64,000 bases of DNA from Phyllobacterium sp. OV277 (GTDB lineage Bacteria; Pseudomonadota; Alphaproteobacteria; Rhizobiales; Rhizobiaceae): positions 124,001 to 188,000 of the forward strand of contig NZ_FNIY01000004.1 of the NCBI RefSeq assembly GCF_900104355.1. The letters run 5' to 3'. Positions 1 to 64,000 of this stretch are shown here, in pieces. Numbering within the stretch: position 1 is the stretch's first letter; each line of letters opens with the position of its first letter. A program made the position numbers and the translations under genes. Below the pieces are notes generated by a model. That model was not told the origin of the DNA. It did no database searches and saw only the letters and a list, made by a program, of their open reading frames with translations.

Positions 1-717
1 AACGGGCTTCCCTGGTGGTATTTCCATGGCCTTGGGCCGAGCGTTGCCAACCTCCGGCTGCAGAGTGTCGACCCTGATAACCGCCAGTGGAATACGATCG
101 GACCCCAGCGGGTTATCGGAGCCACGGTCTATCCCGCTACCGAGATCATTGAACCCGGCGTGATCAAGCACATCTACGGCAATCAGTTTGGTCTCGGTGA
201 GCCTGATCGCAGCAACAGTGAACGCGTCCACCAACTGGCGGCGGCGATGGATACGGGTGGCTTAAAGACCCGCTTTTATGAGGACATCCGCGACGATATC
301 TGGATCAAGCTTTGGGGCAATCTTTGTTTCAATCCGATTTCAGCATTGACGGGCGCAACGCTCGACATTGTGGCGACAGATCCGGGCACACGCAATCTTG
401 CGCGCAATATGATGGTTGAAGCACAAGCCATCGGCAAGAAGTTCGGCGCGACCTTCCGCGTCGACGTTGAGCGGCGCATCGATGGCGCGGCTGGTGTCGG
501 CGCGCACCGCACGTCCATGTTGCAGGACGTCGATAAGGGCCGGGCCATCGAGCTCGATGCGCTTCTGACATCCGTGCAGGAAATGGGCCGACTTTCCAAA
601 GTGGAAACACCTTTCATAGACAGCGTGTTGGCGCTTGCGCAGCAAATGGGACGTGTGAAGGGCCTTTACCCAACATTCCCCGAAGCGGTGCCGGTCAAGC
701 CAGCCATGGCATCTTGA
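1..717 (+). CDS. 2-dehydropantoate 2-reductase family protein (PanE/ApbA-like), 5' end cut by window
   Basis: The reading frame is open from the first base, so about 238 C-terminal residues are visible and the NAD(P)-binding start lies outside. The opening residues NGLPWWYF match the ketopantoate reductase signature NGxPWW, and the rest is the helical C-terminal domain. The family reduces ketopantoate with NADPH for pantothenate synthesis. However, a PanE paralogue (PanE2) of Methylobacterium extorquens is reported to be an oxalyl-CoA reductase that forms glyoxylate. An oxalate-type CoA-transferase and an OxlT-like carrier lie within 9 kb, so that role is a reasonable alternative here. It is followed after 66 bp by an FAH-fold gene on the same strand, probably co-transcribed. 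Family assignment is firm; the substrate is not. Confidence 0.85.
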   Translation, partial: NGLPWWYFHGLGPSVANLRLQSVDPDNRQWNTIGPQRVIGATVYPATEIIEPGVIKHIYGNQFGLGEPDRSNSERVHQLAAAMDTGGLKTRFYEDIRDDIWIKLWGNLCFNPISALTGATLDIVATDPGTRNLARNMMVEAQAIGKKFGATFRVDVERRIDGAAGVGAHRTSMLQDVDKGRAIELDALLTSVQEMGRLSKVETPFIDSVLALAQQMGRVKGLYPTFPEAVPVKPAMAS

Positions 718-783
718 CCGGCTTTGCCAGCCAGTGACGGGCAAATGAAAAGATCCGCACTTTGAAACGGGAGGACATGGAAA

Positions 784-1557
784 ATGGTTCAGTGGACGCG
801 ATTTGACGATGGCGGCGTGGAGCGGTTCGGCCTGCTACTAGGCAATGAGATCGCCGTATATCAGGGCAACATGTTCGAAAAACCGACGGCTACGGGGATG
901 CGTCGTGCCGTTGCTTCGGTTCGCTTGCTGGCACCCTGCTCACCTTCCAAGATCATCGCGCTGTGGAACAATTTCCACCAGCTGGCGGCCAAACTTGATG
1001 TAGCAGTACCCGATGAGCCGCTTTATCTGTTCAAGGCAACCTCGTGCGTCACTCATCCGGACGCCATTGTTACCCGCCCCTCCTCCTATACGGAAGCTGT
1101 GGCTTATGAGGGCGAACTCGGTATTGTGATCGGCAAACGCTGTGCCGATGCTTCAGAGGAGGAAGCCGCTGCGGCAATCTTCGGCTATACATGTGTCAAC
1201 GACCTGACAGCGAGCAACATCATTGCCCGCGACAAAACTTTTGCCCAATGGGCTCGCGCTAAAAGCTTCGATGGTTTCGGTCCCTTCGGGCCCGTAATCA
1301 CCACCGATCTCGATCCGGCTAAACTCCATGTCAAAACTGTTCTCAATGGCGTCGAGCGCCAGAATTATCCCCTGAGCGATATGATCTTTCCACCAGCCCG
1401 GCTCGTCAGTGCGCTTTCGAAAGATATGACGCTTGAGCCGGGAGATCTGATCTGCTGCGGTACATCGCTTGGCGTCGGCTCAATCAAAGACCCGTCGAAC
1501 ATTGTCTCGGTTACAATTGACGGAATTGGCACGCTGTCGAACACGTTCGTTCAATAG
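784..1557 (+). CDS. Fumarylacetoacetate hydrolase (FAH) family protein
   Basis: A 257-residue single-domain FAH-fold protein. The metal-binding set is visible as E109 and E111 in AYEGELGIVIG and D140 in CVNDLTASN, the usual Mg/Mn ligands. FxGFxPFGP and the C-terminal GDLICCGTSLGVG are also typical. Members hydrolyse, hydrate or decarboxylate 2-oxo acids and acylpyruvates such as fumarylpyruvate, 2-oxohepta-3-enedioate or oxaloacetate; the sequence does not say which. The start is set by GGGAGG about 10 bases upstream. It follows the PanE-like gene and is closed by a strong hairpin, so the two look like one transcript. No aromatic-ring cleavage genes lie nearby, which makes an aromatic pathway role less likely. 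Confidence 0.85.
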   Translation: MVQWTRFDDGGVERFGLLLGNEIAVYQGNMFEKPTATGMRRAVASVRLLAPCSPSKIIALWNNFHQLAAKLDVAVPDEPLYLFKATSCVTHPDAIVTRPSSYTEAVAYEGELGIVIGKRCADASEEEAAAAIFGYTCVNDLTASNIIARDKTFAQWARAKSFDGFGPFGPVITTDLDPAKLHVKTVLNGVERQNYPLSDMIFPPARLVSALSKDMTLEPGDLICCGTSLGVGSIKDPSNIVSVTIDGIGTLSNTFVQ

Positions 1558-1567
1558 AAAATCACAA

Positions 1568-1602
1568 AAGAATGCCCGGAACCATGCATTCCGGGCATTC
1601 TT
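1568..1602 (+). terminator. Intrinsic terminator-like hairpin after the FAH gene
   Basis: A perfect 14-bp stem (AAGAATGCCCGGAA pairing with 1589-1602) with a 7-base loop starts 11 bases after the FAH stop codon. Flanking A and T residues make it usable as a terminator. Confidence 0.75.
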
Positions 1603-1721
1603 CCAACGGACCGAGACTGGACATTTCAGCGCCCGTCCAAACTCGACCGAAACCTGAGCTTTTTGACGATTGTGGATATGGCGGAAACGATATTATCTAT
1701 TTGAAATCATACTCTAAAAAT

Positions 1722-1767
1722 TTTCTATATCAACATTAAATGGTAGTTATTCCCACAATATGGAAAT
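1722..1767. promoter_or_regulatory. Candidate IclR operator upstream of iclR, repeated at the gcl promoter
   Basis: Positions 1722-1743 are identical over 22 bases to 42018-42039 in front of gcl. TATGGAAAT follows at the same offset of 37 bases in both (1759-1767 and 42055-42063). Here the right part extends to ATGGAAATTAATCCAT, whose outer arms ATGGA/TCCAT are palindromic. The position 78-123 bases before the iclR start fits autoregulation, and repetition in front of a glyoxylate gene fits an AllR-like regulator. The protein bound is inferred, not shown. Confidence 0.5.
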
Positions 1768-1844
1768 TAATCCATCCAATAAAACTGGAAAAGCCCGGGT
1801 GATCGGTCTATGGCTGGGATAACGCAACAGCAGAGCAAGGAGCC

Positions 1845-2675
1845 ATGGTGGCTGTTATCCAACCGGCAAAGGGCAAGCGAGGCCGAAAGGCCGCTGCGGA
1901 TGCATCGCCATCATCGGTACAGGTCCTCGACAGGAGCCTGAATCTTTTAACGATCATTGCTGATCACGACGGTTCAGCCTTGACAGAGCTTGCCGACAAG
2001 ACTGGCCTTGCGCCCTCCACTGTTCATCGCCTGCTGACCTCATTGCAAAAACACGACATGGTTTCGCATGACCCGGAAACCGGCGACTGGTCTATCGGCG
2101 TCGGCGCCTTTGCCATCGGCAATGGTTTCCTGCGATCGCGCAAACTTGGCCCAATCAGCCGCCGCTTCCTGAAACGGTTGATGGAGGAGTGCGGCGAGAC
2201 CGCCAATATCGGCATCGAGGACGATGGCGATGTTGTGTTCATTTCCCAGGTCGAAAGCCACGCTCCGATGCGCGCTTTCTTTCGGCCAGGACGGCGCGGG
2301 CCGATCCATGCCTCAGGCATTGGCAAGGCAATTCTGTCCACCTGGTCGGATTCTGAAATCGGCCGGACAGTAAGCAGAAAGCAGCTCGCCCACTTTACCG
2401 ACCATACGCTGGACACGCTTCCTGCACTTTTGAAAAACATCCAAGAAATCCGCTCGCGCGGCTGGTCAATCGATGACGAGGAACACACACTTGGCATGCG
2501 CTGTATTGCTGCGCCGATCTTCAACGAACATGGCGAGGCTGTCGGCGGCATATCGATTTCCGGCCCGACCGTGCGTTTGCCCCGGGACAAGGTTGATGTC
2601 TTGGGTCCAGTCGTGCGTGACACAGCAAACGAGCTGACGCGTGCCATGGGCGGGCGGCGGCCGGAAGAACTGTAG
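1845..2675 (+). CDS. IclR-family transcriptional regulator
   Basis: A 276-residue IclR protein. A basic tail (GKRGRK) precedes the winged helix-turn-helix at about residues 25-85 (ALTELADKTGLAPSTVHRLL as core), followed by the GAF-like effector domain at 85-265 with the conserved GxGKAIL and GMRCIAAPIF segments. Such proteins often sense small carboxylates; E. coli AllR senses allantoin/glyoxylate and represses gcl and all genes, and BhcR senses glyoxylate. A long element in its own promoter recurs before gcl at 42 kb, supporting an AllR-like role; this is inference. SD AGGAG lies only 2 bases before the ATG, so GTG at 1848 is an equal alternative start. It converges on the SucD-like gene, with 13 bases between stop codons. 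Confidence 0.88.
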   Translation: MVAVIQPAKGKRGRKAAADASPSSVQVLDRSLNLLTIIADHDGSALTELADKTGLAPSTVHRLLTSLQKHDMVSHDPETGDWSIGVGAFAIGNGFLRSRKLGPISRRFLKRLMEECGETANIGIEDDGDVVFISQVESHAPMRAFFRPGRRGPIHASGIGKAILSTWSDSEIGRTVSRKQLAHFTDHTLDTLPALLKNIQEIRSRGWSIDDEEHTLGMRCIAAPIFNEHGEAVGGISISGPTVRLPRDKVDVLGPVVRDTANELTRAMGGRRPEEL

Positions 2676-2688
2676 ATCAGGGTTCCCA

Positions 2689-3570
2689 TTAAACAGAAAC
2701 AGCCATAGCCTCGCGAATGGCCTGACCAACAAGATGCGGGCTTTTGGCAATGATGACACCAGCCTCTTCAAGAGCATTGATCTTGCTCTGTGCATCATTC
2801 GCCGCACTTTGCGCAAAAGCACCGGCGTGACCCATGCGGCGCTCCGTTGGTGCATGGCGACCGACCACCAGTCCGACAATCGGAATATCGGGCTTGATTT
2901 CCGTCAGCAATTCCGCGAGTTCCTGTTCCTCTGATCCACCAATCTCACCGATAACAATGACACCATGCGTATCGCGGTCAGCAAGAAACAATTGCATGCA
3001 GTCACGCATGCTCAGCCCATGGATAGCATCGCCGCCAATGCCAACGGTAGTGGACTGGCCCAATCCGACGGCGCTGACCTGCGCAATGACTTCGCTTGTC
3101 AGCGAGGCCGAACGCGACAGAATACCAATCTGGCCCTTTCGCTCGCTGCCGGTTGCCATGACGCCAATCTTGCAGACACCCGGTGAAAGAACCCCTTGAG
3201 AATTTGGTCCGACAAGAACCGTCGAACTTTGCTTGAGCGCCGCACGCACACGCAACATATCCTGCACCGGCACCCGCTCGGTCAGGGCAACGACAAGCGG
3301 CATACCGGCCTCGATAGCTTCGATCATCGCTGCGGCGGCGTTTTCCGGAGGGACGAAAACCATGCTGGCATTTGCACCTGTTTCTCGCATCGCATCGGCA
3401 ACCTCGTTGAAAACAGGAAGATTCAGATGATAGGTCCCGCCTTTGCCGGGCGTGACACCACCAACAATCCGGGTTCCGTATTCGAGCATTGCCGCAGAGT
3501 AGTGCGTCCCTGCCCAGCCGGTCATGCCCTGGCAGATTACACGCGTATTCTGGTCAACGAGAATGGTCAT
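2689..3570 (-). CDS. Succinyl-CoA ligase alpha-like subunit (divergent SucD/MtkB family)
   Basis: A 293-residue ADP-forming CoA ligase alpha subunit: N-terminal CoA-binding Rossmann domain, then the ligase domain with the phospho-histidine in [15 protein letters not shown] (H248). Conserved loops differ from ordinary SucD: GPNSQG instead of GPNCPG, and SRSASLTSE instead of SRSGTLTYE, both present in canonical form in the paralogue at 13.9-14.8 kb. This suggests a different acid substrate, for example malate (MtkB-like) or another C2-C4 acid. The start is ATG at 3570, after GGAGAAAG and sharing ATGA with the stop of the beta subunit; an in-frame start farther upstream was not used. Last gene of the minus-strand oxalate operon. 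Confidence 0.85.
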   Translation of the reverse strand: MTILVDQNTRVICQGMTGWAGTHYSAAMLEYGTRIVGGVTPGKGGTYHLNLPVFNEVADAMRETGANASMVFVPPENAAAAMIEAIEAGMPLVVALTERVPVQDMLRVRAALKQSSTVLVGPNSQGVLSPGVCKIGVMATGSERKGQIGILSRSASLTSEVIAQVSAVGLGQSTTVGIGGDAIHGLSMRDCMQLFLADRDTHGVIVIGEIGGSEEQELAELLTEIKPDIPIVGLVVGRHAPTERRMGHAGAFAQSAANDAQSKINALEEAGVIIAKSPHLVGQAIREAMAVSV

Positions 3571-4751
3571 AGTCTTTCTCCGTTCGACTGTGCAGCCGAT
3601 GTCGCGCGGGTCACGGCCGTCCACATATCAGGACAGTCGATTACCTTGCAGCCGAAATTGGCGAAGCGAAACCGGGCATATTCGGCATTGTTACCAGCCA
3701 GGCGTACAATGACGGGACAAGTGCGGCCGGTTCGCCGCATGGCAATGCCGAGACCGTCGGCGATGGTATCGCACGGCTGCATGCCGCCACCGTGTACATT
3801 GACGAGGATCGAGCGCACCGCCGGATTATTGAGAAGAAGGGTGAAGCCATGGGCGACATCAAGGCTTGTAGCGGTTGTGCGTATATCCATGAAATTTGCA
3901 GGCTTGCCGTTGGCGGCGTAAACCATGTCAAGCGTTGCCAGCCCGAGCCCGGCACCATTAACGGCCAGACCAATATTGCCGTCCATGCGCAGATAATTGA
4001 GCTGACGGTTCTGGGCGACAAGCTCCACCGCATCATCATCATGCTCGTCACGCAATGCCACCAGTTCAGGGTGCCGAAATAGAGCGTTGTCATCAATAAT
4101 CATCTTGGCATCGACCGCAACAAACCCACCCTCCTCCGTTACAGCAAGCGGATTGATTTCGAGCAGCGTTGCATCCAGTTCCACGAAAATCCGGCGCAAC
4201 TGGTCAAGAAGCTGGGCGAAGGCAGATGGCAGATCGGAAGAGACTAGACCTATACGTTTGGCCAGATTGATCGCAACATCTTCCGCCAAAGCATTCCCGG
4301 TTCCCATCGAAATTCGTTCGAGGCGAGTTTCGCCAGATTGAAGCCGCCTTTCAATATCCTCGCTGCCTTCAGCGCCAGCGAGAACCATGATCTCGGCGCT
4401 CGCCACATCGATGGACAGCGACAGATAAAGGTTGCGGACGGGACGAACAGCGGTTTCAATCAACACCCGATTGACGCGGCTGCCTGCCGGGCCCGTCTGT
4501 TCGGTGACAAGCGTTCGCCCCAGCATTGCTGCTGCCGCGACGCCTGCCTGCTCCGGCGTGGAGACAAGCTGGACGCCGCCTGCCAAGCCGCGCCCACCCG
4601 CAAGAATTTGAGATTTTACGGCAATTTTGGTCGCACCCAATGCCGCAGCAGCATCACGCGCCTCAGCGGCAGTCAGTGCCACTCGACCTTCGGGCACACC
4701 GATGCCTCCGGCTGATAGCAGTGCTTTTGACTGGAACTCATGAAGCTTCAT
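3567..4751 (-). CDS. Succinyl-CoA ligase beta-like subunit (divergent SucC/MtkA family)
   Basis: A 394-residue ATP-grasp beta subunit: MKLHEFQSKALL opening, nucleotide-binding segment KSQILAGGRG near residue 44, LLEINPLAV in the ATP-grasp domain, then the C-terminal ligase domain. Against canonical SucC (paralogue at 12.7 kb) the C-terminal part diverges: NVHGGGMQPCDTIADG replaces [15 protein letters not shown]. With the alpha gene, which overlaps by 4 bp, it should form an ADP-forming acid-CoA ligase. ATG at 4751 was chosen because GGAGG sits 8 bases upstream; ATG at 4757 is only 2 bases from that SD. It lies 86 bp after the CoA-transferase gene, so this ligase may supply or recycle the CoA donor for it. 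Confidence 0.85.
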   Translation of the reverse strand: MKLHEFQSKALLSAGGIGVPEGRVALTAAEARDAAAALGATKIAVKSQILAGGRGLAGGVQLVSTPEQAGVAAAAMLGRTLVTEQTGPAGSRVNRVLIETAVRPVRNLYLSLSIDVASAEIMVLAGAEGSEDIERRLQSGETRLERISMGTGNALAEDVAINLAKRIGLVSSDLPSAFAQLLDQLRRIFVELDATLLEINPLAVTEEGGFVAVDAKMIIDDNALFRHPELVALRDEHDDDAVELVAQNRQLNYLRMDGNIGLAVNGAGLGLATLDMVYAANGKPANFMDIRTTATSLDVAHGFTLLLNNPAVRSILVNVHGGGMQPCDTIADGLGIAMRRTGRTCPVIVRLAGNNAEYARFRFANFGCKVIDCPDMWTAVTRATSAAQSNGERL

Positions 4752-4837
4752 AGCCATGGCCTCCCCAAGACTGATTGAGCATTCGCGCAGGGCGGCACCT
4801 GATCGATGCCGCCGCTTTATTTCTTACAAACGGGCGA

Positions 4838-6115
4838 TCATTCCGCCGCGATCTTTTGAGGATCGCCAAGCGCACCGCTCTTTTGCAGATCATCGATAAA
4901 CCGGTTGTCGAATTTGAGCACATCACGCAGGATTTCTTCGGTGTGCTCGCCCAGAAGCGGTGAACGGGTCACATCCGTTGGACTGTCGGAGAGCTTGATC
5001 GGATTGCCGACCGAAAGGTAATTGCCACGCACCGGGTGTTCGACCTCGACAATTGTACCCGTCGCACGCAACGATTGATCTTCGGCAATTTCCTTCATGG
5101 AAAGGATCGGGCCGCAAGGGATGTCCCGATCGTTGAGGAGGGCCATTGCCTCGAATTTGTCCTTGGTCATGGTCCACTCCTCGATGCGGGCGAAAATTGC
5201 ATTGAGGCGGGGCAGCCGGGCGCCGGGCTTGGCATAGTCAGGATGGGTTTTCCATTCCGGCTCGCCAATTACATCGCAGATCGCCTCCCAGACAGGCGCC
5301 TGAGTAATGAAATAGATGTAGGCATTGGGATCAACTTCCCAGCCCTTGCATTTCAGGATACGGCCCGGTTGACCACCGCCGGAATCATTACCAGCACGCG
5401 GTACGCTTTCACCGAATTCAATACCCTCGCCATACTGACTGTATTCATTCAGTGGACCATGGGCAAGGCGCTGCTGGTCGCGCAATTTGACCCGGCATAG
5501 ATTGAGTACGCCATCCTGCATGGCTGCAGAGACTTTCTGGCCGCGTCCGGTTTTCGTACGCTGGAAAAGCGCAGTCACGATACCGAGGCAAAGATGCAAC
5601 CCTGTACCGGAATCGCCGATCTGGGCGCCGGTCACGAGGGGCAATCCATCGCGAAAGCCTGTTGTTGAGGCAGCACCGCCGGTGCATTGCGCAACATTCT
5701 CATACACCTTGCAATCCTGATAAGGCCCCGGACCAAAGCCCTTGATCGAAGCGACGATCATTGCGGGATTGAGTTCCTGAACACGCTCCCACGTAAACCC
5801 CATGCGATCAAGCGCACCGGGAGCAAAATTCTCCACCAGAACGTCGCAATTCCTGATCAGCTCTTCCAGAACCGTCTTTCCGCTCTCGTTCTTTGTATCG
5901 AGCGTGATCGAACGCTTGTTATGATTGAGCATGGTGAAATACAGGCTGTCAGCATCGGGAACATCGCGAAGCTGGCCGCGCGTAATGTCGCCGACACCGG
6001 GGCGCTCGACCTTAATGACATCGGCACCAAACCAGGCAAGAAGCTGTGTGCATGTTGGTCCAGACTGGACGTGGGTGAAGTCTAGGATGCGAACACCCTC
6101 CAAAGCTTTTGTCAT
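4838..6115 (-). CDS. frc: Formyl-CoA:oxalate CoA-transferase (class III CoA-transferase)
   Basis: A 425-residue family III CoA-transferase, close to the 428 residues of Oxalobacter Frc. It begins [17 protein letters not shown] and carries ADVIKVERP, the phosphate/CoA segment. The active-site aspartate is D168 in [11 protein letters not shown], matching Asp169 of Frc, where it forms acyl anhydride intermediates. Frc moves CoA from formyl-CoA or succinyl-CoA to oxalate, giving oxalyl-CoA in the cytoplasm. Context strongly supports oxalate: a ThDP enzyme upstream in the operon, an OxlT-like carrier across the divergent promoter, and CoA-ligase genes downstream that could renew succinyl-CoA. SD GGGAAGG precedes the ATG. 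Confidence 0.85.
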
Positions 6116-6162
6116 AGTTCCTTCCCTTCTTCAGTACAGATTGTTCTGCTTATGTCGATTTG

Positions 6163-6190
6163 AACCGGCGGCCTTAGGCAGCCGCCGGTT
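6163..6190 (-). terminator. GC-rich hairpin between the ThDP gene and frc
   Basis: A perfect 10-bp stem (AACCGGCGGC / GCCGCCGGTT) with an 8-base loop, just past the ThDP-enzyme stop. There is no clear U-run on the minus strand, so it is better read as a partial terminator or a 3'-end-protecting hairpin that lowers frc expression relative to the first gene. Confidence 0.5.
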
Positions 6191-6197
6191 GTTATCG

Positions 6198-7952
6198 TTA
6201 TTTGTACATTGTCTGGTTCTTGGTCCCCGGCGCGTATTCGTTCGGATCGACCCAGATATTGACGACAGCTGACCGACCGGTCCTGGCAATCGCTTCACGA
6301 GCCCGCTGGAGAGCAGGCTGAATCTGCGAAGCTTCACGAACCTCCTCGCCATGATTGCCGAGCATATGCGCGAATTTGGAGAACTCGACGTCGCCAAGCT
6401 TGTTGCCGACATTGCCACGTTCTTCGCCATATTTTGCCACCTGACCATAACGGATCTGGTTCATCGAAGAGTTGTTGCCGATAACCGCAAGATATGGAGC
6501 GTGGAAGCGGTCGCAGGTTTCCATGTCGAATGCCGTCATCGAGAAGGCGCCATCGCCGTAGTAGCAAAGCACTTCCTTGTTTGGATGAGCGAGCTTTGCG
6601 CCAAGTGCGAAGCCTGTCCCTACACCCAGCGAGCCAAGCGCACCCGGATCCATCCACTGGCCCGGATTGCGCGGACGCACCGCCTGAGCCGAGATCGTCA
6701 CCACGTCACCACCGTCGCCGATGTAGATCGTGTCTTCGCCAAGAAACTCATTGAGTTCGTAGGCGACGCGGTAAGGATGAATCGGGCTCTGATCCGATTT
6801 CAAAAGCGGCAGGACCTTCTCATAGGCAATCGCTTCCTGCTCCTCCAGCGTCTTCATCCACTGTTGACGCGCCTGACGCTTGCCCTTGTCGATCCGGCTC
6901 GAAGCAGCCTGCAAAACAGCAGAAAGAATAGCACCGGGATGGCCGACGAGGCCGAGATTGATATCGCGGTTCTTGCCGACAGTGCGATAATCCTGATCGA
7001 TCTGCACAAGTGTCAAGTCCTTGGAAATCCGCTTGCCGTAGCCCATGCGGAAATCGAATGGCGTGCCAATGACAACAATCACATCGGCGTTGCTGAAAGC
7101 GAAGCCACGCGTGCGGTCGAAGTGGTGCGGATCGCCGATCGGCAATGTGCCACGGCTGGCTCCATTGAAATATCCGGGAATATCCAGACCGCGCAACAGT
7201 TCCACGGCAGCGTCGGTGCTGCCCGATGTGAAAACCTGCTGACCGAACAGGATCGCCGGACGTTCGGCATTCACCAGAACGTCGGCCAGTCTCTCGATAT
7301 CAGCCGGATCGCCGATTGAATAGGTTGAGGCTCTGTATCTGCCCGGCTGCGGAATGACAGCTTTCTCCAGGGGTATTTCACGATCCAGAACATCGCGGGG
7401 AATTTCGAGATAGGAAGGCCCGGATGCGCCTGAAAAGCATTCGCGCGCCGCCATGGAAATCATATCGGCAATGCGTTCTGTCGATGAGACGCCGGCAGCA
7501 AACTTGGTGATAGGGGTCATCATGTCGACATGGGGCAAATCCTGCAGCGAACCCATCTTGTGCTGAGTAAGGGCTCCCTGTCCGCCAATATGCAACACGG
7601 GGCTTTCCGAGCGGAACGCCGTTGCGATACCTGTGACTGCATTGGTGCAGCCGGGACCGGCAGTGGTAACGACGCAGCCAAGTTTGCCTGTCTGCCGGGC
7701 ATAGCCATCCGCGGCATGTGCGGCGACCTGCTCATGGCGCACGTCGATGATACGAATGCCTTCATCAATGCAGCCGTCATAGATATCGATGATGTGACCG
7801 CCGCACAGTGTGAAGATGGTATCGACGCCCTCGTTCTTCAGCGCCTTCGCCACCAGATGTCCGCCAGACACCACGCTCCCGTCGCGCACCTTCCGCTTTA
7901 ATGTATCTTCAGCCGTTGATGTGGCTTTCTCAACTTTCGTGACGATAGTCAT
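6198..7952 (-). CDS. ThDP-dependent enzyme of the acetolactate synthase/oxalyl-CoA decarboxylase superfamily
   Basis: A 584-residue three-domain ThDP enzyme: PYR domain with catalytic glutamate E74 (VRHEQVAAHAADGYAR), a central Rossmann-like domain, and a PP domain with the Mg/ThDP motif GDG (466-468) ending in NN (493-494). Between frc and an oxlT-like gene the expected enzyme is oxalyl-CoA decarboxylase, yielding formyl-CoA and CO2. However, the segment after the ThDP motif reads NNSSMNQIRYG, not the NNGGIY of Oxalobacter Oxc. The glutamate rules out a glyoxylate carboligase of Gcl type, which has Val there. An unusual Oxc-like decarboxylase or a carboligase acting on oxalyl-/formyl-CoA are both possible. 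The start is fixed by AGGAGG about 9 bases upstream. First gene of the minus-strand operon. Confidence 0.8.
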   Translation of the reverse strand: MTIVTKVEKATSTAEDTLKRKVRDGSVVSGGHLVAKALKNEGVDTIFTLCGGHIIDIYDGCIDEGIRIIDVRHEQVAAHAADGYARQTGKLGCVVTTAGPGCTNAVTGIATAFRSESPVLHIGGQGALTQHKMGSLQDLPHVDMMTPITKFAAGVSSTERIADMISMAARECFSGASGPSYLEIPRDVLDREIPLEKAVIPQPGRYRASTYSIGDPADIERLADVLVNAERPAILFGQQVFTSGSTDAAVELLRGLDIPGYFNGASRGTLPIGDPHHFDRTRGFAFSNADVIVVIGTPFDFRMGYGKRISKDLTLVQIDQDYRTVGKNRDINLGLVGHPGAILSAVLQAASSRIDKGKRQARQQWMKTLEEQEAIAYEKVLPLLKSDQSPIHPYRVAYELNEFLGEDTIYIGDGGDVVTISAQAVRPRNPGQWMDPGALGSLGVGTGFALGAKLAHPNKEVLCYYGDGAFSMTAFDMETCDRFHAPYLAVIGNNSSMNQIRYGQVAKYGEERGNVGNKLGDVEFSKFAHMLGNHGEEVREASQIQPALQRAREAIARTGRSAVVNIWVDPNEYAPGTKNQTMYK

Positions 7953-8262
7953 TGACGTCTTTCCTCCTATTGAACCTTGTCGTCTTTTATCGTTGGCGGC
8001 TGCTCGCCTGACTGATGCCGAACACAAAGGCCGGATGCAAAACCGCACTACCTGCAAGGTGCGGGTCAGGGCGGGAGCCAACAGGCTCAGCTACATCGAG
8101 ATTTTGCATGCGATAACGCTCGTTGGTGTCGAGAGCCTCGCCTTCCACCCCCGAGGGCGAAGCCAGCGGGCGCAGCCGGGAGGCCGAAGCCGAACCGGAA
8201 TTCACAAGTTTTAAGACGCTTGTTCGCCTGCGTATGGCGCTCAAAGTGCCCGTAAAAAAGTT

Positions 8263-8280
8263 CTGGCATAATAAATACCA
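8263..8280 (-). promoter_or_regulatory. GntR-type operator candidate, site 1 (upstream of the ThDP gene)
   Basis: Reads TGGTATTTATTATGCCAG on the minus strand, the strand of the ThDP gene and frc. It fits the pattern TGGTAT-N5-ATnCCAG shared by five sites in this cluster. Confidence 0.55.
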
Positions 8281-8380
8281 AAAGTCAAACAACCAAAATC
8301 TGTGAAAACCCGCAATTTATGGCGCACATTAAAAACACGAAAATATCGAAACAATTCGGCGTTTACCGCGTTCTATAAGG

Positions 8381-8414
8381 GTGCAATGCACAATTCTTCT
8401 TGTGTGCACTGCAC
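8381..8414. promoter_or_regulatory. Paired palindromes GTGCAnTGCAC in the divergent promoter region
   Basis: GTGCAATGCAC (8381-8391) and GTGCACTGCAC (8404-8414) are each perfect odd palindromes with centres 23 bp apart, about two helical turns. They lie between GntR-type sites 1 and 2. The spacing suits two dimers on one face of the DNA; the protein is unknown. The pair could also form a hairpin in RNA. Confidence 0.45.
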
Positions 8415-8463
8415 AACCCATGCAAAAATGGGATGCTGATATGCGTCAGCGGAGATTGTGAAC

Positions 8464-8481
8464 TGGGATATGGTATGCCAG
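8464..8481 (+). promoter_or_regulatory. GntR-type operator candidate, site 2 (upstream of the 45-aa ORF)
   Basis: TGGGATATGGTATGCCAG, 39 bases before the ATG of the 45-residue ORF. It keeps both half-site cores (TGGnAT and ATnCCAG) with one change in the left arm, so it is the weakest of the five. Confidence 0.4.
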
Positions 8482-8519
8482 ATAAGCGCCAACATTAATC
8501 GAAAACAGGAGTGTCAACC

Positions 8520-8657
8520 ATGCCGGCACGCGCAGAAATTGCTTCAGTAACCACCCGTACCGCCCCCCGCGGCCTCATCGAGACGATTCTGGCCTTCCTT
8601 GACCGGGTTGCAGAGACCAACGCACGCAATAAAAACTACGAACCTTTCGGCCTTTAA
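8520..8657 (+). CDS. Small protein of 45 residues, function unknown
   Basis: An ORF of 46 codons with a good SD (ACAGGAG, 8 bases before ATG) and its own strong terminator 28 bases after the stop. This three-part layout, together with an upstream operator, argues for a real gene. The predicted protein is basic at the start (two Arg before residue 18), has a hydrophobic amphipathic stretch GLIETILAFLDRVAE (about residues 18-32) and ends in NKNYEPFGL. There is no signal peptide or full membrane span. I do not recognise a family. Sitting between the ThDP operon and oxlT under a GntR-type site, it may be a small partner of the transporter or of an oxalate enzyme; this is a guess. Confidence 0.6.
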   Translation: MPARAEIASVTTRTAPRGLIETILAFLDRVAETNARNKNYEPFGL

Positions 8658-8685
8658 CACCCGAGACTTTCGATTCGTTCCGTTC

Positions 8686-8719
8686 AAGCGGCCGCCGGAT
8701 TCCCCTCCGGCGGCCGCTT
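8686..8719 (+). terminator. Strong hairpin after the 45-aa ORF
   Basis: A perfect 14-bp stem (AAGCGGCCGCCGGA / 8706-8719) with a 6-base loop. A run of six T follows about 20 bases later at 8741-8746. It separates the small gene from the oxlT transcript. Confidence 0.75.
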
Positions 8720-8783
8720 AACGTTTTGAAGTCACGAGGTTTTTTCTAAACTTGCATATCAGATAAGCTTGGGTCTTGTCTTT

Positions 8784-8801
8784 TGGTATAACTGATACCA
8801 G
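8784..8801 (+). promoter_or_regulatory. GntR-type operator candidate, site 3 (oxlT promoter)
   Basis: TGGTATAACTGATACCAG, with perfect TGGTAT/ATACCA arms, 59 bases before the oxlT-like start. TATAAC inside it (8787-8792) could serve as the -10 box, so binding would block transcription. Confidence 0.6.
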
Positions 8802-8860
8802 TATGTCCCCTATCAGCGCATGGCATTTTAGCTAACAAAAAGCGTCAGAAAGGGAAGGAA

Positions 8861-10153
8861 ATGACTCAAGCGGTGAAAGAGGGTTTCCAATCGCAACCTG
8901 TAAGCGATGGATTCAGATGGGGACAATTGGCTGTTGGTGTGGTCTGTATGGTCATGATTGCCAACCTCCAATATGGTTGGACATTCTTCGTTCCTGAAAT
9001 CACGAAGCAGTTCGGTTGGGGACGGAGCGAAATTCAATGGGCATTTACGATCTTCGTTCTCTTCGAAACTTGGCTCGTTCCGATCGAGGGCTGGTTCGTT
9101 GACAAATACGGACCGAAAATCGTCATCCTTTTCGGCGGCGTATTGTGCGGTATCGGCTGGGTTATCAATTCCTATGCTGACACGATGCTTCTGTTCTGCA
9201 TCGGGCAGGCCGTTGCCGGTATTGGTGCAGGTGCGGTGTACGGAACGTGTGTCGGCAACGCATTGAAATGGTTTCCGGACCGGCGCGGACTTGCCTCCGG
9301 CATCACGGCAGCCGGTTTTGGTGCGGGTTCAGCACTGACAGTTTGGCCAATCCAGGCCACAATCGCGAATTACGGCTTCCAAAATGCCTTCCTGACCTTC
9401 GGTTTAGGACAGGGCATTATTATTGTTTTGCTTTCCTTCTTCCTGTTGGCGCCAAAGCCCGGTCAGGTGGCTGAGGTAACCAACAAAGGGCCGATCATCC
9501 AGAGTCGGCGTCAGTATTCACCTTCTGAAGTGCTGAAGCACCCGATTTTCTGGCTCATGTATGTCATGTTCGTCGCTGTGGGCGCCGGTGGTCTCGTTGT
9601 AACGGCAAACCTTGCGCCGATGGCCAAGGATTACGGCGTTGCCGACATTCCCATGTGGTTGGGTATACCGGCTCTCACGCTGGCAGCGACACTGGACCGC
9701 CTGCTCAACGGCGTGACTCGGCCCTTCTGTGGTTGGGTTTCAGATAAAATCGGACGCGAGAACACCATGTTCATCGCCTTCGGTGTGGAAGCAATCGGCA
9801 TATATCTGCTCTACCTCTACGCCGGTAATCCGGTGATGTTTGTTATTCTGAGCGGCCTGGTGTTCTTTGCCTGGGGCGAGATCTACTCTCTCTTTCCGTC
9901 AACGTGCACCGATACGTTCGGTTCGAAATTCGCTGCAACCAATGCCGGCCTACTTTACACGGCGAAAGGTACAGCGGCACTCCTTGTGCCCTTCGGTACG
10001 GCTCTGGCCGTCAACGGCAACTGGAACTCGGTGTTCATCATCGGCGTCGTCCTGAATGCCGGAGCGGCGCTCGCGGCGCTGTTCATACTCAAGCCGTGGC
10101 GTGCAGGTATTATTCGCAAGACGCAAGAGAGCGCTCTGCAGCCAGCACAGTAG
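8861..10153 (+). CDS. oxlT: Oxalate:formate antiporter-like MFS transporter (OFA family)
   Basis: A 430-residue major facilitator protein with about 12 hydrophobic segments. The first loop has the MFS pattern GWFVDKYGPK (about 77-86), and the second half repeats it at GWVSDKIGRE (291-300). Oxalobacter OxlT binds oxalate with Arg272 and Lys355. Here R287 (LLNGVTRPFCGW) and K369 (LLYTAKGTAALL) sit in matching contexts and almost the same distance apart, which supports oxalate or a similar dicarboxylate as substrate. It would exchange oxalate for formate across the inner membrane. The N-terminal signature NLQYGWTFFVPEI is typical of the OFA group. The start follows GGAAGGAA. It is preceded by GntR-type site 3. 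Confidence 0.85.
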   Translation: MTQAVKEGFQSQPVSDGFRWGQLAVGVVCMVMIANLQYGWTFFVPEITKQFGWGRSEIQWAFTIFVLFETWLVPIEGWFVDKYGPKIVILFGGVLCGIGWVINSYADTMLLFCIGQAVAGIGAGAVYGTCVGNALKWFPDRRGLASGITAAGFGAGSALTVWPIQATIANYGFQNAFLTFGLGQGIIIVLLSFFLLAPKPGQVAEVTNKGPIIQSRRQYSPSEVLKHPIFWLMYVMFVAVGAGGLVVTANLAPMAKDYGVADIPMWLGIPALTLAATLDRLLNGVTRPFCGWVSDKIGRENTMFIAFGVEAIGIYLLYLYAGNPVMFVILSGLVFFAWGEIYSLFPSTCTDTFGSKFAATNAGLLYTAKGTAALLVPFGTALAVNGNWNSVFIIGVVLNAGAALAALFILKPWRAGIIRKTQESALQPAQ

Positions 10154-10166
10154 TACACAACGAAGC

Positions 10167-10193
10167 TCCGGGCTGGAAATCACCCAGCCCGGA
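10167..10193 (+). terminator. Hairpin after oxlT
   Basis: A perfect 10-bp stem TCCGGGCTGG / CCAGCCCGGA with a 7-base loop, 14 bases past the oxlT stop. No U-run follows, so termination strength is uncertain. Confidence 0.55.
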
Positions 10194-10400
10194 CACTCAT
10201 CTCAAACTACAAGACATTGTCGGCATCGGATTCAAAAGCCCGGCAACACCTATCTGCCCCGGTATCGCGATTGAGAATCTCAACGCGCTGCGGGCAGGTC
10301 GATTACCGGCCAAAGGGTCGAACAACTGACACCAGAATAATCAGTCCTATCGAATGCGAACAGCCATGTGCAGCACGAGCAGGACTTGACAGCATTTTTA

Positions 10401-10418
10401 CTGGAATACATTATACCA
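10401..10418 (-). promoter_or_regulatory. GntR-type operator candidate, site 4 (acyl-CoA synthetase promoter)
   Basis: Reads TGGTATAATGTATTCCAG on the minus strand, 100 bases before the synthetase start. It overlaps the likely -10 region that follows TTGACA at 10386-10391, a layout suited to repression. Confidence 0.6.
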
Positions 10419-10517
10419 GTATGGCGGGCACGATAATCAACCGGCCGCGCCGCTGGTCATCCAAGCCACATCAACGCCGCCAGCACGGGGAGTGCAGGCA
10501 GCACCAGGGAGGAAATC

Positions 10518-12644
10518 ATGCTCGACAAAACCGTTGTCCGAAACGTACTCGAAACGGCGCGGGCCGAGGGCCGTCAGGCGCTTACCGCACCAGAAGGCAA
10601 ACTTATTTGCGATGCCTACGGCATTGCTGTTCCGCAGGAAGGCGTTGCCGGAAGCGCCGAGGAAGCTGTCTCGCTTGCAACGGGCATGGGCTATCCAGTG
10701 GTGATGAAAATCGTTTCCCCTGATATCCTGCACAAAACGGAAGCTGGCGGCGTTGTCGTCGGCGTCAAATCCGCCGAAGAAGCAAAGGCTGCCTTCGACA
10801 AGATCATTGCCAATGCCAAAGCCTATAAGGCCGATGCTGAAATCATCGGTGTACAGGTTCAGCAAATGCTGACTGGCGGTCTTGAGGTCATTATCGGCGC
10901 AGTCTCGGACGACAGTTTCGGCAAGCTTGTTGCCTTTGGTCTCGGCGGCGTTCTGGTGGAAGTTCTAAAGGACATTACCTTCCGTCTGGCACCAGTGACA
11001 AATGACGAAGCTCTGTCGATGCTCGACAGCATTCAGGCAGCAGAAATGCTGAAGGGCGTGCGCGGCGGTGAACCCGTCAACCGCGAAGCGCTCGCTGACT
11101 TGATCGTGCGCGTTTCCAAGCTTGTCGACGACTATCCCGAGATTTCCGAGCTCGATCTCAATCCGGTTTTTGCCACGAAGGAAGGGGCTATCGCCGCAGA
11201 CGTGCGTATCGTCATCGACTACAACCAGACAAAGCCACGCCACCGGCCAAGCCAGGAAGAAATCCTGAAATCCATGAACCGCATCATGCGCCCGAAAGCC
11301 GTCGCTGTGATCGGTGCATCGGCAGAGGATGGCAAGATCGGCAACTCCGTGATGAAGAACCTCATCAACGGTGGCTATAAGGGGCACATCTATCCCATCC
11401 ATCCGAAAGCCGAAGAAATACTTGGCTACAAGACGTATAAAAGCGTCAAGGATGTACCCGGCGATATCGATACGGCAGTCTTTGCCATTCCAGCCAAGTT
11501 TGTCGCAGGAGCGCTAACAGAATGCGGCGAAAAGAAAATCCCCGGTGCTGTCCTCATCCCCTCGGGCTTTGCCGAAGCGGGCGAACCTGAACTGCAGGAC
11601 GAAATCGTCAAGATCGGCCGCAAATACAATATCCGCCTCATGGGCCCGAACATTTACGGCTTCTACTACACGCCCGAAAATCTATGCGCCACCTTCTGCA
11701 CGGCCTATGACGTCAAGGGCTCGGCGGCATTGTCGTCACAGTCAGGTGGTATCGGCATGGCGATCATCGGTTTCTCACGCTCGGCCAAAATGGGCGTATC
11801 GGCAATTGTCGGCCTCGGCAACAAGTCTGATATCGACGAAGACGATCTGCTCACATTCTTCGAACAGGACGACAATACACGGATCATCGCCCAGCACCTC
11901 GAGGATCTGAAAGACGGCCGGGCCTTTGCCGAAGCAGCGAAACGCGTCTCGAAGAAAAAGCCGATCGTCGTGCTCAAGGCAGGACGCACATCCGCTGGTG
12001 CCAAGGCAGCATCATCCCATACGGGCGCTCTTGCCGGTAACGACAAGATTTATGAAGACGTTTTCAAACAGGTCGGCGTCATCCGCGCACGCTCACTACG
12101 CCAACTTCTCGAATTCGCCCGCGGCATTCCTGTCATGCCCACACCAAAGGGAGAAAATGTTGTCATCATCACCGGCGCCGGTGGTTCGGGCGTGCTGCTT
12201 TCCGATGCCTGCGTTGATAACGGTCTGAACCTGATGGCAATGCCCGATGATCTTGACGCAGCATTCCGCAAATTCATTCCGCCCTTCGGTGCGGCGGGAA
12301 ATCCTGTCGACATCACGGGCGGCGAACCGCCCCTCACCTACAAGAACACGGTCAAGCTCGGCCTAGAGGATGACCGCATCCATTCACTGATCCTCGGTTA
12401 TTGGCACACCATCGTCACCCCGCCGATGGTCTTTGCCAAACTGATGGTTGAGGTGAAGGAAGAAATGGCTGCCAAAGGCATAGAAAAGCCGATGGTTGCA
12501 TCACTTGCCGGCGACGTCGAAGTCGAAGAAGCCGCCGAGTATCTCTATCTGCATGGCATTCCTGCCTATGCCTATTCAACTGAACTTCCAGTCGAAGTGC
12601 TGGGGGCTAAGTACAAATGGGCGAGAGGCGCAGGTCTTCTCTAA
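10518..12644 (+). CDS. ADP-forming acyl-CoA synthetase (fused beta-alpha acetate--CoA ligase family)
   Basis: A 708-residue fusion in beta-then-alpha order. An ATP-grasp domain comes first (about 15-240, with [21 protein letters not shown] and SELDLNPV). Next is a CoA-binding Rossmann domain (about 255-345, AVAVIGAS), then the ligase domains, with the likely phosphohistidine H501 in [10 protein letters not shown]. Such enzymes interconvert acid + ATP + CoA and acyl-CoA + ADP + Pi. The acid is not evident; oxalate, formate, glycolate or succinate would suit the neighbours. Direct activation of oxalate here would bypass the need of Frc for a CoA donor. SD AGGAGG-like before ATG. Preceded by GntR-type site 4 and followed closely by sucCD. 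Confidence 0.82.
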
Positions 12645-12727
12645 GTCCTCCCCGCGCCAGGCACCGGCATAAACCGGGGTCTGGCATCCACTCAAAATTC
12701 AGGCGTTTTCAAGGGGAGGTTTCCTCA

Positions 12728-13927
12728 ATGCATATTCATGAGTATCAGGCCAAGGACGTGCTCAAATCCTTCGGCGTACCCGTACCTGAGGGCTATCTGG
12801 TCACCGATATCGACGAGGCCGGTGAGATGGCCGCAAAACTTCCCGGACCTGTTTTCGTCGTCAAATCGCAAATTCACGCTGGCGGCCGTGGCAAAGGTTC
12901 ATTCAAGGAACTCGGTGATGGTGCCAAGGGCGGCGTTCGTCTAGCGCGTTCCATCGCGGAGGTGCGCGAATACGCTGCCGAAATGCTTGGCAATACATTG
13001 GTGACAGTCCAGACAGGTCCTGCAGGCAAGCAGGTCAACCGTCTCTATGTCGAAGACGGGTCGCAGATCGAGAAGGAGTTTTACCTCTCGCTTCTTGTTG
13101 ACCGCGCGACCAGCCGCGTCTCCTTTGTGGTCTCCACCGAAGGCGGGATGGACATCGAAACCATCGCTCACGATACACCCGAAAAGATCCTGACCTTTTC
13201 AGTAGACCCGGCGACAGGCATCATGCCCCATCATGGCCGTGCTGTCGCCAAGGCGCTGGAACTGGACGGCGATCTTGCCAAGCAGGCGCAGTCGCTCATT
13301 GCCAAGCTTTACGGAGCATTCATCGCCAAGGATATGGAGATGCTCGAGATCAATCCGCTGATCGTCTCGAAAGACGGACAGCTGAAATGTCTCGACGCAA
13401 AGGTCAGCTTCGATTCCAATGCCCTCGCCCGTCATCTCGACATTGCCGCGATGCGCGACGAAAGCGAAGAGGACGCCAAGGAGATCGAAGCATCGAAATA
13501 TGACCTCTCTTATATCACGCTGGATGGCAGCATCGGTTGTATGGTCAATGGCGCCGGACTTGCCATGGCAACCATGGACATCATCAAGTTCTACGGTGCG
13601 GAACCTGCCAATTTTCTTGATGTCGGGGGTGGCGCGACGACTGAAAAGGTGGCGGCTGCGTTCAAGATCATAACCGCCGATCCCAATGTGAAAGGCATCC
13701 TCATCAACATCTTCGGCGGCATCATGCGCTGCGATGTCATCGCGGAAGGGGTGATCACCGCTGTCAAGGAAGTGGGTCTGAAGGTTCCGCTCGTTGTCCG
13801 CCTCGAAGGCACCAACGTCAATGAAGGCAAGAAAATCATCGCGACGTCAGGGCTGAATGTGATCTCTGCCGACGATCTCGACGATGCTGCGCAGAAGATC
13901 GTCAATGCTGTTGGAGGTTCAAACTAA
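12728..13927 (+). CDS. sucC: Succinyl-CoA ligase [ADP-forming] beta subunit
   Basis: A 399-residue SucC of near-standard length. Conserved parts are [20 protein letters not shown] at the start, [11 protein letters not shown] in the ATP-grasp domain, [11 protein letters not shown], and [15 protein letters not shown] in the ligase domain. It makes succinyl-CoA from succinate, ATP and CoA, or the reverse in the TCA cycle. ATG at 12728 was chosen from the SucC N-terminus and the SD GGGGAGG about 9 bases before it; the frame is open upstream without an SD. Because it sits in the oxalate cluster behind the synthetase, it may be a dedicated copy that provides succinyl-CoA to the CoA-transferase rather than the TCA-cycle gene; the usual mdh-sucCD-sucAB context is absent. 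Confidence 0.9.
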
Positions 13928-14844
13928 TGTCTATTTTGATCAACAAGGACACCCGCCTCCTCTGCCAGGGCTTTACCGGAAAAACCGGTACCTTCCACAG
14001 CGAGCAGGCAATCAAGTACGGCACCAAAATGGTTGGGGGCACTTCCCCCGGCAAGGGTGGTACATCGCATCTCGGCCTGCCTGTATTCGACACGGTGGCA
14101 GAAGCACGCGAGGCGACAGGCGCCGATGCATCGGTGATCTACGTGCCGCCCTTTGGTGCGGCGGATGCAATCTGCGAGGCCATTCAGGCGGAAATCCCGC
14201 TGATCGTTTGCATCACCGAGGGGATTCCGGTTCTCGACATGCAACGCGTCAAACGCGCCTTATCTGGTTCAAAATCACGCTTGATTGGTCCGAACTGCCC
14301 CGGCATCATGACCGTTGACGAATGCAAGATCGGCATCATGCCGGGGTCCATCTTCCGCAAAGGATCTGTTGGTATCGTGTCACGTTCGGGCACGCTGACT
14401 TACGAAGCCGTATTCCAGACCTCGCAACAGGGCCTTGGCCAGACAACCGCTGTGGGCATTGGCGGTGATCCCATCAAGGGTACCGAATTTATCGACGTGC
14501 TGGAGATGTTCCTCGCCGATCCTGCAACGGAATCCATTGTGATGATCGGTGAAATTGGCGGCACCGCCGAGGAGGACGCTGCGCAGTTTCTTGCCGATGA
14601 GGCAAAACGAGGGCGATCGAAACCAACAGTGGGATTTATCGCGGGCCGGACGGCTCCTCCCGGCCGACGCATGGGCCATGCGGGCGCTATCATCTCCGGG
14701 GGCAAGGGCGGTGCTGAAGACAAACTCGCCGCTATGGAAGCGGCTGGCCTCTGGATCGCTTCCACTCCGGCGCGTCTCGGAACCACATTGGTTGAACTTC
14801 TGAATGGCGATCAGCGTTATCAACGCGCCTCGAACGCCAGATAA
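13927..14844 (+). CDS. sucD: Succinyl-CoA ligase [ADP-forming] alpha subunit
   Basis: A 305-residue SucD: CoA-binding Rossmann domain ([16 protein letters not shown]), then GPNCPGIMT and SRSGTLTYE, and the phosphohistidine H251 in GRRMGHAGA. All canonical loops are intact, unlike the paralogue at 2.7-3.6 kb. The ATG overlaps the last base of the sucC stop (TAATG), so the two are translationally coupled. It is the last gene of the oxlT-side plus-strand group before gntR. Confidence 0.9.
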
Positions 14845-14863
14845 ACGGTTCGATCTAAAGTGA

Positions 14864-14893
14864 ACATGCGCGGCACGACCAATCCGCGCATGT
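14864..14893 (+). terminator. Hairpin after sucD
   Basis: A perfect 10-bp stem ACATGCGCGG / CCGCGCATGT with a 10-base loop, 20 bases after the sucD stop. There is no clear U-run; likely transcript end or stabilising structure. Confidence 0.5.
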
Positions 14894-14995
14894 ATGGCGG
14901 CAGATTATTATTCCAGTACCAAACCCGGCTCCAAACAGTGTTTCCGACGAGTAATGGTTGCAAAAATTCGTAAAATGACTTCAAAGAACTAGATA

Positions 14996-15013
14996 TGGTA
15001 TTATACATTCCAA
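14996..15013 (+). promoter_or_regulatory. GntR-type operator candidate, site 5 (gntR promoter)
   Basis: TGGTATTATACATTCCAA, only 22 bases before the gntR start codon, so bound regulator would cover the promoter or translation start region. Consistent with autoregulation. Confidence 0.55.
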
Positions 15014-15035
15014 ATGAACATGGAGATCACCCGAC

Positions 15036-15770
15036 GTGAGCCCTAGAACCCAGATGCGTTGGCCAATGGCCGATGAAGCCACCCCCAATCTCGTCCTTGA
15101 ACCGTTCGCTGCAGAGCCGAACTTCAAAACGCGGATATATGGTGCGCTGAAGCAGGCCATCGCGAATATGGATATCTACGGCACGACGGAAGACAAATGG
15201 CTTGACGAGCGCCAGCTTGCTGACCGGCTTGGTGTCAGCCGCACGCCGATCCGTGAAGCAATCGCCATGCTTGAGCAACAGGGTTTTGTTAAATCCATCC
15301 CCCGTCGCGGCATTATGGTCCTGCGTAAGACCAAGCGTGAAGTGATCGAAATGATCCAGATGTGGGCTGCCCTTGAGGGCATGGCTGCCCGGCTCGTTTC
15401 ACTCAATGCCAGCGGCAAGGAAATTGCCCGGTTGCGCAAGCTCTTTGAGGATTTTCACGAAGACCACAAACCTGCAGACTATCCTGGCGAATATTCCGAA
15501 GCCAACCTGCAGTTTCACCAGACTTTGATCCAGATGACTGATTCAAAGATTCTACGGGAAACAACCGAGAACATTCTCCTGCATGTGCGCGGAATCCGGA
15601 AAATCACTATCGGTCGCGATGACCGGGCATCCCAGTCGATCAAGGACCATCTGGCGATTATCACCGCGCTGGAAAAGCGTGATACGGAGTTGGCTGAAAA
15701 GCTCTGCCGTGATCATACGCTTGGCCTTGCGGCCTATGTGGAGAAGCACAGCGAAGGCATCTTCGACTAA
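15036..15770 (+). CDS. GntR-family regulator, FadR/FCD type, probable regulator of the oxalate cluster
   Basis: A 244-residue regulator with an N-terminal winged helix (about 32-100, LDERQLADRLGVSRTPIREAI) and an all-helical C-terminal FCD ligand-binding domain (105-235) with His residues usual for metal/acid binding (NLQFHQTL, DHLAII, CRDHTLG). FCD regulators typically bind small carboxylates and open palindromic TGGTnTACCA-like sites. Five such sites (TGGTAT-N5-ATnCCAG) occur before the ThDP gene, the 45-aa ORF, oxlT, the synthetase and this gene. The GTG start at 15036 has GGAG 10 bases upstream; ATG at 15054 or 15066 are alternatives. Effector could be oxalate, oxalyl-CoA or formate (inference). 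Confidence 0.88.
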   Translation: MSPRTQMRWPMADEATPNLVLEPFAAEPNFKTRIYGALKQAIANMDIYGTTEDKWLDERQLADRLGVSRTPIREAIAMLEQQGFVKSIPRRGIMVLRKTKREVIEMIQMWAALEGMAARLVSLNASGKEIARLRKLFEDFHEDHKPADYPGEYSEANLQFHQTLIQMTDSKILRETTENILLHVRGIRKITIGRDDRASQSIKDHLAIITALEKRDTELAEKLCRDHTLGLAAYVEKHSEGIFD

Positions 15771-15813
15771 CAAAGTGCCTCGGGCCTATTTCCTGTTCTA
15801 ATCCGGAGATGCG

Positions 15814-16830
15814 ATGACGAACCTACCTCAAAACATGACGGTCATCGCTATCAGCCAACCGGGCGGCCCTGAAGTCCTCAAGCCCGAACAGCGTCCCGTT
15901 CCCGCCCCTGCGGGAAATGAAATCCTCATTCGCGTCGCTGCGGCCGGGGTCAACCGGCCCGATATATTTCAACGCCTCGGTGCCTATCCGCCTCCGAAGG
16001 GTGCCACTGATCTGCCCGGTCTTGAGGTTTCCGGCACGGTCGCAGCGCTGGGAAGCGGCGTCAACAGGTGGAAAATCGGAGACAGGGTCTGTGCGCTGGC
16101 CCCGGGTGGTGGCTATGCTGAATATGTGACTGTTGACGGAAACAGCACACTCCCTGCCCCCGAAGGGTTTTCACCCGTTGACGCGGCTGCTTTGCCGGAA
16201 ACATTCTTCACCGTCTGGCACAATGTTTTCGAACTTGGAGGGCTAAAGCAGGGTGAAACCTTGCTGGTCCATGGCGGCGCTTCAGGTATCGGAACCACTG
16301 CAATCATGCTTGCCAAGGCATTTGGGGCCAATGTGATCGTGACTGCTGGAACGGATGAAAAATGCGCGGCCTGCCGCGACCTTGGAGCAGATAAGGCCAT
16401 TAATTATCGCAGCACCGATTGGGTGACAGAGATCAAGAAGGTGACCGATAGCAAAGGCGCTAACGTCATTCTTGATATGGTCGGCGGCGCTTACATCGAA
16501 CAGAACTATCAAGCCGCGGCCATCGGCGGACGCATTGTCAACATTGCATTCCTGCAAGGCTCCAAGGTCGAGGTTGACTTCATGCGCCTGATGATGAAGC
16601 GCCTGACCCATACGGGGTCAACCCTGCGCGCTCAGTCACTCGAAGCAAAGGCTCGAATTGCTGCGGCACTTGAAGCCAATGTTTGGCCGCTTCTCGCCAG
16701 TGGCCAATGTCGCCCGCTTATCCACGCCCGGTTTCCATTGGTTGAGGCCAGCCGCGCCCATGCATTGATGGAAGCGAATGCCAATATCGGCAAGGTCATC
16801 CTCACAATCGGCGACGACTGGCTCTCTTGA
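15814..16830 (+). CDS. NAD(P)H:quinone oxidoreductase, PIG3-type zinc-independent MDR enzyme
   Basis: A 338-residue medium-chain dehydrogenase/reductase. N-terminal GroES-like domain with AAGVNRPDIFQRLGAYPPP, the PIG3/QOR signature; Rossmann domain with LLVHGGASGIGTTAIMLAKAFGA and VTAGTDEKC. The catalytic-zinc Cys/His set of alcohol dehydrogenases is missing. Such enzymes reduce quinones or enones with NADPH. It begins 43 bp after gntR on the same strand and may share its transcript. A link to oxalate use is not obvious; a general redox role is equally likely. SD GGAGAT before ATG. Confidence 0.85.
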   Translation: MTNLPQNMTVIAISQPGGPEVLKPEQRPVPAPAGNEILIRVAAAGVNRPDIFQRLGAYPPPKGATDLPGLEVSGTVAALGSGVNRWKIGDRVCALAPGGGYAEYVTVDGNSTLPAPEGFSPVDAAALPETFFTVWHNVFELGGLKQGETLLVHGGASGIGTTAIMLAKAFGANVIVTAGTDEKCAACRDLGADKAINYRSTDWVTEIKKVTDSKGANVILDMVGGAYIEQNYQAAAIGGRIVNIAFLQGSKVEVDFMRLMMKRLTHTGSTLRAQSLEAKARIAAALEANVWPLLASGQCRPLIHARFPLVEASRAHALMEANANIGKVILTIGDDWLS

Positions 16831-16840
16831 ATACCTATCG

Positions 16841-18205
16841 TCAGGCGGGCTGTAAGTCGGCAACGGACCTCGTTGCAGCATTGGGCGCTACAGCCGTGTT
16901 AAGGCCGCTCTTCATAGGTTTGCCCGCCACATAAACTTCACTCACCGAGCGATCGTCCCCCATCGTTTGAAGAATGAATAATTCTTCTGCAAGGGTTGTT
17001 GCCGTTTGCATGCGCAATTCCATGGCGGGTTTCGCCCGGCTATCAAGAATGGTGATATCGGCATCGGCTCCCACATGCAGCGAACCAATCCGGTCTTCAA
17101 GGCCAAGCGCCCGCGCATTGCCGAGGGTCATCATGTAATAGGATGCAAATGGTGAGAGGCGCTGTCCCTGTACATGCAGAACCTTGTAGGCTTCGGCCAT
17201 TGTTTCCAGCATGGAAAAACTCGTCCCACCGCCCACATCCGTCGCTACGGAAAAACGGGCTCCGAGCTTCTTGAAGCGGTCACGGTCAAACAGACCGCTG
17301 CCGAGGAAGAGATTGGAAGTCGGGCAGAAAACCGCCACGGATCTGGTCTCTGCGAGTGCCGAAATTTCCCGATCCGAAAGAAAAATGCAATGCCCGAGCA
17401 GCATCTTGGAACCCAGCAGATCATAGTTCGCATAGATGTCCGTATAGTCCTTGGCTGACGGATAGAGTGAGGTCGCATAGGTGACTTCATCGCGATTTTC
17501 CGACAGATGCGTCTGCACATAACAATCAGGATGTTCACGTACCAAAGTCCGGCTGATCTCCATCTGCTCCGGTGTTGACGTGATGGCGAAGCGCGGGCTG
17601 ATTGCATAGTGCGCGCGGCCACGGCCATGCCATTTGGCGATCAAATCTTTGGTGTCGTCATAACCCGATTGCGGTGTGTCGCGCAGCCCCTCAGGCGCAT
17701 TGCGGTCCATCATGACCTTGCCGCCGATCATCAGCATATTGCGTTTTTCGGCCGCCGAGAAATAGGCATCCACGCTTTCGCGATGCACTGAGCAATAGGC
17801 CATGGCCGATGTCGTACCATTGCGCAAAAGCTCATCCATAAACCGTCCGGCAATGAAATCCGCATGGGCTGTGGATGAGAATTTCTGCTCTTCAACAAAG
17901 ATATAGGTGTTGAGCCATTCCAGCAGCTGCGCGCCATAGGAGGCAATTGCCTGCGTCTGCGGAAAGTGCAGATGCGTATCGATAAAGCCTGGGAGGATCA
18001 AATGCGGACGATGATCAACGATTTCCACCTGCGGTCCGGCACCGGCACCACGCGCAAGCTCCACATAGTCGCCCACATCGACAATTTTACCATCCTTGAC
18101 GAGAATGGCGCCATCCTCGAAATAGGAATAGGCCGCATGATCATCGATGCTCTTTGGTTCATCGGTAAAGGTCAGCACGCGGCCGCGTAACAGCAATTGG
18201 CTCAT
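16841..18205 (-). CDS. guaD: Guanine deaminase (amidohydrolase superfamily)
   Basis: A 454-residue amidohydrolase that hydrolyses guanine to xanthine and ammonia. The metal-binding motif lies in LPGFIDTHLHFPQTQAIASYG (His-x-His), followed by LLEWLNTYIFVEE typical of guanine deaminase. Further histidines are in VQTHLSENRDE and LLGHCIFLSD, and the late Asp is in SVATDVGGGTSFSML. ATG at 18205 follows GGGAGG and overlaps the puuD stop by 4 bp (ATGA), so the two are translationally coupled. It supplies xanthine to the XdhABC enzyme encoded nearby. An upstream in-frame extension was rejected for lack of an SD. Confidence 0.92.
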   Translation of the reverse strand: MSQLLLRGRVLTFTDEPKSIDDHAAYSYFEDGAILVKDGKIVDVGDYVELARGAGAGPQVEIVDHRPHLILPGFIDTHLHFPQTQAIASYGAQLLEWLNTYIFVEEQKFSSTAHADFIAGRFMDELLRNGTTSAMAYCSVHRESVDAYFSAAEKRNMLMIGGKVMMDRNAPEGLRDTPQSGYDDTKDLIAKWHGRGRAHYAISPRFAITSTPEQMEISRTLVREHPDCYVQTHLSENRDEVTYATSLYPSAKDYTDIYANYDLLGSKMLLGHCIFLSDREISALAETRSVAVFCPTSNLFLGSGLFDRDRFKKLGARFSVATDVGGGTSFSMLETMAEAYKVLHVQGQRLSPFASYYMMTLGNARALGLEDRIGSLHVGADADITILDSRAKPAMELRMQTATTLAEELFILQTMGDDRSVSEVYVAGKPMKSGLNTAVAPNAATRSVADLQPA

Positions 18206-19440
18206 TGGATTGTTCCTCCCTTGACTGTGGTTTCGTACCATTTGGCAAGCAATTGCCGTTCTTCGTCAGAAATCGCAGTAACATTGGCGGGCGGCATGGC
18301 ATGGGAGCGTCCTGCCTGAAGATAGATTTCGCGGGCATGGGCCGCGATCTGGCTATCTGTCTCCAGCATCACGCCCTTGGGCGGTGCGATGAGGCCTTCC
18401 CAGCCCGGCTCCTTCGCGTGACACATGGAGCAACGCCCCAGCACTGTATCGCGGACTTTCGGAAACTCCGCCGAAGCGATGAAGGGCTGCTGCACAGCCG
18501 ATACTTTTTCCACCGGATTGCCAGACAGGATTTTCGGCACCGTCGACAGCCACATGATGACAATGAACAGGATTGCCGTGACCAGCCATGTCCATGTCGG
18601 ATCACCTTTGCGGGCATGGCGGGTGTTGAACCAATGACGGATCGTAACGCCCATCAGGAACACCAGCGATGCGATGATCCAGTTGTACTGAGTACCAAAC
18701 GCAAGCGGATAGTGGTTTGACAACATCAGGAACAGCACGGGCAATGTCAGATAATTATTGTGGGTGGAGCGTTGCTTGGCCTGTTTGCCCAGTTTCGGAT
18801 CAGGCGTCTTGCCCGCAATCAAATCTGCAACCACTTTCTTCTGGTTGGGAATGATGATCATGAACACGTTGGCCGACATGATCGTTGCCGTGAACGCACC
18901 CAGATGCAGGAAGGCAGCACGTCCTGTAAAAAGCTGAGTGTAACCCCAAGCCATGCCGACAAGGATGCAATAGAGCAGCACCATCAGTCGCGTATCATTG
19001 CGCCCCAACGGCGACTTGCAGATTGTGTCATAGACCACCCATCCGCCGAAAATCGAGGCAAGCGAAATAGCAATTGCCACGGGCCGCGAAACGTCAAGCA
19101 CATGCGGATCGATCAGATAGAGATCTGCGCCGGCATAATAGACAATCCAAAGCATGGCAAAGCCGGACAGCCATGTCGCATAGGATTCCCATTTGAACCA
19201 TGTGAGATGTTCTGGCATCTGTTCCGGGGCAACCAGATATTTCTGGATATGATAGAAACCACCGCCATGGACCTGCCATTCCTCGCCATGGGCGCCGACG
19301 GGAAGATCAGGACGTTGCCGCAGCCCCAGATCAAGGGCCACAAAATAGAATGACGAGCCAATCCACGCGATGCCAGTGATAACGTGCAACCAGCGGACGG
19401 CGAAATTCAGCCACTCCCAGGCTATGGCATATTCATACAT
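18202..19440 (-). CDS. puuD: Membrane-bound urate oxidase with C-terminal cytochrome c domain (PuuD)
   Basis: A 412-residue protein with about eight hydrophobic helices and a periplasmic C-terminal cytochrome c domain: heme motif CSMCH (337-341) and axial Met in HAMPP (about 382). This is the PuuD family, which replaces soluble uricase in many proteobacteria and oxidises urate to 5-hydroxyisourate. Electrons should leave through the heme to the respiratory chain instead of forming peroxide. ATG at 19440 follows GGGAG; the frame extends upstream without SD. Coupled to guaD and divergent from a LysR gene. A cytochrome c and a heme-copper oxidase operon about 13-19 kb away are possible electron acceptors. 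Confidence 0.9.
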   Translation of the reverse strand: MYEYAIAWEWLNFAVRWLHVITGIAWIGSSFYFVALDLGLRQRPDLPVGAHGEEWQVHGGGFYHIQKYLVAPEQMPEHLTWFKWESYATWLSGFAMLWIVYYAGADLYLIDPHVLDVSRPVAIAISLASIFGGWVVYDTICKSPLGRNDTRLMVLLYCILVGMAWGYTQLFTGRAAFLHLGAFTATIMSANVFMIIIPNQKKVVADLIAGKTPDPKLGKQAKQRSTHNNYLTLPVLFLMLSNHYPLAFGTQYNWIIASLVFLMGVTIRHWFNTRHARKGDPTWTWLVTAILFIVIMWLSTVPKILSGNPVEKVSAVQQPFIASAEFPKVRDTVLGRCSMCHAKEPGWEGLIAPPKGVMLETDSQIAAHAREIYLQAGRSHAMPPANVTAISDEERQLLAKWYETTVKGGTIQ

Positions 19441-19574
19441 GCGGCTCTCCCTTTTATGTAAAAGAGTATGTGCCAAAGCTTCAGCCGCAGGAAAACGCCA
19501 TAAATCGCCCATCTCTTTCAAAAAAAACTATAAAATGCTAGACGAGTGAACAGTGTAAGACAGTGGTGGGAACC

Positions 19575-20489
19575 ATGTCATATTTCGATAATCTTCGTGT
19601 TTTCGTTCGCGTGGTCGAACTGGGAAACCTTTCTGCCGCCGGCCGGGACCAGCGGGCGTCCCCGGCTGTCGCCAGCAATCGCATCAAGGAACTCGAGCGT
19701 TATCTCGGCGTCCGCCTTTTCAATCGCACAACCCGCAAACTGACCCCCACGGAACATGGCCGCGTCTTCTACGAGGGGGCGGTCAAGATCATCGAGGCAA
19801 TCAACGAAGCTGAAGCGGCTATTGCCGACCTTTCGCAAAAGCCGAAAGGTGCAATCCGCATCACAGCACCACTCGGGATAGGACGACGGCTGATTGCATC
19901 GGGTGTCCCGGAATTTCATGACAAATATCCTGATATCGAAGTGCGATTGCGGCTGTCGGATCACAATATCGATATTATGAGCGAGGGCGTCGATGTGGCC
20001 TTCAAGCTCGGTATCCTCGAAGACTCCAATCTGCGCATGCGCGGTATCATGAATTGCGAGCGGGTGATCTGTGCATCGCCTGATTATCTGGCAAAGCGCG
20101 GTGTCCCGGAAACACCGGATGAGCTGATATCGGCCCATCATGATTGTCTGCTTCTACGCTATCCCGGCTCCAAAGAATATTACTGGACGCTGCAAACGCC
20201 TGACGGTCCGCGCAAGCTTGAGGTCAGCGGCCCATATGATTCCGATGACGGCGATGTACTGACCCGCTGGGCGCTTGATGGCAGGGGTATCATCAACAAG
20301 CCGCTGTTCGAGGTTAAAAGCCATGTGAATGACGGGACGTTGGTGCCGATTTTACAAAACACACCGCCCGTCAGTATTCAGCTTGCGGCGATCTATCCGC
20401 ACAAGCGGTTTCAGGACCCCAAGGTTCGCCTGATGATCGATTTCATGACCGAGCGATGCCAGCGCCTGATCAGCGCCATGCTTGAGTAA
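19575..20489 (+). CDS. LysR-family regulator of the purine block
   Basis: A 304-residue LysR protein with an N-terminal winged helix (MSYFDNLRVFVRVVELGNLS, then SPAVASNRIKELERYLGVRLFNR variant) and a substrate-binding domain from about residue 90. The HTH is of the CrgA/DsdC-like group. It is divergent from puuD-guaD across a gap of about 135 bp and convergent with xdhC (8 bp between stops), which suggests control of purine genes by urate, xanthine or allantoin. ATG at 19575 was chosen; GTG at 19563 is an in-frame alternative. Confidence 0.88.
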   Translation: MSYFDNLRVFVRVVELGNLSAAGRDQRASPAVASNRIKELERYLGVRLFNRTTRKLTPTEHGRVFYEGAVKIIEAINEAEAAIADLSQKPKGAIRITAPLGIGRRLIASGVPEFHDKYPDIEVRLRLSDHNIDIMSEGVDVAFKLGILEDSNLRMRGIMNCERVICASPDYLAKRGVPETPDELISAHHDCLLLRYPGSKEYYWTLQTPDGPRKLEVSGPYDSDDGDVLTRWALDGRGIINKPLFEVKSHVNDGTLVPILQNTPPVSIQLAAIYPHKRFQDPKVRLMIDFMTERCQRLISAMLE

Positions 20490-20497
20490 ATGGTAGA

Positions 20498-21358
20498 TCA
20501 GGCGTGAAGTCGTAGTTTTTGCTTTGAAAGGTTGTCCTGGCCAAACTGATGGTTGAGCGCTGAGGTCATGATCTCAGCAGCAGCAAGCGTAGCGATAACC
20601 GCCGGGCGTTTGTCCTTGACCGCAGTTCCTCCCACGGGACAAACCAGCCTGTCAAAGATTTCCGGGCGGCCAACCTCGCGCTCAAGCCAATTGCGGAATG
20701 TAGCCTTTTTGGTCTTCGAGCCGATCATGCCGACATAGGCGGCATCACCCCGCGCCAATGCTTCGGCGGTGATCAGAAAATCAAGTGCATGGTCGTGAGT
20801 GAGGACAACAAAGGAACTGCCTGCCGGGGCATCGCGCACAACCATCTCGGGCATGGCCGTCAGACAGGTCTCGATACCCGGAACCCGCGTGGCGGAAAGC
20901 TCGATCTCGCGCGTGTCCACAAGAACAATGCGCAGCGGTGCCAGCGATAAGGCCATGGCCAAGGCGTCACCGACATGACCGGCGCCGAAGACATAGACAT
21001 GCGGACGTTGTGCGATCTCAAGATCGACCTTCTCAACAAGCGTCGCCCGCAATTGCCGGTCCAGCCGCTTGAAGCCAAGGGCAACTCGCCCACCACAGCA
21101 CTGCCCGATCTCAGGCCCAAGCGGGATGGAAATATCGTCACCATCTGCCTCGCCCTCATTGAGCAATTTGCGGGCATGGTCAATGGCCATAAATTCGAGT
21201 TGACCGCCGCCGATCGTGCCGAAAATGCAGTCGACCGCAACCAGCATCCACGCACCCGCCTCGCGCGGCGTGGAACCGCTTGCTGCTTTTACCTCGACCA
21301 ACACCACATGTTTGCGCCGGTTGAGAAAGTCCCTGATATCATCGCGGTTCGACGGCAT
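20498..21358 (-). CDS. xdhC: XdhC, molybdenum cofactor sulfuration/insertion protein for xanthine dehydrogenase
   Basis: A 286-residue XdhC/CoxI-type protein. An N-terminal XdhC domain (VLVEVKAASGSTPREAGAWML) is followed by a linker with GQCCGGRVALGF and a C-terminal Rossmann fold (HVYVFGAGHVGDALAMAL). XdhC binds molybdenum cofactor, protects its sulfurated form and delivers it to XdhB; it is not part of the mature enzyme. ATG at 21358 lies 7 bp after the xdhB stop, with a weak GGGAAG SD inside xdhB; an ATG at 21388 inside xdhB is possible but has less support. Last gene of the uraH-xdhABC operon. Confidence 0.9.
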   Translation of the reverse strand: MPSNRDDIRDFLNRRKHVVLVEVKAASGSTPREAGAWMLVAVDCIFGTIGGGQLEFMAIDHARKLLNEGEADGDDISIPLGPEIGQCCGGRVALGFKRLDRQLRATLVEKVDLEIAQRPHVYVFGAGHVGDALAMALSLAPLRIVLVDTREIELSATRVPGIETCLTAMPEMVVRDAPAGSSFVVLTHDHALDFLITAEALARGDAAYVGMIGSKTKKATFRNWLEREVGRPEIFDRLVCPVGGTAVKDKRPAVIATLAAAEIMTSALNHQFGQDNLSKQKLRLHA

Positions 21359-21365
21359 GGGACAA

Positions 21366-23702
21366 TCACTTCCCGTTTCGGGCGACACGCAGCCGCTCGA
21401 CAGCCATCAGCACACGCTCTGGCGTTGCCGGTGCATCCAGCCTCGGCGCAATCTTGTAATCCGCAACACTGGCAACGGCCATGGAGATCGCCTCAAGCAC
21501 CGAAATGGCCAGCATGAATGGCGGCTCGCCAACCGCCTTGGAGCGGCGGATTGTCTCCTCCCGATTAACCGACCAGCTTGCCAGATTCACATTGAATTGA
21601 CGCGGGCGATCGGAAGCCAACGGGATTTTGTAGGTGGATGGTGCATGGGTGCGCAGGCGCCCCTTGGCATCCCACCAGAGTTCCTCGGTGGTGAGCCACC
21701 CCATGCCTTGGACGAACGCGCCTTCGACCTGACCGAGGTCAAGCGATGGGTTAAGCGACTTGCCGACATCATGCAGGATATCGGTTCGATCAACCTGATA
21801 TTCGCCGGTCAGCGTGTCGATGCTGACCTCAGACACCGAGGCACCATAGGCAAAATAGTAAAATGGTCGCCCCCGGCCCTCGGAACGGTTCCAGTGAATT
21901 TTAGGCGTCTTGTAAAATCCTGCGGCCGAAAGCTGCACGCGTGCACCATAGGCGGCCTTGATGAAGTCGGGGAATGGCACCAGCAGGTTGCCAACCCGAA
22001 CCGTGTTTGGTTCGAAGAGCACTTCATCCTTGGCAACGCCATAGTGTTCAACGGCGAAATCCACCAGCCGCGCTTTGATCTGCTGTGCCGCATTGGCTGC
22101 CGCCATTCCGTTGAGATCGGAACCCGACGACGCCGCAGTCGCCGAAGTGTTGGGTACTTTCGCGGTCGTTGTGGCAGTGACCTTGATGCGGTCGAGATCG
22201 ACTTGAAATTCATCGGCGACCACCTGCGCCACCTTGGTGTAGAGCCCCTGCCCCATTTCAGTGCCACCGTGGTTCAAGTGGATCGATCCATCCGTATAGA
22301 CATGGACCAGCGCACCGGCCTGATTATATTCGGTCTTGGTGAAGGAGATGCCGAATTTCACCGGCGTCAGTGCGATGCCCCGCTTGATAATCCGGCTTTT
22401 CCGATTGAACGCCAGAACAGCTTCCCGCCGCGCCGCATAATCAGACGAGGCCTCAAGCTCTGCCACGATTTGAGGAATGATATTGTCTTCAACGGTCTGA
22501 TGGTAGGGCGTGAGGTTCCGGCCTTCATCGCCATAGAAATTGGCTTTGCGGATATCCAGCGGATCCTTGCCCAGCGCATAGGCAATGTCCTCAATCATCC
22601 GTTCACCACCAACCATTCCCTGCGGCCCACCAAAACCACGGAATGCCGTGTTGGATACGGTATTGGTTTTCAGCGGGCGCGAGCGCAGCCGGACATTGGG
22701 ATAGAAATAGCAATTGTCGGCATGGAACAGCGCCCGGTCTGTTACAGGACCGGAGAGGTCGGCGGAAAACCCGCAGCGCGCTGAAAAAGTTGCGTCTACC
22801 GCTTCAATCCTGCCTTCATCATCAAAGCCGAGATCATAAGCCACATGGAAATCATGCCGTTTGCCCGTAGCAATCATATCATCGTCGCGGTCCGGTCTGA
22901 TTTTTACTGCCCGCCGGTATTTTTTGGCAGCAACCGCCGCAACGGCTGCAAAGAGATTGGCTTGCGTTTCCTTGCCACCAAAGCCGCCGCCCATGCGCCG
23001 CACATTCACCGTGACTGCATTGGAGGGAACGCCCAGCACATGGCCAACCATATGTTGGGTTTCGCTTGGATGTTGGGTGGAGGAGAAGACCGTTATCTCA
23101 TCATCTTCTCCCGGTATGGCAAAGGCAATGTGACCTTCGAGATAGAAGTGATCCTGACCGCCAATGCGCATTTCACCACTCAGGCGGTTCTTTGCCTGCG
23201 CGAGTCCGATGGTAATATCACCGCGTTCAAGTTTGAGCGGGTCAACAACCAGCGGATATCCCGCTTTTTCCGCCTCAAGCACGTCAATGGCGTGCTCGAG
23301 ATCGCGATATTCCACCTTGACCTTTGAAGCGGCATAACGCGCCGCCTGCCGCGTCTCGGCAATCACAGCGAACATTGGCTGGCCGTGAAATTCCACTTTG
23401 CCCACTGCAAAGACCGGATCGTCATGCTTGCCCGCCGGGCTCACATCATTATGGCCGGGAATATCATCGACCGTCAGAACATCGATAACCCCCTCACATG
23501 CCCTGACCGCTTCGAAATCAATCGATACGATTTCCGCGTGGGCGCGTTGCGACAGGCCGAGATCGGCATGCAACGTATCGGCAGGTTCTGGCATATCGTC
23601 GATATACTCGGCAGAACCTGAGACGTGTTTGTGCCCGGATTCATGCGGCTGATGCTCATGGACACCGCCTTTAATCCGTGCAATCGGCTGGATTGAGTTC
23701 AT
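21366..23702 (-). CDS. xdhB: Xanthine dehydrogenase, molybdopterin-binding large subunit
   Basis: A 778-residue molybdenum hydroxylase large subunit. It has the a/b hammerhead domain (about 20-130: HVSGSAEYIDDMPEP, IDFEAVRA), then the molybdopterin-binding domains with RRMGGGFGGKE, RGFGGPQGM and GGTEMGQGLYTKV, and the active-site Glu in the C-terminal VGEPPFMLAISV segment. With XdhA it oxidises hypoxanthine and xanthine to urate. Length fits the two-subunit Rhodobacter-type enzyme, where FeS/FAD and Mo parts are separate genes. It follows xdhA by 9 bp. Confidence 0.93.
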   Translation of the reverse strand: MNSIQPIARIKGGVHEHQPHESGHKHVSGSAEYIDDMPEPADTLHADLGLSQRAHAEIVSIDFEAVRACEGVIDVLTVDDIPGHNDVSPAGKHDDPVFAVGKVEFHGQPMFAVIAETRQAARYAASKVKVEYRDLEHAIDVLEAEKAGYPLVVDPLKLERGDITIGLAQAKNRLSGEMRIGGQDHFYLEGHIAFAIPGEDDEITVFSSTQHPSETQHMVGHVLGVPSNAVTVNVRRMGGGFGGKETQANLFAAVAAVAAKKYRRAVKIRPDRDDDMIATGKRHDFHVAYDLGFDDEGRIEAVDATFSARCGFSADLSGPVTDRALFHADNCYFYPNVRLRSRPLKTNTVSNTAFRGFGGPQGMVGGERMIEDIAYALGKDPLDIRKANFYGDEGRNLTPYHQTVEDNIIPQIVAELEASSDYAARREAVLAFNRKSRIIKRGIALTPVKFGISFTKTEYNQAGALVHVYTDGSIHLNHGGTEMGQGLYTKVAQVVADEFQVDLDRIKVTATTTAKVPNTSATAASSGSDLNGMAAANAAQQIKARLVDFAVEHYGVAKDEVLFEPNTVRVGNLLVPFPDFIKAAYGARVQLSAAGFYKTPKIHWNRSEGRGRPFYYFAYGASVSEVSIDTLTGEYQVDRTDILHDVGKSLNPSLDLGQVEGAFVQGMGWLTTEELWWDAKGRLRTHAPSTYKIPLASDRPRQFNVNLASWSVNREETIRRSKAVGEPPFMLAISVLEAISMAVASVADYKIAPRLDAPATPERVLMAVERLRVARNGK

Positions 23703-23711
23703 GATACCCTC

Positions 23712-25193
23712 CTAGCCGACAGCCGCTGTGTAGCGGTTCAGCCTGACATTCTCTTCGCCAGTGGTTTCCAGATAGAAGCGGCGCAATAGGTTTCTTGCTG
23801 ACAGCAGCCGGTAATCCGCCGAAGCGCGCCAATCAGTCAACGGGGTGAAATCCGTGGCAAACGCCGCCATGGCCTGTTCAATTGTCTCGTCGTTCCATGG
23901 GGAACCAATCAGCGTCTGCTCGACCGTAGCGGCACGTTTTGGCGTGCCCGCCATGCCGCCAAAGGCAATCACTGCTGCCTCGACTATGCCGTGTGAATCC
24001 AAGGTAACTTTGAAAGCACCGCAAACCGATGAAATATCCTCATCCAACCGCTTCGATATTTTGTAAACGGCAAATAGTTCACCCTGCTTGAGATACGGAA
24101 TATGGATCGCCTCGACGAACTCTCCCGGCGTGCGGTCCTGTTTGCCGTATTCGATAAAGAACTTTTCGATCGGCACGGAACGGCGGTTCTGCCCCTTGCG
24201 CAGAAGGACGTTTGCGCCAAGCCCGATCAGCGCGGGCGGCGTATCGCCGATGGGTGACCCGTTGGCAACATTGCCGCCAATAGTTCCCATATTGCGCACC
24301 TGTTCGCCGCCGATGCGATTCCACAATTCGGTCAGATCGGGAAAGATTGTTGTAATCACGGAATAGGCATCGGTATAGCTAACGCCTGCCCCTAACTTCA
24401 GACCTTCATCATCCATCGTGATGAGGCGCAATTCGTCCAGATGAGAGGTGAAGACAACGGGTCCAATCTCCCGCATGAACTTGGTCACCCAGAGCCCGAC
24501 ATCGGTGGAACCGGCAACAATGGTTGCGCCGGGATTGGCTTCCATAAAGCTGGCAAAATCATCGACATTAGCGGGAAGAACGAGCCGCTCTTTGCCGACA
24601 CCCACCTCAACGCGCTTGCCGTCCTTCAACATTTGAAGCTGTTCAATGATCCGTGCGCGCTCGGCAACCAGAGGATCATTGTTCGCATTCCCCCGCGCCG
24701 ATACACTTTCAGCCGCCCGGATGATTGCAGCATAGCCGGTGCAGCGGCAGAGATTGCCCTGCAGTGCCTTTTCAATGTCTCGCACAGCCGGATTGGGATT
24801 ATGCATCCACAGTCCATAAAGAGACATGACAAAACCCGGCGTGCAAAAACCACATTGCGAGGCATGGGTATCGACCATCGCCTTCTGCACCGGGTGCAAG
24901 GTGCCATCGGCTCCGGCAAGCGCCTCGACGGTTACGACGTGGCAGGCATCGAGCGATCCGACAAAACGGATACAGGCATTGACCGATTCATAGGTGAGCT
25001 GGCCATTGGTCAAGCGCCCGACGAGAACCGTGCAGGCGCCGCAATCGCCCTCGGCACATCCTTCCTTTGTCCCACGCAGTCGGCGCTCAATCCGCAGGAA
25101 ATCAAGCAGCGTTTGGGTCGCAGGCAAGTCGCTGAGTTCAACGAACTTGTCATTGAGCAGAAAACGGACGCTATTACGGGTCTGGACTTCCAT
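23712..25193 (-). CDS. xdhA: Xanthine dehydrogenase, 2Fe-2S/FAD small subunit
   Basis: A 493-residue subunit with two [2Fe-2S] clusters: C46, C51, C54 and C74 in GCAEGDCGAC...ACIRF, then C114/C117 (QCGFCTPGF) and C149/C151 (GNLCRCTGY). The FAD-binding domain follows (about 190-380, with TIVAGSTDVGLWV and GGNVANGSPIGDTPPAL), then the CO-dehydrogenase-type flavoprotein C-terminal domain. It takes electrons from the Mo centre of XdhB and passes them to NAD. It starts 6 bp after uraH. Confidence 0.93.
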   Translation of the reverse strand: MEVQTRNSVRFLLNDKFVELSDLPATQTLLDFLRIERRLRGTKEGCAEGDCGACTVLVGRLTNGQLTYESVNACIRFVGSLDACHVVTVEALAGADGTLHPVQKAMVDTHASQCGFCTPGFVMSLYGLWMHNPNPAVRDIEKALQGNLCRCTGYAAIIRAAESVSARGNANNDPLVAERARIIEQLQMLKDGKRVEVGVGKERLVLPANVDDFASFMEANPGATIVAGSTDVGLWVTKFMREIGPVVFTSHLDELRLITMDDEGLKLGAGVSYTDAYSVITTIFPDLTELWNRIGGEQVRNMGTIGGNVANGSPIGDTPPALIGLGANVLLRKGQNRRSVPIEKFFIEYGKQDRTPGEFVEAIHIPYLKQGELFAVYKISKRLDEDISSVCGAFKVTLDSHGIVEAAVIAFGGMAGTPKRAATVEQTLIGSPWNDETIEQAMAAFATDFTPLTDWRASADYRLLSARNLLRRFYLETTGEENVRLNRYTAAVG

Positions 25194-25199
25194 AACTGA

Positions 25200-25571
25200 T
25201 CAGCTCCCGCGATAGGTTGAGTAGCCATAAGGCGCAACGAGCAGGGGCACGTGGTAGTGGGCCTCCTCGTCGCTGATGCCAAAGCGGATCGGCACCACAT
25301 CGAGAAACGGCTCCCGATCCCCAGATTGCTGTTCCCCGAGATAGGCGCCGACATGGAAACGCAACTCATAAGTGCCGGAACGCATCTCTGCTCCGGCCAG
25401 AAGCGGCGCATCACAGCGTCCATCCTGATTGGTACGTGTGCTAAGCAGCGTCGAAAACCGGTCACTTTCAAGGCGAAGAAGATCGATTTGCAGATTAGCG
25501 GCAGGCTTTCCGCTTGCCGTATCAAGCACATGCGTCGTCAGACGGCCTGATGTTTCGTTCTGAAGACTCAT
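25200..25571 (-). CDS. uraH: 5-hydroxyisourate hydrolase (transthyretin-like)
   Basis: A 123-residue HIU hydrolase. Its hallmarks are the N-terminal [14 protein letters not shown], the mid R in HVG-type strand segments, and the C-terminal tetrapeptide YRGS. It hydrolyses 5-hydroxyisourate, the PuuD product, to OHCU. ATG at 25571 has a strong GGGAGG SD; the open frame upstream is not used. First gene of the minus operon uraH-xdhA-xdhB-xdhC, divergent from puuE-uraD, so two successive steps of the pathway face each other across one promoter region. Confidence 0.93.
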
Positions 25572-25752
25572 GAGCGTTCCTCCCTCCCAAGGCGGACTTT
25601 CCACTTTTGCATCGCTTAGTTTGCCCGCCCCGGACGCTGCGGAGTAGGCGGCGCTTGATTACAGGACTTTCAAAATTTTCTGGGGGAATGAATTGCCGCT
25701 TATTTGATTATTCAGGGGATCGAACCAGCATAGTGGAGGACAGGTGGCTGCC

Positions 25753-27171
25753 ATGAGATATCCCCGGGACTTGCATGGATACGGAGAAATCCCGCCACAG
25801 GCCGATTGGCCTGACAATGCGAAAATCGCCATCCAGTTCGTTCTCAACTATGAGGAGGGCGGCGAGAATTGCATGCTGCACGGCGATGCCGCTTCCGAAG
25901 CCTTCCTCTCGGAGATCGTCGGGGCGCAGGCCTGGGAAGGTCAGCGGCACTGGAACATGGAGTCGATTTACGAATATGGCGCCCGTGCCGGTTTCTGGCG
26001 CTTGCATCGCCTGTTTACCGGGAAGAATGTCCCCCTGACAGTCTATGGTGTGGCCACCGCTTTGCAGCGCTCGCCAGCGCAGGTTCGAGCCATGCTGGAT
26101 GCCAACTGGGAGATCGCATCGCACGGGCTCAAATGGATCGAATACAAGGACTACACAAAAGACGCCGAGCGTGAGCATATGCGCGAGGCCATCCGTATAC
26201 ATACGGCCATCACAGGCGAACGCCCAAGAGGCTGGTATACTGGCCGCTGCTCCGTCAACACTGTAAACCTTGCCACCGAGGAAGGCGGATTTGATTATGT
26301 TTCCGATTCCTATGCCGACGATCTGCCCTATTGGCACGAAATGGGTGACCGACACCAGTTGATCATCCCCTATACGCTTGACGCCAATGATATGCGCTTT
26401 GCCACGCCGCAGGGCTTCAATTCCGGCGAGCAATTCTTCGCCTACCTCAAAGACAGTTTCGATACGCTTTATGCCGAAGGCGAAGCGGGATTTCCAAAAT
26501 TGATGAGCATCGGCCTGCATTGCCGTCTTGCCGGCAGACCGGGACGAACAGCCGCTATTGCCCGCTTTATCGATTATGTGCAGAGCCATAGCCATGTCTG
26601 GCTGGCCCGCCGTATCGATATTGCCCGGCACTGGGCAAAAACCCATCCCTATCGGGCATCCGAGCTCCGCCCGTCGGCTCTGATGGAAGCTGCATTTGTC
26701 GATCGCTTCGGCGGCATATTCGAACATTCGCAATGGATTGCACAGCGTGCCTTTGCCTGCGAACTTTCCCATGGCCACGACAATGCTCCGGGGCTTCACG
26801 GCATGTTGACCAGTATATTCCGCAGCGCATCGCCGAATGAACGACTTGCGGTGCTCAAGGCCCACCCTGATCTGGCCGGAAAACTGGCGCAAGCAAAAAG
26901 ACTTACCGAAAGCTCGACGCAGGAACAGGCATCCGCTGGTCTCGATGCGCTGACCGATACGGAACGCGCGCAGTTCGAAGCATTGAATGGGCTCTATGTC
27001 GAGACCTTTGGCTTCCCCTTCATCATCGCCGTCAAGGATCACAGCAAGGATGCAATCCTTGATGCCTTCCGGACGCGGATCAAGAACGACCAACAGACCG
27101 AATTCAACACAGCCTGCCAACAGGTGGAGAGGATTGCCCTGCTTCGTCTGCAAGCTTTGCTGCCAAATTGA
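25753..27171 (+). CDS. puuE: Fused allantoinase (PuuE) / OHCU decarboxylase (UraD)
   Basis: A 472-residue two-domain protein. Residues 1 to about 310 are a polysaccharide-deacetylase-fold allantoinase of PuuE type (MRYPRDLHGYGEIPPQADWP, WEIASHGLKW, GWYTGRCS). From about 315 to the end is an OHCU decarboxylase domain (VDRFGGIFEHSQWIA, LHGMLTSIFRSAS, LKAHPDLAGKL). Together they would turn OHCU into S-allantoin and then allantoate, each domain lacking its own start. ATG at 25753 has AGGTGG 5 bases upstream; GTG at 25744 with GGAGG 4 bases upstream is an alternative. The allA gene follows after 9 bp. Confidence 0.9.
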   Translation: MRYPRDLHGYGEIPPQADWPDNAKIAIQFVLNYEEGGENCMLHGDAASEAFLSEIVGAQAWEGQRHWNMESIYEYGARAGFWRLHRLFTGKNVPLTVYGVATALQRSPAQVRAMLDANWEIASHGLKWIEYKDYTKDAEREHMREAIRIHTAITGERPRGWYTGRCSVNTVNLATEEGGFDYVSDSYADDLPYWHEMGDRHQLIIPYTLDANDMRFATPQGFNSGEQFFAYLKDSFDTLYAEGEAGFPKLMSIGLHCRLAGRPGRTAAIARFIDYVQSHSHVWLARRIDIARHWAKTHPYRASELRPSALMEAAFVDRFGGIFEHSQWIAQRAFACELSHGHDNAPGLHGMLTSIFRSASPNERLAVLKAHPDLAGKLAQAKRLTESSTQEQASAGLDALTDTERAQFEALNGLYVETFGFPFIIAVKDHSKDAILDAFRTRIKNDQQTEFNTACQQVERIALLRLQALLPN

Positions 27172-27180
27172 GGAGTGAAC

Positions 27181-27678
27181 ATGTCACAGCCCATGCGCGA
27201 GATTTTGGTTCAACCCCTGTCCCGCGAGGTTTTCGCGCCGTTCGGGGACGTGATTGAGGCACCGGGATCATCGAGTTTCCCCATCAACCACGGCATGTGC
27301 GACCGCTATCATGATCTGGCGAAGGTCGAAACATCGGGTGAAAATGCCCGCGTCATGATCAGCCTCCTGCGCGGCAAGCCTTATGAATTGCCGTTGAAGC
27401 TCGCCATGGTAGAACGGCATCCCCTTGGCAGTCAGGCCTTCATGCCCCTGTCGACCCATCCATTTCTGGTTGTAGTAGCTCCCGATGAGGCGGCAGGCGC
27501 CGGAAACCCCATCGCCTTTGTAACCCAGCCGGGACAGGGCGTGAATATCCATCGCAATATCTGGCACGGAATCCTGACACCGCTTGGCGGCATCTCTGAT
27601 TTTGTCGTCGTGGATCGCGGTGGCGATGGCGTCAATCTGCAGGAATATTTCTACAGCGAACCATTCATTATCCGTTGA
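27181..27678 (+). CDS. allA: Ureidoglycolate lyase
   Basis: A 165-residue cupin-like AllA. It has PLSREVFAPFGDVIE at the start, HPLGSQAFMPLS, and the pair GVNIHRNIWHGIL, which in the family carries metal/substrate residues. It splits ureidoglycolate into glyoxylate and urea, joining purine breakdown to the gcl operon at 38-42 kb. ATG at 27181 has AGGAG 5 bases upstream; GTG at 27175 is too close to the SD. Confidence 0.92.
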   Translation: MSQPMREILVQPLSREVFAPFGDVIEAPGSSSFPINHGMCDRYHDLAKVETSGENARVMISLLRGKPYELPLKLAMVERHPLGSQAFMPLSTHPFLVVVAPDEAAGAGNPIAFVTQPGQGVNIHRNIWHGILTPLGGISDFVVVDRGGDGVNLQEYFYSEPFIIR

Positions 27679-27685
27679 AAATTGA

Positions 27686-27714
27686 TGGCTGACGCTTCAA
27701 GCAAGCGTCAGCCA
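27686..27714. terminator. Bidirectional terminator between allA and the deaminase gene
   Basis: A perfect 12-bp stem TGGCTGACGCTT / AAGCGTCAGCCA with a 5-base loop, placed between two convergent genes. Confidence 0.8.
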
Positions 27715-27720
27715 GATTCA

Positions 27721-28326
27721 TCAGTTCAAGGGGATTGAGTTCTGGTCCTTGCTGGACTGATACTGGTCGGAGAGATCAGCATATTTTTTGCTGATCTTGG
27801 CAGCGCGAGCCTGCAATCTGCTCCGCTCCGGTTCAGCTTCCGCCTCAATCAACGCGTGGATGGCATAGCTCTTCCAGAATGCGTTCTCCTTGTTATAGCC
27901 GCCCGGTTCCAGCGTAAAGACTTCCTTCAATATCTTCAGATCATGCGGGATGGCGAAAGCGTCGCGCGAATCCTCATGGCTGAAAAAGTAATAGAAATTG
28001 TCGAACCCAGCCCAAGTAATGGCTGAAAGGCACATGGAACAAGGCTCGTGGGTCGACAGAAAGATCAACTCCTTGGGATCAGGCCGCTTGTCTTCATTCA
28101 CCTCATAGAAGCGTTTCAACGTATGAACCTCACCATGCCAGAGTGGGTTCTCCGTTTCATTGTTGGTTTCGGCCAGCACAACCGACAGGTCTGATTTTCG
28201 CAGCACTGCGGCGCCGAAGATCTTGTTGCCTGCCGCCACACCCTCTTCGGTCATTGGAATAATCTGATGTTCCATGGCATCGAGCAATGCGTCGATAATT
28301 CCGGCTGTCGAGCTTTCCTCAGTCAT
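27721..28326 (-). CDS. CDA-fold nucleoside/nucleobase deaminase (second guanine deaminase candidate)
   Basis: A 201-residue cytidine-deaminase-fold protein. The zinc site is H64-G-E66 (PLWHGEVHTL) with P-C96-S-M-C99 (HEPCSMCLSAITWAG). Glycine replaces the common Ala between His and Glu. The family includes guanine deaminase of Bacillus type, cytosine deaminase and tRNA adenosine deaminase. The C-terminus (about 150-201) is charged, longer than in GuaD of Bacillus. It sits in a purine block beside a purine permease, so a purine base is the likely substrate even though an amidohydrolase GuaD is present 9 kb away. ATG at 28326 follows AAAGGA. Confidence 0.78.
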   Translation of the reverse strand: MTEESSTAGIIDALLDAMEHQIIPMTEEGVAAGNKIFGAAVLRKSDLSVVLAETNNETENPLWHGEVHTLKRFYEVNEDKRPDPKELIFLSTHEPCSMCLSAITWAGFDNFYYFFSHEDSRDAFAIPHDLKILKEVFTLEPGGYNKENAFWKSYAIHALIEAEAEPERSRLQARAAKISKKYADLSDQYQSSKDQNSIPLN

Positions 28327-28359
28327 TGATGGGTCCTTTACTCCGGTTTGGAAACAGAA

Positions 28360-28388
28360 GGGCCCGGATGCGCGATGCATCCAGGCCC
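28360..28388 (-). terminator. Hairpin between the purine permease and the deaminase
   Basis: A 12-bp stem with one mismatch (28360-28371 with 28377-28388) and a 5-base loop, in the 67-bp gap between the two minus-strand genes. A U-containing tract (TTCTGTTTCC) follows on the minus strand. Confidence 0.6.
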
Positions 28389-28393
28389 GATTT

Positions 28394-29686
28394 TCACACA
28401 GGAAACAGCGTGTAGCGAACGACAAAGAGGATCGCGACAAGCCAGGTTGCCAGATGCACGTCCTTGACCCGTCCGGTGAAGGTTTTCAGCACCACATAAC
28501 TGATGAAACCAAAAGCCAGACCATTGGCGATCGAATAGGTGAACGGGATCATCAGCGCAGTCAGCGCTGCCGGAGTCGACTCCGTAATGTCAGCCCATTC
28601 GATGTCGATAAGTTCGCGCATCATGAGACCGGCAACATACAGCAAGGCTGGTGCCGTGGCATAACCCGGAACAGAACCAGCCAGCGGTGCGATGAAGAGC
28701 GCAGCCAGAAACAGGATGGCGATGGTGAGTGCTGTCAATCCTGTTCGTCCTCCAGCCTGAACGCCGGATGCGCTTTCCACATAGGCCGTCGTGCTGCTGG
28801 TACCGAGTAGCGAACCTGCAACGATAGCCGTACTGTCGGCAAATAGAGCGCGGCCCAGACGATTGGGTTTACCCTCTTCAATGAGGCCAGCCCGTTTGCT
28901 CACACCGATCAGCGTACCCGTCGCATCGAACACCTCGACAAGGACAAACACCAGAATGACCTGCAACAGACCCGTGTGTAGCGCGCCCATAATATCGAGC
29001 TGCAGGAATGTCGGAGCGAGACTTGGCGGTGCAGAGAATACGCCCTTGAACTCGCTTGCGCCAACCAGCATGGACAGGACGGTGACAACTAGAATTCCGA
29101 TCAGGATTGCACCGCGTATTTTAAGCGCATCAAGAACAGCGATGATGAAGAAACCCAGAATTGCGAACAAGGCAGGCGTGCTGCCCAGATGACCCAATCC
29201 GATAAATGTTGCAGGGTTTGCGACAATGATCCCTGAGTTTTTCAGTGCAATGAATGCAAGGAAAAGCCCGATGCCCGCCGCAATGGAACTGCGCAGCGAT
29301 TTGGGAATTCCGGCGACAAGCCAGCTGCGCACGCCCGTGACGGTGAGCACGAGGAAAATACATCCTGAAATGAAAACAGCACCCAGCGCCTGCTGCCAGG
29401 TGAAGCCCATCGCAGCCACCACGGTGAAGGCGAAGAAGGCGTTGAGCCCCATCCCCGGCGCCATGCCGATGGGCCAGTTGGCCACGAGCGCCATGACCAG
29501 CGACCCGAGAGCCGCTGCGATACAGGTCGCAACGAAGATCGCATTGCGGTCCATACCCGTCGATGACAGGATTTCTGGATTGACAAAGATGATGTACGAC
29601 ATCGTCAGGAATGTCGTCAGTCCGGCGAGCATCTCGATGCGCGCCGTTGTGTTGTGTTCTCTCAGCTTGAAAAGCTTTTCGAGCAT
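28394..29686 (-). CDS. AzgA-type purine permease (NCS2 family: adenine/guanine/hypoxanthine)
   Basis: A 430-residue integral membrane protein with about 12-14 hydrophobic segments. AzgA-family signatures are seen: EMLAGLTTFLTMSYIIFVNP, PGMGLNAFFAFTVV (30-100), and the central EVFDATGTLIGVSKRAGL with SSTTAYVESASGVQAGGRTG. These transporters import purine bases with protons. Such a carrier fits the start of the pathway encoded here. Its own promoter region of 255 bp separates it from allE upstream, and the deaminase lies downstream. Confidence 0.9.
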   Translation of the reverse strand: MLEKLFKLREHNTTARIEMLAGLTTFLTMSYIIFVNPEILSSTGMDRNAIFVATCIAAALGSLVMALVANWPIGMAPGMGLNAFFAFTVVAAMGFTWQQALGAVFISGCIFLVLTVTGVRSWLVAGIPKSLRSSIAAGIGLFLAFIALKNSGIIVANPATFIGLGHLGSTPALFAILGFFIIAVLDALKIRGAILIGILVVTVLSMLVGASEFKGVFSAPPSLAPTFLQLDIMGALHTGLLQVILVFVLVEVFDATGTLIGVSKRAGLIEEGKPNRLGRALFADSTAIVAGSLLGTSSTTAYVESASGVQAGGRTGLTALTIAILFLAALFIAPLAGSVPGYATAPALLYVAGLMMRELIDIEWADITESTPAALTALMIPFTYSIANGLAFGFISYVVLKTFTGRVKDVHLATWLVAILFVVRYTLFPV

Positions 29687-29941
29687 AATTCCTCCCCTGG
29701 CTCACGCCGAGTCTCCGGTTGCTGCATGACTGCCCGATTTGGCGAGTCGCGTGGCTGCCTGTTTTGAGTTTACAAATGTCTGTAATCAAGAGAAAACTGG
29801 CGCATACTCCTCCACGGCCAGTCCCTCCTCAGTGTTGCCACTGCCACATTGATTGTGCGTCTTCCGCCGCGGCGATGCTAGGCTCTGATTTCCGCAAGCA
29901 TGGGCGAAACAGCTTCAATATTTTATTGATGCAGAGCCGCT

Positions 29942-30778
29942 TCAAGCGTTCCGATGAAACGTAAGTTTCATGTGACGGTTGACGTCCTTATAGAGCAGAT
30001 AGCGGAATGGGTTAGGGCCTCCTGCATAGCACGCCTGTGGGCAGAAGGCACGCAGCCACATGAAGTCACCGGCTTCGACCTCAACCCAATCCTGATTGAG
30101 GCGATAAACCGCCTTACCTTCAAGCACATAGAGACCATGTTCCATCACATGTGTCTCAGCAAACGGAATGACGGCTCCTGGTTGAAGCGTGACAATGGTG
30201 ACGTGCATATCGTGGCGCATGTCCGCCGGGTCCACAAAGCGGGTGGTTGCCCACCGGCCTTCCGTATCAGGCATTACAGAAGGCTCGATATCGTGTTCAT
30301 TAAGAACCAGTGGTGTTGGAATATCGATGCCATCGACAGCCTCGTAGGATTTGCGAATCCAATGAAAGCGCACGAAGGCACTGGTCACGTTCAGAACTGA
30401 CCAATCCGTCGCCGGAGGAATAAATGCATAGCCTCCCGGCCGCATGACGTGAATCTCACCGGCGAGCGTCAACTGCAACTCGCCTTCCACAATGAAGAGT
30501 ACACCCTCGGCACCTTTATCCAGCTCAGGACGGGTGCTGCCTCCCCCGGGCGCAACTTCCATAATGTATTGTGAGAAAGTCTCGGCAAAGCCGGACAGAG
30601 GCCGGGCGATGATCCAGCAACGGGTTTTGTCCCAAAATGGCAAAGCGCTGGTGACGATATCCTGCATCACGCCACCAGGAATGACCGCATATGCCTCGGT
30701 GAAAACAGCCCGCCCTGTAAGCAGCTGGTTTTGCTGGGGATGTCCGCCATGGGGTGCATAATATGTATTTCGGGACAT
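29942..30778 (-). CDS. allE: (S)-ureidoglycine aminohydrolase, bicupin
   Basis: A 278-residue bicupin of the YlbA/AllE family. The first cupin covers about 60-130 and the second 180-260, with metal ligands of the second in ETHVMEHGLYVLEG. Opening and closing segments (YYAPHGGHPQQNQLLTGRAVFTEAYAVIPGG; DFMWLRAFCPQACYAGG) match the family. It releases ammonia from ureidoglycine to give ureidoglycolate, the AllA substrate. The allantoate amidohydrolase (AllC) needed one step earlier is not in the window. It is the first gene of the minus-strand group that continues with the permease. Confidence 0.92.
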   Translation of the reverse strand: MSRNTYYAPHGGHPQQNQLLTGRAVFTEAYAVIPGGVMQDIVTSALPFWDKTRCWIIARPLSGFAETFSQYIMEVAPGGGSTRPELDKGAEGVLFIVEGELQLTLAGEIHVMRPGGYAFIPPATDWSVLNVTSAFVRFHWIRKSYEAVDGIDIPTPLVLNEHDIEPSVMPDTEGRWATTRFVDPADMRHDMHVTIVTLQPGAVIPFAETHVMEHGLYVLEGKAVYRLNQDWVEVEAGDFMWLRAFCPQACYAGGPNPFRYLLYKDVNRHMKLTFHRNA

Positions 30779-30882
30779 GCGTGACTCCTCAGCTTGTTCA
30801 ATAAATGTCTAACCGTTGCCTATTTCTGTCCCGGTTCTACCTGCTTAAGTCAACTGAACGACATATATTTTCACGTCAAACA

Positions 30883-30903
30883 TTTTCAAATTTGTATTGA
30901 AAA
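30883..30903. promoter_or_regulatory. Inverted repeat in the allE promoter region
   Basis: TTTTCAA-N7-TTGAAAA, about 105-125 bases before the allE start. An AT-rich inverted repeat of the size expected for a dimeric regulator; the protein is unknown, the purine LysR being one candidate. Confidence 0.35.
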
Positions 30904-31034
30904 TACATGAGCGCTCAGCCTTCAAACTTCGAGGCAATCAGGGAGTCCGCCGCTTTCATGCCTAATCTGTTCACCTCTCGATCGTTAGTTGGGAATGTAC
31001 AGAGTCTTTCGTTTACAGGACATCGCTCACTCGC

Positions 31035-31259
31035 TCAGTTTATACCACCAATTATCTGCGTGCCCGAGAAACCGGTAAAACCGAGGCGGGGGCCATTTGC
31101 TGGCGCTTTGCTCGTCGACGAAACTTTCCCATTGTCGATGTCTGTCTTAAAAGCGTACCCGGTGTTCGCCTTGTAACTTGCTAAGTGTGATGGTCCGCCT
31201 GATGTAGAGCAGGCAGCAAGAGTAACCGCAACGGCTGTAACGAGAAGTAGACGTGTCAT
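31035..31259 (-). CDS. Small lipoprotein, function unknown
   Basis: A 74-residue protein with a lipoprotein signal: MTRLLLVTAVAVTLAACSTSGG, lipobox LAAC with Cys17 as the lipidation site. The remaining approximately 57 residues are polar and Gly/Ser/Lys-rich without a recognisable domain. SD AAAAGGAGG lies well placed upstream. It is divergent from a TetR gene across a region with direct repeats, so TetR probably controls it. The likely location is the periplasmic face of a membrane. Confidence 0.7.
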   Translation of the reverse strand: MTRLLLVTAVAVTLAACSTSGGPSHLASYKANTGYAFKTDIDNGKVSSTSKAPANGPRLGFTGFSGTQIIGGIN

Positions 31260-31321
31260 GATAAAACCCTCCTTTTGGGGTCAAAACGCAGCAATGGGTA
31301 AAGCTGCTTGAACTGCGATTG

Positions 31322-31355
31322 CATTACGACTATAATATCACATTACGATCATAAT
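31322..31355. promoter_or_regulatory. Tandem operator candidate between the lipoprotein and TetR genes
   Basis: CATTACGACTATAAT (31322-31336) and CATTACGATCATAAT (31341-31355) are near-identical, 19 bp apart, and each is roughly palindromic (ATTA...TAAT). An outer ATTGCATTA / TAATGCAAT inverted repeat frames them. Fits a TetR dimer pair controlling both genes. Confidence 0.5.
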
Positions 31356-31390
31356 GCAATAAGCTAAAACAACCGGATTGGGAGATCGGC

Positions 31391-31972
31391 ATGCGCTATG
31401 AAAAAGGACATAAGGAAAGCACCCGGCAGCAGATCACCGAGGTGGCGTCGAAGCAGTTCAGAGATCAGGGAGTATCCGCAGTTGGGCTCGCAGCGATCAT
31501 GGCCGATGCCGGTCTGACAAACGGGGCGTTCTACACGCATTTCTCGTCGAAGAATGATTTGGTGAGGGAATGTGTTGAACAAACTCTTGATGCACAGCTC
31601 CAAGCCATATCGCGAAATATCAGCGAACACGGGCTTGAAGCAGTGCTGCGGCAGTATCTAAGCCCAAGCCATCGCGATGATCGGGGGCATGGCTGCCCAT
31701 CCGCCGCTCTTCTACCAGAGATTAGCAGGCAATCTCCCGAAATCAGGCATGCTTACACCGCGCGATTCAATGCGGTGATCGAAGTGATTGCACAGCAGTT
31801 GCCCGGGCATGACCCCGACGATGCTCATCAAACGGCTCGCGCTATGTTTGCACTGGTCGTGGGATCGCTTCAGCTAGCGCGCGCTGTCGATGATCCCGCA
31901 CTGTCTGATGACATTCTTGAAGGTGCCATTGCCGCCGTCCTGCGTCTGGCGGCGCGCCCCTCCAAGGCCTAG
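31391..31972 (+). CDS. TetR/AcrR-family regulator
   Basis: A 193-residue TetR protein: N-terminal helix-turn-helix (about 8-55, STRQQITEVASKQFRDQGVSAVGLAAIMADAGLTNGAFYTHFSSKNDLV; core GLTNGAFYTHF) and a C-terminal TetR_C-type helical domain with GHGCPSAALLPEI. The HTH resembles the AcrR/YxaF group, which often controls transporters or stress genes. The effector is not evident. Divergent from the lipoprotein gene. Confidence 0.88.
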   Translation: MRYEKGHKESTRQQITEVASKQFRDQGVSAVGLAAIMADAGLTNGAFYTHFSSKNDLVRECVEQTLDAQLQAISRNISEHGLEAVLRQYLSPSHRDDRGHGCPSAALLPEISRQSPEIRHAYTARFNAVIEVIAQQLPGHDPDDAHQTARAMFALVVGSLQLARAVDDPALSDDILEGAIAAVLRLAARPSKA

Positions 31973-32196
31973 CAACCGGTGTTAGATTTCAGGAAGCGGG
32001 GCGTCCATATCTGCCCCGAAAGGATCAAATCCTCCAGCAACCAGTATAAACTGGCCATGTGAATCCGTCGTTCTTGCTGATAGCTGTTCACCAAAATTAG
32101 ATTGCCTGTATTTCTCCTGCACGAAATGCTATTCTAAAAACACTGCGCGTTGCGAATTCATGTCCACAGCCAATTCTGGCAGGGAGGGGACAAGAA

Positions 32197-33012
32197 ATGG
32201 CGGTCGTACTTGTTCTGGTTGTCATTGCGGTTGCTTCAGTTCTCTTTCATCTGTTGAGTCCTTGGTGGTGGACGCCAATTGCGTCCAACTGGAACTACAT
32301 CGACAATACAATCATCATTACATTCTGGATTACCGGTTTTGTATTTGTCGCGGTGGTGCTGTTTGTTGCCTATTGCGTTTTCCGCTTTCGGCACAAGCCG
32401 GGAAATCGTGCTCACTACGAGCCCGAAAATAGAAAACTGGAATTCTGGCTCGCCACAGTTACCACTATCGGGGTCGTGGCCATGCTGGCTCCGGGCCTGT
32501 TTGTCTGGAATCAATTCGTCACCGTTCCGCAGGACGCCACCAATGTTGAGGTCGTTGGCCAGCAGTGGCAATGGAGCTTTCGCCTCCCGGGCGCTAATGG
32601 TCAGCTTGGCACATCAGACACCCGCGACGTCAGCAGTGACAACCCTTTGGGTGTAAAGAAGAACGATGCGGCGGGTCTGGACGACATCATTGTTGAAGGC
32701 GGCGAGTTGCATGTGCCAATAGGCAAACCGGTGAAGATGCTTCTACGCTCCGTCGACGTCCTGCACGACTTTTACGTCCCTGAATTCCGGGCAAAGATGG
32801 ACATGGTTCCCGGCATGGTCACCTATTTCTGGTTTACCCCCACACGGACCGGTACCTTCGAAGTCCTTTGCGCGGAATTGTGCGGCGTCGGACATCCCCA
32901 GATGCGCGGGACCGTCGTGGTCGACACCGAGGCCGACTATCAGACGTGGCTGGAGCAACAACACACATTCACGCAGATGATGGCGTCGGGAGAAGTTAAG
33001 ACGACACAGTGA
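32197..33012 (+). CDS. coxB: Cytochrome c oxidase subunit II
   Basis: A 271-residue subunit II. Two N-terminal membrane helices (about 1-22, 38-62, with a further hydrophobic stretch at 85-105) and a periplasmic cupredoxin domain. All CuA ligands are present: H190, C225, E227, C229, H233 and M236 (CAELCGVGHPQM). It accepts electrons from cytochrome c and passes them to subunit I. The CuA site rules out a quinol oxidase. An insert of about 25 residues (GTSDTRDVSSDNPLGVKK) sits before the second half of the domain. First gene of the oxidase operon; SD GGGAGGGG before ATG at 32197. Confidence 0.9.
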   Translation: MAVVLVLVVIAVASVLFHLLSPWWWTPIASNWNYIDNTIIITFWITGFVFVAVVLFVAYCVFRFRHKPGNRAHYEPENRKLEFWLATVTTIGVVAMLAPGLFVWNQFVTVPQDATNVEVVGQQWQWSFRLPGANGQLGTSDTRDVSSDNPLGVKKNDAAGLDDIIVEGGELHVPIGKPVKMLLRSVDVLHDFYVPEFRAKMDMVPGMVTYFWFTPTRTGTFEVLCAELCGVGHPQMRGTVVVDTEADYQTWLEQQHTFTQMMASGEVKTTQ

Positions 33013-33059
33013 GGCGGCGTAACTCTTCGGGAGGAGAGTAACCACAGGGAGGGCATTCG

Positions 33060-34838
33060 ATGGTCAATATCCCATCCAGCATTGACGACACCATTCCGGC
33101 AGCGGAAGTCGAAGATGTCGAGCTTTACCACTCGCATAGCTGGTGGACGACCTATGTCTTCAGCCAGGACGCCAAGGTCATAGCCATCCAATATTCATTG
33201 ACCGCCATATCGATCGGTCTGGTCGCACTGGTGCTCTCATGGCTGATGCGATTGCAACTCGCCTTCCCCGGCTATTTCGCCTTCATCGATGCGGAACACT
33301 ATTATCAGTTCATCACCATGCACGGCATGATCATGGTGATCTATCTGCTGACTGCACTGTTTCTGGGAGGCTTCGGTAATTACCTGATCCCGTTAATGCT
33401 CGGTGCAAGGGATATGGTGTTCCCCTATGCAAACATGTTGAGTTACTGGCTCTATCTGCTCGCCGTACTTGTTCTCGTTGCGGGGTTCTTCGCGCCGGGC
33501 GGTCCAACCGGCGCTGGCTGGACACTCTATCCGCCTCAGGCCGTGCTCTCAGGCACCCCGGGCGGCAATGATTGGGGCATCATATTGATGCTGACCTCAC
33601 TCATTCTATTCATCATCGGCTTCACCATGGGTGGATTGAACTATGTGGTCACCGTACTGCAGGGCCGCGCGCGCGGGATGACGTTAATGCGCATGCCCCT
33701 GACGATCTGGGGCATTTTTACTGCAACCGTTATGGCATTGCTGGCCTTCCCTGCCCTCTTCGTTGCCTCAGTCATGATGTTGTTTGACCGCATTCTCGGA
33801 ACCAGCTTCTTCATGCCTGCAATCGTGGAAATGGGCGAGCAGCTCAAACATGGCGGAGGCAGTCCCATTCTCTTCCAGCACCTGTTCTGGTTCTTTGGCC
33901 ACCCCGAAGTCTATATCGTGGCGCTACCGGCCTTCGGTATCGTGTCAGATCTGATCAGTACCCACGCCCGGAAGAACATTTTTGGCTATCGCATGATGGT
34001 CTGGGCAATCGTGGTAATCGGTGCCTTGAGCTTTGTCGTATGGGCGCACCATATGTATGTGAGTGGCATGAACCCGAAGTTCGGCTTCTTCTTTGCCACG
34101 ACAACCCTCATCATTGCGGTGCCTACCGCAATCAAAGTCTATAATTGGGTGCTCACACTTTGGCGCGGCGATATCCATCTGACGATCCCGATGCTGTTTG
34201 CACTCGGCTTTATCGTCACGTTCGTGAATGGCGGCCTGACCGGCTTGTTCCTCGGCAACGTTGTCGTGGACGTTCCGCTCTCTGATACGATGTTCGTGGT
34301 TGCGCATTTTCACATGGTGATGGGCGTTGCACCGATCATGGTGATCTTCGGCGCCATTTATCACTGGTATCCCAAGATCACCGGGCGAATGCTGGATGAG
34401 ACCATGGGCAGGATACACTTCTGGGTGACCTTCCTTGGTGCCTATCTGATTTTCTTCCCCATGCACTATCTCGGCTTGCTGGGAGCGCCGCGGCGCTATT
34501 ACGAATTGGGAGAAACCGTTGTTAATCCAACATCGGCGCACGATCTGAATATTTTCATCACGCTGATGGCGTGGACCGTTGGTGCAGCTCAAATCCTGTT
34601 CCTGTTCAACGCAGCCTGGAGCCTTCGTAGGGGCAAAGAATCGGGCGGTAATCCTTGGCGGGCGACAACGCTCGAATGGCAGACGCCAACAACCCCGCCA
34701 CCACACGGAAACTGGGGCAAGGATCTGCCGGTCGTCTATCGTTGGGCCTACGACTACAGTGTTCCCGGTGCGCCGGAGGATTTCATCCCGCAGAACCAGC
34801 CGGATCCTGAAAGACGGTCCAAAGAGCATTCGACATGA
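33060..34838 (+). CDS. coxA: Heme-copper cytochrome c oxidase subunit I
   Basis: A 592-residue subunit I with about 12 to 14 membrane segments. Visible parts: FITMHGMIMVIYL (heme a ligand His), WFFGHPEVYIVALPAFG (CuB His and cross-linked Tyr), WAHHMYVSGM (two CuB His), and VAHFHMVMGVAP (heme a3 and a ligands). It is longer than typical mitochondrial-type CoxA, with an extra charged C-terminal tail of about 60 residues. It reduces O2 to water and pumps protons. SD GGGAGGG lies before ATG, and the stop overlaps the next start (ATGA). Confidence 0.92.
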   Translation: MVNIPSSIDDTIPAAEVEDVELYHSHSWWTTYVFSQDAKVIAIQYSLTAISIGLVALVLSWLMRLQLAFPGYFAFIDAEHYYQFITMHGMIMVIYLLTALFLGGFGNYLIPLMLGARDMVFPYANMLSYWLYLLAVLVLVAGFFAPGGPTGAGWTLYPPQAVLSGTPGGNDWGIILMLTSLILFIIGFTMGGLNYVVTVLQGRARGMTLMRMPLTIWGIFTATVMALLAFPALFVASVMMLFDRILGTSFFMPAIVEMGEQLKHGGGSPILFQHLFWFFGHPEVYIVALPAFGIVSDLISTHARKNIFGYRMMVWAIVVIGALSFVVWAHHMYVSGMNPKFGFFFATTTLIIAVPTAIKVYNWVLTLWRGDIHLTIPMLFALGFIVTFVNGGLTGLFLGNVVVDVPLSDTMFVVAHFHMVMGVAPIMVIFGAIYHWYPKITGRMLDETMGRIHFWVTFLGAYLIFFPMHYLGLLGAPRRYYELGETVVNPTSAHDLNIFITLMAWTVGAAQILFLFNAAWSLRRGKESGGNPWRATTLEWQTPTTPPPHGNWGKDLPVVYRWAYDYSVPGAPEDFIPQNQPDPERRSKEHST

Positions 34839-35539
34839 GTGCGGTCCTGATCTTTCTTGCTTTGCTTGCGTCCATCATCATCTGGTGGATGGCACAGCAG
34901 CGCCTGACATCAAAACCTTGGCTTGAAGCGGAAAAGGTCAGTAGCTTTTCCCACTTCACCCGGTCATCGATAGCGACTGAAAAGATTGGTCTCGGTGTAT
35001 TTCTCGCTGTCGTGGGTGCATTATTCACCCTCTTCATCAGCGCCTATTTCATACGCATGGGGTCCGATGATTGGTGGGCTATCCCCATACCAAGGGTGCT
35101 CTGGGTCAATACGGCTGCACTCGTGGTCAGCAGCATTACGCTGGAGCTGGCAAAATCACTGGCGCAACAAGGCGATGACGAGACGATGAAATTCGCGCTT
35201 CTGGCGAGTTTAATCACTGGTATCGGCTTTCTTGTCGGACAGGTTTTCGCCTGGCGGGAACTTGTATTTGCGGGTTACCTGCTCGCCGACAATCCTGCCA
35301 ACAGCTTCTTCTACATGATTACCGGCATGCATGGCCTACACATTCTCGGCGGACTTCTGGTTCTCGGTCGGACAACTGGCAAAGTATTGCAAGGCAAGAC
35401 GGCGCAACAGGTCCACCTCAGTATCGAGCTGTGCGCAATGTACTGGCATTTCATGCTTTTGGTCTGGCTTGTTCTTTTTGCCCTGTTCGCGGGTTGGGCG
35501 AATGATTTTGTCGATATCTGCCGACAACTGCTGACCTAG
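34835..35539 (+). CDS. Heme-copper oxidase subunit III, first paralogue
   Basis: A 234-residue membrane protein with a leading helix and about five to six further helices. Subunit III hallmarks are EKIGLGVFLAVVGALFTLFISAYF, ITGMHGLHILGGLLVLG and YWHFMLLVWLVLF. It overlaps coxA by 4 bp. The conserved TGxHGLHI and YWHF motifs occur in this copy and again in the next gene, so the complex may hold two different III subunits. Confidence 0.85.
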   Translation: MSAVLIFLALLASIIIWWMAQQRLTSKPWLEAEKVSSFSHFTRSSIATEKIGLGVFLAVVGALFTLFISAYFIRMGSDDWWAIPIPRVLWVNTAALVVSSITLELAKSLAQQGDDETMKFALLASLITGIGFLVGQVFAWRELVFAGYLLADNPANSFFYMITGMHGLHILGGLLVLGRTTGKVLQGKTAQQVHLSIELCAMYWHFMLLVWLVLFALFAGWANDFVDICRQLLT

Positions 35540-35549
35540 GAGATCAATG

Positions 35550-36272
35550 ATGTCTCAAGTCACACAGACTGAAACCAAAGCGCCGCTTCCATTACCAGAG
35601 GGTGTGCGCGGTTTTGCTTCGGACTGGGCTTCAGACCAGCGAACGTTCAAGAATGTTTCCTGGGGCAAAGCCATGATGTGGATATTTCTGCTCAGTGATA
35701 CTTTTGTCTTCGGATGCTTTCTGCTTGCCTATATGACGGCGCGCATGTCCACGCCCGTTGCCTGGCCCAATCCCAGCGAAGTCTTTGCCCTGAACATCGG
35801 CGGGCAGGAAGTCCCCCTTATCCTGATCGCCATCATGACTTTTGTGCTTATCAGCAGCAGCGGAACCATGGCGATGGCCGTCAACTACGGATATCGGCGC
35901 GACCGGCGCAAAACGGCAATCCTGATGCTGCTGACGGCTCTGTTCGGAGTCATGTTCGTCGGCATGCAGGCGTTCGAATGGACAAAGCTCATCACGGAAG
36001 GCGTGCGCCCATGGGAGAATCCATGGGGAGCGGCGCAATTCGGCTCAACCTTTTTCATGATTACAGGATTCCATGGAACCCACGTCACGATTGGCGTCAT
36101 CTTCCTTGTTATCATTGCCCGCAAGGTCTGGCGGGGAGATTTCGACACCGAAAAACGTGGGTTTTTCACCAGCAGAAAAGGCCATTACGAGATCGTCGAA
36201 ATCACCGGTCTCTACTGGCATTTCGTCGATCTGGTCTGGGTATTCATCTTTGCTTTTTTCTATCTGTGGTGA
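35550..36272 (+). CDS. Heme-copper oxidase subunit III, second paralogue
   Basis: A 240-residue subunit III with seven predicted helices. Motifs: KAMMWIFLLSDTFVFGCFLLAY, FMITGFHGTHVTIGVIFLVIIARK and ITGLYWHFVDLVWVFIFAFFYLW. ATG at 35550 has AGGAG 7 bases upstream; ATG at 35547 is a closer alternative. It is 10 bases after the first paralogue and looks closer to CtaE-type subunit III than the first, which is shorter in its first half. Confidence 0.88.
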   Translation: MSQVTQTETKAPLPLPEGVRGFASDWASDQRTFKNVSWGKAMMWIFLLSDTFVFGCFLLAYMTARMSTPVAWPNPSEVFALNIGGQEVPLILIAIMTFVLISSSGTMAMAVNYGYRRDRRKTAILMLLTALFGVMFVGMQAFEWTKLITEGVRPWENPWGAAQFGSTFFMITGFHGTHVTIGVIFLVIIARKVWRGDFDTEKRGFFTSRKGHYEIVEITGLYWHFVDLVWVFIFAFFYLW

Positions 36273-36282
36273 GGTCAGCACG

Positions 36283-36642
36283 ATGACACAACCTTCAACC
36301 AACACAACAGGACCAGCAATTCATAACGAGGCGCATCAGGAGCACCCGATCAAGCTCTATCTCGTGGTCTGGGGATTACTTTTTGTCCTGAGCATCTGCT
36401 CTTACATGGTCGACTATATTGGCATTCACGGCTATCTCAGATGGTCGTTGATCCTGCTTTTTATGGTCCTGAAAGCCGGACTCATCGTTGCAATTTTCAT
36501 GCACATGGCTTGGGAACGCCTAGCTCTTCTTTATGCCGTCCTGCTTCCACCCATATTGGTGCTGGTCTTCGTTGCGATGATGGTTTCCGAAGCGCACTAC
36601 GTGCTCTTCAGCCGATTGACGTTCTTCGGCACGGGCCCCTAG
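36283..36642 (+). CDS. Cytochrome c oxidase subunit IV (prokaryotic type)
   Basis: A 119-residue protein with three membrane helices after a polar N-terminus: LYLVVWGLLFVLSICSYMVDY, LRWSLILLFMVLKAGLIVAIFMHM and LLYAVLLPPILVLVFVAMMV. The signature K-A-G-L-I-V-A-x-F-M-H-x is typical of bacterial COX IV/CyoD-like small subunits that help assemble subunits I and II. It follows the second subunit III by 10 bases and ends the operon. Confidence 0.88.
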   Translation: MTQPSTNTTGPAIHNEAHQEHPIKLYLVVWGLLFVLSICSYMVDYIGIHGYLRWSLILLFMVLKAGLIVAIFMHMAWERLALLYAVLLPPILVLVFVAMMVSEAHYVLFSRLTFFGTGP

Positions 36643-36649
36643 AAACAAA

Positions 36650-36672
36650 AACGCGGCACCCAGTGCCGCGTT
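36650..36672. terminator. Terminator after the oxidase operon
   Basis: A perfect 10-bp stem AACGCGGCAC / GTGCCGCGTT with a 3-base loop, preceded by A-rich and followed by T-rich sequence. It serves both the oxidase operon and the convergent membrane-protein gene. Confidence 0.85.
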
Positions 36673-36690
36673 CTTTCTGTAGTGTTCAGC

Positions 36691-37533
36691 CTATTTGCGA
36701 GACCGTCGTTTTGCCGGCATTTCAACTTTTGCGCTGGGTGGAGAGACCACGACCTTGCGATAGAGATGCCAGGTCGCATGCCCCAGTACCGGTATGAAGA
36801 TTGCAAGTCCGACAAACAGGGTCAAAAAACCGACCAGAAGAAGTGCAGCGACGATTATCCCCCACAGGGCCATCTGGAGCGGATTGACCAATACCGCCTT
36901 CACTGATGTGACAATCGCCGAAAGTGCACCAACATCCCGGTCCAGCAAAAGCGGAAAGGCGATGACGCTCGTACAAAGAACAACGACTGCAAAGACAAAA
37001 CCGATCGCGTTGCCAAGAAGGATCATTTGCCTGCCTTCAGGCGTACCGAAAACCTGATTGATGAACGTGCTGACCGACTCCGGCGCCTCCGGACCAAAAA
37101 GATTCACGTAAAGGGCCTGTGCCGTAAGAATCCACGCAACGAAAAGAGCAAGAAGCAGGATACCCATCGCCACTATTGATGGTATCGCTGGAGAGCGCTT
37201 CACCTCCAAAGCATGCCACCATGATGTGTCGAGATGCTGTTCGCGCCTTCTGCTGATCTCATAAAGACCAAGAGCGGCAAAAGGTCCGATCAAGGCGAAG
37301 CCGGACATCAGCGGGAAGAGCAGCGGGAGTAAATTGGCACCGGAAGTCCACCGTATGAGAACCAATCCGGCAATCGGGTAGATCAAGCAAAGAAAAACGT
37401 AGTGTGAAGGTTTGTCCCAGAAATCAGCGAGCCCTTCGCGAAGTGAAGCAAAGACGTCTGCCACACTTATTCGACGCACGTCAGGATAGACGTTCGTTTC
37501 GTTTGCACCGGCTATCACATGGAATTGCGTCAT
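36691..37533 (-). CDS. DUF2189-like integral membrane protein
   Basis: A 280-residue protein with about six hydrophobic segments (around residues 45-65, 70-90, 120-145, 165-190, 205-230, 235-260). The start region VRRISVADVFASLREGLADFWDKPSHYVFLCLIYP and the repeated pattern GFALIGPFAALGLYEISRRREQ are typical of DUF2189, a family often found beside cytochrome oxidase genes; its role is unknown. The C-terminus is basic (KRRSRK) and presumably cytoplasmic. ATG at 37533 follows GGGAGA; an upstream frame extension lacks an SD. Convergent with the oxidase operon. Confidence 0.8.
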   Translation of the reverse strand: MTQFHVIAGANETNVYPDVRRISVADVFASLREGLADFWDKPSHYVFLCLIYPIAGLVLIRWTSGANLLPLLFPLMSGFALIGPFAALGLYEISRRREQHLDTSWWHALEVKRSPAIPSIVAMGILLLALFVAWILTAQALYVNLFGPEAPESVSTFINQVFGTPEGRQMILLGNAIGFVFAVVVLCTSVIAFPLLLDRDVGALSAIVTSVKAVLVNPLQMALWGIIVAALLLVGFLTLFVGLAIFIPVLGHATWHLYRKVVVSPPSAKVEMPAKRRSRK

Positions 37534-37911
37534 GAAGAAATCTCCCAATCTCGTTTGGAGCGGGAAGGCACCAGTGGCACCATGCAAAGAACCGGACCAT
37601 GGGACCTAAACCTGCACTGCAGAAATCATACCCTGTTTATTGACACATTGCCAGAGATCAACTTTCACGATTGGCCATCCTCCCCCAAAGATTACTTGAA
37701 GCCTGAAGGAATTATGCGGCCGTTACTCCGAGGTGGATTATTTGCAACTGCGATTGACTTATAGAATGCAGGAGATCACGATTCAGTGTGTATGAATGCC
37801 GGTCGCCGCATGAGCAATCCAAGCAGCGATCCCAAAAAACAGTGGCTGCCAATGGACGGAATTGGCGACAAACTTCGCCGGCGGCACCCTTTGAAAGAAT
37901 GAGGAAATGCC
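37534..37911. other. Intergenic region before cytochrome c
   Basis: 378 bp. The left part is the promoter region of the DUF2189-like gene. A frame of 30-36 codons (37792 or 37810 to 37902; ends RRRHPLKE) runs to within 10 bases of the cytochrome c start and carries that gene's GAGG SD in its tail. It has no clear SD of its own, so I do not call it a gene, but translational coupling to the cytochrome is conceivable. Confidence 0.35.
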
Positions 37912-38298
37912 ATGCGATACACGACGTTAGTGATAGGCTCACTCTGTGTAATTTCTTCCATTGCCGGTGCCAATGCCCAAGAGGGTGATGCAACAGCTGG
38001 CGCAACGGTGTTCAAGAAATGCGCGATATGCCATATAGCCGACACGGATAAGAACAAGGTTGGTCCGTCGCTCAATGGGCTGATTGGCAGAACGGCTGGC
38101 ACACATCCGGACTTCAGTTATTCCACAGCGATGACTGATGCAGGAAAAGGCGGGTTGGTCTGGGACGAAGCCACTTTGCGTGACTATCTGCATGACCCAA
38201 AGGCAAAGGTTAAGGGCACAAAAATGGCATTTGTCGGCTTGAAGGACGACGCAGACATCACCAATCTGCTGGCTTATCTGGCACAATTCAAGAAGTAG
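37912..38298 (+). CDS. Class I cytochrome c (c2-like), periplasmic
   Basis: A 128-residue exported cytochrome. The signal peptide is MRYTTLVIGSLCVISSIAGANAQ (cleavage after ANA-Q). The heme site is CAICH (near residue 38), followed by KVGPSLNGLIGRTAG typical of cytochrome c550/c2, and the axial Met is in VKGTKMAFVGLK. It carries electrons to a CuA-containing oxidase such as the one encoded 1-5 kb to the left, and could also receive electrons from PuuD. SD GAGGAAA before ATG. Confidence 0.92.
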   Translation: MRYTTLVIGSLCVISSIAGANAQEGDATAGATVFKKCAICHIADTDKNKVGPSLNGLIGRTAGTHPDFSYSTAMTDAGKGGLVWDEATLRDYLHDPKAKVKGTKMAFVGLKDDADITNLLAYLAQFKK

Positions 38299-38407
38299 AA
38301 TACGTCGGAACGATCCCCAAAACCAGCGGCATCAAAGAGCCACGTAAGGAAGGTTCTGGGGTCGGCCATCATTCTGAAAACCGCCCCCATGATGTCAAAT
38401 GTTCTGT

Positions 38408-39292
38408 TCAGGCAACTTCGTGATTGGCGATGCGTTCGAGCGCCTTGACCAGTCCAGAATGATCGAGACCACTATCGCCATTCGCCGCGCAGCTGTTGAA
38501 CAGTTCCTGTGTCGATGCTGTGTTCGGCAATGATACGCCAAGCGTCTTTGCGCTCTGCAGCGCAAGGTTGAGGTCTTTCTGGTGCAGCGAGATGCGAAAG
38601 CCAGGCTCAAACGTCCGCTTGATCATGCGCTCTCCATGCAGTTCGAGAATGCGTGATGACGCAAACCCACCCATCAACGCCTCGCGTACCCGCGCAGGGT
38701 CTGCTCCGGCTTTTGACGCCAAAACCAGTGCTTCCGATATAGCCTCGATGGTCAGGGCAACAATAATCTGGTTGGCCACTTTGGTCACCTGACCATCGCC
38801 ACAATCACCGACCAGCGTGATATTCTTGCCCATCAGCTTGAACAGCGGCAAAGCCCGATCAAACGCACTTTGTGCGCCACCCGCCATGATGCTCAGGGTA
38901 GCGTTCTTTGCGCCTACCTCACCGCCGGAGACCGGCGCATCGATATATTCGCTTCCGGTTTCCCGAACTTTTTTGGCGAATTCCTTGGTCTCTATCGGCG
39001 AGATCGAACTCATATCAATAACGAGTTTGCCCGGCTTCAATCCGAAGACCACGCCGTTCTCGCCAAAGAGAACGTCCTTTACCTCGGGCGTATCAGGCAA
39101 CATCAGGATAATGATGTCTGTCTTCTCAGCCAGAGCCTTCGGGCTTTCAACGATTTTCAGTCCGTTTTCGACAAGCTCCGGGCGCGGTTCGATGAAGAAC
39201 TTCGACGTATAGAGACTGTGTCCGGCATCCTGAAGATGACGTGCCATGGGTGTTCCCATGATCCCCAACCCGATGAAACCTATGTCAGCCAT
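38408..39292 (-). CDS. glxR: Tartronate semialdehyde reductase (2-hydroxy-3-oxopropionate reductase)
   Basis: A 294-residue beta-hydroxyacid dehydrogenase: Rossmann opening IGFIGLGIMGTPMARHLQDAGH (GLGIMG), the DAPVSGGEVGAKNATLSIMAGG substrate loop, and the catalytic Lys in GDGQVTKVANQIIVALTIEA (GxxxKxxxN). It reduces tartronate semialdehyde to D-glycerate with NAD(P)H. It lies 4 bp after hyi as the last gene of gcl-hyi-glxR. Confidence 0.93.
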   Translation of the reverse strand: MADIGFIGLGIMGTPMARHLQDAGHSLYTSKFFIEPRPELVENGLKIVESPKALAEKTDIIILMLPDTPEVKDVLFGENGVVFGLKPGKLVIDMSSISPIETKEFAKKVRETGSEYIDAPVSGGEVGAKNATLSIMAGGAQSAFDRALPLFKLMGKNITLVGDCGDGQVTKVANQIIVALTIEAISEALVLASKAGADPARVREALMGGFASSRILELHGERMIKRTFEPGFRISLHQKDLNLALQSAKTLGVSLPNTASTQELFNSCAANGDSGLDHSGLVKALERIANHEVA

Positions 39293-39296
39293 TCGC

Positions 39297-40112
39297 TCAG
39301 CTCCTCATTCTCAAAATATCGGCGGACTTCTGTGCCGCTGAAACATCGTTCAGCCAGCCAAGCCCGCGGTGCGTTTCTGCTTTTGGTTTGTACTCACAGC
39401 CGATCCAGCCGTCGTAACCGGCCTGATCCAGCGCTTCGAAAACGAAGGGATAATTGATCTCGCCCGTGCCCGGTTCGTGCCTTCCGGGATTGTCTGCAAG
39501 CTGCACATGGGCAATGAGGTTCTTGTAACGCTCATAGGTCGCGATCAGTTCGCCACGTGTACGTTGCTGATGGTAAAGATCGTACTGGATAAAGAGATTG
39601 TTGCTGCCAACCTCTTCGATAATCGACCCCGCCTGTTCAACAGTGTTCAGATAAAAGCCGGGAATATCATAATGATTGATCGGTTCAATCAGCAGGCGAA
39701 TGTCATGTTTGGCCAGTTCATTGGCTGCAAGCCGCAGATTGCTTATGAATGTGGTACGCAGAACATCATCGGCCAAACCGGCAGGTGCGATACCGGAAAG
39801 ACAATTGATCCTGTTACAGCCAAGCGCTGTTGCATAGTCGATTGCTTGAATGACACCACGGCGGAACTCGTCAATACGATCCGGTAGTACGGCTATACCG
39901 CGCTCGCCTCTGCCCCAGTCACCCGCAGGCAGATTGTGCAAAACCTGCGTCAGATCATTGCGATCAAGGGCGGCGCGCAACTCCTGTTTGCCAAAGTCAT
40001 AGGGGAAGAGGAATTCCACTCCCTCAAACCCCGCTTTGGCCGCGGCATCGAAGCGTTCCAGAAACGGAACCTCGTTGAACAGCATTGTCAGATTGGCAGC
40101 AAATTTCGGCAT
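39297..40112 (-). CDS. hyi: Hydroxypyruvate isomerase
   Basis: A 271-residue TIM-barrel protein of the Hyi/xylose-isomerase-like family: MPKFAANLTMLFNEVPFLERFDAA, then metal/substrate residues in LLIEPINHYDIPGF, IQYDLYHQQRTRGE and DNPGRHEPGTGEINY. It interconverts hydroxypyruvate and tartronate semialdehyde. ATG at 40112 has GGAGGA exactly upstream; an earlier in-frame ATG (40124) is part of that SD sequence, so it was rejected. It is 84 bp after gcl. Confidence 0.92.
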   Translation of the reverse strand: MPKFAANLTMLFNEVPFLERFDAAAKAGFEGVEFLFPYDFGKQELRAALDRNDLTQVLHNLPAGDWGRGERGIAVLPDRIDEFRRGVIQAIDYATALGCNRINCLSGIAPAGLADDVLRTTFISNLRLAANELAKHDIRLLIEPINHYDIPGFYLNTVEQAGSIIEEVGSNNLFIQYDLYHQQRTRGELIATYERYKNLIAHVQLADNPGRHEPGTGEINYPFVFEALDQAGYDGWIGCEYKPKAETHRGLGWLNDVSAAQKSADILRMRS

Positions 40113-40196
40113 GGGTTCCTCCATCGTTGGGGTCTCGGCAGGGTAGCTCATTGCACCCTGCCGGGATGGATATGCGTGGAATTGGCATTCACTGGT

Positions 40197-41978
40197 TCAG
40201 TTGAAAGCACCAACTGTGGCTGGTGCATCCTCGGGCTGTGCGGCCAGTTCTTCGAACTCGACAACGGAATTGATATCCAGACCCATTGCGATGTTGGTGA
40301 CCCGTTCCAAGATGACTTCGACAACAACCGGAACCTGATGTTCTTCCATCAGCGCCTTTGCCTGCTCGAAAGCTTCAGTGAACTGGTTGGGGCTGCGCAC
40401 CCGAATAGCCTTGCAGCCCAGTCCTTCGGCAACCGCGACATGATCGACGCCGTAACCCTTCTCCGCATCACCCGACGCATTGATATTGTCAAAGGCAAGC
40501 GACACTTCGAAATCCATGTTGAAGCCGCGCTGCGCCTGACGGATAAGACCGAGGTAGGAATTGTTCACAACCACATGCAGGTACGGCAGCTTGTGCTGGG
40601 CACCAACGGCCAGCTCTTCAATCATGAACTGGAAGTCATAGTCACCAGACAATGCCACAATAGTCCGCTGTGGATCGGCGGCACGCACCCCAAGGGCTGC
40701 GGGTAATGTCCAGCCAAGTGGTCCAGCCTGACCGCAATTGATCCAGTTGCGTGGACGGTACACATGCAGGAACTGCGCTCCGGCAATCTGGCTCAGACCG
40801 ATGGTGGTCACGTAACAGGTATCCCTGCCAAATGCCTTGTTCATCTCCTCGTAAACCCGCTGAGGCTTCAGCGGTATCTGGTCGAAATGCGTCTTGCGCA
40901 GCATGGTCCGCTTGCGTTCGCCACATTCATGCGCCCACTGCGACCAGTCGCGCAGCTTTCCCGCAGTTTTCCACTCCGTGGCAATGTCGAGGAAGAGTTT
41001 CAGCGCCTCGCCTGCATCGGAGACGATGCCAAAGTCAGGCGCAAAGACACGTCCGATCTGGGTCGGTTCGATATCGACATGGACGAATTTGCGCCCTTCC
41101 GTATAGGTGGAAACATTACCGGTGTGGCGGTTGGCCCAGCGATTGCCGACACCAAGGACAAAATCCGATGCAAGCAATGTCGCGTTGCCGTAGCGATGTG
41201 AGGTCTGCAGGCCGCACATACCAGCCATCAGTGCGTGATCATCCGGGATGGTCCCCCAACCCATCAATGTAGGAATAACCGGAACGCCTGTTATTTCGGC
41301 GAACTCAACCAGAAGATCGGACGCATCGGCATTGATGATTCCGCCACCTGCAATGATCACGGGACGTTCCGATGCATTGAGCATCGCAAGCGCCTTTTCC
41401 GCCTGCGCGCGTGTCGCTACCGGCTTATAGGGCTCCAATGGCTCATAGGTGTCAGCGTCAAATTCGATTTCCGCCAACTGAACATCAACGGGCAGATCGA
41501 TCAGCACCGGACCCGGACGGCCCGAGCGCATGATATGAAAGGCCTTCTGGAAAACATAAGGAACAAGGCCGGGCTCCATCACTGTCACCGCCCATTTGGT
41601 TACCGGCTTGGCAATCGAGGCAATGTCAACCGCCTGAAAATCTTCCTTATCAAGGCGCGCACGTGGCGCTTGCCCAGTGATGCAAAGGATCGGGATTGAA
41701 TCGGCCGATGCGGAATAAAGACCGGTGATCATATCCGTTCCCGCAGGCCCTGATGTACCAATGCAAACACCGATATTACCGTGATTGGCACGGGTATAGC
41801 CTTCCGCCATATGCGACGCACCTTCCACGTGGCGTGCCAGAATGTGGCGAACAGAACCCCGCGCCCTAAGCGCTGAGTAAAATGGATTGATGGCAGCACC
41901 GGGCACTCCAAAGGCGCAATCAATCCCCTCTTTTTCAAGGATAAGAACTGCAGCATCAACAGCACGCATTTTGGTCAT
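40197..41978 (-). CDS. gcl: Glyoxylate carboligase (tartronate-semialdehyde synthase)
   Basis: A 593-residue ThDP/FAD enzyme, the same length as E. coli Gcl. It starts [19 protein letters not shown] and has V51 ([12 protein letters not shown]) where other ThDP enzymes have the catalytic Glu, the well-known Gcl exception. The Mg/ThDP motif begins at GDYDFQF and ends at [12 protein letters not shown]. It condenses two glyoxylates to tartronate semialdehyde and CO2. ATG at 41978 has GGAGGA 6 bases upstream and reproduces the E. coli start; ATG at 41984 is too close to the SD. The promoter contains the element repeated before iclR. Confidence 0.95.
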
Positions 41979-42017
41979 GATCATTCCTCCAATTTGGTGA
42001 GATAATAATCCATAAAA

Positions 42018-42063
42018 TTTCTATATCAACATTAAATGGAATTAATTTTCATATTATGGAAAT
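42018..42063. promoter_or_regulatory. Candidate IclR operator upstream of gcl (copy of the iclR promoter element)
   Basis: Positions 42018-42039 equal 1722-1743 over all 22 bases, and TATGGAAAT at 42055-42063 repeats 1759-1767 at the same spacing. It lies 40-85 bases before the gcl ATG. Relative to transcription it is in the opposite orientation to the iclR copy, as operators can be. Such a long identity is unlikely by chance. Confidence 0.55.
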
Positions 42064-42205
42064 AAACACTTTCAACAAAATGGCGAAACCCAAACCCATC
42101 TCACCAAGATATGGGCGGAAAACTGGACGCAACCGGACCTCCCTGATGGTTCAAGGATGCGTTGATTTCCGGATACTTAAGTGTGGTAGAAGAATTGCCG
42201 AGCGT

Positions 42206-43066
42206 TTACGTGGCCACCGTGAAATTCCTGACATTCCAGAGAATTTCCTTGGACAAGGCAGAGATCAGGTTCCGGTCCGTGCCTTCTCGCGGAACAAGCA
42301 CGAACTCGACATCTTCGAGCGGCGGCAAACGTCCGGCGGGAAATTCCTGCAAGCCCGATGGCATCATACTTTTCGACTGCACGAGAATACCCATGCCTGC
42401 TCGTGCCGCTGCAATAAGGCCACTTAGACTGCCGCATGTGCAGACAATCCGCCATGGGATTTGATGTCTTTCCAAAGCTTGGAGCACAGCGCTGCGTGTA
42501 AGGCTGGGTGGCGGGAACGCGATCAATGGCAATGCCTTGTGTCCCGCCAATATGCGATCGGGATCACGCGCAAGCCAGACGCGCGGTTCGCGAAAAGCAA
42601 CTTCGCCACGCGCATCGCCCGGCTTGCGCTTGGCGAGCAGAAGGTCGATTTCACCTCGGTCCAGCATTTCGTAGAGAACACCGCTTATCGCTACCGTGAG
42701 TTCGAGGTCTACTGAGGGATGTGCGCGAGCAAAATCTTCGAGGACGCCGGGGAGCCGGCTGGTCACGAAATCTTCCGAAACGCCGAGGCGAAAATGCCCA
42801 CGCAAACTGCTTTCCGCGAACAGCGCCTGCACTTCGCCATTAATGCTGAGCATATTGCGTGCATGGGCGAGCAGCGCTTCGCCATCGGACGTAAGGGCCA
42901 GATGATGGGTATCACGCTGGACAAGATTGCGTCCAAGCTGCGCCTCGAGCCTCTGGATATGCTGGCTGACCGTGGATTGCCCCAGCCCAAGCTTTTTGGC
43001 TGCAAGCGAAAAGCTCCCCATTTGTTCAAGGGCAACAAAACTGCGTAATTGCGTGAGATCAAGCAT
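42206..43066 (-). CDS. LysR-family regulator next to gcl and a SBF-like transporter
   Basis: A 286-residue LysR protein: HTH at about 2-60 (LTQLRSFVALEQMGSFSLAA, GLGQSTVSQHIQRLEAQLGR) and an effector domain from about 88 onward. It is divergent from the transporter gene at 43168 across a 101-bp gap with repeated TATCATGATA-like sequence, its most likely target. Its 3' end faces the gcl promoter region, so a role in gcl is possible but not indicated by the sequence. Confidence 0.88.
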   Translation of the reverse strand: MLDLTQLRSFVALEQMGSFSLAAKKLGLGQSTVSQHIQRLEAQLGRNLVQRDTHHLALTSDGEALLAHARNMLSINGEVQALFAESSLRGHFRLGVSEDFVTSRLPGVLEDFARAHPSVDLELTVAISGVLYEMLDRGEIDLLLAKRKPGDARGEVAFREPRVWLARDPDRILAGHKALPLIAFPPPSLTRSAVLQALERHQIPWRIVCTCGSLSGLIAAARAGMGILVQSKSMMPSGLQEFPAGRLPPLEDVEFVLVPREGTDRNLISALSKEILWNVRNFTVAT

Positions 43067-43088
43067 AGATGATCCTGAAATCCAGAAA

Positions 43089-43126
43089 CATGATAAGTGT
43101 TATTTCTTGCATCTTGTATCATGATA
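43089..43126. promoter_or_regulatory. Candidate LysR binding region between lysR and the transporter
   Basis: CATGATA at 43089-43095 and the perfect palindrome TATCATGATA at 43117-43126, about 28 bp apart, in the divergent gap. A layout typical of LysR recognition and activation sites. Confidence 0.4.
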
Positions 43127-43167
43127 GTAGATGCTACCGCAAACATATCGTGCTGGACTAATCTATC

Positions 43168-44199
43168 ATGCGCCGCTTTTTGCCTGACAATTTCACGTTG
43201 ATGCTCGTTGCGATGATCGCGTTGGCATCTCTCTTTCCTGTGAGTGGTATTGCCGCTGATTATTTCGGCTTGGCAACGAAAGTGGCGATTGGACTGTTGT
43301 TTTTCCTGCATGGCGCACGCTTGTCCCGCAGCGTGGTGATTGCCGGGTTCCTGCATTGGCGGCTGCACCTGACAATCCTCGCAGCTACATTTGTGCTGTT
43401 CCCGATTTTCGGACTTGCGGCCGGATCGCTAGTTCCCACCATTCTGCCGGCTTCCTTCTATACGGGTATCCTGTTTCTCTGCGTGCTCCCCTCCACCGTG
43501 CAATCCTCCATTGCCTTCACCTCAATTGCCGGGGGAAATGTTCCGGCCGCCATTTGTGCGGCGTCCGCCTCAAATATCTTCGGCATGTTTTTGACGCCGC
43601 TTCTGGCGGGCATATTGTTCTCGGCCAGCGGCCATGTCGGATTCTCGCTTGACGCCCTATTGTCCATCCTTCTGCAATTGCTCGCGCCATTTGTTCTTGG
43701 CCAAATTCTGCAGCCACTGATTGGCGAATTTATCCGCCGTCAGAAGAAGATTCTGATGCCGGTTGATCGCGGCTCCATCCTGATGGTGGTCTATCTTGCC
43801 TTCAGTGACTCGGTGAACGAAGGCCTGTGGCAAACGACATCATTGCGCGATCTCGCAGTAATCATTGGTGTTGATATCGTCATCCTTGCACTGGTTCTGA
43901 CAACGACCATGTATGGAAGCCGTGTGCTCGGCTTTTCGAAAGAGGACGAAATTGCCATCACATTCTGCGGTTCGAAGAAAAGCCTTGCCAGCGGCGTGCC
44001 AATCGCAACCGTGATCTTTGCCGGGCAGAGCATCGGCAGCATTGTCCTGCCGCTGATGCTGTTCCATCAGATCCAGCTTATGACCTGTGCCGTCATTGCG
44101 CAGAGATATGCTGACGCGAGGAAGAAGAAAAAAGCCGCTGAGGCTTTGGCCGAGCCAGCGAAAGACAAAAGCAATCTCCCTGTTAAAGCCGTTGGCTAA
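43168..44199 (+). CDS. SBF-like (bile acid:Na symporter superfamily) transporter
   Basis: A 343-residue membrane protein with about 9-10 helices and a charged C-terminal tail rich in Lys/Ala. It belongs to the SBF-like/YfeH branch: LFFLHGARLSRSVVIAGFLHWRLHL, FLCVLPSTVQSSIAFTSIAGGNVPAA (crossover motif) and ITFCGSKKSLASGVPIATVIF. Substrates of this branch are mostly unknown; organic acids such as pyruvate are imported by related proteins. Placed beside gcl and a LysR gene, a glyoxylate- or glycolate-related acid is possible (inference). Confidence 0.82.
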   Translation: MRRFLPDNFTLMLVAMIALASLFPVSGIAADYFGLATKVAIGLLFFLHGARLSRSVVIAGFLHWRLHLTILAATFVLFPIFGLAAGSLVPTILPASFYTGILFLCVLPSTVQSSIAFTSIAGGNVPAAICAASASNIFGMFLTPLLAGILFSASGHVGFSLDALLSILLQLLAPFVLGQILQPLIGEFIRRQKKILMPVDRGSILMVVYLAFSDSVNEGLWQTTSLRDLAVIIGVDIVILALVLTTTMYGSRVLGFSKEDEIAITFCGSKKSLASGVPIATVIFAGQSIGSIVLPLMLFHQIQLMTCAVIAQRYADARKKKKAAEALAEPAKDKSNLPVKAVG

Positions 44200-44368
44200 C
44201 GGGCGCTCCGTACAGGTTTCCATACATTGCACTTGAACTGACAGCACGATGAACGCCAGCTCCATAAGCGATAGTATTTCAGACCTTCTCAAGAACTATT
44301 AAGTCGGCGCTTGCTGGGCGCGACAACAACCGACTGCCGAGACACAATACCGGTCGCTTACTTGTCAC

Positions 44369-45298
44369 CTAGATCGCGAGTGCTTGGCTGATACGCGCAT
44401 ATTCGCCCGGTGCTCGACCGACCTCACGGCGAAAGGCCGTACTGAACGCACTGGCAGATTTGTAACCCACTGCTGCCGCGACGGCATCTTGGGGCAGCTG
44501 TTCATAGTGGAGCATATCCTTGGCGACCGCCATCCTCCATTTGATCAAATAGGTCATCGGCGGGGTACCGACAAGACGAGTGAAGCGCTCGCTAAAGGCG
44601 GTGCGTGAAAGATGTGCCTCTTGTGCCAATGAGCCAACGGTCCAGACGCGAGCAACGTCGGCGTGGAAGCTTGTCAGCGCTCGTCCGATGCGATCATCAG
44701 CCAAAGCATTTAACAGACCAGGGCGGACTGATACTCCGGTCTTCTCGGACTTGTAGCGCAGAGCTTCGATCAGCATGACATCGATCAGGCGCTGTAGGAT
44801 GAGGTCGCGTCCGGGGCGCTGATCGAGTGCCTCCTCTCTCAGCGAGTTGATCGCATTGGTAATCCTGCGCGTGGCATTGTCAGTACATTTGATATGGATC
44901 AGTGTCGGCACGACTTGCGCAAGCATCTCCACATTGGGTGCACCGAACAAGAAATATCCTCCCAGAAGCTGGAAATCTGGTTCGCCCGCGATTTGCCCAA
45001 AGTGAGTTTTCACAAGACGGACGGGCGTCGGACGGATATCGCCCCCGATTGGTTCAACGCCTAAATCACTGACCATGGTGAAGCCCGGACCCGTGGGCAG
45101 TAATATGAAATCGCCTTCGGCCAACTCGATCGGGTCACAATTTTCAACCAGCAAATGGCATTTGCCCGCCATCACCACACCGAAGCCAGCGTTAGTGGAA
45201 CCGGGATAGCGGACGCCCCAACGACCCGAACCGCTGACAACCTTCGATACCACCGTTTGAGGGCGCATCAGTGCGACAAGAGAAGATAAAGGGTCCAT
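44369..45298 (-). CDS. AraC-family regulator (cupin_6 N-terminal domain)
   Basis: A 309-residue AraC/XylS protein. The N-terminal cupin_6-type domain (about 1-185; RPQTVVSKVVSGSGRWGVRYPG, LAEGDFILLPTGPGFTM) precedes two HTH motifs at about 205-305 (VGSLAQEAHLSRTAFSERFTRLVGTPPMTYLIKWRMA). The combination is common for regulators of a divergent short-chain dehydrogenase gene, as found here (97-bp gap). Effector unknown. Probably activates the SDR gene. Confidence 0.88.
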   Translation of the reverse strand: MDPLSSLVALMRPQTVVSKVVSGSGRWGVRYPGSTNAGFGVVMAGKCHLLVENCDPIELAEGDFILLPTGPGFTMVSDLGVEPIGGDIRPTPVRLVKTHFGQIAGEPDFQLLGGYFLFGAPNVEMLAQVVPTLIHIKCTDNATRRITNAINSLREEALDQRPGRDLILQRLIDVMLIEALRYKSEKTGVSVRPGLLNALADDRIGRALTSFHADVARVWTVGSLAQEAHLSRTAFSERFTRLVGTPPMTYLIKWRMAVAKDMLHYEQLPQDAVAAAVGYKSASAFSTAFRREVGRAPGEYARISQALAI

Positions 45299-45319
45299 TT
45301 TGAACGATCTATAAAGAAT

Positions 45320-45346
45320 TACGTACGTCTGATTATAGTACGTACT
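45320..45346. promoter_or_regulatory. Repeats TACGTAC in the araC/SDR divergent promoter
   Basis: TACGTAC occurs at 45320-45326 and 45339-45345, 19 bp apart. The first extends to ACGTACGT and the second to AGTACGTACT (45337-45346), both palindromic. Good candidate site for the AraC protein or for another dimeric regulator. Confidence 0.4.
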
Positions 45347-45395
45347 GGCCTGATTGGGTAGTATTCATCGTGAATGACCTGAAGGATGTATATTC

Positions 45396-46214
45396 ATGAA
45401 AACTGTTCTTATTACCGGTTCCTCGTCTGGCTATGGCAAGGCGACCGCACAACTCTTCCTCGACAGGGGCTGGAACGTCATCGCCACGATGCGTCGTCCA
45501 AGTGACAACAGCATCAAAGGGCCTGCCGATCGCTTACAGATCGTGGCTCTTGACGTAACAAAGGCAGAGAGCATCAAAGCCGGCGTCAACGAGGCAATTG
45601 GTCTCTTCGGGGGCGTAGACGTTCTCGTCAACAATGCCGGAATAGGTGGATTTTCGCCCATCGAAACAACATCGGATGAAACCATCCGGCGAATGTTTGA
45701 GACCAATACTTTTGGTGTGATGGCTATGGTCCGTGCAATCGTGCCCCACATGCGTGAGCGTGGGTCGGGTACGATCGTCAATGTCACGTCCAGCGTGATC
45801 TTCAATCCTGCACCAATGGTCTCGGCGTATACGGCCACCAAAACAGCCGTTGAGGGTTTCTCGGAGGCGTTGTATTACGAACTGGCACCACTTGGCATCC
45901 ATGTGAAATTGATGGAGCCCGGTTACGGACGAGACACGAAGTTCGAATCGAACATGATGGCGCTCAACGATGAGAACTCGTTTCCACCTTCTTACCAACC
46001 GCAGCTAAACGCCCTGATGAGCAGTCTTCCCGAAGTCTCAACGACTCTCGAAGATGCCGCCGCCGCCGTATTTCGAGCTGCGAACGACACCAGTTCGACT
46101 CTTCGATTCCCGGGCGGGGCAGATTCAGTAGCTATTGCGAAGAAGCATGCCGAACTGAGTGAGGAGGCGTTCTTGGCTAGTATGCGTCAGACATTTGGCG
46201 TGTCGCACGAATAG
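45396..46214 (+). CDS. Short-chain dehydrogenase/reductase (SDR)
   Basis: A 272-residue classical SDR: NAD(P) motif TGSSSGYGKATAQLF (near residues 7-21), NNAG (NNAGIGG), catalytic Ser in NVTSSVIF, and YxxxK in YTATKTAVEGF. The substrate is not evident; related proteins act on diverse alcohols and ketones. AraC lies divergently and probably regulates it. A likely terminator is the CCTGCC/GGCAGG hairpin at 46430-46446. Confidence 0.88.
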   Translation: MKTVLITGSSSGYGKATAQLFLDRGWNVIATMRRPSDNSIKGPADRLQIVALDVTKAESIKAGVNEAIGLFGGVDVLVNNAGIGGFSPIETTSDETIRRMFETNTFGVMAMVRAIVPHMRERGSGTIVNVTSSVIFNPAPMVSAYTATKTAVEGFSEALYYELAPLGIHVKLMEPGYGRDTKFESNMMALNDENSFPPSYQPQLNALMSSLPEVSTTLEDAAAAVFRAANDTSSTLRFPGGADSVAIAKKHAELSEEAFLASMRQTFGVSHE

Positions 46215-46583
46215 CTACCGATCAATGCAGCCGGATGCCGCATAGGCTTCCGGCAGCAATTTATGGCGAAGCACTCCCGCGGTTTAACGATTCTGCCCAC
46301 GCCGCCGCGCAACTGCGGTTAAGGCTGCAGCCCCGAATGCTCGCCCAACCATCACGAGCCTCAATGATCTTGAGGAGGCAGTTACGCCAATGGTGATCTG
46401 ACGAGCGGTATCCGCGAAACACCAAAAATCCTGCCTTTATGGCAGGCTGGCCAATAACGGCTCCATTCCGCCTTGAACTGGTTTACAACATAACGAGGAA
46501 GTGAATTGAGGATGAAATGATTTCATTTTCCTCTCTATAAGGTGACAATTAGGATCGTGGCTCCTTCAAGGGATAAACTCATC
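46215..46583. other. Intergenic region between the SDR and 2-hydroxyacid dehydrogenase genes
   Basis: 369 bp without a gene I can support. It contains the hairpin CCTGCC-TTTAT-GGCAGG (46430-46446) and, nearer the next gene, the perfect palindrome ATGAAATGATTTCAT (46512-46526), which may be an operator. The GC-rich left half (46260-46400) shows nothing recognisable. Confidence 0.5.
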
Positions 46584-47582
46584 ATGAACGTCACCATTCT
46601 GGATGATTATTTTGATACCTTGCGCGGCCTGCCCTGCTTCCAAAAGCTTAAAGAACACAGCGTAACCATATGGAATGACCACGTTCAAGATGTGGATGCA
46701 CTAGCAGAGCGCTTGAGAGATACCGAAGCGCTGGTTCTCATTCGAGAACGCACGCAGATCACCGCACAGCTCATCGCCCGATTGCCCAAGCTGCGATTGA
46801 TTAGCCAGCGCAGTGTTTATCCGCACATTGATATCAATGCCTGTACTAAACACGGGGTGATTGTGTCCTCGAACCAGCATTCCGGTAGCCCATCCTACGC
46901 AGCGGCAGAATTAACCTGGGGGCTCGTGATCGCAGCAATGCGTCAAATTCCGCAGCAAATGCGCTCGCTTCAGTCCGGTCACTGGCAGATTGGCGTGGGC
47001 CGCAGCCTGCGCGGGCGCACGCTGGGTATCTACGGGTATGGGCGCATAGGCGCCGAAGTGGCGCGATACGGCGCGGCCTTCGGTATGAATGTGCTGGTTT
47101 GGGCCAGAGAGACTTCGCTCGAGAAGGCACGCAAAGATGGCTGGAACACAGCGCCAAATAAGCGCGCATTCTTCGAGACATGCGATGTACTCTCGCTGCA
47201 TATGCGGCTGGTCCCCGATACACGTGAAATTGTGACAGCGGAAGATCTAAGCCGAATGAAAACCAGTGCTCTACTGGTCAACACCAGTCGCTCAGGCTTA
47301 ATTGAACAGGGCGCTCTCGAACGAGCACTTGTTGCTGGACGACCCGGGATGGCAGCAGTGGATGTCTATGATGAAGAACCCTTAAGTGATCCGCAGCATC
47401 CACTGCTGCACATGTCAAATGTTGTCTGTACACCGCATATTGGTTACGTCACAGAAGACGAGTATGAGATTCAGTTCTCTGATATTTTCGATCAGATCGT
47501 TGCCTATGCCATCGGACGTCCCATCAATGTGGTGAATACCGATATTTTAAATGCCGAGGCATCCGATCATTCGAGAGCATGA
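46584..47582 (+). CDS. D-isomer-specific 2-hydroxyacid dehydrogenase family protein
   Basis: A 332-residue NAD-dependent enzyme. Catalytic domains flank the Rossmann domain with [20 protein letters not shown] (GxGxxG). The catalytic Arg lies in [15 protein letters not shown], the Glu in DVYDEEPL, and the His in CTPHIGY. The family covers glyoxylate/hydroxypyruvate, phosphoglycerate and lactate dehydrogenases. [25 protein letters not shown] departs from the usual xxGxGxDNID motif, so the substrate is uncertain. ATG at 46584 was chosen from the start of the conserved domain; GTG at 46542 is possible. Confidence 0.82.
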
Positions 47583-47816
47583 CGGGCTACATCAGGCCAC
47601 TCGACCGAGAATAATTCATAGAAGCCCGAATTGGTGGCGACAATCACTCAGAGCCCCTTCGCACCGGCAATCTGCCACTGGCGCAGCATAATTTCCGACA
47701 TAAAACTAGGCTTCGTACTTGCAGACTTGACCTGACATCGGGCAAATCCGAGTTGTAAGCGCTTTTCAAATGCTTCGAATGCGGCCATAGTCGCGGCATT
47801 CGAACTGGAGGAAAAA

Positions 47817-48719
47817 ATGAAAAAAATTCTGATCGCGGCAACAGTAATGTTTGCCGCTCTTGGTTCTGTCGCCCATGCCGATGGCACTTTGGACAAAATC
47901 AAGTCTACTGGTTCCATCACGCAAGGTGTGAGAGAATCTTCGGGATTGGCCTATACACTTGGTAACGGCGTCTATACCGGTTACCATTATGATGTCTGTC
48001 AGAATATTATTGCAGATGTTAAGAAGAAGCTCGGGCTTGAAAAGCTCGATATTCGATACCAACCTGTGACATCGCAGAATCGTGTGCCTCTGGTTCAAAA
48101 CGGCACTGTCGATCTCGAGTGTGGTTCGACGACAAACAATACTGCCCGTGCAAAAGATGTTGCATTTGCCGACACTGTCTATGTCGAGGAAATTAAGATC
48201 GCTGTTCGTGCGAACTCCAGCATCAACAAGCTGGAGGATCTGAACGGCAAGAACGTTGCGACCACAACCGGCACGACCTCCGTACAGACTCTGCGGAAAA
48301 ACAAGCGCGCCAAAGACGTAACGTTCGGCGAAGTTTATGGCAAAGACCATGCCGACAGCTTCCTCCTGCTGCAAAGCGGCCGGGCTGATGCCTTTGTCAT
48401 GGACGTTTCGATCCTTGCTGCGAATATTGCAAGGGCGCAAAATCCAAGTGATTTTAAGATCTTGCCAGAGGTTCTATCTGTTGAGCCTATCGCGATCATG
48501 ATCCGCAAGGATGATCCCGAGTTCAAGAAGGCAGTCGACGAAAGCATTGTGGAGCAGATCAAATCGGGTGCCATAGCCAAGCTTTATGACAAGTGGTTTA
48601 TGCAGCCGATTCCACCGAACAATGTTTCGCTGAACATGCCTGCTTCAGAAGCAACCAAGGAAGCTTGGGCTAATCCGAACGACAAGCCGACTGAAGAATA
48701 TAAGCAACCCGGTCAATAG
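47817..48719 (+). CDS. Amino-acid ABC transporter substrate-binding protein (glutamate/aspartate GltI type)
   Basis: A 300-residue periplasmic binding protein. The signal peptide is MKKILIAATVMFAALGSVAHA, cut before DGTLDKIKS. GltI-family segments are GVRESSGLAYTLG, GYHYDVCQNI, DLECGSTTNNTARAKDVAFADT and TTTGTTSVQTLRKNKR. It delivers acidic amino acids or related dicarboxylates to the permease encoded downstream. A hairpin after the gene probably keeps binding-protein mRNA above permease mRNA. SD GGAGGAAA before ATG. Confidence 0.9.
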   Translation: MKKILIAATVMFAALGSVAHADGTLDKIKSTGSITQGVRESSGLAYTLGNGVYTGYHYDVCQNIIADVKKKLGLEKLDIRYQPVTSQNRVPLVQNGTVDLECGSTTNNTARAKDVAFADTVYVEEIKIAVRANSSINKLEDLNGKNVATTTGTTSVQTLRKNKRAKDVTFGEVYGKDHADSFLLLQSGRADAFVMDVSILAANIARAQNPSDFKILPEVLSVEPIAIMIRKDDPEFKKAVDESIVEQIKSGAIAKLYDKWFMQPIPPNNVSLNMPASEATKEAWANPNDKPTEEYKQPGQ

Positions 48720-48754
48720 TCCCACGGTCATTGCCAGGTTTGATCGGAAGTATC

Positions 48755-48788
48755 TGGACGCGCCCTCACTGATCGTGTAGCGCGTCCA
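48755..48788 (+). terminator. Attenuating hairpin after the binding-protein gene
   Basis: A 9-bp stem TGGACGCGC / GCGCGTCCA with a 16-base loop in the 201-bp gap to the permease genes. It likely lowers downstream transcription relative to the binding protein. Confidence 0.5.
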
Positions 48789-48920
48789 AAGCGATCTGAG
48801 GCAATATCCTTCGTTCGCATGGCAGTTGGAACAAGTGTGGCAGCCGGTTAGTCTTGTCCTCACCGTTCTTCTGTTCAGGCTGATCGATCGGGGATTGATT
48901 TAGGGACGAGTGGGCAAAGT

Positions 48921-49658
48921 ATGATGGCATATTGGCAGAACGTGTGGGACCACTGGCAGTTTCTCTGGGACGACCGGGGTGACGGTGTAACCTACTTTCA
49001 ATGGATGATGTCTGCGTGGGGATATACAGTCGCGGTTGCATTTTGCTCTCTCGTGATTGCTCTGGTGTTCGGCATCATCATTGGCACCTTGCGGACGATT
49101 ACCGGACACAGGATCATCTCCACCTTTGCCGCAACATGGGTTGAGCTGTTCCGTAACATCCCGATCCTCGTCCAGCTCTTTATCTGGTTCTTCGTGATCT
49201 CGGAGCTTGTACCGGGAATGAGAAGCGTGCCCGGCTTCGTACTGGCATGCTGCGCCCTTGGATTTTTCACTTCGGCTCGGATCGCCGAGCAGATTCGGGC
49301 GGGCATTCAGGCTTTGCCCGCCGGCCAGCGTAATGCCGGCCTTGCGGTTGGCTTCACCCAGTTGCAAACCTATCGCTATGTGATTTTACCGCAGACGTTT
49401 CGCATCATTATTCCTCCGCTGACCAGCGAAGCGATGAATATCGTCAAGAACTCGTCGGTGGCCTTCGCGGTATCGATACCGGAATTGATCAGCTTTGCCA
49501 TGCAGACGCAGGAAGAGACCTCGCGTGGTGTGGAAGTCTATCTGGCGGCGACTTTGCTCTATGCCATCACCGCACTGGCAGTTAATCGGGTTATGTCCCT
49601 CATCGAACGGCGAACGTCCATACCCGGCCTCACGCCGCAGGCACAGGGGGGACACTGA
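48921..49658 (+). CDS. Amino-acid ABC transporter permease (GltJ type)
   Basis: A 245-residue inner-membrane permease of the HisMQ type with about five helices. The EAA-like loop reads IRAGIQALPAGQRNAGLAVGFTQLQTYRYVILPQ. Other signatures are ELFRNIPILVQLFIWFF and NSSVAFAVSIPEL. It pairs with the next permease; the stop TGA overlaps the next ATG by one base. SD is weak, and ATG at 48924 is an alternative start. Confidence 0.88.
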   Translation: MMAYWQNVWDHWQFLWDDRGDGVTYFQWMMSAWGYTVAVAFCSLVIALVFGIIIGTLRTITGHRIISTFAATWVELFRNIPILVQLFIWFFVISELVPGMRSVPGFVLACCALGFFTSARIAEQIRAGIQALPAGQRNAGLAVGFTQLQTYRYVILPQTFRIIIPPLTSEAMNIVKNSSVAFAVSIPELISFAMQTQEETSRGVEVYLAATLLYAITALAVNRVMSLIERRTSIPGLTPQAQGGH

Positions 49659-50350
49659 TGACTACGCTTGATTTTTCTTTTTATACCTGGGCCAATATCA
49701 GCAACTATTTGATCAGTGGCTTGTACTTCAGTATTTCCCTCACCATCGCAGCCACGATTGGTGGTATTGCGCTGGGAACAATCATTGCCCTGCTGCGTCT
49801 GTCCGGTATCAAACCACTGGTATATCTTTCGACCTGGTATGTTAACGTGTTTCGCAGTGTTCCGCTTGTCATGGTGCTCCTCTGGTTCTTCCTGCTGGTC
49901 CCATCAAGCTTTTATGATCTGTTTCCCGGCGGTAGCGGCCAGAAATACAGGGCCGAGATTTGCGCCCTGATCACCTTTATTGTGTTCGAAGCTGCATTCT
50001 TCAGCGAGATCGTACGCGCTGGTATTCAATCCCTGCCCCGGGGTCAAAGTTCCGCAGGTCAAGCCCTTGGGATGACCTATGGACAGAATATGCGTTACAT
50101 TATCCTGCCCCAGGCGATCCGGAACATGCTCCCGGTTTTCCTGACCCAGACAATCGTGCTGTTTCAGGACACGTCGCTGGTCTATGCCATCGGCGCCTAT
50201 GACATTCTCAAGGGATTCGAGATCATGGGGAACACGTTTGGCCGGAGAATTGAAACATATCTTCTTGCCGCCGTGGTCTATTTTGCTATCTCTTTTTTCC
50301 TATCCATGCTCGTCAAGAGACTGAACCAAAAAATCCGCATTGTGCGCTGA
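49658..50350 (+). CDS. Amino-acid ABC transporter permease (GltK type)
   Basis: A 230-residue permease. It shows VNVFRSVPLVMVLLWFFLLVP and the EAA loop IVRAGIQSLPRGQSSAGQALGMTYGQNMRYIILPQ, with DTSLVYAIGAYDIL as the usual C-terminal segment. It forms the heterodimeric channel with the preceding gene. SD GGGGGG ends about 5 bases before ATG. Confidence 0.88.
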   Translation: MTTLDFSFYTWANISNYLISGLYFSISLTIAATIGGIALGTIIALLRLSGIKPLVYLSTWYVNVFRSVPLVMVLLWFFLLVPSSFYDLFPGGSGQKYRAEICALITFIVFEAAFFSEIVRAGIQSLPRGQSSAGQALGMTYGQNMRYIILPQAIRNMLPVFLTQTIVLFQDTSLVYAIGAYDILKGFEIMGNTFGRRIETYLLAAVVYFAISFFLSMLVKRLNQKIRIVR

Positions 50351-50370
50351 ACTGAAGGACGCCAATCAAA

Positions 50371-51108
50371 ATGATCGAGATGAAAAGCGTTTCAAAATGG
50401 TACGGCGCGACCCAGGTTCTCAACGACTGCTCCGTTAAAATCAACAAGGGTGAAGTCGTTGTTGTCTGTGGGCCGTCCGGTTCCGGCAAGTCCACCCTGA
50501 TCAAGACTATCAATGCCCTGGAACCCATCCAGAAAGGCGAGATCTGGATCGACGGCGTCGCCGTCCACGACAAGGCGACGGACCTGCCCAAGCTGCGAAG
50601 CCGCGTCGGGATGGTCTTTCAGCATTTCGAGTTGTTCCCGCATCTGTCAGTGACTGACAATCTCACCATTGCTCAAATGAAAGTGCTTGGCCGCCGCAAG
50701 GACGAAGCCAGGAAGCGCGGCCTGCAAATGCTGGAACGCGTCGGCCTCATCGATCACCAGAACAAGTTTCCGGGTCAGCTCTCGGGTGGCCAGCAACAGC
50801 GCGTGGCTATCGCACGCGCCCTGTCGATGGACCCCATCATCATGCTGTTTGACGAACCCACGTCGGCGCTAGATCCAGAAATGGTGGGCGAAGTGCTTGA
50901 CGTCATGGTGGGTCTTGCCTCCGAAGGCATGACCATGATGGTAGTGACACACGAAATGGGCTTTGCCCGGAAGGTATCAAACCGGGTCATTTTCATGGAT
51001 GTCGGTGGCCGTATCCTTGAAGATACGACCAAGGATGAGTTTTTTGGCAAAATCGAAGATCGCCAGCCCCGCACGCGTGAATTTCTCAATAAGATTCTGC
51101 AGTATTAA
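50371..51108 (+). CDS. Amino-acid ABC transporter ATP-binding protein (GltL/GlnQ type)
   Basis: A 245-residue ATPase with Walker [10 protein letters not shown] (about 36-44), signature [15 protein letters not shown], Walker [15 protein letters not shown], and the H-loop VVTHEMG. The polar-amino-acid subfamily is recognised by [17 protein letters not shown]. It powers uptake by the two permeases. The gene ends with a short intergenic region and a hairpin. Confidence 0.92.
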
Positions 51109-51220
51109 TGCAACCTGCATTTGATCTTTCCGCCGCCATAGGCGACGGAGTAAAGGTGCTTGGAGCATGACCAGCTAATTTCTGCTCCTCGCATGTCACC
51201 AGCGTTGGCCTTTTGAACAG

Positions 51221-51242
51221 CTCGCCGCCAAAGAGCGGCGAG
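51221..51242 (+). terminator. Hairpin after the amino-acid transporter operon
   Basis: A perfect 8-bp stem CTCGCCGC / GCGGCGAG with a 6-base loop, 112 bases after the ATPase stop. It lies between the convergent ABC and FkbM genes. Confidence 0.55.
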
Positions 51243-51265
51243 TACGCCAATTGCACAGCGGTGGT

Positions 51266-52021
51266 TTACACTGGCGTGCAGAAAAGCTGCGCGAATTTGA
51301 AACTCGTCAACCAAGCAATGTCCGGGGACATACCAGCGTCGACAACTTCCTTCCCGTCATAACCATCCACTGTGAAGCTGTATTCCAGATCCTGAAATAT
51401 TCTGATGATCTTCGACATCGTTTTAGCCGGATCATCGAAGAGATAATTGTGTATTTCGAGGTTGATATAAGGCCGATCGGACAAAATCTTTGGTGCCCCG
51501 AGCATCACTTCCAGTTCGGCACCATCCACGTCGATTTTCAGAAAATCGACCTTTCTGGAGCGATCATAATCATCATCGAGCCTGACGACTTCGACTTTCG
51601 TCGACATTCTTGGATCCTGATCCGAGGGGAGAACCACAAATGCACCTGAATTGTCCAGAACCGGCAACATACCCTTCCGATCCCCAGCCGCGCGAGGATG
51701 AACAATGATGTTCTTAAGATTGTTCAGCTTTGCATTGCGCTCAATCATGGCCGCGTTGCTCGGGGACGCCTCCCAAGCGTGAACCACACCTGTTGGCCCC
51801 GTGCATAGGGCTAAGAGAACAGTGGTCACGCCCTGATGGGCACCACAATCAAGGACTGTCGAGCCCGGCTTGATGGTGTCGATCCACCATTGTCGCTCGA
51901 CCTGCCATTGATTAGGATAGTTATACCACTGACTAGCTAACTTGTCCTCAATATGGACGTCAAACTTATGTGGCCCAACAATTCTCTCTCTAGCGATAAA
52001 CGGTTCAAAGACTTCTGACAT
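51266..52021 (-). CDS. FkbM-family methyltransferase
   Basis: A 251-residue SAM-dependent methyltransferase. Motif I is STVLDCGAHQGVTTVLLAL (about 65-85), followed by VHAWEASPSNAAMIERNAKLNNL (motif II), VDFLKIDVDGAELEVMLGA (motif IV) and YINLEIHN. FkbM enzymes O-methylate sugars or polyketides. No glycan or secondary-metabolite genes lie next to it, so it is an orphan here. ATG at 52021 follows a modest GGGGCG. The 400-bp AT-rich stretch upstream is a compositional outlier and may mark transfer; the gene itself is GC-balanced. Confidence 0.8.
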   Translation of the reverse strand: MSEVFEPFIARERIVGPHKFDVHIEDKLASQWYNYPNQWQVERQWWIDTIKPGSTVLDCGAHQGVTTVLLALCTGPTGVVHAWEASPSNAAMIERNAKLNNLKNIIVHPRAAGDRKGMLPVLDNSGAFVVLPSDQDPRMSTKVEVVRLDDDYDRSRKVDFLKIDVDGAELEVMLGAPKILSDRPYINLEIHNYLFDDPAKTMSKIIRIFQDLEYSFTVDGYDGKEVVDAGMSPDIAWLTSFKFAQLFCTPV

Positions 52022-52425
52022 GTTCGTTCGCCCCTTATACAAGACCAGCGTGATCAACTGAAAGAAAACTTACTGCAACCCATCGCAGTGATACATGATC
52101 GACTGAGGTCAATCAACCAGAAGTATCGTTTAATGTCTTGATATGGATAACTAAATTTTTAATATTCTACGTATAAATATTCAAGTTCGCAATTTGAAAA
52201 TTTGTATTTATTTCTGTAAAAATTTTTATTGGAAATATTAACAGTTATACTCATAAAATATTTTCGATTTATGTCAGAAATCAATTTTAACATAGAACTA
52301 TCTGAGCCGTTAGTATGTTAAATACTTGTATTTATATAATTTTATAATTAATTACTTCAATCTCGCAATTAATTATAAGATCGCAATTCCATCCTCCTCT
52401 CGTAGAAGCTATGGAGCACGGCTCG
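52022..52425. other. AT-rich intergenic region upstream of the FkbM gene
   Basis: 404 bp, much richer in A+T than the rest of the window, especially 52130-52380. No ORF with a credible start is present; short frames only. It likely carries the promoter of the methyltransferase gene. I see no inverted terminal repeats or target duplications. Confidence 0.5.
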
Positions 52426-53361
52426 CTATCCGCAGATTGCACTCCCGGCCGCGCGTTCAAAAAGTTTATGCAACCATTGCATCTCAGACTGAGCAGCAAG
52501 AGGAGCCAAAGCCAACATGTTGCAGATGATAGGCTCGATTTTTAAGGGCAGATCAAAAATCATCAATGAGCCGGCCCCGGCGATTTGAACCGCCAAACGT
52601 TCAGGTAGGACTCCGATAAGGTCGGTGTTTTGCACGATCAATGGCATGGTGAGGAAATTCGGCACGGTAATCGCGATCCGCCGTTCCCGGCCAAGAAGCT
52701 TGAGCGTTTCATCGATGTCACCGCGAGCCTCGCCGCCCGGCGATATCAAGACCTGTGGCGTGTCGACAAAATCTTCGAGCGTCATGGCTCCATTGCGAAG
52801 ACGGGGATGATCTCGTCGCGCAACGCCTACAAACCGGTCTGAAAAGAGGACACGGCGTGTCACCCGCTCTGCCTTCAGCCCGTGAAGGCCGCCCAAAGCA
52901 CAATCCACCGTCCCGCGATCGAGCTCTTCCAGAACCCTTTCTGGATGGATATTGATACACCGCAAGTCCACCCCGGGTGCTTCCGTTCTCAAAGAGGCCA
53001 TAAGCGGCGCGACAAGCACAGCAATGGCATAGTCGTGAGTGGCGATACGAAATGTACGCTGCAGCTTGGCCGGATCAAACGCAGCAACGGGGTTTAAGAA
53101 ACCCCTGATCTGCGTGAGCGTCTCGCTTATTGATCGCGACAATTCCCTGGATCGCGGCGTTGGCTCGATGCCTCGAGGGTTACGGACGAAAAGCGGATCG
53201 TTGAACATACCCCGTAGACGACCCAGCGCATGACTGGTGGCAGATTGAGACAAGCAAAGCCGTTTGGCGGCCCGGCCGACATGCCGCTCTTCCATCAGAA
53301 CCTCAAAAACAACCAGCAGATTGAGATCGGCGCGCGATAAATCGATTTGATGCATGGACAT
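52426..53361 (-). CDS. LysR-family regulator (NodD/PcpR-like group), divergent from a flavin monooxygenase
   Basis: A 311-residue LysR protein: HTH at about 10-70 (DLNLLVVFEVLMEERHVGRAA, LCLSQSATSHALGRLR; FNDPLFVRNPRGIEPT) of the group that controls aromatic-degradation genes, then an effector domain. It is divergent from the monooxygenase at 53494 over 132 bp and probably activates it. The interval holds an ATATATCATTGGATCGATAAT-type AT-rich partial palindrome at about 53371-53390. Confidence 0.87.
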   Translation of the reverse strand: MSMHQIDLSRADLNLLVVFEVLMEERHVGRAAKRLCLSQSATSHALGRLRGMFNDPLFVRNPRGIEPTPRSRELSRSISETLTQIRGFLNPVAAFDPAKLQRTFRIATHDYAIAVLVAPLMASLRTEAPGVDLRCINIHPERVLEELDRGTVDCALGGLHGLKAERVTRRVLFSDRFVGVARRDHPRLRNGAMTLEDFVDTPQVLISPGGEARGDIDETLKLLGRERRIAITVPNFLTMPLIVQNTDLIGVLPERLAVQIAGAGSLMIFDLPLKIEPIICNMLALAPLAAQSEMQWLHKLFERAAGSAICG

Positions 53362-53493
53362 GATGAAGATATATCATTGGATCGATAATTACGAAAGAAC
53401 TACTGTGCAGCGATGAACATCAATCCCCGGCTCAACTTGAGATTTCAGGTACGTTCGATGACGTATCGGTGAAGCTGACTAAGGAATTTATCC

Positions 53494-55017
53494 ATGATCT
53501 ATGATGTCGTAATCGCTGGCGCTGGCCCCGTTGGCCTGTTTCTCGCCTGTGAGCTGCGCCTTGCAGACATCTCGGTATTGGTGCTGGAGCAAGCCGAAGA
53601 CCCGCAATCTCCCTTAAAGCGCCTTCCGTTCGGTATGCGCGGGCTTTCGCTGCCTACTATCGAAGCTTTCTACCGCCGCGGATTACTGGATAGCATCGCG
53701 TCGCCACATCGTGCGAAAGATGGCTCTAGCAGCAACTCCTCGGGTGCCGCACATTGGATGCAACAGCCGCGCCGTCCGGGAGGGCATTTTGCAGGTATCC
53801 AGTTCTACGCCGACAACATTGACACTTCGAAGTGGCAATACCGCCTGCCAAGTCCTGCTGGCACCAGCATGGCAGTCGAAATGGAGCATCTCGAATCCAC
53901 TCTGGCCGCCCGCGCAAGTGCGATGGGGGTGGAGATCAGACGTGGCTTCAGCGTCGAAGACTTCGAACAGTCGGATGACGACGTAACTATTCGTGCCGGA
54001 GTTGGGACTTTTCGCGGACGCTGGCTCGTCGGTTGTGACGGCGGCCGCAGCGCCGTGCGCAAGGCAGGTGACTTTGAATTCGTCGGCACTGATCCGGAAT
54101 TCACCGGCTATTCCGTTGAAGTCGAGATGGTCGATCCAGATAAGCTCAGCCTGGGCCGCCATTACACTCCGACGGGCATGTATACATACTCACGCCCCGG
54201 AACCATCGCGATGGTTGAGTTCGACGGGGGCGACTTCCATAGAGCCCGACCAATAACGCTTGAGCACGTACAGGCAGTATTGCGCCGTGTCTCCGGCGTC
54301 GACGTCACCTTGACGGCTCTAAAGCTTGCCACGACCTGGACCGATCGCGCGTATCAGGCGACCGATTACCGCAAAGGGCGGGTGCTCCTCGCCGGTGACG
54401 CAGCACATATCCATTCCCCCTTGGGCGGCCAAGGGCTCAACCTCGGGCTTGGTGACGCGATGAACCTCGGTTGGAAACTGGTTTCGACAATTCGTGGCGA
54501 TGCACCGACGGATCTGCTTGACACTTATTTCAGTGAACGGCATCCGGTGGGCGCGCAGGTTCTTGACTGGTCACGCGCCCAGGTCGCTCTCATGCGGCCA
54601 AGCCGGAGTACGCGCGCTCTCGAAGCCATCATTCGCGATCTCATCGACACACGCGACGGCGCGACCTACTTCGCCGAACGTGTGTGGGGTGTTTCTCTCC
54701 GCTACGATCTTGGCGGCAGCCATCCACTGGAGGGCCGCAGCGCTCCCGACTTCGAGTTGGCCGACGGAACGAAGCTCGGCGAGCTTCTCAGTGACGGAAA
54801 GGGCCTGCTGCTGGACTTTGATGCTGATACCTTACTTCGGGCGCTCGGGGGCCGCTGGGGCAACCGGATCACGTATGTCGCGAGTGACGTCAAAGACCGA
54901 ATGGGCCTGCGTGCAGTGCTCGTGCGCCCCGATGGTTTTGTCGCTTGGGCCAGCGACGGTCCTTCAAACTCCGAAGACCTTGTCCAAGCTGTATCGCGGT
55001 GGTTCGGTCAAGCCTGA
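53494..55017 (+). CDS. FAD-dependent monooxygenase (PheA/TfdB-type aromatic hydroxylase)
   Basis: A 507-residue flavoprotein monooxygenase. FAD site GAGPVGLFLACELRLADISVLVLEQ (GxGxxG) near the start, the DG-type motif in WLVGCDGGRSAVRKAG, and GDAAHIHSPLGGQGLNLGLGDAMNLGWKL (GD motif). A thioredoxin-fold C-terminal domain (about 395-505) is the usual dimerisation part of phenol-type hydroxylases. It uses NAD(P)H and O2 to hydroxylate an aromatic or polyketide-like compound. No ring-cleavage genes are adjacent, so detoxification or antibiotic modification is also possible. Its LysR neighbour suggests induction by the substrate. Confidence 0.87.
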   Translation: MIYDVVIAGAGPVGLFLACELRLADISVLVLEQAEDPQSPLKRLPFGMRGLSLPTIEAFYRRGLLDSIASPHRAKDGSSSNSSGAAHWMQQPRRPGGHFAGIQFYADNIDTSKWQYRLPSPAGTSMAVEMEHLESTLAARASAMGVEIRRGFSVEDFEQSDDDVTIRAGVGTFRGRWLVGCDGGRSAVRKAGDFEFVGTDPEFTGYSVEVEMVDPDKLSLGRHYTPTGMYTYSRPGTIAMVEFDGGDFHRARPITLEHVQAVLRRVSGVDVTLTALKLATTWTDRAYQATDYRKGRVLLAGDAAHIHSPLGGQGLNLGLGDAMNLGWKLVSTIRGDAPTDLLDTYFSERHPVGAQVLDWSRAQVALMRPSRSTRALEAIIRDLIDTRDGATYFAERVWGVSLRYDLGGSHPLEGRSAPDFELADGTKLGELLSDGKGLLLDFDADTLLRALGGRWGNRITYVASDVKDRMGLRAVLVRPDGFVAWASDGPSNSEDLVQAVSRWFGQA

Positions 55018-55038
55018 AGCAGAGCGATTGACAAAGAC

Positions 55039-55482
55039 TTATGAGCAATCGCCTTTGACAGGAACGAAGGCAAACACACGCACACTTGTTGTCTCGGCCG
55101 ACAGACCGACCCACGCATCCATATCGAGACGACCGCAAACCTGCACGGTGTTAATGACTTCGGCCCCCTTAAAGGCTGTCGCTGTAAAACCCACGGCGAT
55201 GGCCGTTCGCTCAAAGACATGGAGTTTTGCGACGCCAACGGCACCGCCAGCTGGCGCAAGGCCGATGGTAATCTCACCGGCACCTGTGGTATCGGGGCCG
55301 ATCCGCGATCGCCGCTGCGCGCCGAGCGATAAAATCGTATTTCCTGAGACGGTGAAGGTCTTTTGGAATCCGGACGAAACCTCCACATGGGGTTCCGCTG
55401 GCGCTGCGCGGGTTGAGACTGAGGTTCCGCTCAAGAAAAGACAGATTGCGATACCTGTTAATCGCATGGGTAAAGTTGACAT
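55039..55482 (-). CDS. Exported protein of unknown function
   Basis: A 147-residue protein with an N-terminal signal peptide (MSTLPMRLTGIAICLFLSGTSVSTRAAPA; cleavage likely after RAA). The mature part is beta-rich by pattern, with two Cys (in VQVCGRL and the C-terminal DCS) that could form a disulfide. No family recognised. ATG at 55482 has AAAGG upstream; a longer frame upstream lacks an SD. It is convergent with the monooxygenase (21 bp) and 91 bp from the next small exported protein on the same strand. Confidence 0.55.
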   Translation of the reverse strand: MSTLPMRLTGIAICLFLSGTSVSTRAAPAEPHVEVSSGFQKTFTVSGNTILSLGAQRRSRIGPDTTGAGEITIGLAPAGGAVGVAKLHVFERTAIAVGFTATAFKGAEVINTVQVCGRLDMDAWVGLSAETTSVRVFAFVPVKGDCS

Positions 55483-55573
55483 GAGAAACCTTTGAAATCG
55501 AGGACGGGAAATGGCCTTCGTCAGTTTTGATCCGGGTCGGCACAGTCGAGTATAAATGCCTATTTGATGGCTT

Positions 55574-55909
55574 CTACTCCCCAAGCTTGGTCCTGAGTTC
55601 CATCTCCAAATCTATGATCGCATCCGACAAGGGTTGACTGGGCATCGCTTTACATTTGTTTTCGACCGCCCTGAAATATTGATCTTGTTGGCCTTCCTTC
55701 AAGGCGTCCGGCCCAGGCAAGGTCTCATTGAACCCACTCAAAAAGCCAGCGATCCAATTACGATAATCTTGACCCGTAGCATGGTGCTTGCGGAGGTTTT
55801 TCAGGAAAGTCTCACACGTCACAGCGCCCGGCCCGAACTGGGTTTTGGCTCCGGTCGGGGAAATCCAGACCAGTGGAAGACCGATTGCCATGATGATTAT
55901 CAAGCGCAT
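55574..55909 (-). CDS. Small exported protein of unknown function (Rap1a/HdeA-like pattern)
   Basis: A 111-residue protein with a signal peptide (MRLIIIMAIGLPLVWISPTGAK) and mature C32 and C86, probably disulfide-linked. TCETFLKNL, then WIAGFLSGFNETLPG, recalls small periplasmic proteins with a C...F...W..G(F/Y)xxGxN pattern such as Rap1a-type immunity or HdeA-like proteins; this is weak. ATG at 55909 has no good SD, and a start at 55978 gives a longer N-terminus. Next to another exported unknown. Confidence 0.5.
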   Translation of the reverse strand: MRLIIIMAIGLPLVWISPTGAKTQFGPGAVTCETFLKNLRKHHATGQDYRNWIAGFLSGFNETLPGPDALKEGQQDQYFRAVENKCKAMPSQPLSDAIIDLEMELRTKLGE

Positions 55910-56153
55910 TCGTTCGGCTTTATCGCAAGCAAGGATCGAAGCTGTAGACAGTGACATCGGTTCCCCGGTAGGTGCCAAACTGTTTCACCAGAAACGGACT
56001 GAGATTATAACAAAGCTTTTGCAAGCTCGTGGACAATGCTTAAAGGAACTCAAAAATCTGTTCTGCTGGCATTTGCCGGTAATTGGACCATTGTCTTAGT
56101 CATGCCTCCAAATTTCCGGCCGCGTTTGACCCTGACACCGCAGTTGCCCGCTG

Positions 56154-57047
56154 TTAGAATTGTTTCGTGCGAGGCGCTGCAGCGAGCTTTCTGTAATCTG
56201 ACGGGGTTAACCCGCACTCTCTTTTGAAATGGCGGTTAAAGTTTGAAATGTTCTTGTAGCCGACATTAAAACAAATCGACGTAATCGGCTCTGCCTGCTC
56301 ATTGATCATATTGCAGGCCCGACTAATCCGGAGCTTATGGATATAGTCCACGAAGTTTTTGCCCGTGGTTTTCTTGAAGTAGCGGGAGAACGTGGAAGGT
56401 GTCATCCCCGCCATATCTGCGGCAACGGACATCCGCACATCATTGTAAAGGTTGCCAAGAATATAGGATGTCACGCGCTGCATAATTGCTGCGCTGTCAG
56501 CATCCAGATTGGGAGCGTAGTCACGACTTGAAAGAATGATCTTCTCATCGCTTTCGGCCATCAATGATATAAGCTCAAAGAATAAAGCAAGTCTCTGTAA
56601 CCCATGAACCTTGCCGATCCTGCGCATCAGGTCGATACCCTGTTCTTCGGCTGTCCCGTAAAATTGCAGACCCCGCAAAGCCTGATCAAGCAGAATACGG
56701 GGCGTTGCCATTTCTGGCATGATTTCGGCGGTGCGTGCGAAAATCTGCGGATCGAATTGCAGAACCATATCCCGGTCCTTGAGCACCTCATTTCCGAAAT
56801 TGGTGCTTACCCATTCGTGCGGCAAATTGGAGCCAACAAGGCACAGGTTTCCCGGCTGAAAATCACCGATATAATCACCGACAAAAGCTGTTCCACTTGA
56901 TTGAGTGATCAGGTGAATTTCGTATTCAGGATGATAGTTCCAGCATGCAAGCCGGTACGGATAGTCATGCGTAAACCACCGGAACGATTGGCCGGGATCA
57001 CAAAATATGTGTTCGAGTTCTGCGTTTTTTGCAACGCCGATCGCCAT
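56154..57047 (-). CDS. AraC-family regulator of the sugar/polyol ABC operon
   Basis: A 297-residue AraC protein. The N-terminal cupin-like domain (about 25-160; YRLACWNYHPEYEIHLITQSSGTAFVGDYIGDF) senses a sugar, and two HTH motifs lie at about 200-295 (MSVAADMAGMTPSTFSRYFKKTTGKNF; ISNFNRHFKRECGLTPSDYRK). It lies 13 bp after the ATPase gene as the last gene of the operon, so it is probably its regulator. ATG at 57047 was chosen; the GTG at 57053 is an alternative. Confidence 0.87.
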   Translation of the reverse strand: MAIGVAKNAELEHIFCDPGQSFRWFTHDYPYRLACWNYHPEYEIHLITQSSGTAFVGDYIGDFQPGNLCLVGSNLPHEWVSTNFGNEVLKDRDMVLQFDPQIFARTAEIMPEMATPRILLDQALRGLQFYGTAEEQGIDLMRRIGKVHGLQRLALFFELISLMAESDEKIILSSRDYAPNLDADSAAIMQRVTSYILGNLYNDVRMSVAADMAGMTPSTFSRYFKKTTGKNFVDYIHKLRISRACNMINEQAEPITSICFNVGYKNISNFNRHFKRECGLTPSDYRKLAAAPRTKQF

Positions 57048-57059
57048 TGTCACCTCGCG

Positions 57060-58160
57060 TCACGCCTGGAGTGCGTGGCGGATCAATGTCCGCTCCGTCT
57101 CCTTGTCGAAGATATGAATATGCTTTTCATCCACGGTCAACCGGCAGGGCTGCCCGAGCTGCGGACACGCGCCGGAATCAAGCAGTGCGCCCATTTCCAC
57201 CGTCCCCAGACTGAAGTTTATCAGGGCCTCATTGCCAAGATATTCAATCAGATCGACAGTTCCGGAAAGGATATTCGTATTGTCTGTTGAAGCGGCTGCC
57301 TCCAGATGAGCAGGTCGTATCCCAACAGTAACGGTCTTGCCGTCTTCAAGGGTATATCGCTTCCTGCTGACCTCCAGCTTTGTATCGCCATTGGACAATA
57401 TGTATTTCGAACCGCCTGATGATACGGTCATGTCGATGAAATTCATCGGAGGCGTACCAATGAAGCTGGCGACAAATTTGGTGAGGGGATTTTCGTAAAT
57501 CTCTCTCGGTGTACCCAATTGTTCAATACGTCCATCCTTCAACAGAACAATTCGGTCTGCCAGTGTCATGGCTTCCAACTGATCATGGGTAACGTAAACT
57601 GTAGTGGTCTTTAACGACTGATGCAGGCGCGCAATTTCGACACGCATATGATTGCGCAATTTTGCATCGAGATTGGAAAGTGGCTCATCAAAGAGAAAGA
57701 CCGCCGGCGTCTTGATCATGGCCCGGGCAATTGCAACGCGCTGCTGCTGTCCACCTGATAGAGCGGCGGGCTTGCGCTCCAGATAGGGATCAAGACCAAG
57801 CAGTGAAGCTACTTCCCGCACACGCCGCTCGATTTCGGGTTTTGAAACTTTCAGACGTTTGAGCCCAAAGGCGATGTTGCCGAAGACACTCATATGCGGA
57901 TAGAGCGCATAGTTCTGAAAGACCATGGCAATGTCACGATCACGCGGCGGCAGATCATTGACTACCTTGCCAGCAATAGTGAGCTCGCCATCCGAGATCT
58001 CCTCGAGGCCAGCCAGCATGCGCAATATCGTAGACTTGCCGCAACCGGATGGGCCGAGGAACACCACAAATTCATTCTCTTCAACGGAAAGATCGAATTT
58101 GTGTACAACCTGATGTGTACCATAGCGCTTGGTTATCTCATTGCAGACTATAGCGGCCAT
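57060..58160 (-). CDS. Sugar ABC transporter ATP-binding protein (UgpC/MsmX type)
   Basis: A 366-residue ATPase. Walker A GPSGCGKST (about 37-45), Q-loop in VFQNYALYPHM, signature [15 protein letters not shown], Walker B VFLFDEPLSNLDAKL and H-loop YVTHDQ. The C-terminal TOBE/regulatory domain runs from about 235. Such ATPases serve CUT1 sugar importers and may be shared among systems. The ATG overlaps the dehydrogenase stop (TGATG). Confidence 0.92.
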   Translation of the reverse strand: MAAIVCNEITKRYGTHQVVHKFDLSVEENEFVVFLGPSGCGKSTILRMLAGLEEISDGELTIAGKVVNDLPPRDRDIAMVFQNYALYPHMSVFGNIAFGLKRLKVSKPEIERRVREVASLLGLDPYLERKPAALSGGQQQRVAIARAMIKTPAVFLFDEPLSNLDAKLRNHMRVEIARLHQSLKTTTVYVTHDQLEAMTLADRIVLLKDGRIEQLGTPREIYENPLTKFVASFIGTPPMNFIDMTVSSGGSKYILSNGDTKLEVSRKRYTLEDGKTVTVGIRPAHLEAAASTDNTNILSGTVDLIEYLGNEALINFSLGTVEMGALLDSGACPQLGQPCRLTVDEKHIHIFDKETERTLIRHALQA

Positions 58161-59206
58161 CAGTATGTATCCTCTCCCAAATGTATCTGTAACTTGACGT
58201 CAGCAGGTCGGCCTTCCGCGGCACGTTCAAAAGCTGCAATGCTGTCCTTGAAAGCGTAGGTGCCCGCGATAAGCGGCTTCAGATCAACCTTGCCGGAGGC
58301 GATGAGGGCGAGCGCCCGGTCGTAGACATTCGCGTAACGGAACACAGTTTCCATGCGCACTTCCTTGGATTGTGCTGCGACAAGATCGAGGCTGACCGGT
58401 TCAACCGGCATACCGACGAAAACAGTGGTGCCGCCCGGCCGCACAAAATCAAAGATGCCTTTAAATGCACTTGGATGACCGCTCGCTTCGAACACAATAT
58501 CCACACCCCAATTGTCAGTCTCTTTTCTGACAAGAGCAGAAAGGTTGTCGTGGCGGCTGTTCACGGCAATGATTCCATCGTAGCGGGCTGCAATGGCCAG
58601 CTTTGGGTCCTGAATATCCGATATGATGACGCGGCTGCAGCCACCCGCAAGCGCCGCAAGAGCAACCATGATGCCGATTGGACCCGCACCGATGACGAGT
58701 GCAGTATCGCCGGGTGTCACGCGCGCCTTTGTGACTGCCTGCATACCGACAGCAAATGGCTCGATCATTGCGCCTTCAGCAAATGAAACATTCTCAGGTA
58801 ATCGAAATGTCAGATTAGCGGGATGAATAACAAATGGTGTGAGGCAGCCATGCACCGGCGGTGTCGCCCAAAATACCACATCGGGATCAAGGTTATAAAG
58901 TCCAAGCCGGGTCGCCCGGGATTTGTCATTTGCAATGCCGGGTTCCATGCAGACCCGGTCACCCTTGCGTAAGCTTCGAACGTTGGGACCAACCTCGATG
59001 ACAGTCCCCGACGCTTCGTGCCCCAGGACCATCGGCTTGTCGACAATATAAGGTCCAATGCGGCCATGGGTATAATAATGCACATCGCTGCCACAGATAC
59101 CGACGGTATCAATAGCAATTTTGACGTCATCGGGACCAAGATCGAGTGGAAGATCCATGTCACGCAACGACAGGTGGCGGGTTTTCTCCAGAACAAGAGC
59201 CTGCAT
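58160..59206 (-). CDS. Zinc-dependent polyol/alcohol dehydrogenase (sorbitol/xylitol dehydrogenase-like)
   Basis: A 348-residue MDR enzyme. The catalytic zinc site is C-G-S-D in [16 protein letters not shown] with [12 protein letters not shown]; the Rossmann motif is [17 protein letters not shown]. The structural-zinc Cys cluster of classical ADHs appears reduced. The closest family is xylitol/L-iditol dehydrogenase, oxidising polyols to ketoses with NAD. Sitting inside an ABC sugar operon, it suggests that the imported substrate is a polyol such as xylitol, sorbitol or arabitol (inference). It is 6 bp after the MalG-type permease gene. Confidence 0.9.
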
Positions 59207-59212
59207 GCTCCA

Positions 59213-60028
59213 TTAGTCCTTTTTCTTGAGTGCTGAATTGATGAAACCGCTCATGACACCAACAAAGATCAAAGGCGGCAGGGAAAGAACGATGACCGAG
59301 GCATTGAGGATGCCCCACGGAACATTGCGTCCGAGAAGGGTAAACTCCGAGGCGATGATGGGCAGCGTCTTGGCGTCAGATGTGGTCAGCATCAGTGCAA
59401 TGAGGAACTCATTCCAGACAAGAATGAAACTGAAGATGACGGCACCGATCAGTGATTTCGCAGCCACCGGCAGAGCAACCTTAAAGAACACCGCATAGGG
59501 ACCATAACCATCAACAATTGCTGCCTCCTCGATTTCTCGGGGCACGCGACTGAAAGCCGGAATTGCCAACCAGATGATCGTTGACATGGTCAACAGCGTG
59601 TAGGTGATAACGAGGGCCGTGCGGGTATCGTACAGGCCAAGATCCAGCCAGATGGCAATCAATGGAATTGCCACAGCAACCGGTGGGAGGAAACGCAGCG
59701 ATAGGACGAAGAACTGGATATCGTCGGAAAAGCGGTTCGGATAACGCGCGACGGCATAGGCAGCGGGGATTCCAAGAACGGCACCGATCAATACGGACAG
59801 GCCGGCAATGATGATTGAATTGAACAATCCGTGCTGCACATTATCGCGTCCGAGCACGTAGATGTAATTATCAAGCGTCGGCGTAAAGATGAATTTCGGT
59901 GTTGTCGAAACGATGTCGACCAACTGCTTGAACGAATTCAGAAACACCCAGAAGATCGGAAAAATCGCTACCAAGACGAGTGCTGTAAGCACAATTTTTG
60001 AGGCGACGGATTTTGATTTTACTGCCAT
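59213..60028 (-). CDS. Sugar ABC transporter permease (MalG type)
   Basis: A 271-residue permease with about six helices and the EAA loop EEAAIVDGYGPYAVFFKVALPVA. The opening is MAVKSKSVASKIVLTALVLVAIFPIFWVFLNSFK. ATG at 60028 overlaps the end of the MalF-type gene by 10 bp; the GTG-started longer frame was not used. Confidence 0.88.
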   Translation of the reverse strand: MAVKSKSVASKIVLTALVLVAIFPIFWVFLNSFKQLVDIVSTTPKFIFTPTLDNYIYVLGRDNVQHGLFNSIIIAGLSVLIGAVLGIPAAYAVARYPNRFSDDIQFFVLSLRFLPPVAVAIPLIAIWLDLGLYDTRTALVITYTLLTMSTIIWLAIPAFSRVPREIEEAAIVDGYGPYAVFFKVALPVAAKSLIGAVIFSFILVWNEFLIALMLTTSDAKTLPIIASEFTLLGRNVPWGILNASVIVLSLPPLIFVGVMSGFINSALKKKD

Positions 60029-60888
60029 TTGCGTACCCACTTCCAAAGAACTGTGAAAGCGATGATAGTGGCAAACATCATCAGGACGGCCATACTGGAC
60101 GCATAAGAGATTTTGCCAGCTTCCACGAACCCTTGAGAAAACGCATACATATCAAGCGTTTCGGTCGCGATACCCGGACCACCACGGGTCATGACATAGA
60201 TCAGGTCGAAGGCGCGCAGAGATTCCACCATCTTGACAAAGACGAGACTTAGCAAAGGCGCGGCAAGCATGGGGATGCCGATATAGAAATGCACTTCCCA
60301 TGTCCTGGCATTATCGAGGCGCGCAGCTTCAAATGGCTGGGGCGGTAATGTCTCAAGCAGTTTCAGAATGATGACCGAGAAGAACAATCCCCACTGCCAG
60401 ACATCGACGATGGCGACTGATGCCAATGCCGTCGACGGCAGGGAAAGAAAATCAACAGGAGCACCGGTCAGCAATTTGATCGGATAGTTGATGAGACCAA
60501 AAAGCGGATTGAACATGAACTTCCACACAAAGGCCGCAGAGACGCGGGGCAACATCACGGGGATGATAAAGAGCACCGTGACCAGGTTTCGCATGCGGAG
60601 CGAGGCAGTCTCGTAGAGAAAGATTGCCAGAAGAATGGCGACCAGCATCGTTGCAGTTACAGTCACCACCTCCCAGATCAGCGAGATCCGGATCGCATTG
60701 AGAAAACGTCGGTCATTGAACAAATCTATAAAATTGGCAAACCAGACATAGCTACTGTTAGGGAAACTCAGCTCCCGGTTCTGCAGTGCAATATTGACGG
60801 CCGCAATGGTCGGGACAAACGCAAGGATCGCAAGAACCACGAGCGGTGGTATGAGAAAAAGCAGAGGTAGGCTTGTTTTCCTGTTCAT
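60019..60888 (-). CDS. Sugar ABC transporter permease (MalF type)
   Basis: A 289-residue permease with six helices. EAA loop: FEAARLDNARTWEVHFYIGIPMLAAPLLS. It pairs with the MalG-type permease. It is 103 bp after the binding-protein gene, with two hairpins in between. Confidence 0.88.
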   Translation of the reverse strand: MNRKTSLPLLFLIPPLVVLAILAFVPTIAAVNIALQNRELSFPNSSYVWFANFIDLFNDRRFLNAIRISLIWEVVTVTATMLVAILLAIFLYETASLRMRNLVTVLFIIPVMLPRVSAAFVWKFMFNPLFGLINYPIKLLTGAPVDFLSLPSTALASVAIVDVWQWGLFFSVIILKLLETLPPQPFEAARLDNARTWEVHFYIGIPMLAAPLLSLVFVKMVESLRAFDLIYVMTRGGPGIATETLDMYAFSQGFVEAGKISYASSMAVLMMFATIIAFTVLWKWVRKWQ

Positions 60889-60928
60889 TTCGGTAATCCG
60901 GCAAAATCATCAAAGATAAGTGAGGAAC

Positions 60929-60960
60929 GGGGCTTCACATGGGGAGCGTTGTGAAGCCCC
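60929..60960 (-). terminator. Hairpin between the binding-protein and permease genes (first)
   Basis: A perfect 11-bp stem GGGGCTTCACA / TGTGAAGCCCC with a 10-base loop, downstream of the SBP stop. Typical intra-operon structure that keeps the binding-protein transcript in excess. Confidence 0.65.
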
Positions 60961-60963
60961 GGA

Positions 60964-60987
60964 CAGCGACACGAAGGAATGTCGCTG
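60964..60987 (-). terminator. Hairpin between the binding-protein and permease genes (second)
   Basis: An 8-bp stem CAGCGACA / TGTCGCTG with an 8-base loop, directly next to the SBP stop and the first hairpin. The two in tandem form an attenuating or RNA-protecting block. Confidence 0.5.
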
Positions 60988-60991
60988 CGGA

Positions 60992-62257
60992 TCAGCGGCG
61001 TGCGATCAACTTGTTGGCGTAGGCCTCAAGCTCATCAAGGCCGCCTTTGATATCTGTCCGGCTGCCGGTAATCAGCTCTTCGAGGATGATGCCCCAGCGG
61101 TCGCCGAGATCAGGCCAATCGGCGTTGACCCAGAAATTGACATCGGTGTACTGCGCCGTCTCGTTAAGCGCATTGCCAATCTCCGCACCATATTTCTTTT
61201 TAAAAGCATCACTGTTGATGACACTGGTTCGATTGATGTCACCAAAAATGCCCTGTTCAAGCCGTCGTTCTTCATTTTGTTTCGATGTGGCCCATGCGAT
61301 AAAAGCACCAGCGCATTTCTTTGCGGCATCGTCGGCATTTGCCTTTGCGCCGATGGCAAGGCCATGGCCGTAGCCGCCTCCGACGAGCGGACGTGGTGGA
61401 ACGGTGTAACCGACCTTGCCCGCCACCGATGATTGTTTGGGGTCTTCCGTCTGGCCAGCAAGCGGACTTGATTCGATGATCATCGCGACATTGCCAGAGT
61501 TGAAGGCTTCGGTGACCTCAGTCCAGCTGCCGGTCTGCGTACCCGGGGCCGAATATTTGAAAAGACGCAGATAGGTCTCTGTCGCTTTAACGGCCGCATC
61601 GGAATTAAAGGCCGGTTTGCCATCGACAAACCACTCGCCGCCGAATGCCTTGAAATAGGTCATCCACCGCCAGACATTTGCGCCAGACCCGCGACCGCCG
61701 CGTAGGGCCGTGCCGTAGAAACCCTTGGCCGGATCATTCAGTTTGGCAAGTGCGGCTTCGTATTCCTCCAAGGTCTTGGGCGGCGTGATCCCGGCCTTTT
61801 CCAGGACATCCTTACGATAGTAAAGCAGATCACCGCCGCCCTGAATGGGGGCGAAATAGGCGATGCCGTTGTAGCTGGCAACTTTCTTTCGCCCCGCATC
61901 GAAATCATCATAACTGGCGTCCGCCGGGTAGTAATCGAGCAAAGGCACGATCCAATTTGACTCGGCAAAAAGCGCGACATTGGCCTCGTCAATATAATAG
62001 ACATTGTACTTACCCGTTGTTGCTGCCTCCGCACGCGATTTGGCGCGCCGATCATTTTCATTCAGGTAGTCAAACTCGAACGAAGCACCCGAAAGCTTCT
62101 TGAATTCGTCCTTGTAGTTTTCAAGCAGGGTAAGACTGTCGCGGGGTTGCGCCAGAACCCGGACTGTACTGTTGCAGATTTGTGCATTCGCGCTATTTGC
62201 AAAAATGAGTAGAGCGGCACTCCCAAACAGGGCAGTGCGATATAGTCTGTCGATCAT
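60992..62257 (-). CDS. Sugar ABC transporter substrate-binding protein
   Basis: A 421-residue periplasmic protein. The signal peptide is MIDRLYRTALFGSAALLIFANSANA. Mature SBP_bac_1-type features are PRDSLTLLENYKDEFKKLSGASFEFDYL, GDLLYYRKDVLEKAGITPPKTLEEYEAAL and WATSKQNEERRLEQG. It recognises a sugar or polyol for the two permeases. ATG at 62257 has GGGAGG upstream; the longer frame starting at 62368 lacks an SD. First gene of the operon. Confidence 0.9.
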   Translation of the reverse strand: MIDRLYRTALFGSAALLIFANSANAQICNSTVRVLAQPRDSLTLLENYKDEFKKLSGASFEFDYLNENDRRAKSRAEAATTGKYNVYYIDEANVALFAESNWIVPLLDYYPADASYDDFDAGRKKVASYNGIAYFAPIQGGGDLLYYRKDVLEKAGITPPKTLEEYEAALAKLNDPAKGFYGTALRGGRGSGANVWRWMTYFKAFGGEWFVDGKPAFNSDAAVKATETYLRLFKYSAPGTQTGSWTEVTEAFNSGNVAMIIESSPLAGQTEDPKQSSVAGKVGYTVPPRPLVGGGYGHGLAIGAKANADDAAKKCAGAFIAWATSKQNEERRLEQGIFGDINRTSVINSDAFKKKYGAEIGNALNETAQYTDVNFWVNADWPDLGDRWGIILEELITGSRTDIKGGLDELEAYANKLIARR

Positions 62258-62492
62258 TGGTTGTCCTCCCAAGGTCACCATTATTGGGGATATGGCAGGC
62301 ATTTCTCCTCTTACCTGTCCAATCCTGAATGAAAATTGACAGGGGTGAAACAATCTCGATAGCGGCAAATTTTCACAAAACTAATACGAATTTGCAATTT
62401 CTTGGCTTGAGAGCAGACGGGCAAAATCACAGAACATGGTTCAATTGAGCTGGTTATTATACCTAGGCCAGTCCAATGTTACCGGTATGGCA

Positions 62493-63482
62493 TTAAATGC
62501 CCCAGACGACGGCGCCACCTGTCAAGCCAGCGCCAGCTGCGGTTAGCAGCAGTTTTTCGCCCGGCACCAAGGGTCGGTTGCGATGCGTAAGACATAGTGA
62601 GAGCGGAATGGTTGCGGCAGAGGAATTGCCATACTCTGCTATGGTGCGCACGGTTCGGGAAGCATCAATGCCAAGATTATCCGATACCACGTCGAAAATG
62701 CGTGCATTGGCCTGATGTGGCACAAACCTGTCTATGTCTGCCGAACAGAGATTCGCATCTGCCATCGCTCGCTGTGCGCATGTGGTCATCATCTGGACAG
62801 CCTGCGTGAACATTTCCTTGCCGCTACGCATCGTCATCAGGCATTCCTCATTTGCCATGCCTGAAACAAACGGCTTTGTGGAACCTCCTGCGGGAATTGA
62901 GATCAGATCATAATGGCTGCCGTCCGACGCTAGGTTCATACCAAGCAAGCCAGCATCTGAATCGCTTGATGGCACCAGAACGACAGCACCCGCCGCATCG
63001 GCAAAGAGAACGGCACTTGCGCGTTCGGCCGGATTGATGCGCCTGCTCAAAATATTGGCGGCCACGACAAGAACCGGACGCCCTTGCGCACGGACGAAAC
63101 CATCAGCAAGCGTTAACGCGTAAAGGAACCCCGAACATGCACCGGCAAGATCAATAGCACCGGAATTAATGAGCCTGAGACGATGCGCCAGCAATGGAGC
63201 TGAAGGTGGTAAAAGATGGTCAGGGGTTGATGTGGCAAGGATCGTCAGGGCGATGTCATCAGGCAAGAGATCGGCGTCGTCCAAAGCCGATGCCCCTGCC
63301 TTTTCGGCAATATCCGTGAGGAATTCGCCGTCTTCGACCCAATGCCGGGTGCGAATACCGGTTCTGCGCTCAATCCAGCCGGGCTCCAGCCCGAGTTTGC
63401 TTTCTATCTCTGCATTTTCCACGCGGCGCGCCGGCACGTAGTGACCAAATCCGGCAATTCGACTTGCCGCTATCCGGCTCAT
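62493..63482 (-). CDS. bioZ: BioZ-type 3-oxoacyl-ACP synthase III
   Basis: A 329-residue KAS III-fold protein. The catalytic triad is C116 ([12 protein letters not shown]), H256 ([10 protein letters not shown]) and N286 (YGNSSAA). In Agrobacterium, Brucella and Mesorhizobium, BioZ makes the pimeloyl-ACP precursor by condensing glutaryl-CoA/ACP with malonyl-ACP, instead of the BioC-BioH route. The start overlaps the bioA stop by 4 bp (ATGA), matching the bioBFDAZ operon order. A housekeeping FabH cannot be ruled out from this sequence alone, but the context favours BioZ. Confidence 0.88.
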
Positions 63483-64000
63483 CGCCTCCCCACGGCAAGC
63501 ATATCCGCCGCCTCATCAATAGCATCATAGGCACGGTCCAGATCAGTTTCATCGACGCAATAGGGTGTCATCAGATAAATGACATTGCCAAGAGGGCGGA
63601 TCAGGAGATTTCTGGATCGGAAGAAAGCGCGTAGTTTTGGTCCAGCGTCGGAAAGATAACCTGATATCGAAGTATTGAGGTCTAGTGCAGCGATCGTCCC
63701 GGTCTGGCGTATATTGCTGAATCGTGGGTCTGCCGCGAACCGTTTCAACCTTTCACGATGCATGGCTTCCAGCGATCGAATGCGCGCATGCACTGGCTCT
63801 TTCTTCCACACTTCAAGATTGGCGAGCCCCGCTGCACAAGCAATCGGATTGGCAGTGTAAGAACTCGAATGAAAGAAAGTCTTGGTGCGATCGGTGGATA
63901 GATGCGCCTCAAATATTTTTGGAGAACACAGGGTTGCAGCCAGCGGCAAAGCACCACCGGTCAGTCCTTTCGATGTGCATAATATATCCGGCGTAATGCC
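63479..64000 (-). CDS. bioA: Adenosylmethionine-8-amino-7-oxononanoate aminotransferase, 5' part outside window
   Basis: The 3' end of a class III aminotransferase, about 173 residues; the frame stays open to the last base. The PLP lysine is in [19 protein letters not shown], followed by [24 protein letters not shown] typical of BioA. It transfers the amino group from SAM to KAPA to give DAPA in biotin synthesis. It is coupled to bioZ downstream. bioB, bioF and bioD should lie further right. Confidence 0.9.

Follow-up and report, generated by a model that had tools for sequence, protein, structure and literature searches.

The oxalate gene cluster

The window analysed here is a stretch of 64,000 nucleotides from Phyllobacterium sp. 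OV277. The following genes are discussed, with window coordinates, strand and the basis of each assignment.

1..717, +: 3′ part of a panE-type gene, candidate oxalyl-CoA reductase, starting 303 bases before base 1 of the window (L019:5698) (PF02558, PF08546)
784..1557, +: member of the FAA-hydrolase family, following panE (profile)
1845..2675, +: iclR, regulator of the IclR type (BhcR family) and alternative candidate binder of the palindromes (NF045644, 351.9 bits, marginal to the cut-off of 350)
2689..3579, −: sucD-like ligase alpha subunit, second pair; start codon provisional
3567..4757, −: sucC-like ligase beta subunit, second pair (profile)
4838..6115, −: frc, formyl-CoA:oxalate CoA-transferase (TIGR03253, 727.5 bits, cut-off 504.2)
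6198..7952, −: ThDP enzyme in the oxc slot, the first ~12 codons oxc-like (profiles, fold, neighbourhood)
8520..8657, +: 45-aa ORF (orf45), of a small-protein family mostly ending EPFGL (conservation, operator 2)
8861..10153, +: oxlT, oxalate/formate MFS antiporter (TIGR04259, 618.5 bits, cut-off 335)
10518..12644, +: acs, acyl-CoA synthetase of the ADP-forming type, assigned at family level; a conserved member of the module (profile)
12728..13927, +: sucC-like ligase beta subunit, first pair (profile)
13927..14844, +: sucD-like ligase alpha subunit, first pair (profile)
15036..15770, +: gntR, GntR/FCD regulator (VanR-type), proposed binder of six sites (PF00392, PF07729, fold, conservation)
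15814..16830, +: qor, quinone oxidoreductase (PIG3 family), downstream of gntR and possibly co-transcribed (profile)

The genes are presumed to form transcription units with one palindromic site each: the panE operon, ThDP-frc-sucCD2, the 45-aa ORF, oxlT, acs-sucCD1 and gntR-qor. By its profiles PanE belongs to the ketopantoate-reductase (PanE/ApbA) family, its candidate function being drawn from context. The gene assignments of a preliminary description of this DNA hold, except that the ThDP gene falls outside the canonical oxalyl-CoA decarboxylase (Oxc) family. A glyoxylate carboligase is also encoded in the window.

Six operator-like palindromes

The preliminary description placed five palindromes before the ThDP gene, the 45-aa ORF, oxlT, acs and gntR, and all five are present there, far above chance. 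A sixth lies before the panE-type gene, a promoter overlooked because panE starts left of the window; the proposed regulon of five promoters is supported, and enlarged by one. The 17-bp cores are as follows, operators 1 to 5 being assigned by matrix score and conservation.

8264..8280: operator 1, ThDP-frc-sucCD2 promoter, TGGCATAATAAATACCA
8464..8480: operator 2, 45-aa ORF, TGGGATATGGTATGCCA
8784..8800: operator 3, oxlT, TGGTATAACTGATACCA
10402..10418: operator 4, acs, TGGAATACATTATACCA, overlapping a candidate −10 CATTAT (TTGACA at 10386)
14996..15012: operator 5, gntR, TGGTATTATACATTCCA, overlapping a weak candidate −10 TATTAT
L019:5494-5510, 491 bp left of the window: operator of panE, kept in 13 of 13 orthologs

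The pattern first proposed, TGGTAT-N5-ATnCCAG on either strand, is exact at three copies and has one mismatch at two (8464, 14996). TGGNAT-N5-ATNCCA is a better consensus, fitting all six sites, and a stricter form, TGGNATWNNNWATNCCA, fits four. With up to three mismatches the original pattern occurs 55 times in the window against 40 ± 7 expected, a weak enrichment, and matching at this level was dropped as too loose for finding sites. A matrix built from the six sites gives the five window sites scores of 22.4-28.4, the next best position in the 64 kb scoring 11.6; when each site was left out of the matrix in turn, no window position other than known sites equalled the omitted site's score. 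In first-order Markov random sequence a matrix score of at least 15 occurs 1.6 times per Mb; scores of 18 or more did not occur in 1.92 Mb.

In the whole 5.33-Mb genome, TGGNATNNNNNATNCCA occurs exactly seven times: at the five window sites, at the sixth site and once on another contig. The last lies inside open frames and has a matrix score of 3.0, and the six cluster sites are the only credible copies among the seven. A further 230 or so places (237 minus 7) match with one mismatch and fall outside the matrix scoring; a backwards control pattern gave 45. In exact copies the motif is not equally common in unrelated DNA, being rare elsewhere in this genome, and all six sites fall within one 16-kb cluster. 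Regulon membership was rejected for the gcl region (38408-41984), which contains no site scoring at least 13 (best nearby 8.0, at 42037).

Conservation of the sites

Across 15 clusters (that of the window and 14 others), a site precedes the oxc/ThDP slot and gntR in all 15, and acs in 14; the acs of L033 is without a site scoring at least 13. The panE site is found before 13 of 13 orthologs and before none of nine panE paralogs, two of which (L103, L105) are partial matches. Conservation before orthologous genes is accordingly observed, the sites being kept in other species and genera. More distant GntR relatives, with 44-53% identity, were compared at nine loci, and in eight of these a site lies ~80-220 bp before the aligned gene start; none was found near the gntR at 69% identity (L035, at a contig end) or near that at 51% (L053).

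At the genome level, 8 of 20 Phyllobacterium genomes carry gntR, and the same eight carry frc. Among family genomes, at least three copies of TGGNATWNNNWATNCCA are present in 7 of the 9 that have gntR versus 6 of the 288 that lack it (Fisher P 1.6e-9, relatedness ignored). The looser exact pattern TGGNATNNNNNATNCCA only partly sorts the Phyllobacterium genomes by gntR presence, with overlapping counts of 7-12 in the eight with gntR and 1-8 in the 12 without it (three at 8).

The 17-mer of operator 1 recurs unchanged in L032, ahead of canonical oxc, and in L017, ahead of the Oxc-like gene. As judged from gene neighbourhoods, the transporter behind the operators is exchanged, like the ThDP/oxc enzyme. 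The persistence of the operators in relatives, even where the enzyme or transporter behind them was exchanged, points to one regulator for the whole set.

The ThDP enzyme and the small ORF

The ThDP enzyme scores 218 bits against NF006721, for which the cut-off is 557, and is not a canonical Oxc; it falls below the cut-offs of both Oxc and lyase models and forms its own frc-linked family. The gene adjoins frc in the window and in all five plasmid records examined, and likewise at 19 of 20 further loci from the order; at the remaining one, a contig end interrupts the locus. No canonical Oxc above the TIGR03254 cut-off is found in the eight Phyllobacterium genomes. By sequence and by fold, the closest solved structures are 2-hydroxyacyl-CoA lyases, and the protein might accordingly be such a lyase rather than an oxalyl-CoA decarboxylase. 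We regard this as unlikely, though it deserves some weight: the gene sits exactly in the place of oxc before frc, no canonical Oxc above the cut-off occurs in any of the 28 genomes carrying the ThDP gene, and Oxc is about equally close by fold (7ayg, TM 0.81).

Organisms that apparently have no oxc probably rely on this family, annotated 'acetolactate synthase', for handling oxalyl-CoA. The leaders of 120 homologs were compared (nine without a scorable leader left out; P0015, 97% identical and with the same leader, counted apart), and the ThDP gene seems to have displaced oxc in place, retaining the oxc operator, ribosome-binding site and ~12 codons.

The 45-aa ORF, described beforehand as an unannotated small gene, is indeed conserved, although a relative's copy is annotated 'hypothetical protein'. 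Its family lies under the same operator and is seen beside OxlT and never with a Tct transporter, while some OxlT clusters are without it, among them those of Cupriavidus and Caballeronia. In a grouping set by hand, 11 loci have a strong orf45 match (L043-L049, L032, L116, L117, L120; oxlT is only a fragment at L116 and not in view at L117 and L120), and 11 have a Tct match but none to orf45 (L050, L051, L017, L031, L033, L034, L052, L053, L123, L124, L129; several with short flanks). Outside this grouping are L118 (OxlT, no orf45 match), L119 (OxlT, a weak orf45 match) and loci where neither transporter is visible. A test of the orf45-transporter association on these two sets gives no usable P value.

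We see about as much reason to accept as to doubt a joint reading of these features. It would make the ThDP proteins, which carry the annotation 'acetolactate synthase' or 'thiamine pyrophosphate-binding protein' and occur in groups ranging from Hyphomicrobiales to Burkholderiales and Streptomyces, a second oxalyl-CoA decarboxylase family. In Phyllobacterium the gene would have been fused in frame downstream of the operator, the ribosome-binding site and a dozen initial codons of oxc, and would thus have come under the existing GntR control from the outset. That control would extend to a new family of ~45-residue proteins, mostly ending EPFGL, which are seen beside OxlT and may act as its partner or regulator.

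The regulator and its mode of control

GntR matches PF00392 with 48.1 bits (cut-off 27) and PF07729 with 87.7 bits (cut-off 24.3). The effector domain of the VanR group has six helices. The predicted model (mean pLDDT 83) has this number, at residues 100-124, 127-135, 150-167, 171-191, 197-213 and 217-237; the FadR group has one additional helix (PMC7797058). The nearest folds are PmiR, a Brucella GntR and Atu1419. Residues N157, H161, H183, H205 and H227 of the FCD domain are invariant in 21 proteins. Metal-binding FCD members carry an Asp and three His at the metal site; the candidate site here has Asn157 in the position of the Asp, with His161, His205 and His227 (and His183).

It is likely that the oxalate-utilisation genes of Phyllobacterium form a regulon run by one FCD (VanR-type) GntR protein. 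We read the protein as an autoregulated repressor of the oxalate module, inferring its binding, repression and effector from sequence; self-control is suggested by the site before gntR itself. That oxalate or the product one step on is the effector is our guess from gene content.

The best promoter pairs, at panE and acs, match 10 of 12 positions and place the −10 inside the palindrome, a score that 0.5% of random positions and 2.9% of AT-rich positions in the window attain. Because the palindrome covers the −10 hexamer at these two promoters, binding would block RNA polymerase there. The pair at gntR (9/12) is equalled by 21.5% of AT-rich positions, and gntR was rejected as a third promoter of this kind, the AT-matched control leaving only panE and acs; the pairs at the ThDP gene, orf45 and oxlT (7-8/12) are at chance level. 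A regional promoter scan was uninformative overall, with 3 sites versus 4.2 in shuffles. With the AT-matched control taken into account, we lean slightly towards repression as the mode of GntR control.

GntR might instead bind the sites and chiefly activate the catabolic genes, or control them in a dual manner. This would suit the ThDP site, 311 bp from the start codon, and the four of six promoters with no promoter match above AT-rich background, but the palindrome over the best −10 at panE and acs fits repression, and both FCD examples compared, Atu1419 and GlcR, are repressors; we consider such activation or dual control improbable. A search of the window against Rfam at gathering scores gave no match, and the 311-nt leader ahead of the ThDP gene thus corresponds to no riboswitch family on record.

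A different binder is also conceivable, namely the BhcR-type IclR protein (1845-2675), of a glyoxylate-sensing type. The IclR consensus has TGG...CCA ends, which resemble the arms of the palindrome. The iclR gene is just above the NF045644 cut-off and adjoins panE in all eight Phyllobacterium genomes, and BhcR binds less well with glyoxylate and better with pyruvate or oxalate (PMC11323563). On the other side, L032, L051 and L031 keep the sites while no iclR was found in the cluster or within 1.5 kb of panE, and the sites recur before gntR relatives in eight of nine distant loci. A search for bhcB at E 1e-60 found none in the eight Phyllobacterium genomes. The absence of iclR from clusters L045-L049 was dropped as a further argument, and IclR kept as a rival, because in those genomes iclR lies beside panE, which four of the five carry on a separate contig. 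Overall we think control by IclR quite improbable, and favour GntR as the binder.

Finally, that the repeats are chance matches or a mobile repeat family can practically be dismissed: the mild enrichment of the simple pattern at three mismatches and the up to eight exact copies of the looser pattern in genomes without gntR would agree with it, but not the matrix controls, the genome-wide clustering, the conservation at orthologous promoters or the absence from panE paralogs.

Proposed mechanism and significance

In the mechanism that we propose, a GntR dimer (or dimer of dimers) would bind each of the six palindromes and, where these cover the −10 (panE, acs), block RNA polymerase. Oxalate, or the product one step on, would enter the C-terminal metal/carboxylate pocket and release the DNA. 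Derepressed OxlT would then import oxalate, and Frc would charge it with CoA, the acyl-CoA ligases being possible CoA donors or energy-savers. The ThDP enzyme, in place of Oxc, would decarboxylate oxalyl-CoA, and PanE would reduce part of it to glyoxylate. In evolution, the enzyme and transporter behind the operators seem to have been exchanged while the operators stayed.

Phyllobacterium is a plant-associated soil bacterium, and oxalate is abundant in plants and soils. The control of oxalate genes in soil bacteria seems little described; judged by title and the opening of the abstract, none of the papers surveyed, which include few subscription papers, reports a GntR oxalate regulator. The palindrome supplied by the regulon is a ready candidate target for what may be an oxalate sensor. 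The replacement of oxc appears to be a clean example of one enzyme taking another's place while the operator stayed as it was. Annotation may need correcting, as a widespread 'acetolactate synthase' is probably an oxalyl-CoA-handling enzyme; since this family probably acts where oxc seems to be missing, surveys for canonical oxc would miss those organisms.

Comparison with known systems

The regulon itself is of a known type; the newer parts are the enzyme swap and the small protein. Atu1419 of Agrobacterium fabrum, in the VanR group of FCD GntR proteins, is autoregulated, with a palindrome over the −10, citrate in the pocket and Zn (PMC7797058). It is among the top sequence and fold matches of the Phyllobacterium GntR, and shares with it the fold class and, as predicted here, the autoregulation, palindrome over the −10 and metal/carboxylate pocket. 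Atu1419 differs in having a 10-bp palindrome, ATGTATACAT, and hydroxycinnamate genes, whereas the sites here are 17 bp with N5 between the arms. The greater length of the operator counts against the GntR reading.

GlcR of Paracoccus denitrificans is a GntR-type repressor of glycolate oxidase, with BhcR serving glyoxylate (PMC11323563). In both systems a C2 acid has a GntR-type repressor of its own, a proposed one in Phyllobacterium, next to a BhcR-type regulator for glyoxylate, and glyoxylate is the known or predicted end of the carbon, but GlcR controls glycolate oxidase and not oxalate genes. In Paracoccus the glyoxylate enters the beta-hydroxyaspartate cycle, whereas bhcB is found in none of the eight Phyllobacterium genomes and a glyoxylate carboligase is encoded in the window.

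The frc-oxc-oxlT genes of oxalotrophs and the yfdXWUVE genes of E. coli, which answer to EvgA (PMC3720670), resemble the present set, Frc and OxlT here being true family members; the differences are the GntR regulon, the non-canonical ThDP enzyme, the acyl-CoA ligases and PanE. The PanE/ApbA-family gene, its function suggested by context alone, also gives the regulon a likeness to Methylobacterium extorquens. For that organism a route through the oxalyl-CoA reductase PanE2 was reportedly described by Schneider in 2012. PanE2 is named in PMC8411744. Lastly, the ThDP enzyme falls by sequence and fold within the 2-hydroxyacyl-CoA lyase/oxalyl-CoA decarboxylase superfamily (PMC11271303), but differs from its Oxc and lyase models, scoring below their cut-offs as an frc-linked family of its own.

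Conservation of the operators

The five palindromes of the preliminary description are present where it placed them, and they score 22.4-28.4 with a symmetrised matrix, the next best position in the 64 kb reaching 11.6. When each site was left out of the matrix in turn, its score was matched by known sites alone and by 0 other window positions. A sixth site lies 187 bp upstream of a PanE/ApbA-family gene (panE, a candidate oxalyl-CoA reductase gene) whose frame enters the window. The motif is not common in the 5.33-Mb genome, of which the window is C22:124001-188000: exact matches to TGGNATNNNNNATNCCA number seven, namely the five window sites, the sixth at C22:123494-123510 on the same contig, and one on contig C15, outside the cluster. 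The C15 copy was rejected as a site; it lies inside open frames and has a matrix score of 3.0. Matrix scoring was applied to the exact copies and the window; places with one mismatch elsewhere in the genome number about 230 vs 45 for a backwards control. By eye, a compact 10-bp palindrome, e.g., TGGTATGCCA, can be seen within the 17-mer at some sites (window 8464-8480, L116-L121; L numbers denote loci from other genomes). The half-sites therefore overlap with a 7-bp step, and such a site may accommodate two dimers.

Conservation upstream of orthologous genes, which the preliminary description had made a test of its proposal, was found at nearly every promoter. We scanned 14 further gntR clusters (L043-L051, L017, L031-L034) and three weaker loci (L035, L052, L053) at a threshold of at least 13. 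With the window included, a site precedes oxc or the ThDP gene in 15/15 clusters, gntR in 15/15 (lowest score 13.4, in L034) and the acyl-CoA synthetase gene acs in 14/15 (absent in L033); both oxlT and orf45, the gene for a 45-residue protein, have one in all nine clusters where the script located both genes (window, L043-L049, L032). Among the weaker loci, L052 (GntR 53% identical) has a site upstream of gntR, and no site of at least 13 was found there in L035 (69%, at a contig end) or L053 (51%). An extra site lies between sucC2 and frc in 8 of the 14 clusters (L044-L049, L051, L034), three of the 14 ending before that region; the extra site upstream of the second sucCD pair is absent in the window and L043, and L033 has a site before sucC2. 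A search of 16 genomes found a site starting 53-252 bp upstream of all 13 panE orthologs (at least 78% identical), even where panE is on another contig, and of none of nine paralogs (41-56%, two partial). We consider the regulon to be real with near certainty.

Link between the sites and GntR

At E 1e-60, gntR is found in 9/297 genomes of the family, and at least three copies of TGGNATWNNNWATNCCA occur in seven of these nine vs 6 of the 288 without gntR (tally by eye; Fisher test). The gene is present in 8/20 Phyllobacterium genomes, the same eight that have frc above cut-off; counts of a looser exact pattern overlap, with 7-12 copies in those eight and 1-8 in the other 12. GntR shares 96% identity with its counterpart in Phyllobacterium myrsinacearum, 91-92% with those of four other Phyllobacterium and 85-86% with those of three Mesorhizobium. 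Phyllobacterium sp. T1293 has window positions 1-16800, at 91.6% DNA identity, on a plasmid of 397 kb.

In other families of the order, seven loci (L121-L126, L129) have a GntR relative (44-52%) beside a ThDP gene, and all seven have a site (score 15-19) about 80-220 bp upstream of the aligned gntR start. With L052 and L053, relatives at 44-53% are thus accompanied by a site in eight of nine loci. The left arm has often drifted in the distant loci (TGGTGTAT...), and Cupriavidus and Caballeronia (54-55%) have degenerate copies only (scores 13-19). GntR is very probably the protein that binds the sites. In L049 (17798-18530) gntR is split over two frames (residues 1-169 and 170-244), through natural gene loss or assembly error; the operators scanned there are present.

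A probable enzyme exchange behind a conserved operator

All three non-Phyllobacterium clusters tested (L051, L034, L032) encode canonical oxalyl-CoA decarboxylase (Oxc) at about 1000 bits. The TIGR03254 cut-off for Oxc is passed by seven of eight non-Phyllobacterium gntR genomes (G043 only with two pieces summed; in the eighth, G226, a contig end cuts the cluster inside the gene) and by none of eight Phyllobacterium genomes. Conversely, the ThDP enzyme, which when aligned globally shares 26-28% identity with Oxc, is found in 8/8 Phyllobacterium and, at E 1e-60, in 0/8 of the others.

The 17-bp operator core of the ThDP gene is identical to those of the canonical oxc of L032 and the Oxc-like gene of L017. 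The ribosome-binding region of the ThDP gene also appears oxc-like, and its product begins with the 12 residues MTIVTKVEKATS, of which 7-10 agree with the Oxc leaders in five gntR clusters vs at most five in 110 ThDP homologs (nine more were unscorable, and one 97% identical homolog with the same leader was set apart). In an frc tree, Phyllobacterium groups first with L034 (96/94), which has canonical Oxc, and next with L032 (83/94, a node without strong support). The two remaining canonical holders in the tree, L051 and L033, are placed apart from these, at an unresolved fork that also contains ThDP-type rows. It seems from these comparisons that a single gene was exchanged rather than the whole operon, and most likely that oxc was replaced by the ThDP gene, because the leader belongs to Oxc.

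At E 1e-200 the ThDP family occurs in 21/249 genomes of the order, its own included, and frc adjoins the gene in 19 of the 20 other loci, the 20th being truncated by a contig end. Five of eight plasmid matches were examined (Cupriavidus, Caballeronia, two Streptomyces and Nonomuraea; the other three are two from Phyllobacterium and another from Cupriavidus metallidurans), and both frc, beside the ThDP gene, and acs are present in 5/5. Canonical Oxc is above cut-off in 0/20 of the order genomes with the family (best 330 bits vs 739) and in 0/8 Phyllobacterium, and therefore in 0/28 ThDP genomes. The nearest solved structures are 2-hydroxyacyl-CoA lyases, and it is possible that the enzyme acts as a formyl-CoA lyase. 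The simplest reading of the genomic pattern is that the ThDP family would be a second family of oxalyl-CoA decarboxylases. In an actinobacterium, the Streptomyces fungicidicus plasmid (L151) has sucDC, ThDP, frc, acs and an OFA transporter gene adjacent to each other, the same module at great distance from the Alphaproteobacteria.

The small gene and the transporter

The preliminary description spoke of an unannotated small gene; orf45 is indeed a conserved small ORF, and it already carries the annotation 'hypothetical protein' in a related plasmid record. Its homologs, about 45 residues long, come from Phyllobacterium, Pseudaminobacter and Labrys (14 in one search, 25 in another; some gene calls begin further upstream). 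Residues M1, F26, L27, A31, R36 and E41-P-F-G-L45 are invariant in 13 aligned sequences, and a further homolog, P0138, ends in EHFGL. The start is about 55-68 bp past the operator start in 10/10 script rows (repeats listed once; L032 outside the set). Codon changes are 9 synonymous and 1 nonsynonymous relative to the closest relative, and 12 and 8 relative to P. myrsinacearum. The middle of the protein could form an amphipathic helix, judging from its hydrophobic moment. Directly 3′ of orf45, a GC-rich inverted repeat (8686-8722) was seen by eye, is absent from the terminator-scan output, and might terminate a small transcript.

Frc and OxlT exceed curated cut-offs; acs encodes ADP-forming acyl-CoA synthetase domains and reaches no equivalog cut-off, and the cluster has two sucCD-like pairs. 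In L050, L051, L017, L031, L033 and L034, TctC- and TctA-type genes stand in place of the Phyllobacterium oxlT, with operators near them too; by gene content, the transporter is apparently exchanged as well as the enzyme. In the Mesorhizobium-type clusters, a TerC/YjbE-type membrane protein gene lies between tctA and acs (L017 4700-5404, assigned by family test; L050 3769-4473, by its translation). No orf45 was found in loci with a Tct match. It is present in OxlT clusters, including a weak copy ending in VPFGL beside OxlT in L119, and in two Labrys-type loci with no transporter in view; it is unmatched in the OxlT clusters of L118, Cupriavidus and Caballeronia, so OxlT also occurs without it. 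That orf45 works with OxlT is our guess.

Fate of glyoxylate

The Methylobacterium oxalyl-CoA reductase PanE2 is, in the available text of PMC8411744, named for the same family as the candidate panE. A glyoxylate carboligase gene (40197-41984) is accompanied by neighbouring frames that read in translation as isomerase-like and reductase-like, and this region (38408-41984) is a likely sink for glyoxylate; it has no site of at least 13, the best nearby scoring 8.0 at 42037. For the beta-hydroxyaspartate cycle, bhcB was found in 0/8 Phyllobacterium genomes at E 1e-60. In another genus (G090, L034 328-3518), bhcA, bhcB and bhcR adjoin the oxalate regulon, and these neighbours connect oxalate to that cycle.

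The regulator and its mode of control

In searches of a literature mostly outside subscription journals, no title or abstract opening pointed to a GntR regulator of oxalate genes. PMC8305402 was the one paper to combine oxalate, GntR and oxc, its available text having GntR genes only in a nodule expression table. The available part of PMC12927642 has no mention of a regulator, and none of the terms sought occurs in PMC10192776.

At panE and acs, the best -35/-10 pair matches 10 of 12 positions, with the -10 within the palindrome; 0.5% of random window positions and 2.9% of AT-rich ones reach that value. The gntR pair (9 of 12) likewise has its -10 within the palindrome, and the ThDP, orf45 and oxlT pairs reach 7-8, but these four are uninformative because AT-rich positions attain such values often (21.5% for 9; 64-99% for 7-8). 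GntR would repress, and oxalate or a near product would release the repression, a mode of control that we favor slightly. The 311-nt stretch from operator to ThDP start codon (7953-8263) has no Rfam match at gathering score.

GntR has winged helix-turn-helix and FCD domains, and all 21 proteins compared keep Asn157, His161, His183, His205 and His227. Its structure model (mean pLDDT 83) has six helices in the effector domain, and the best fold matches are PmiR, a Brucella GntR protein and Atu1419. For Atu1419, the available text of PMC7797058 describes a -10 overlapped by the palindrome and a protein that bound citrate and zinc.
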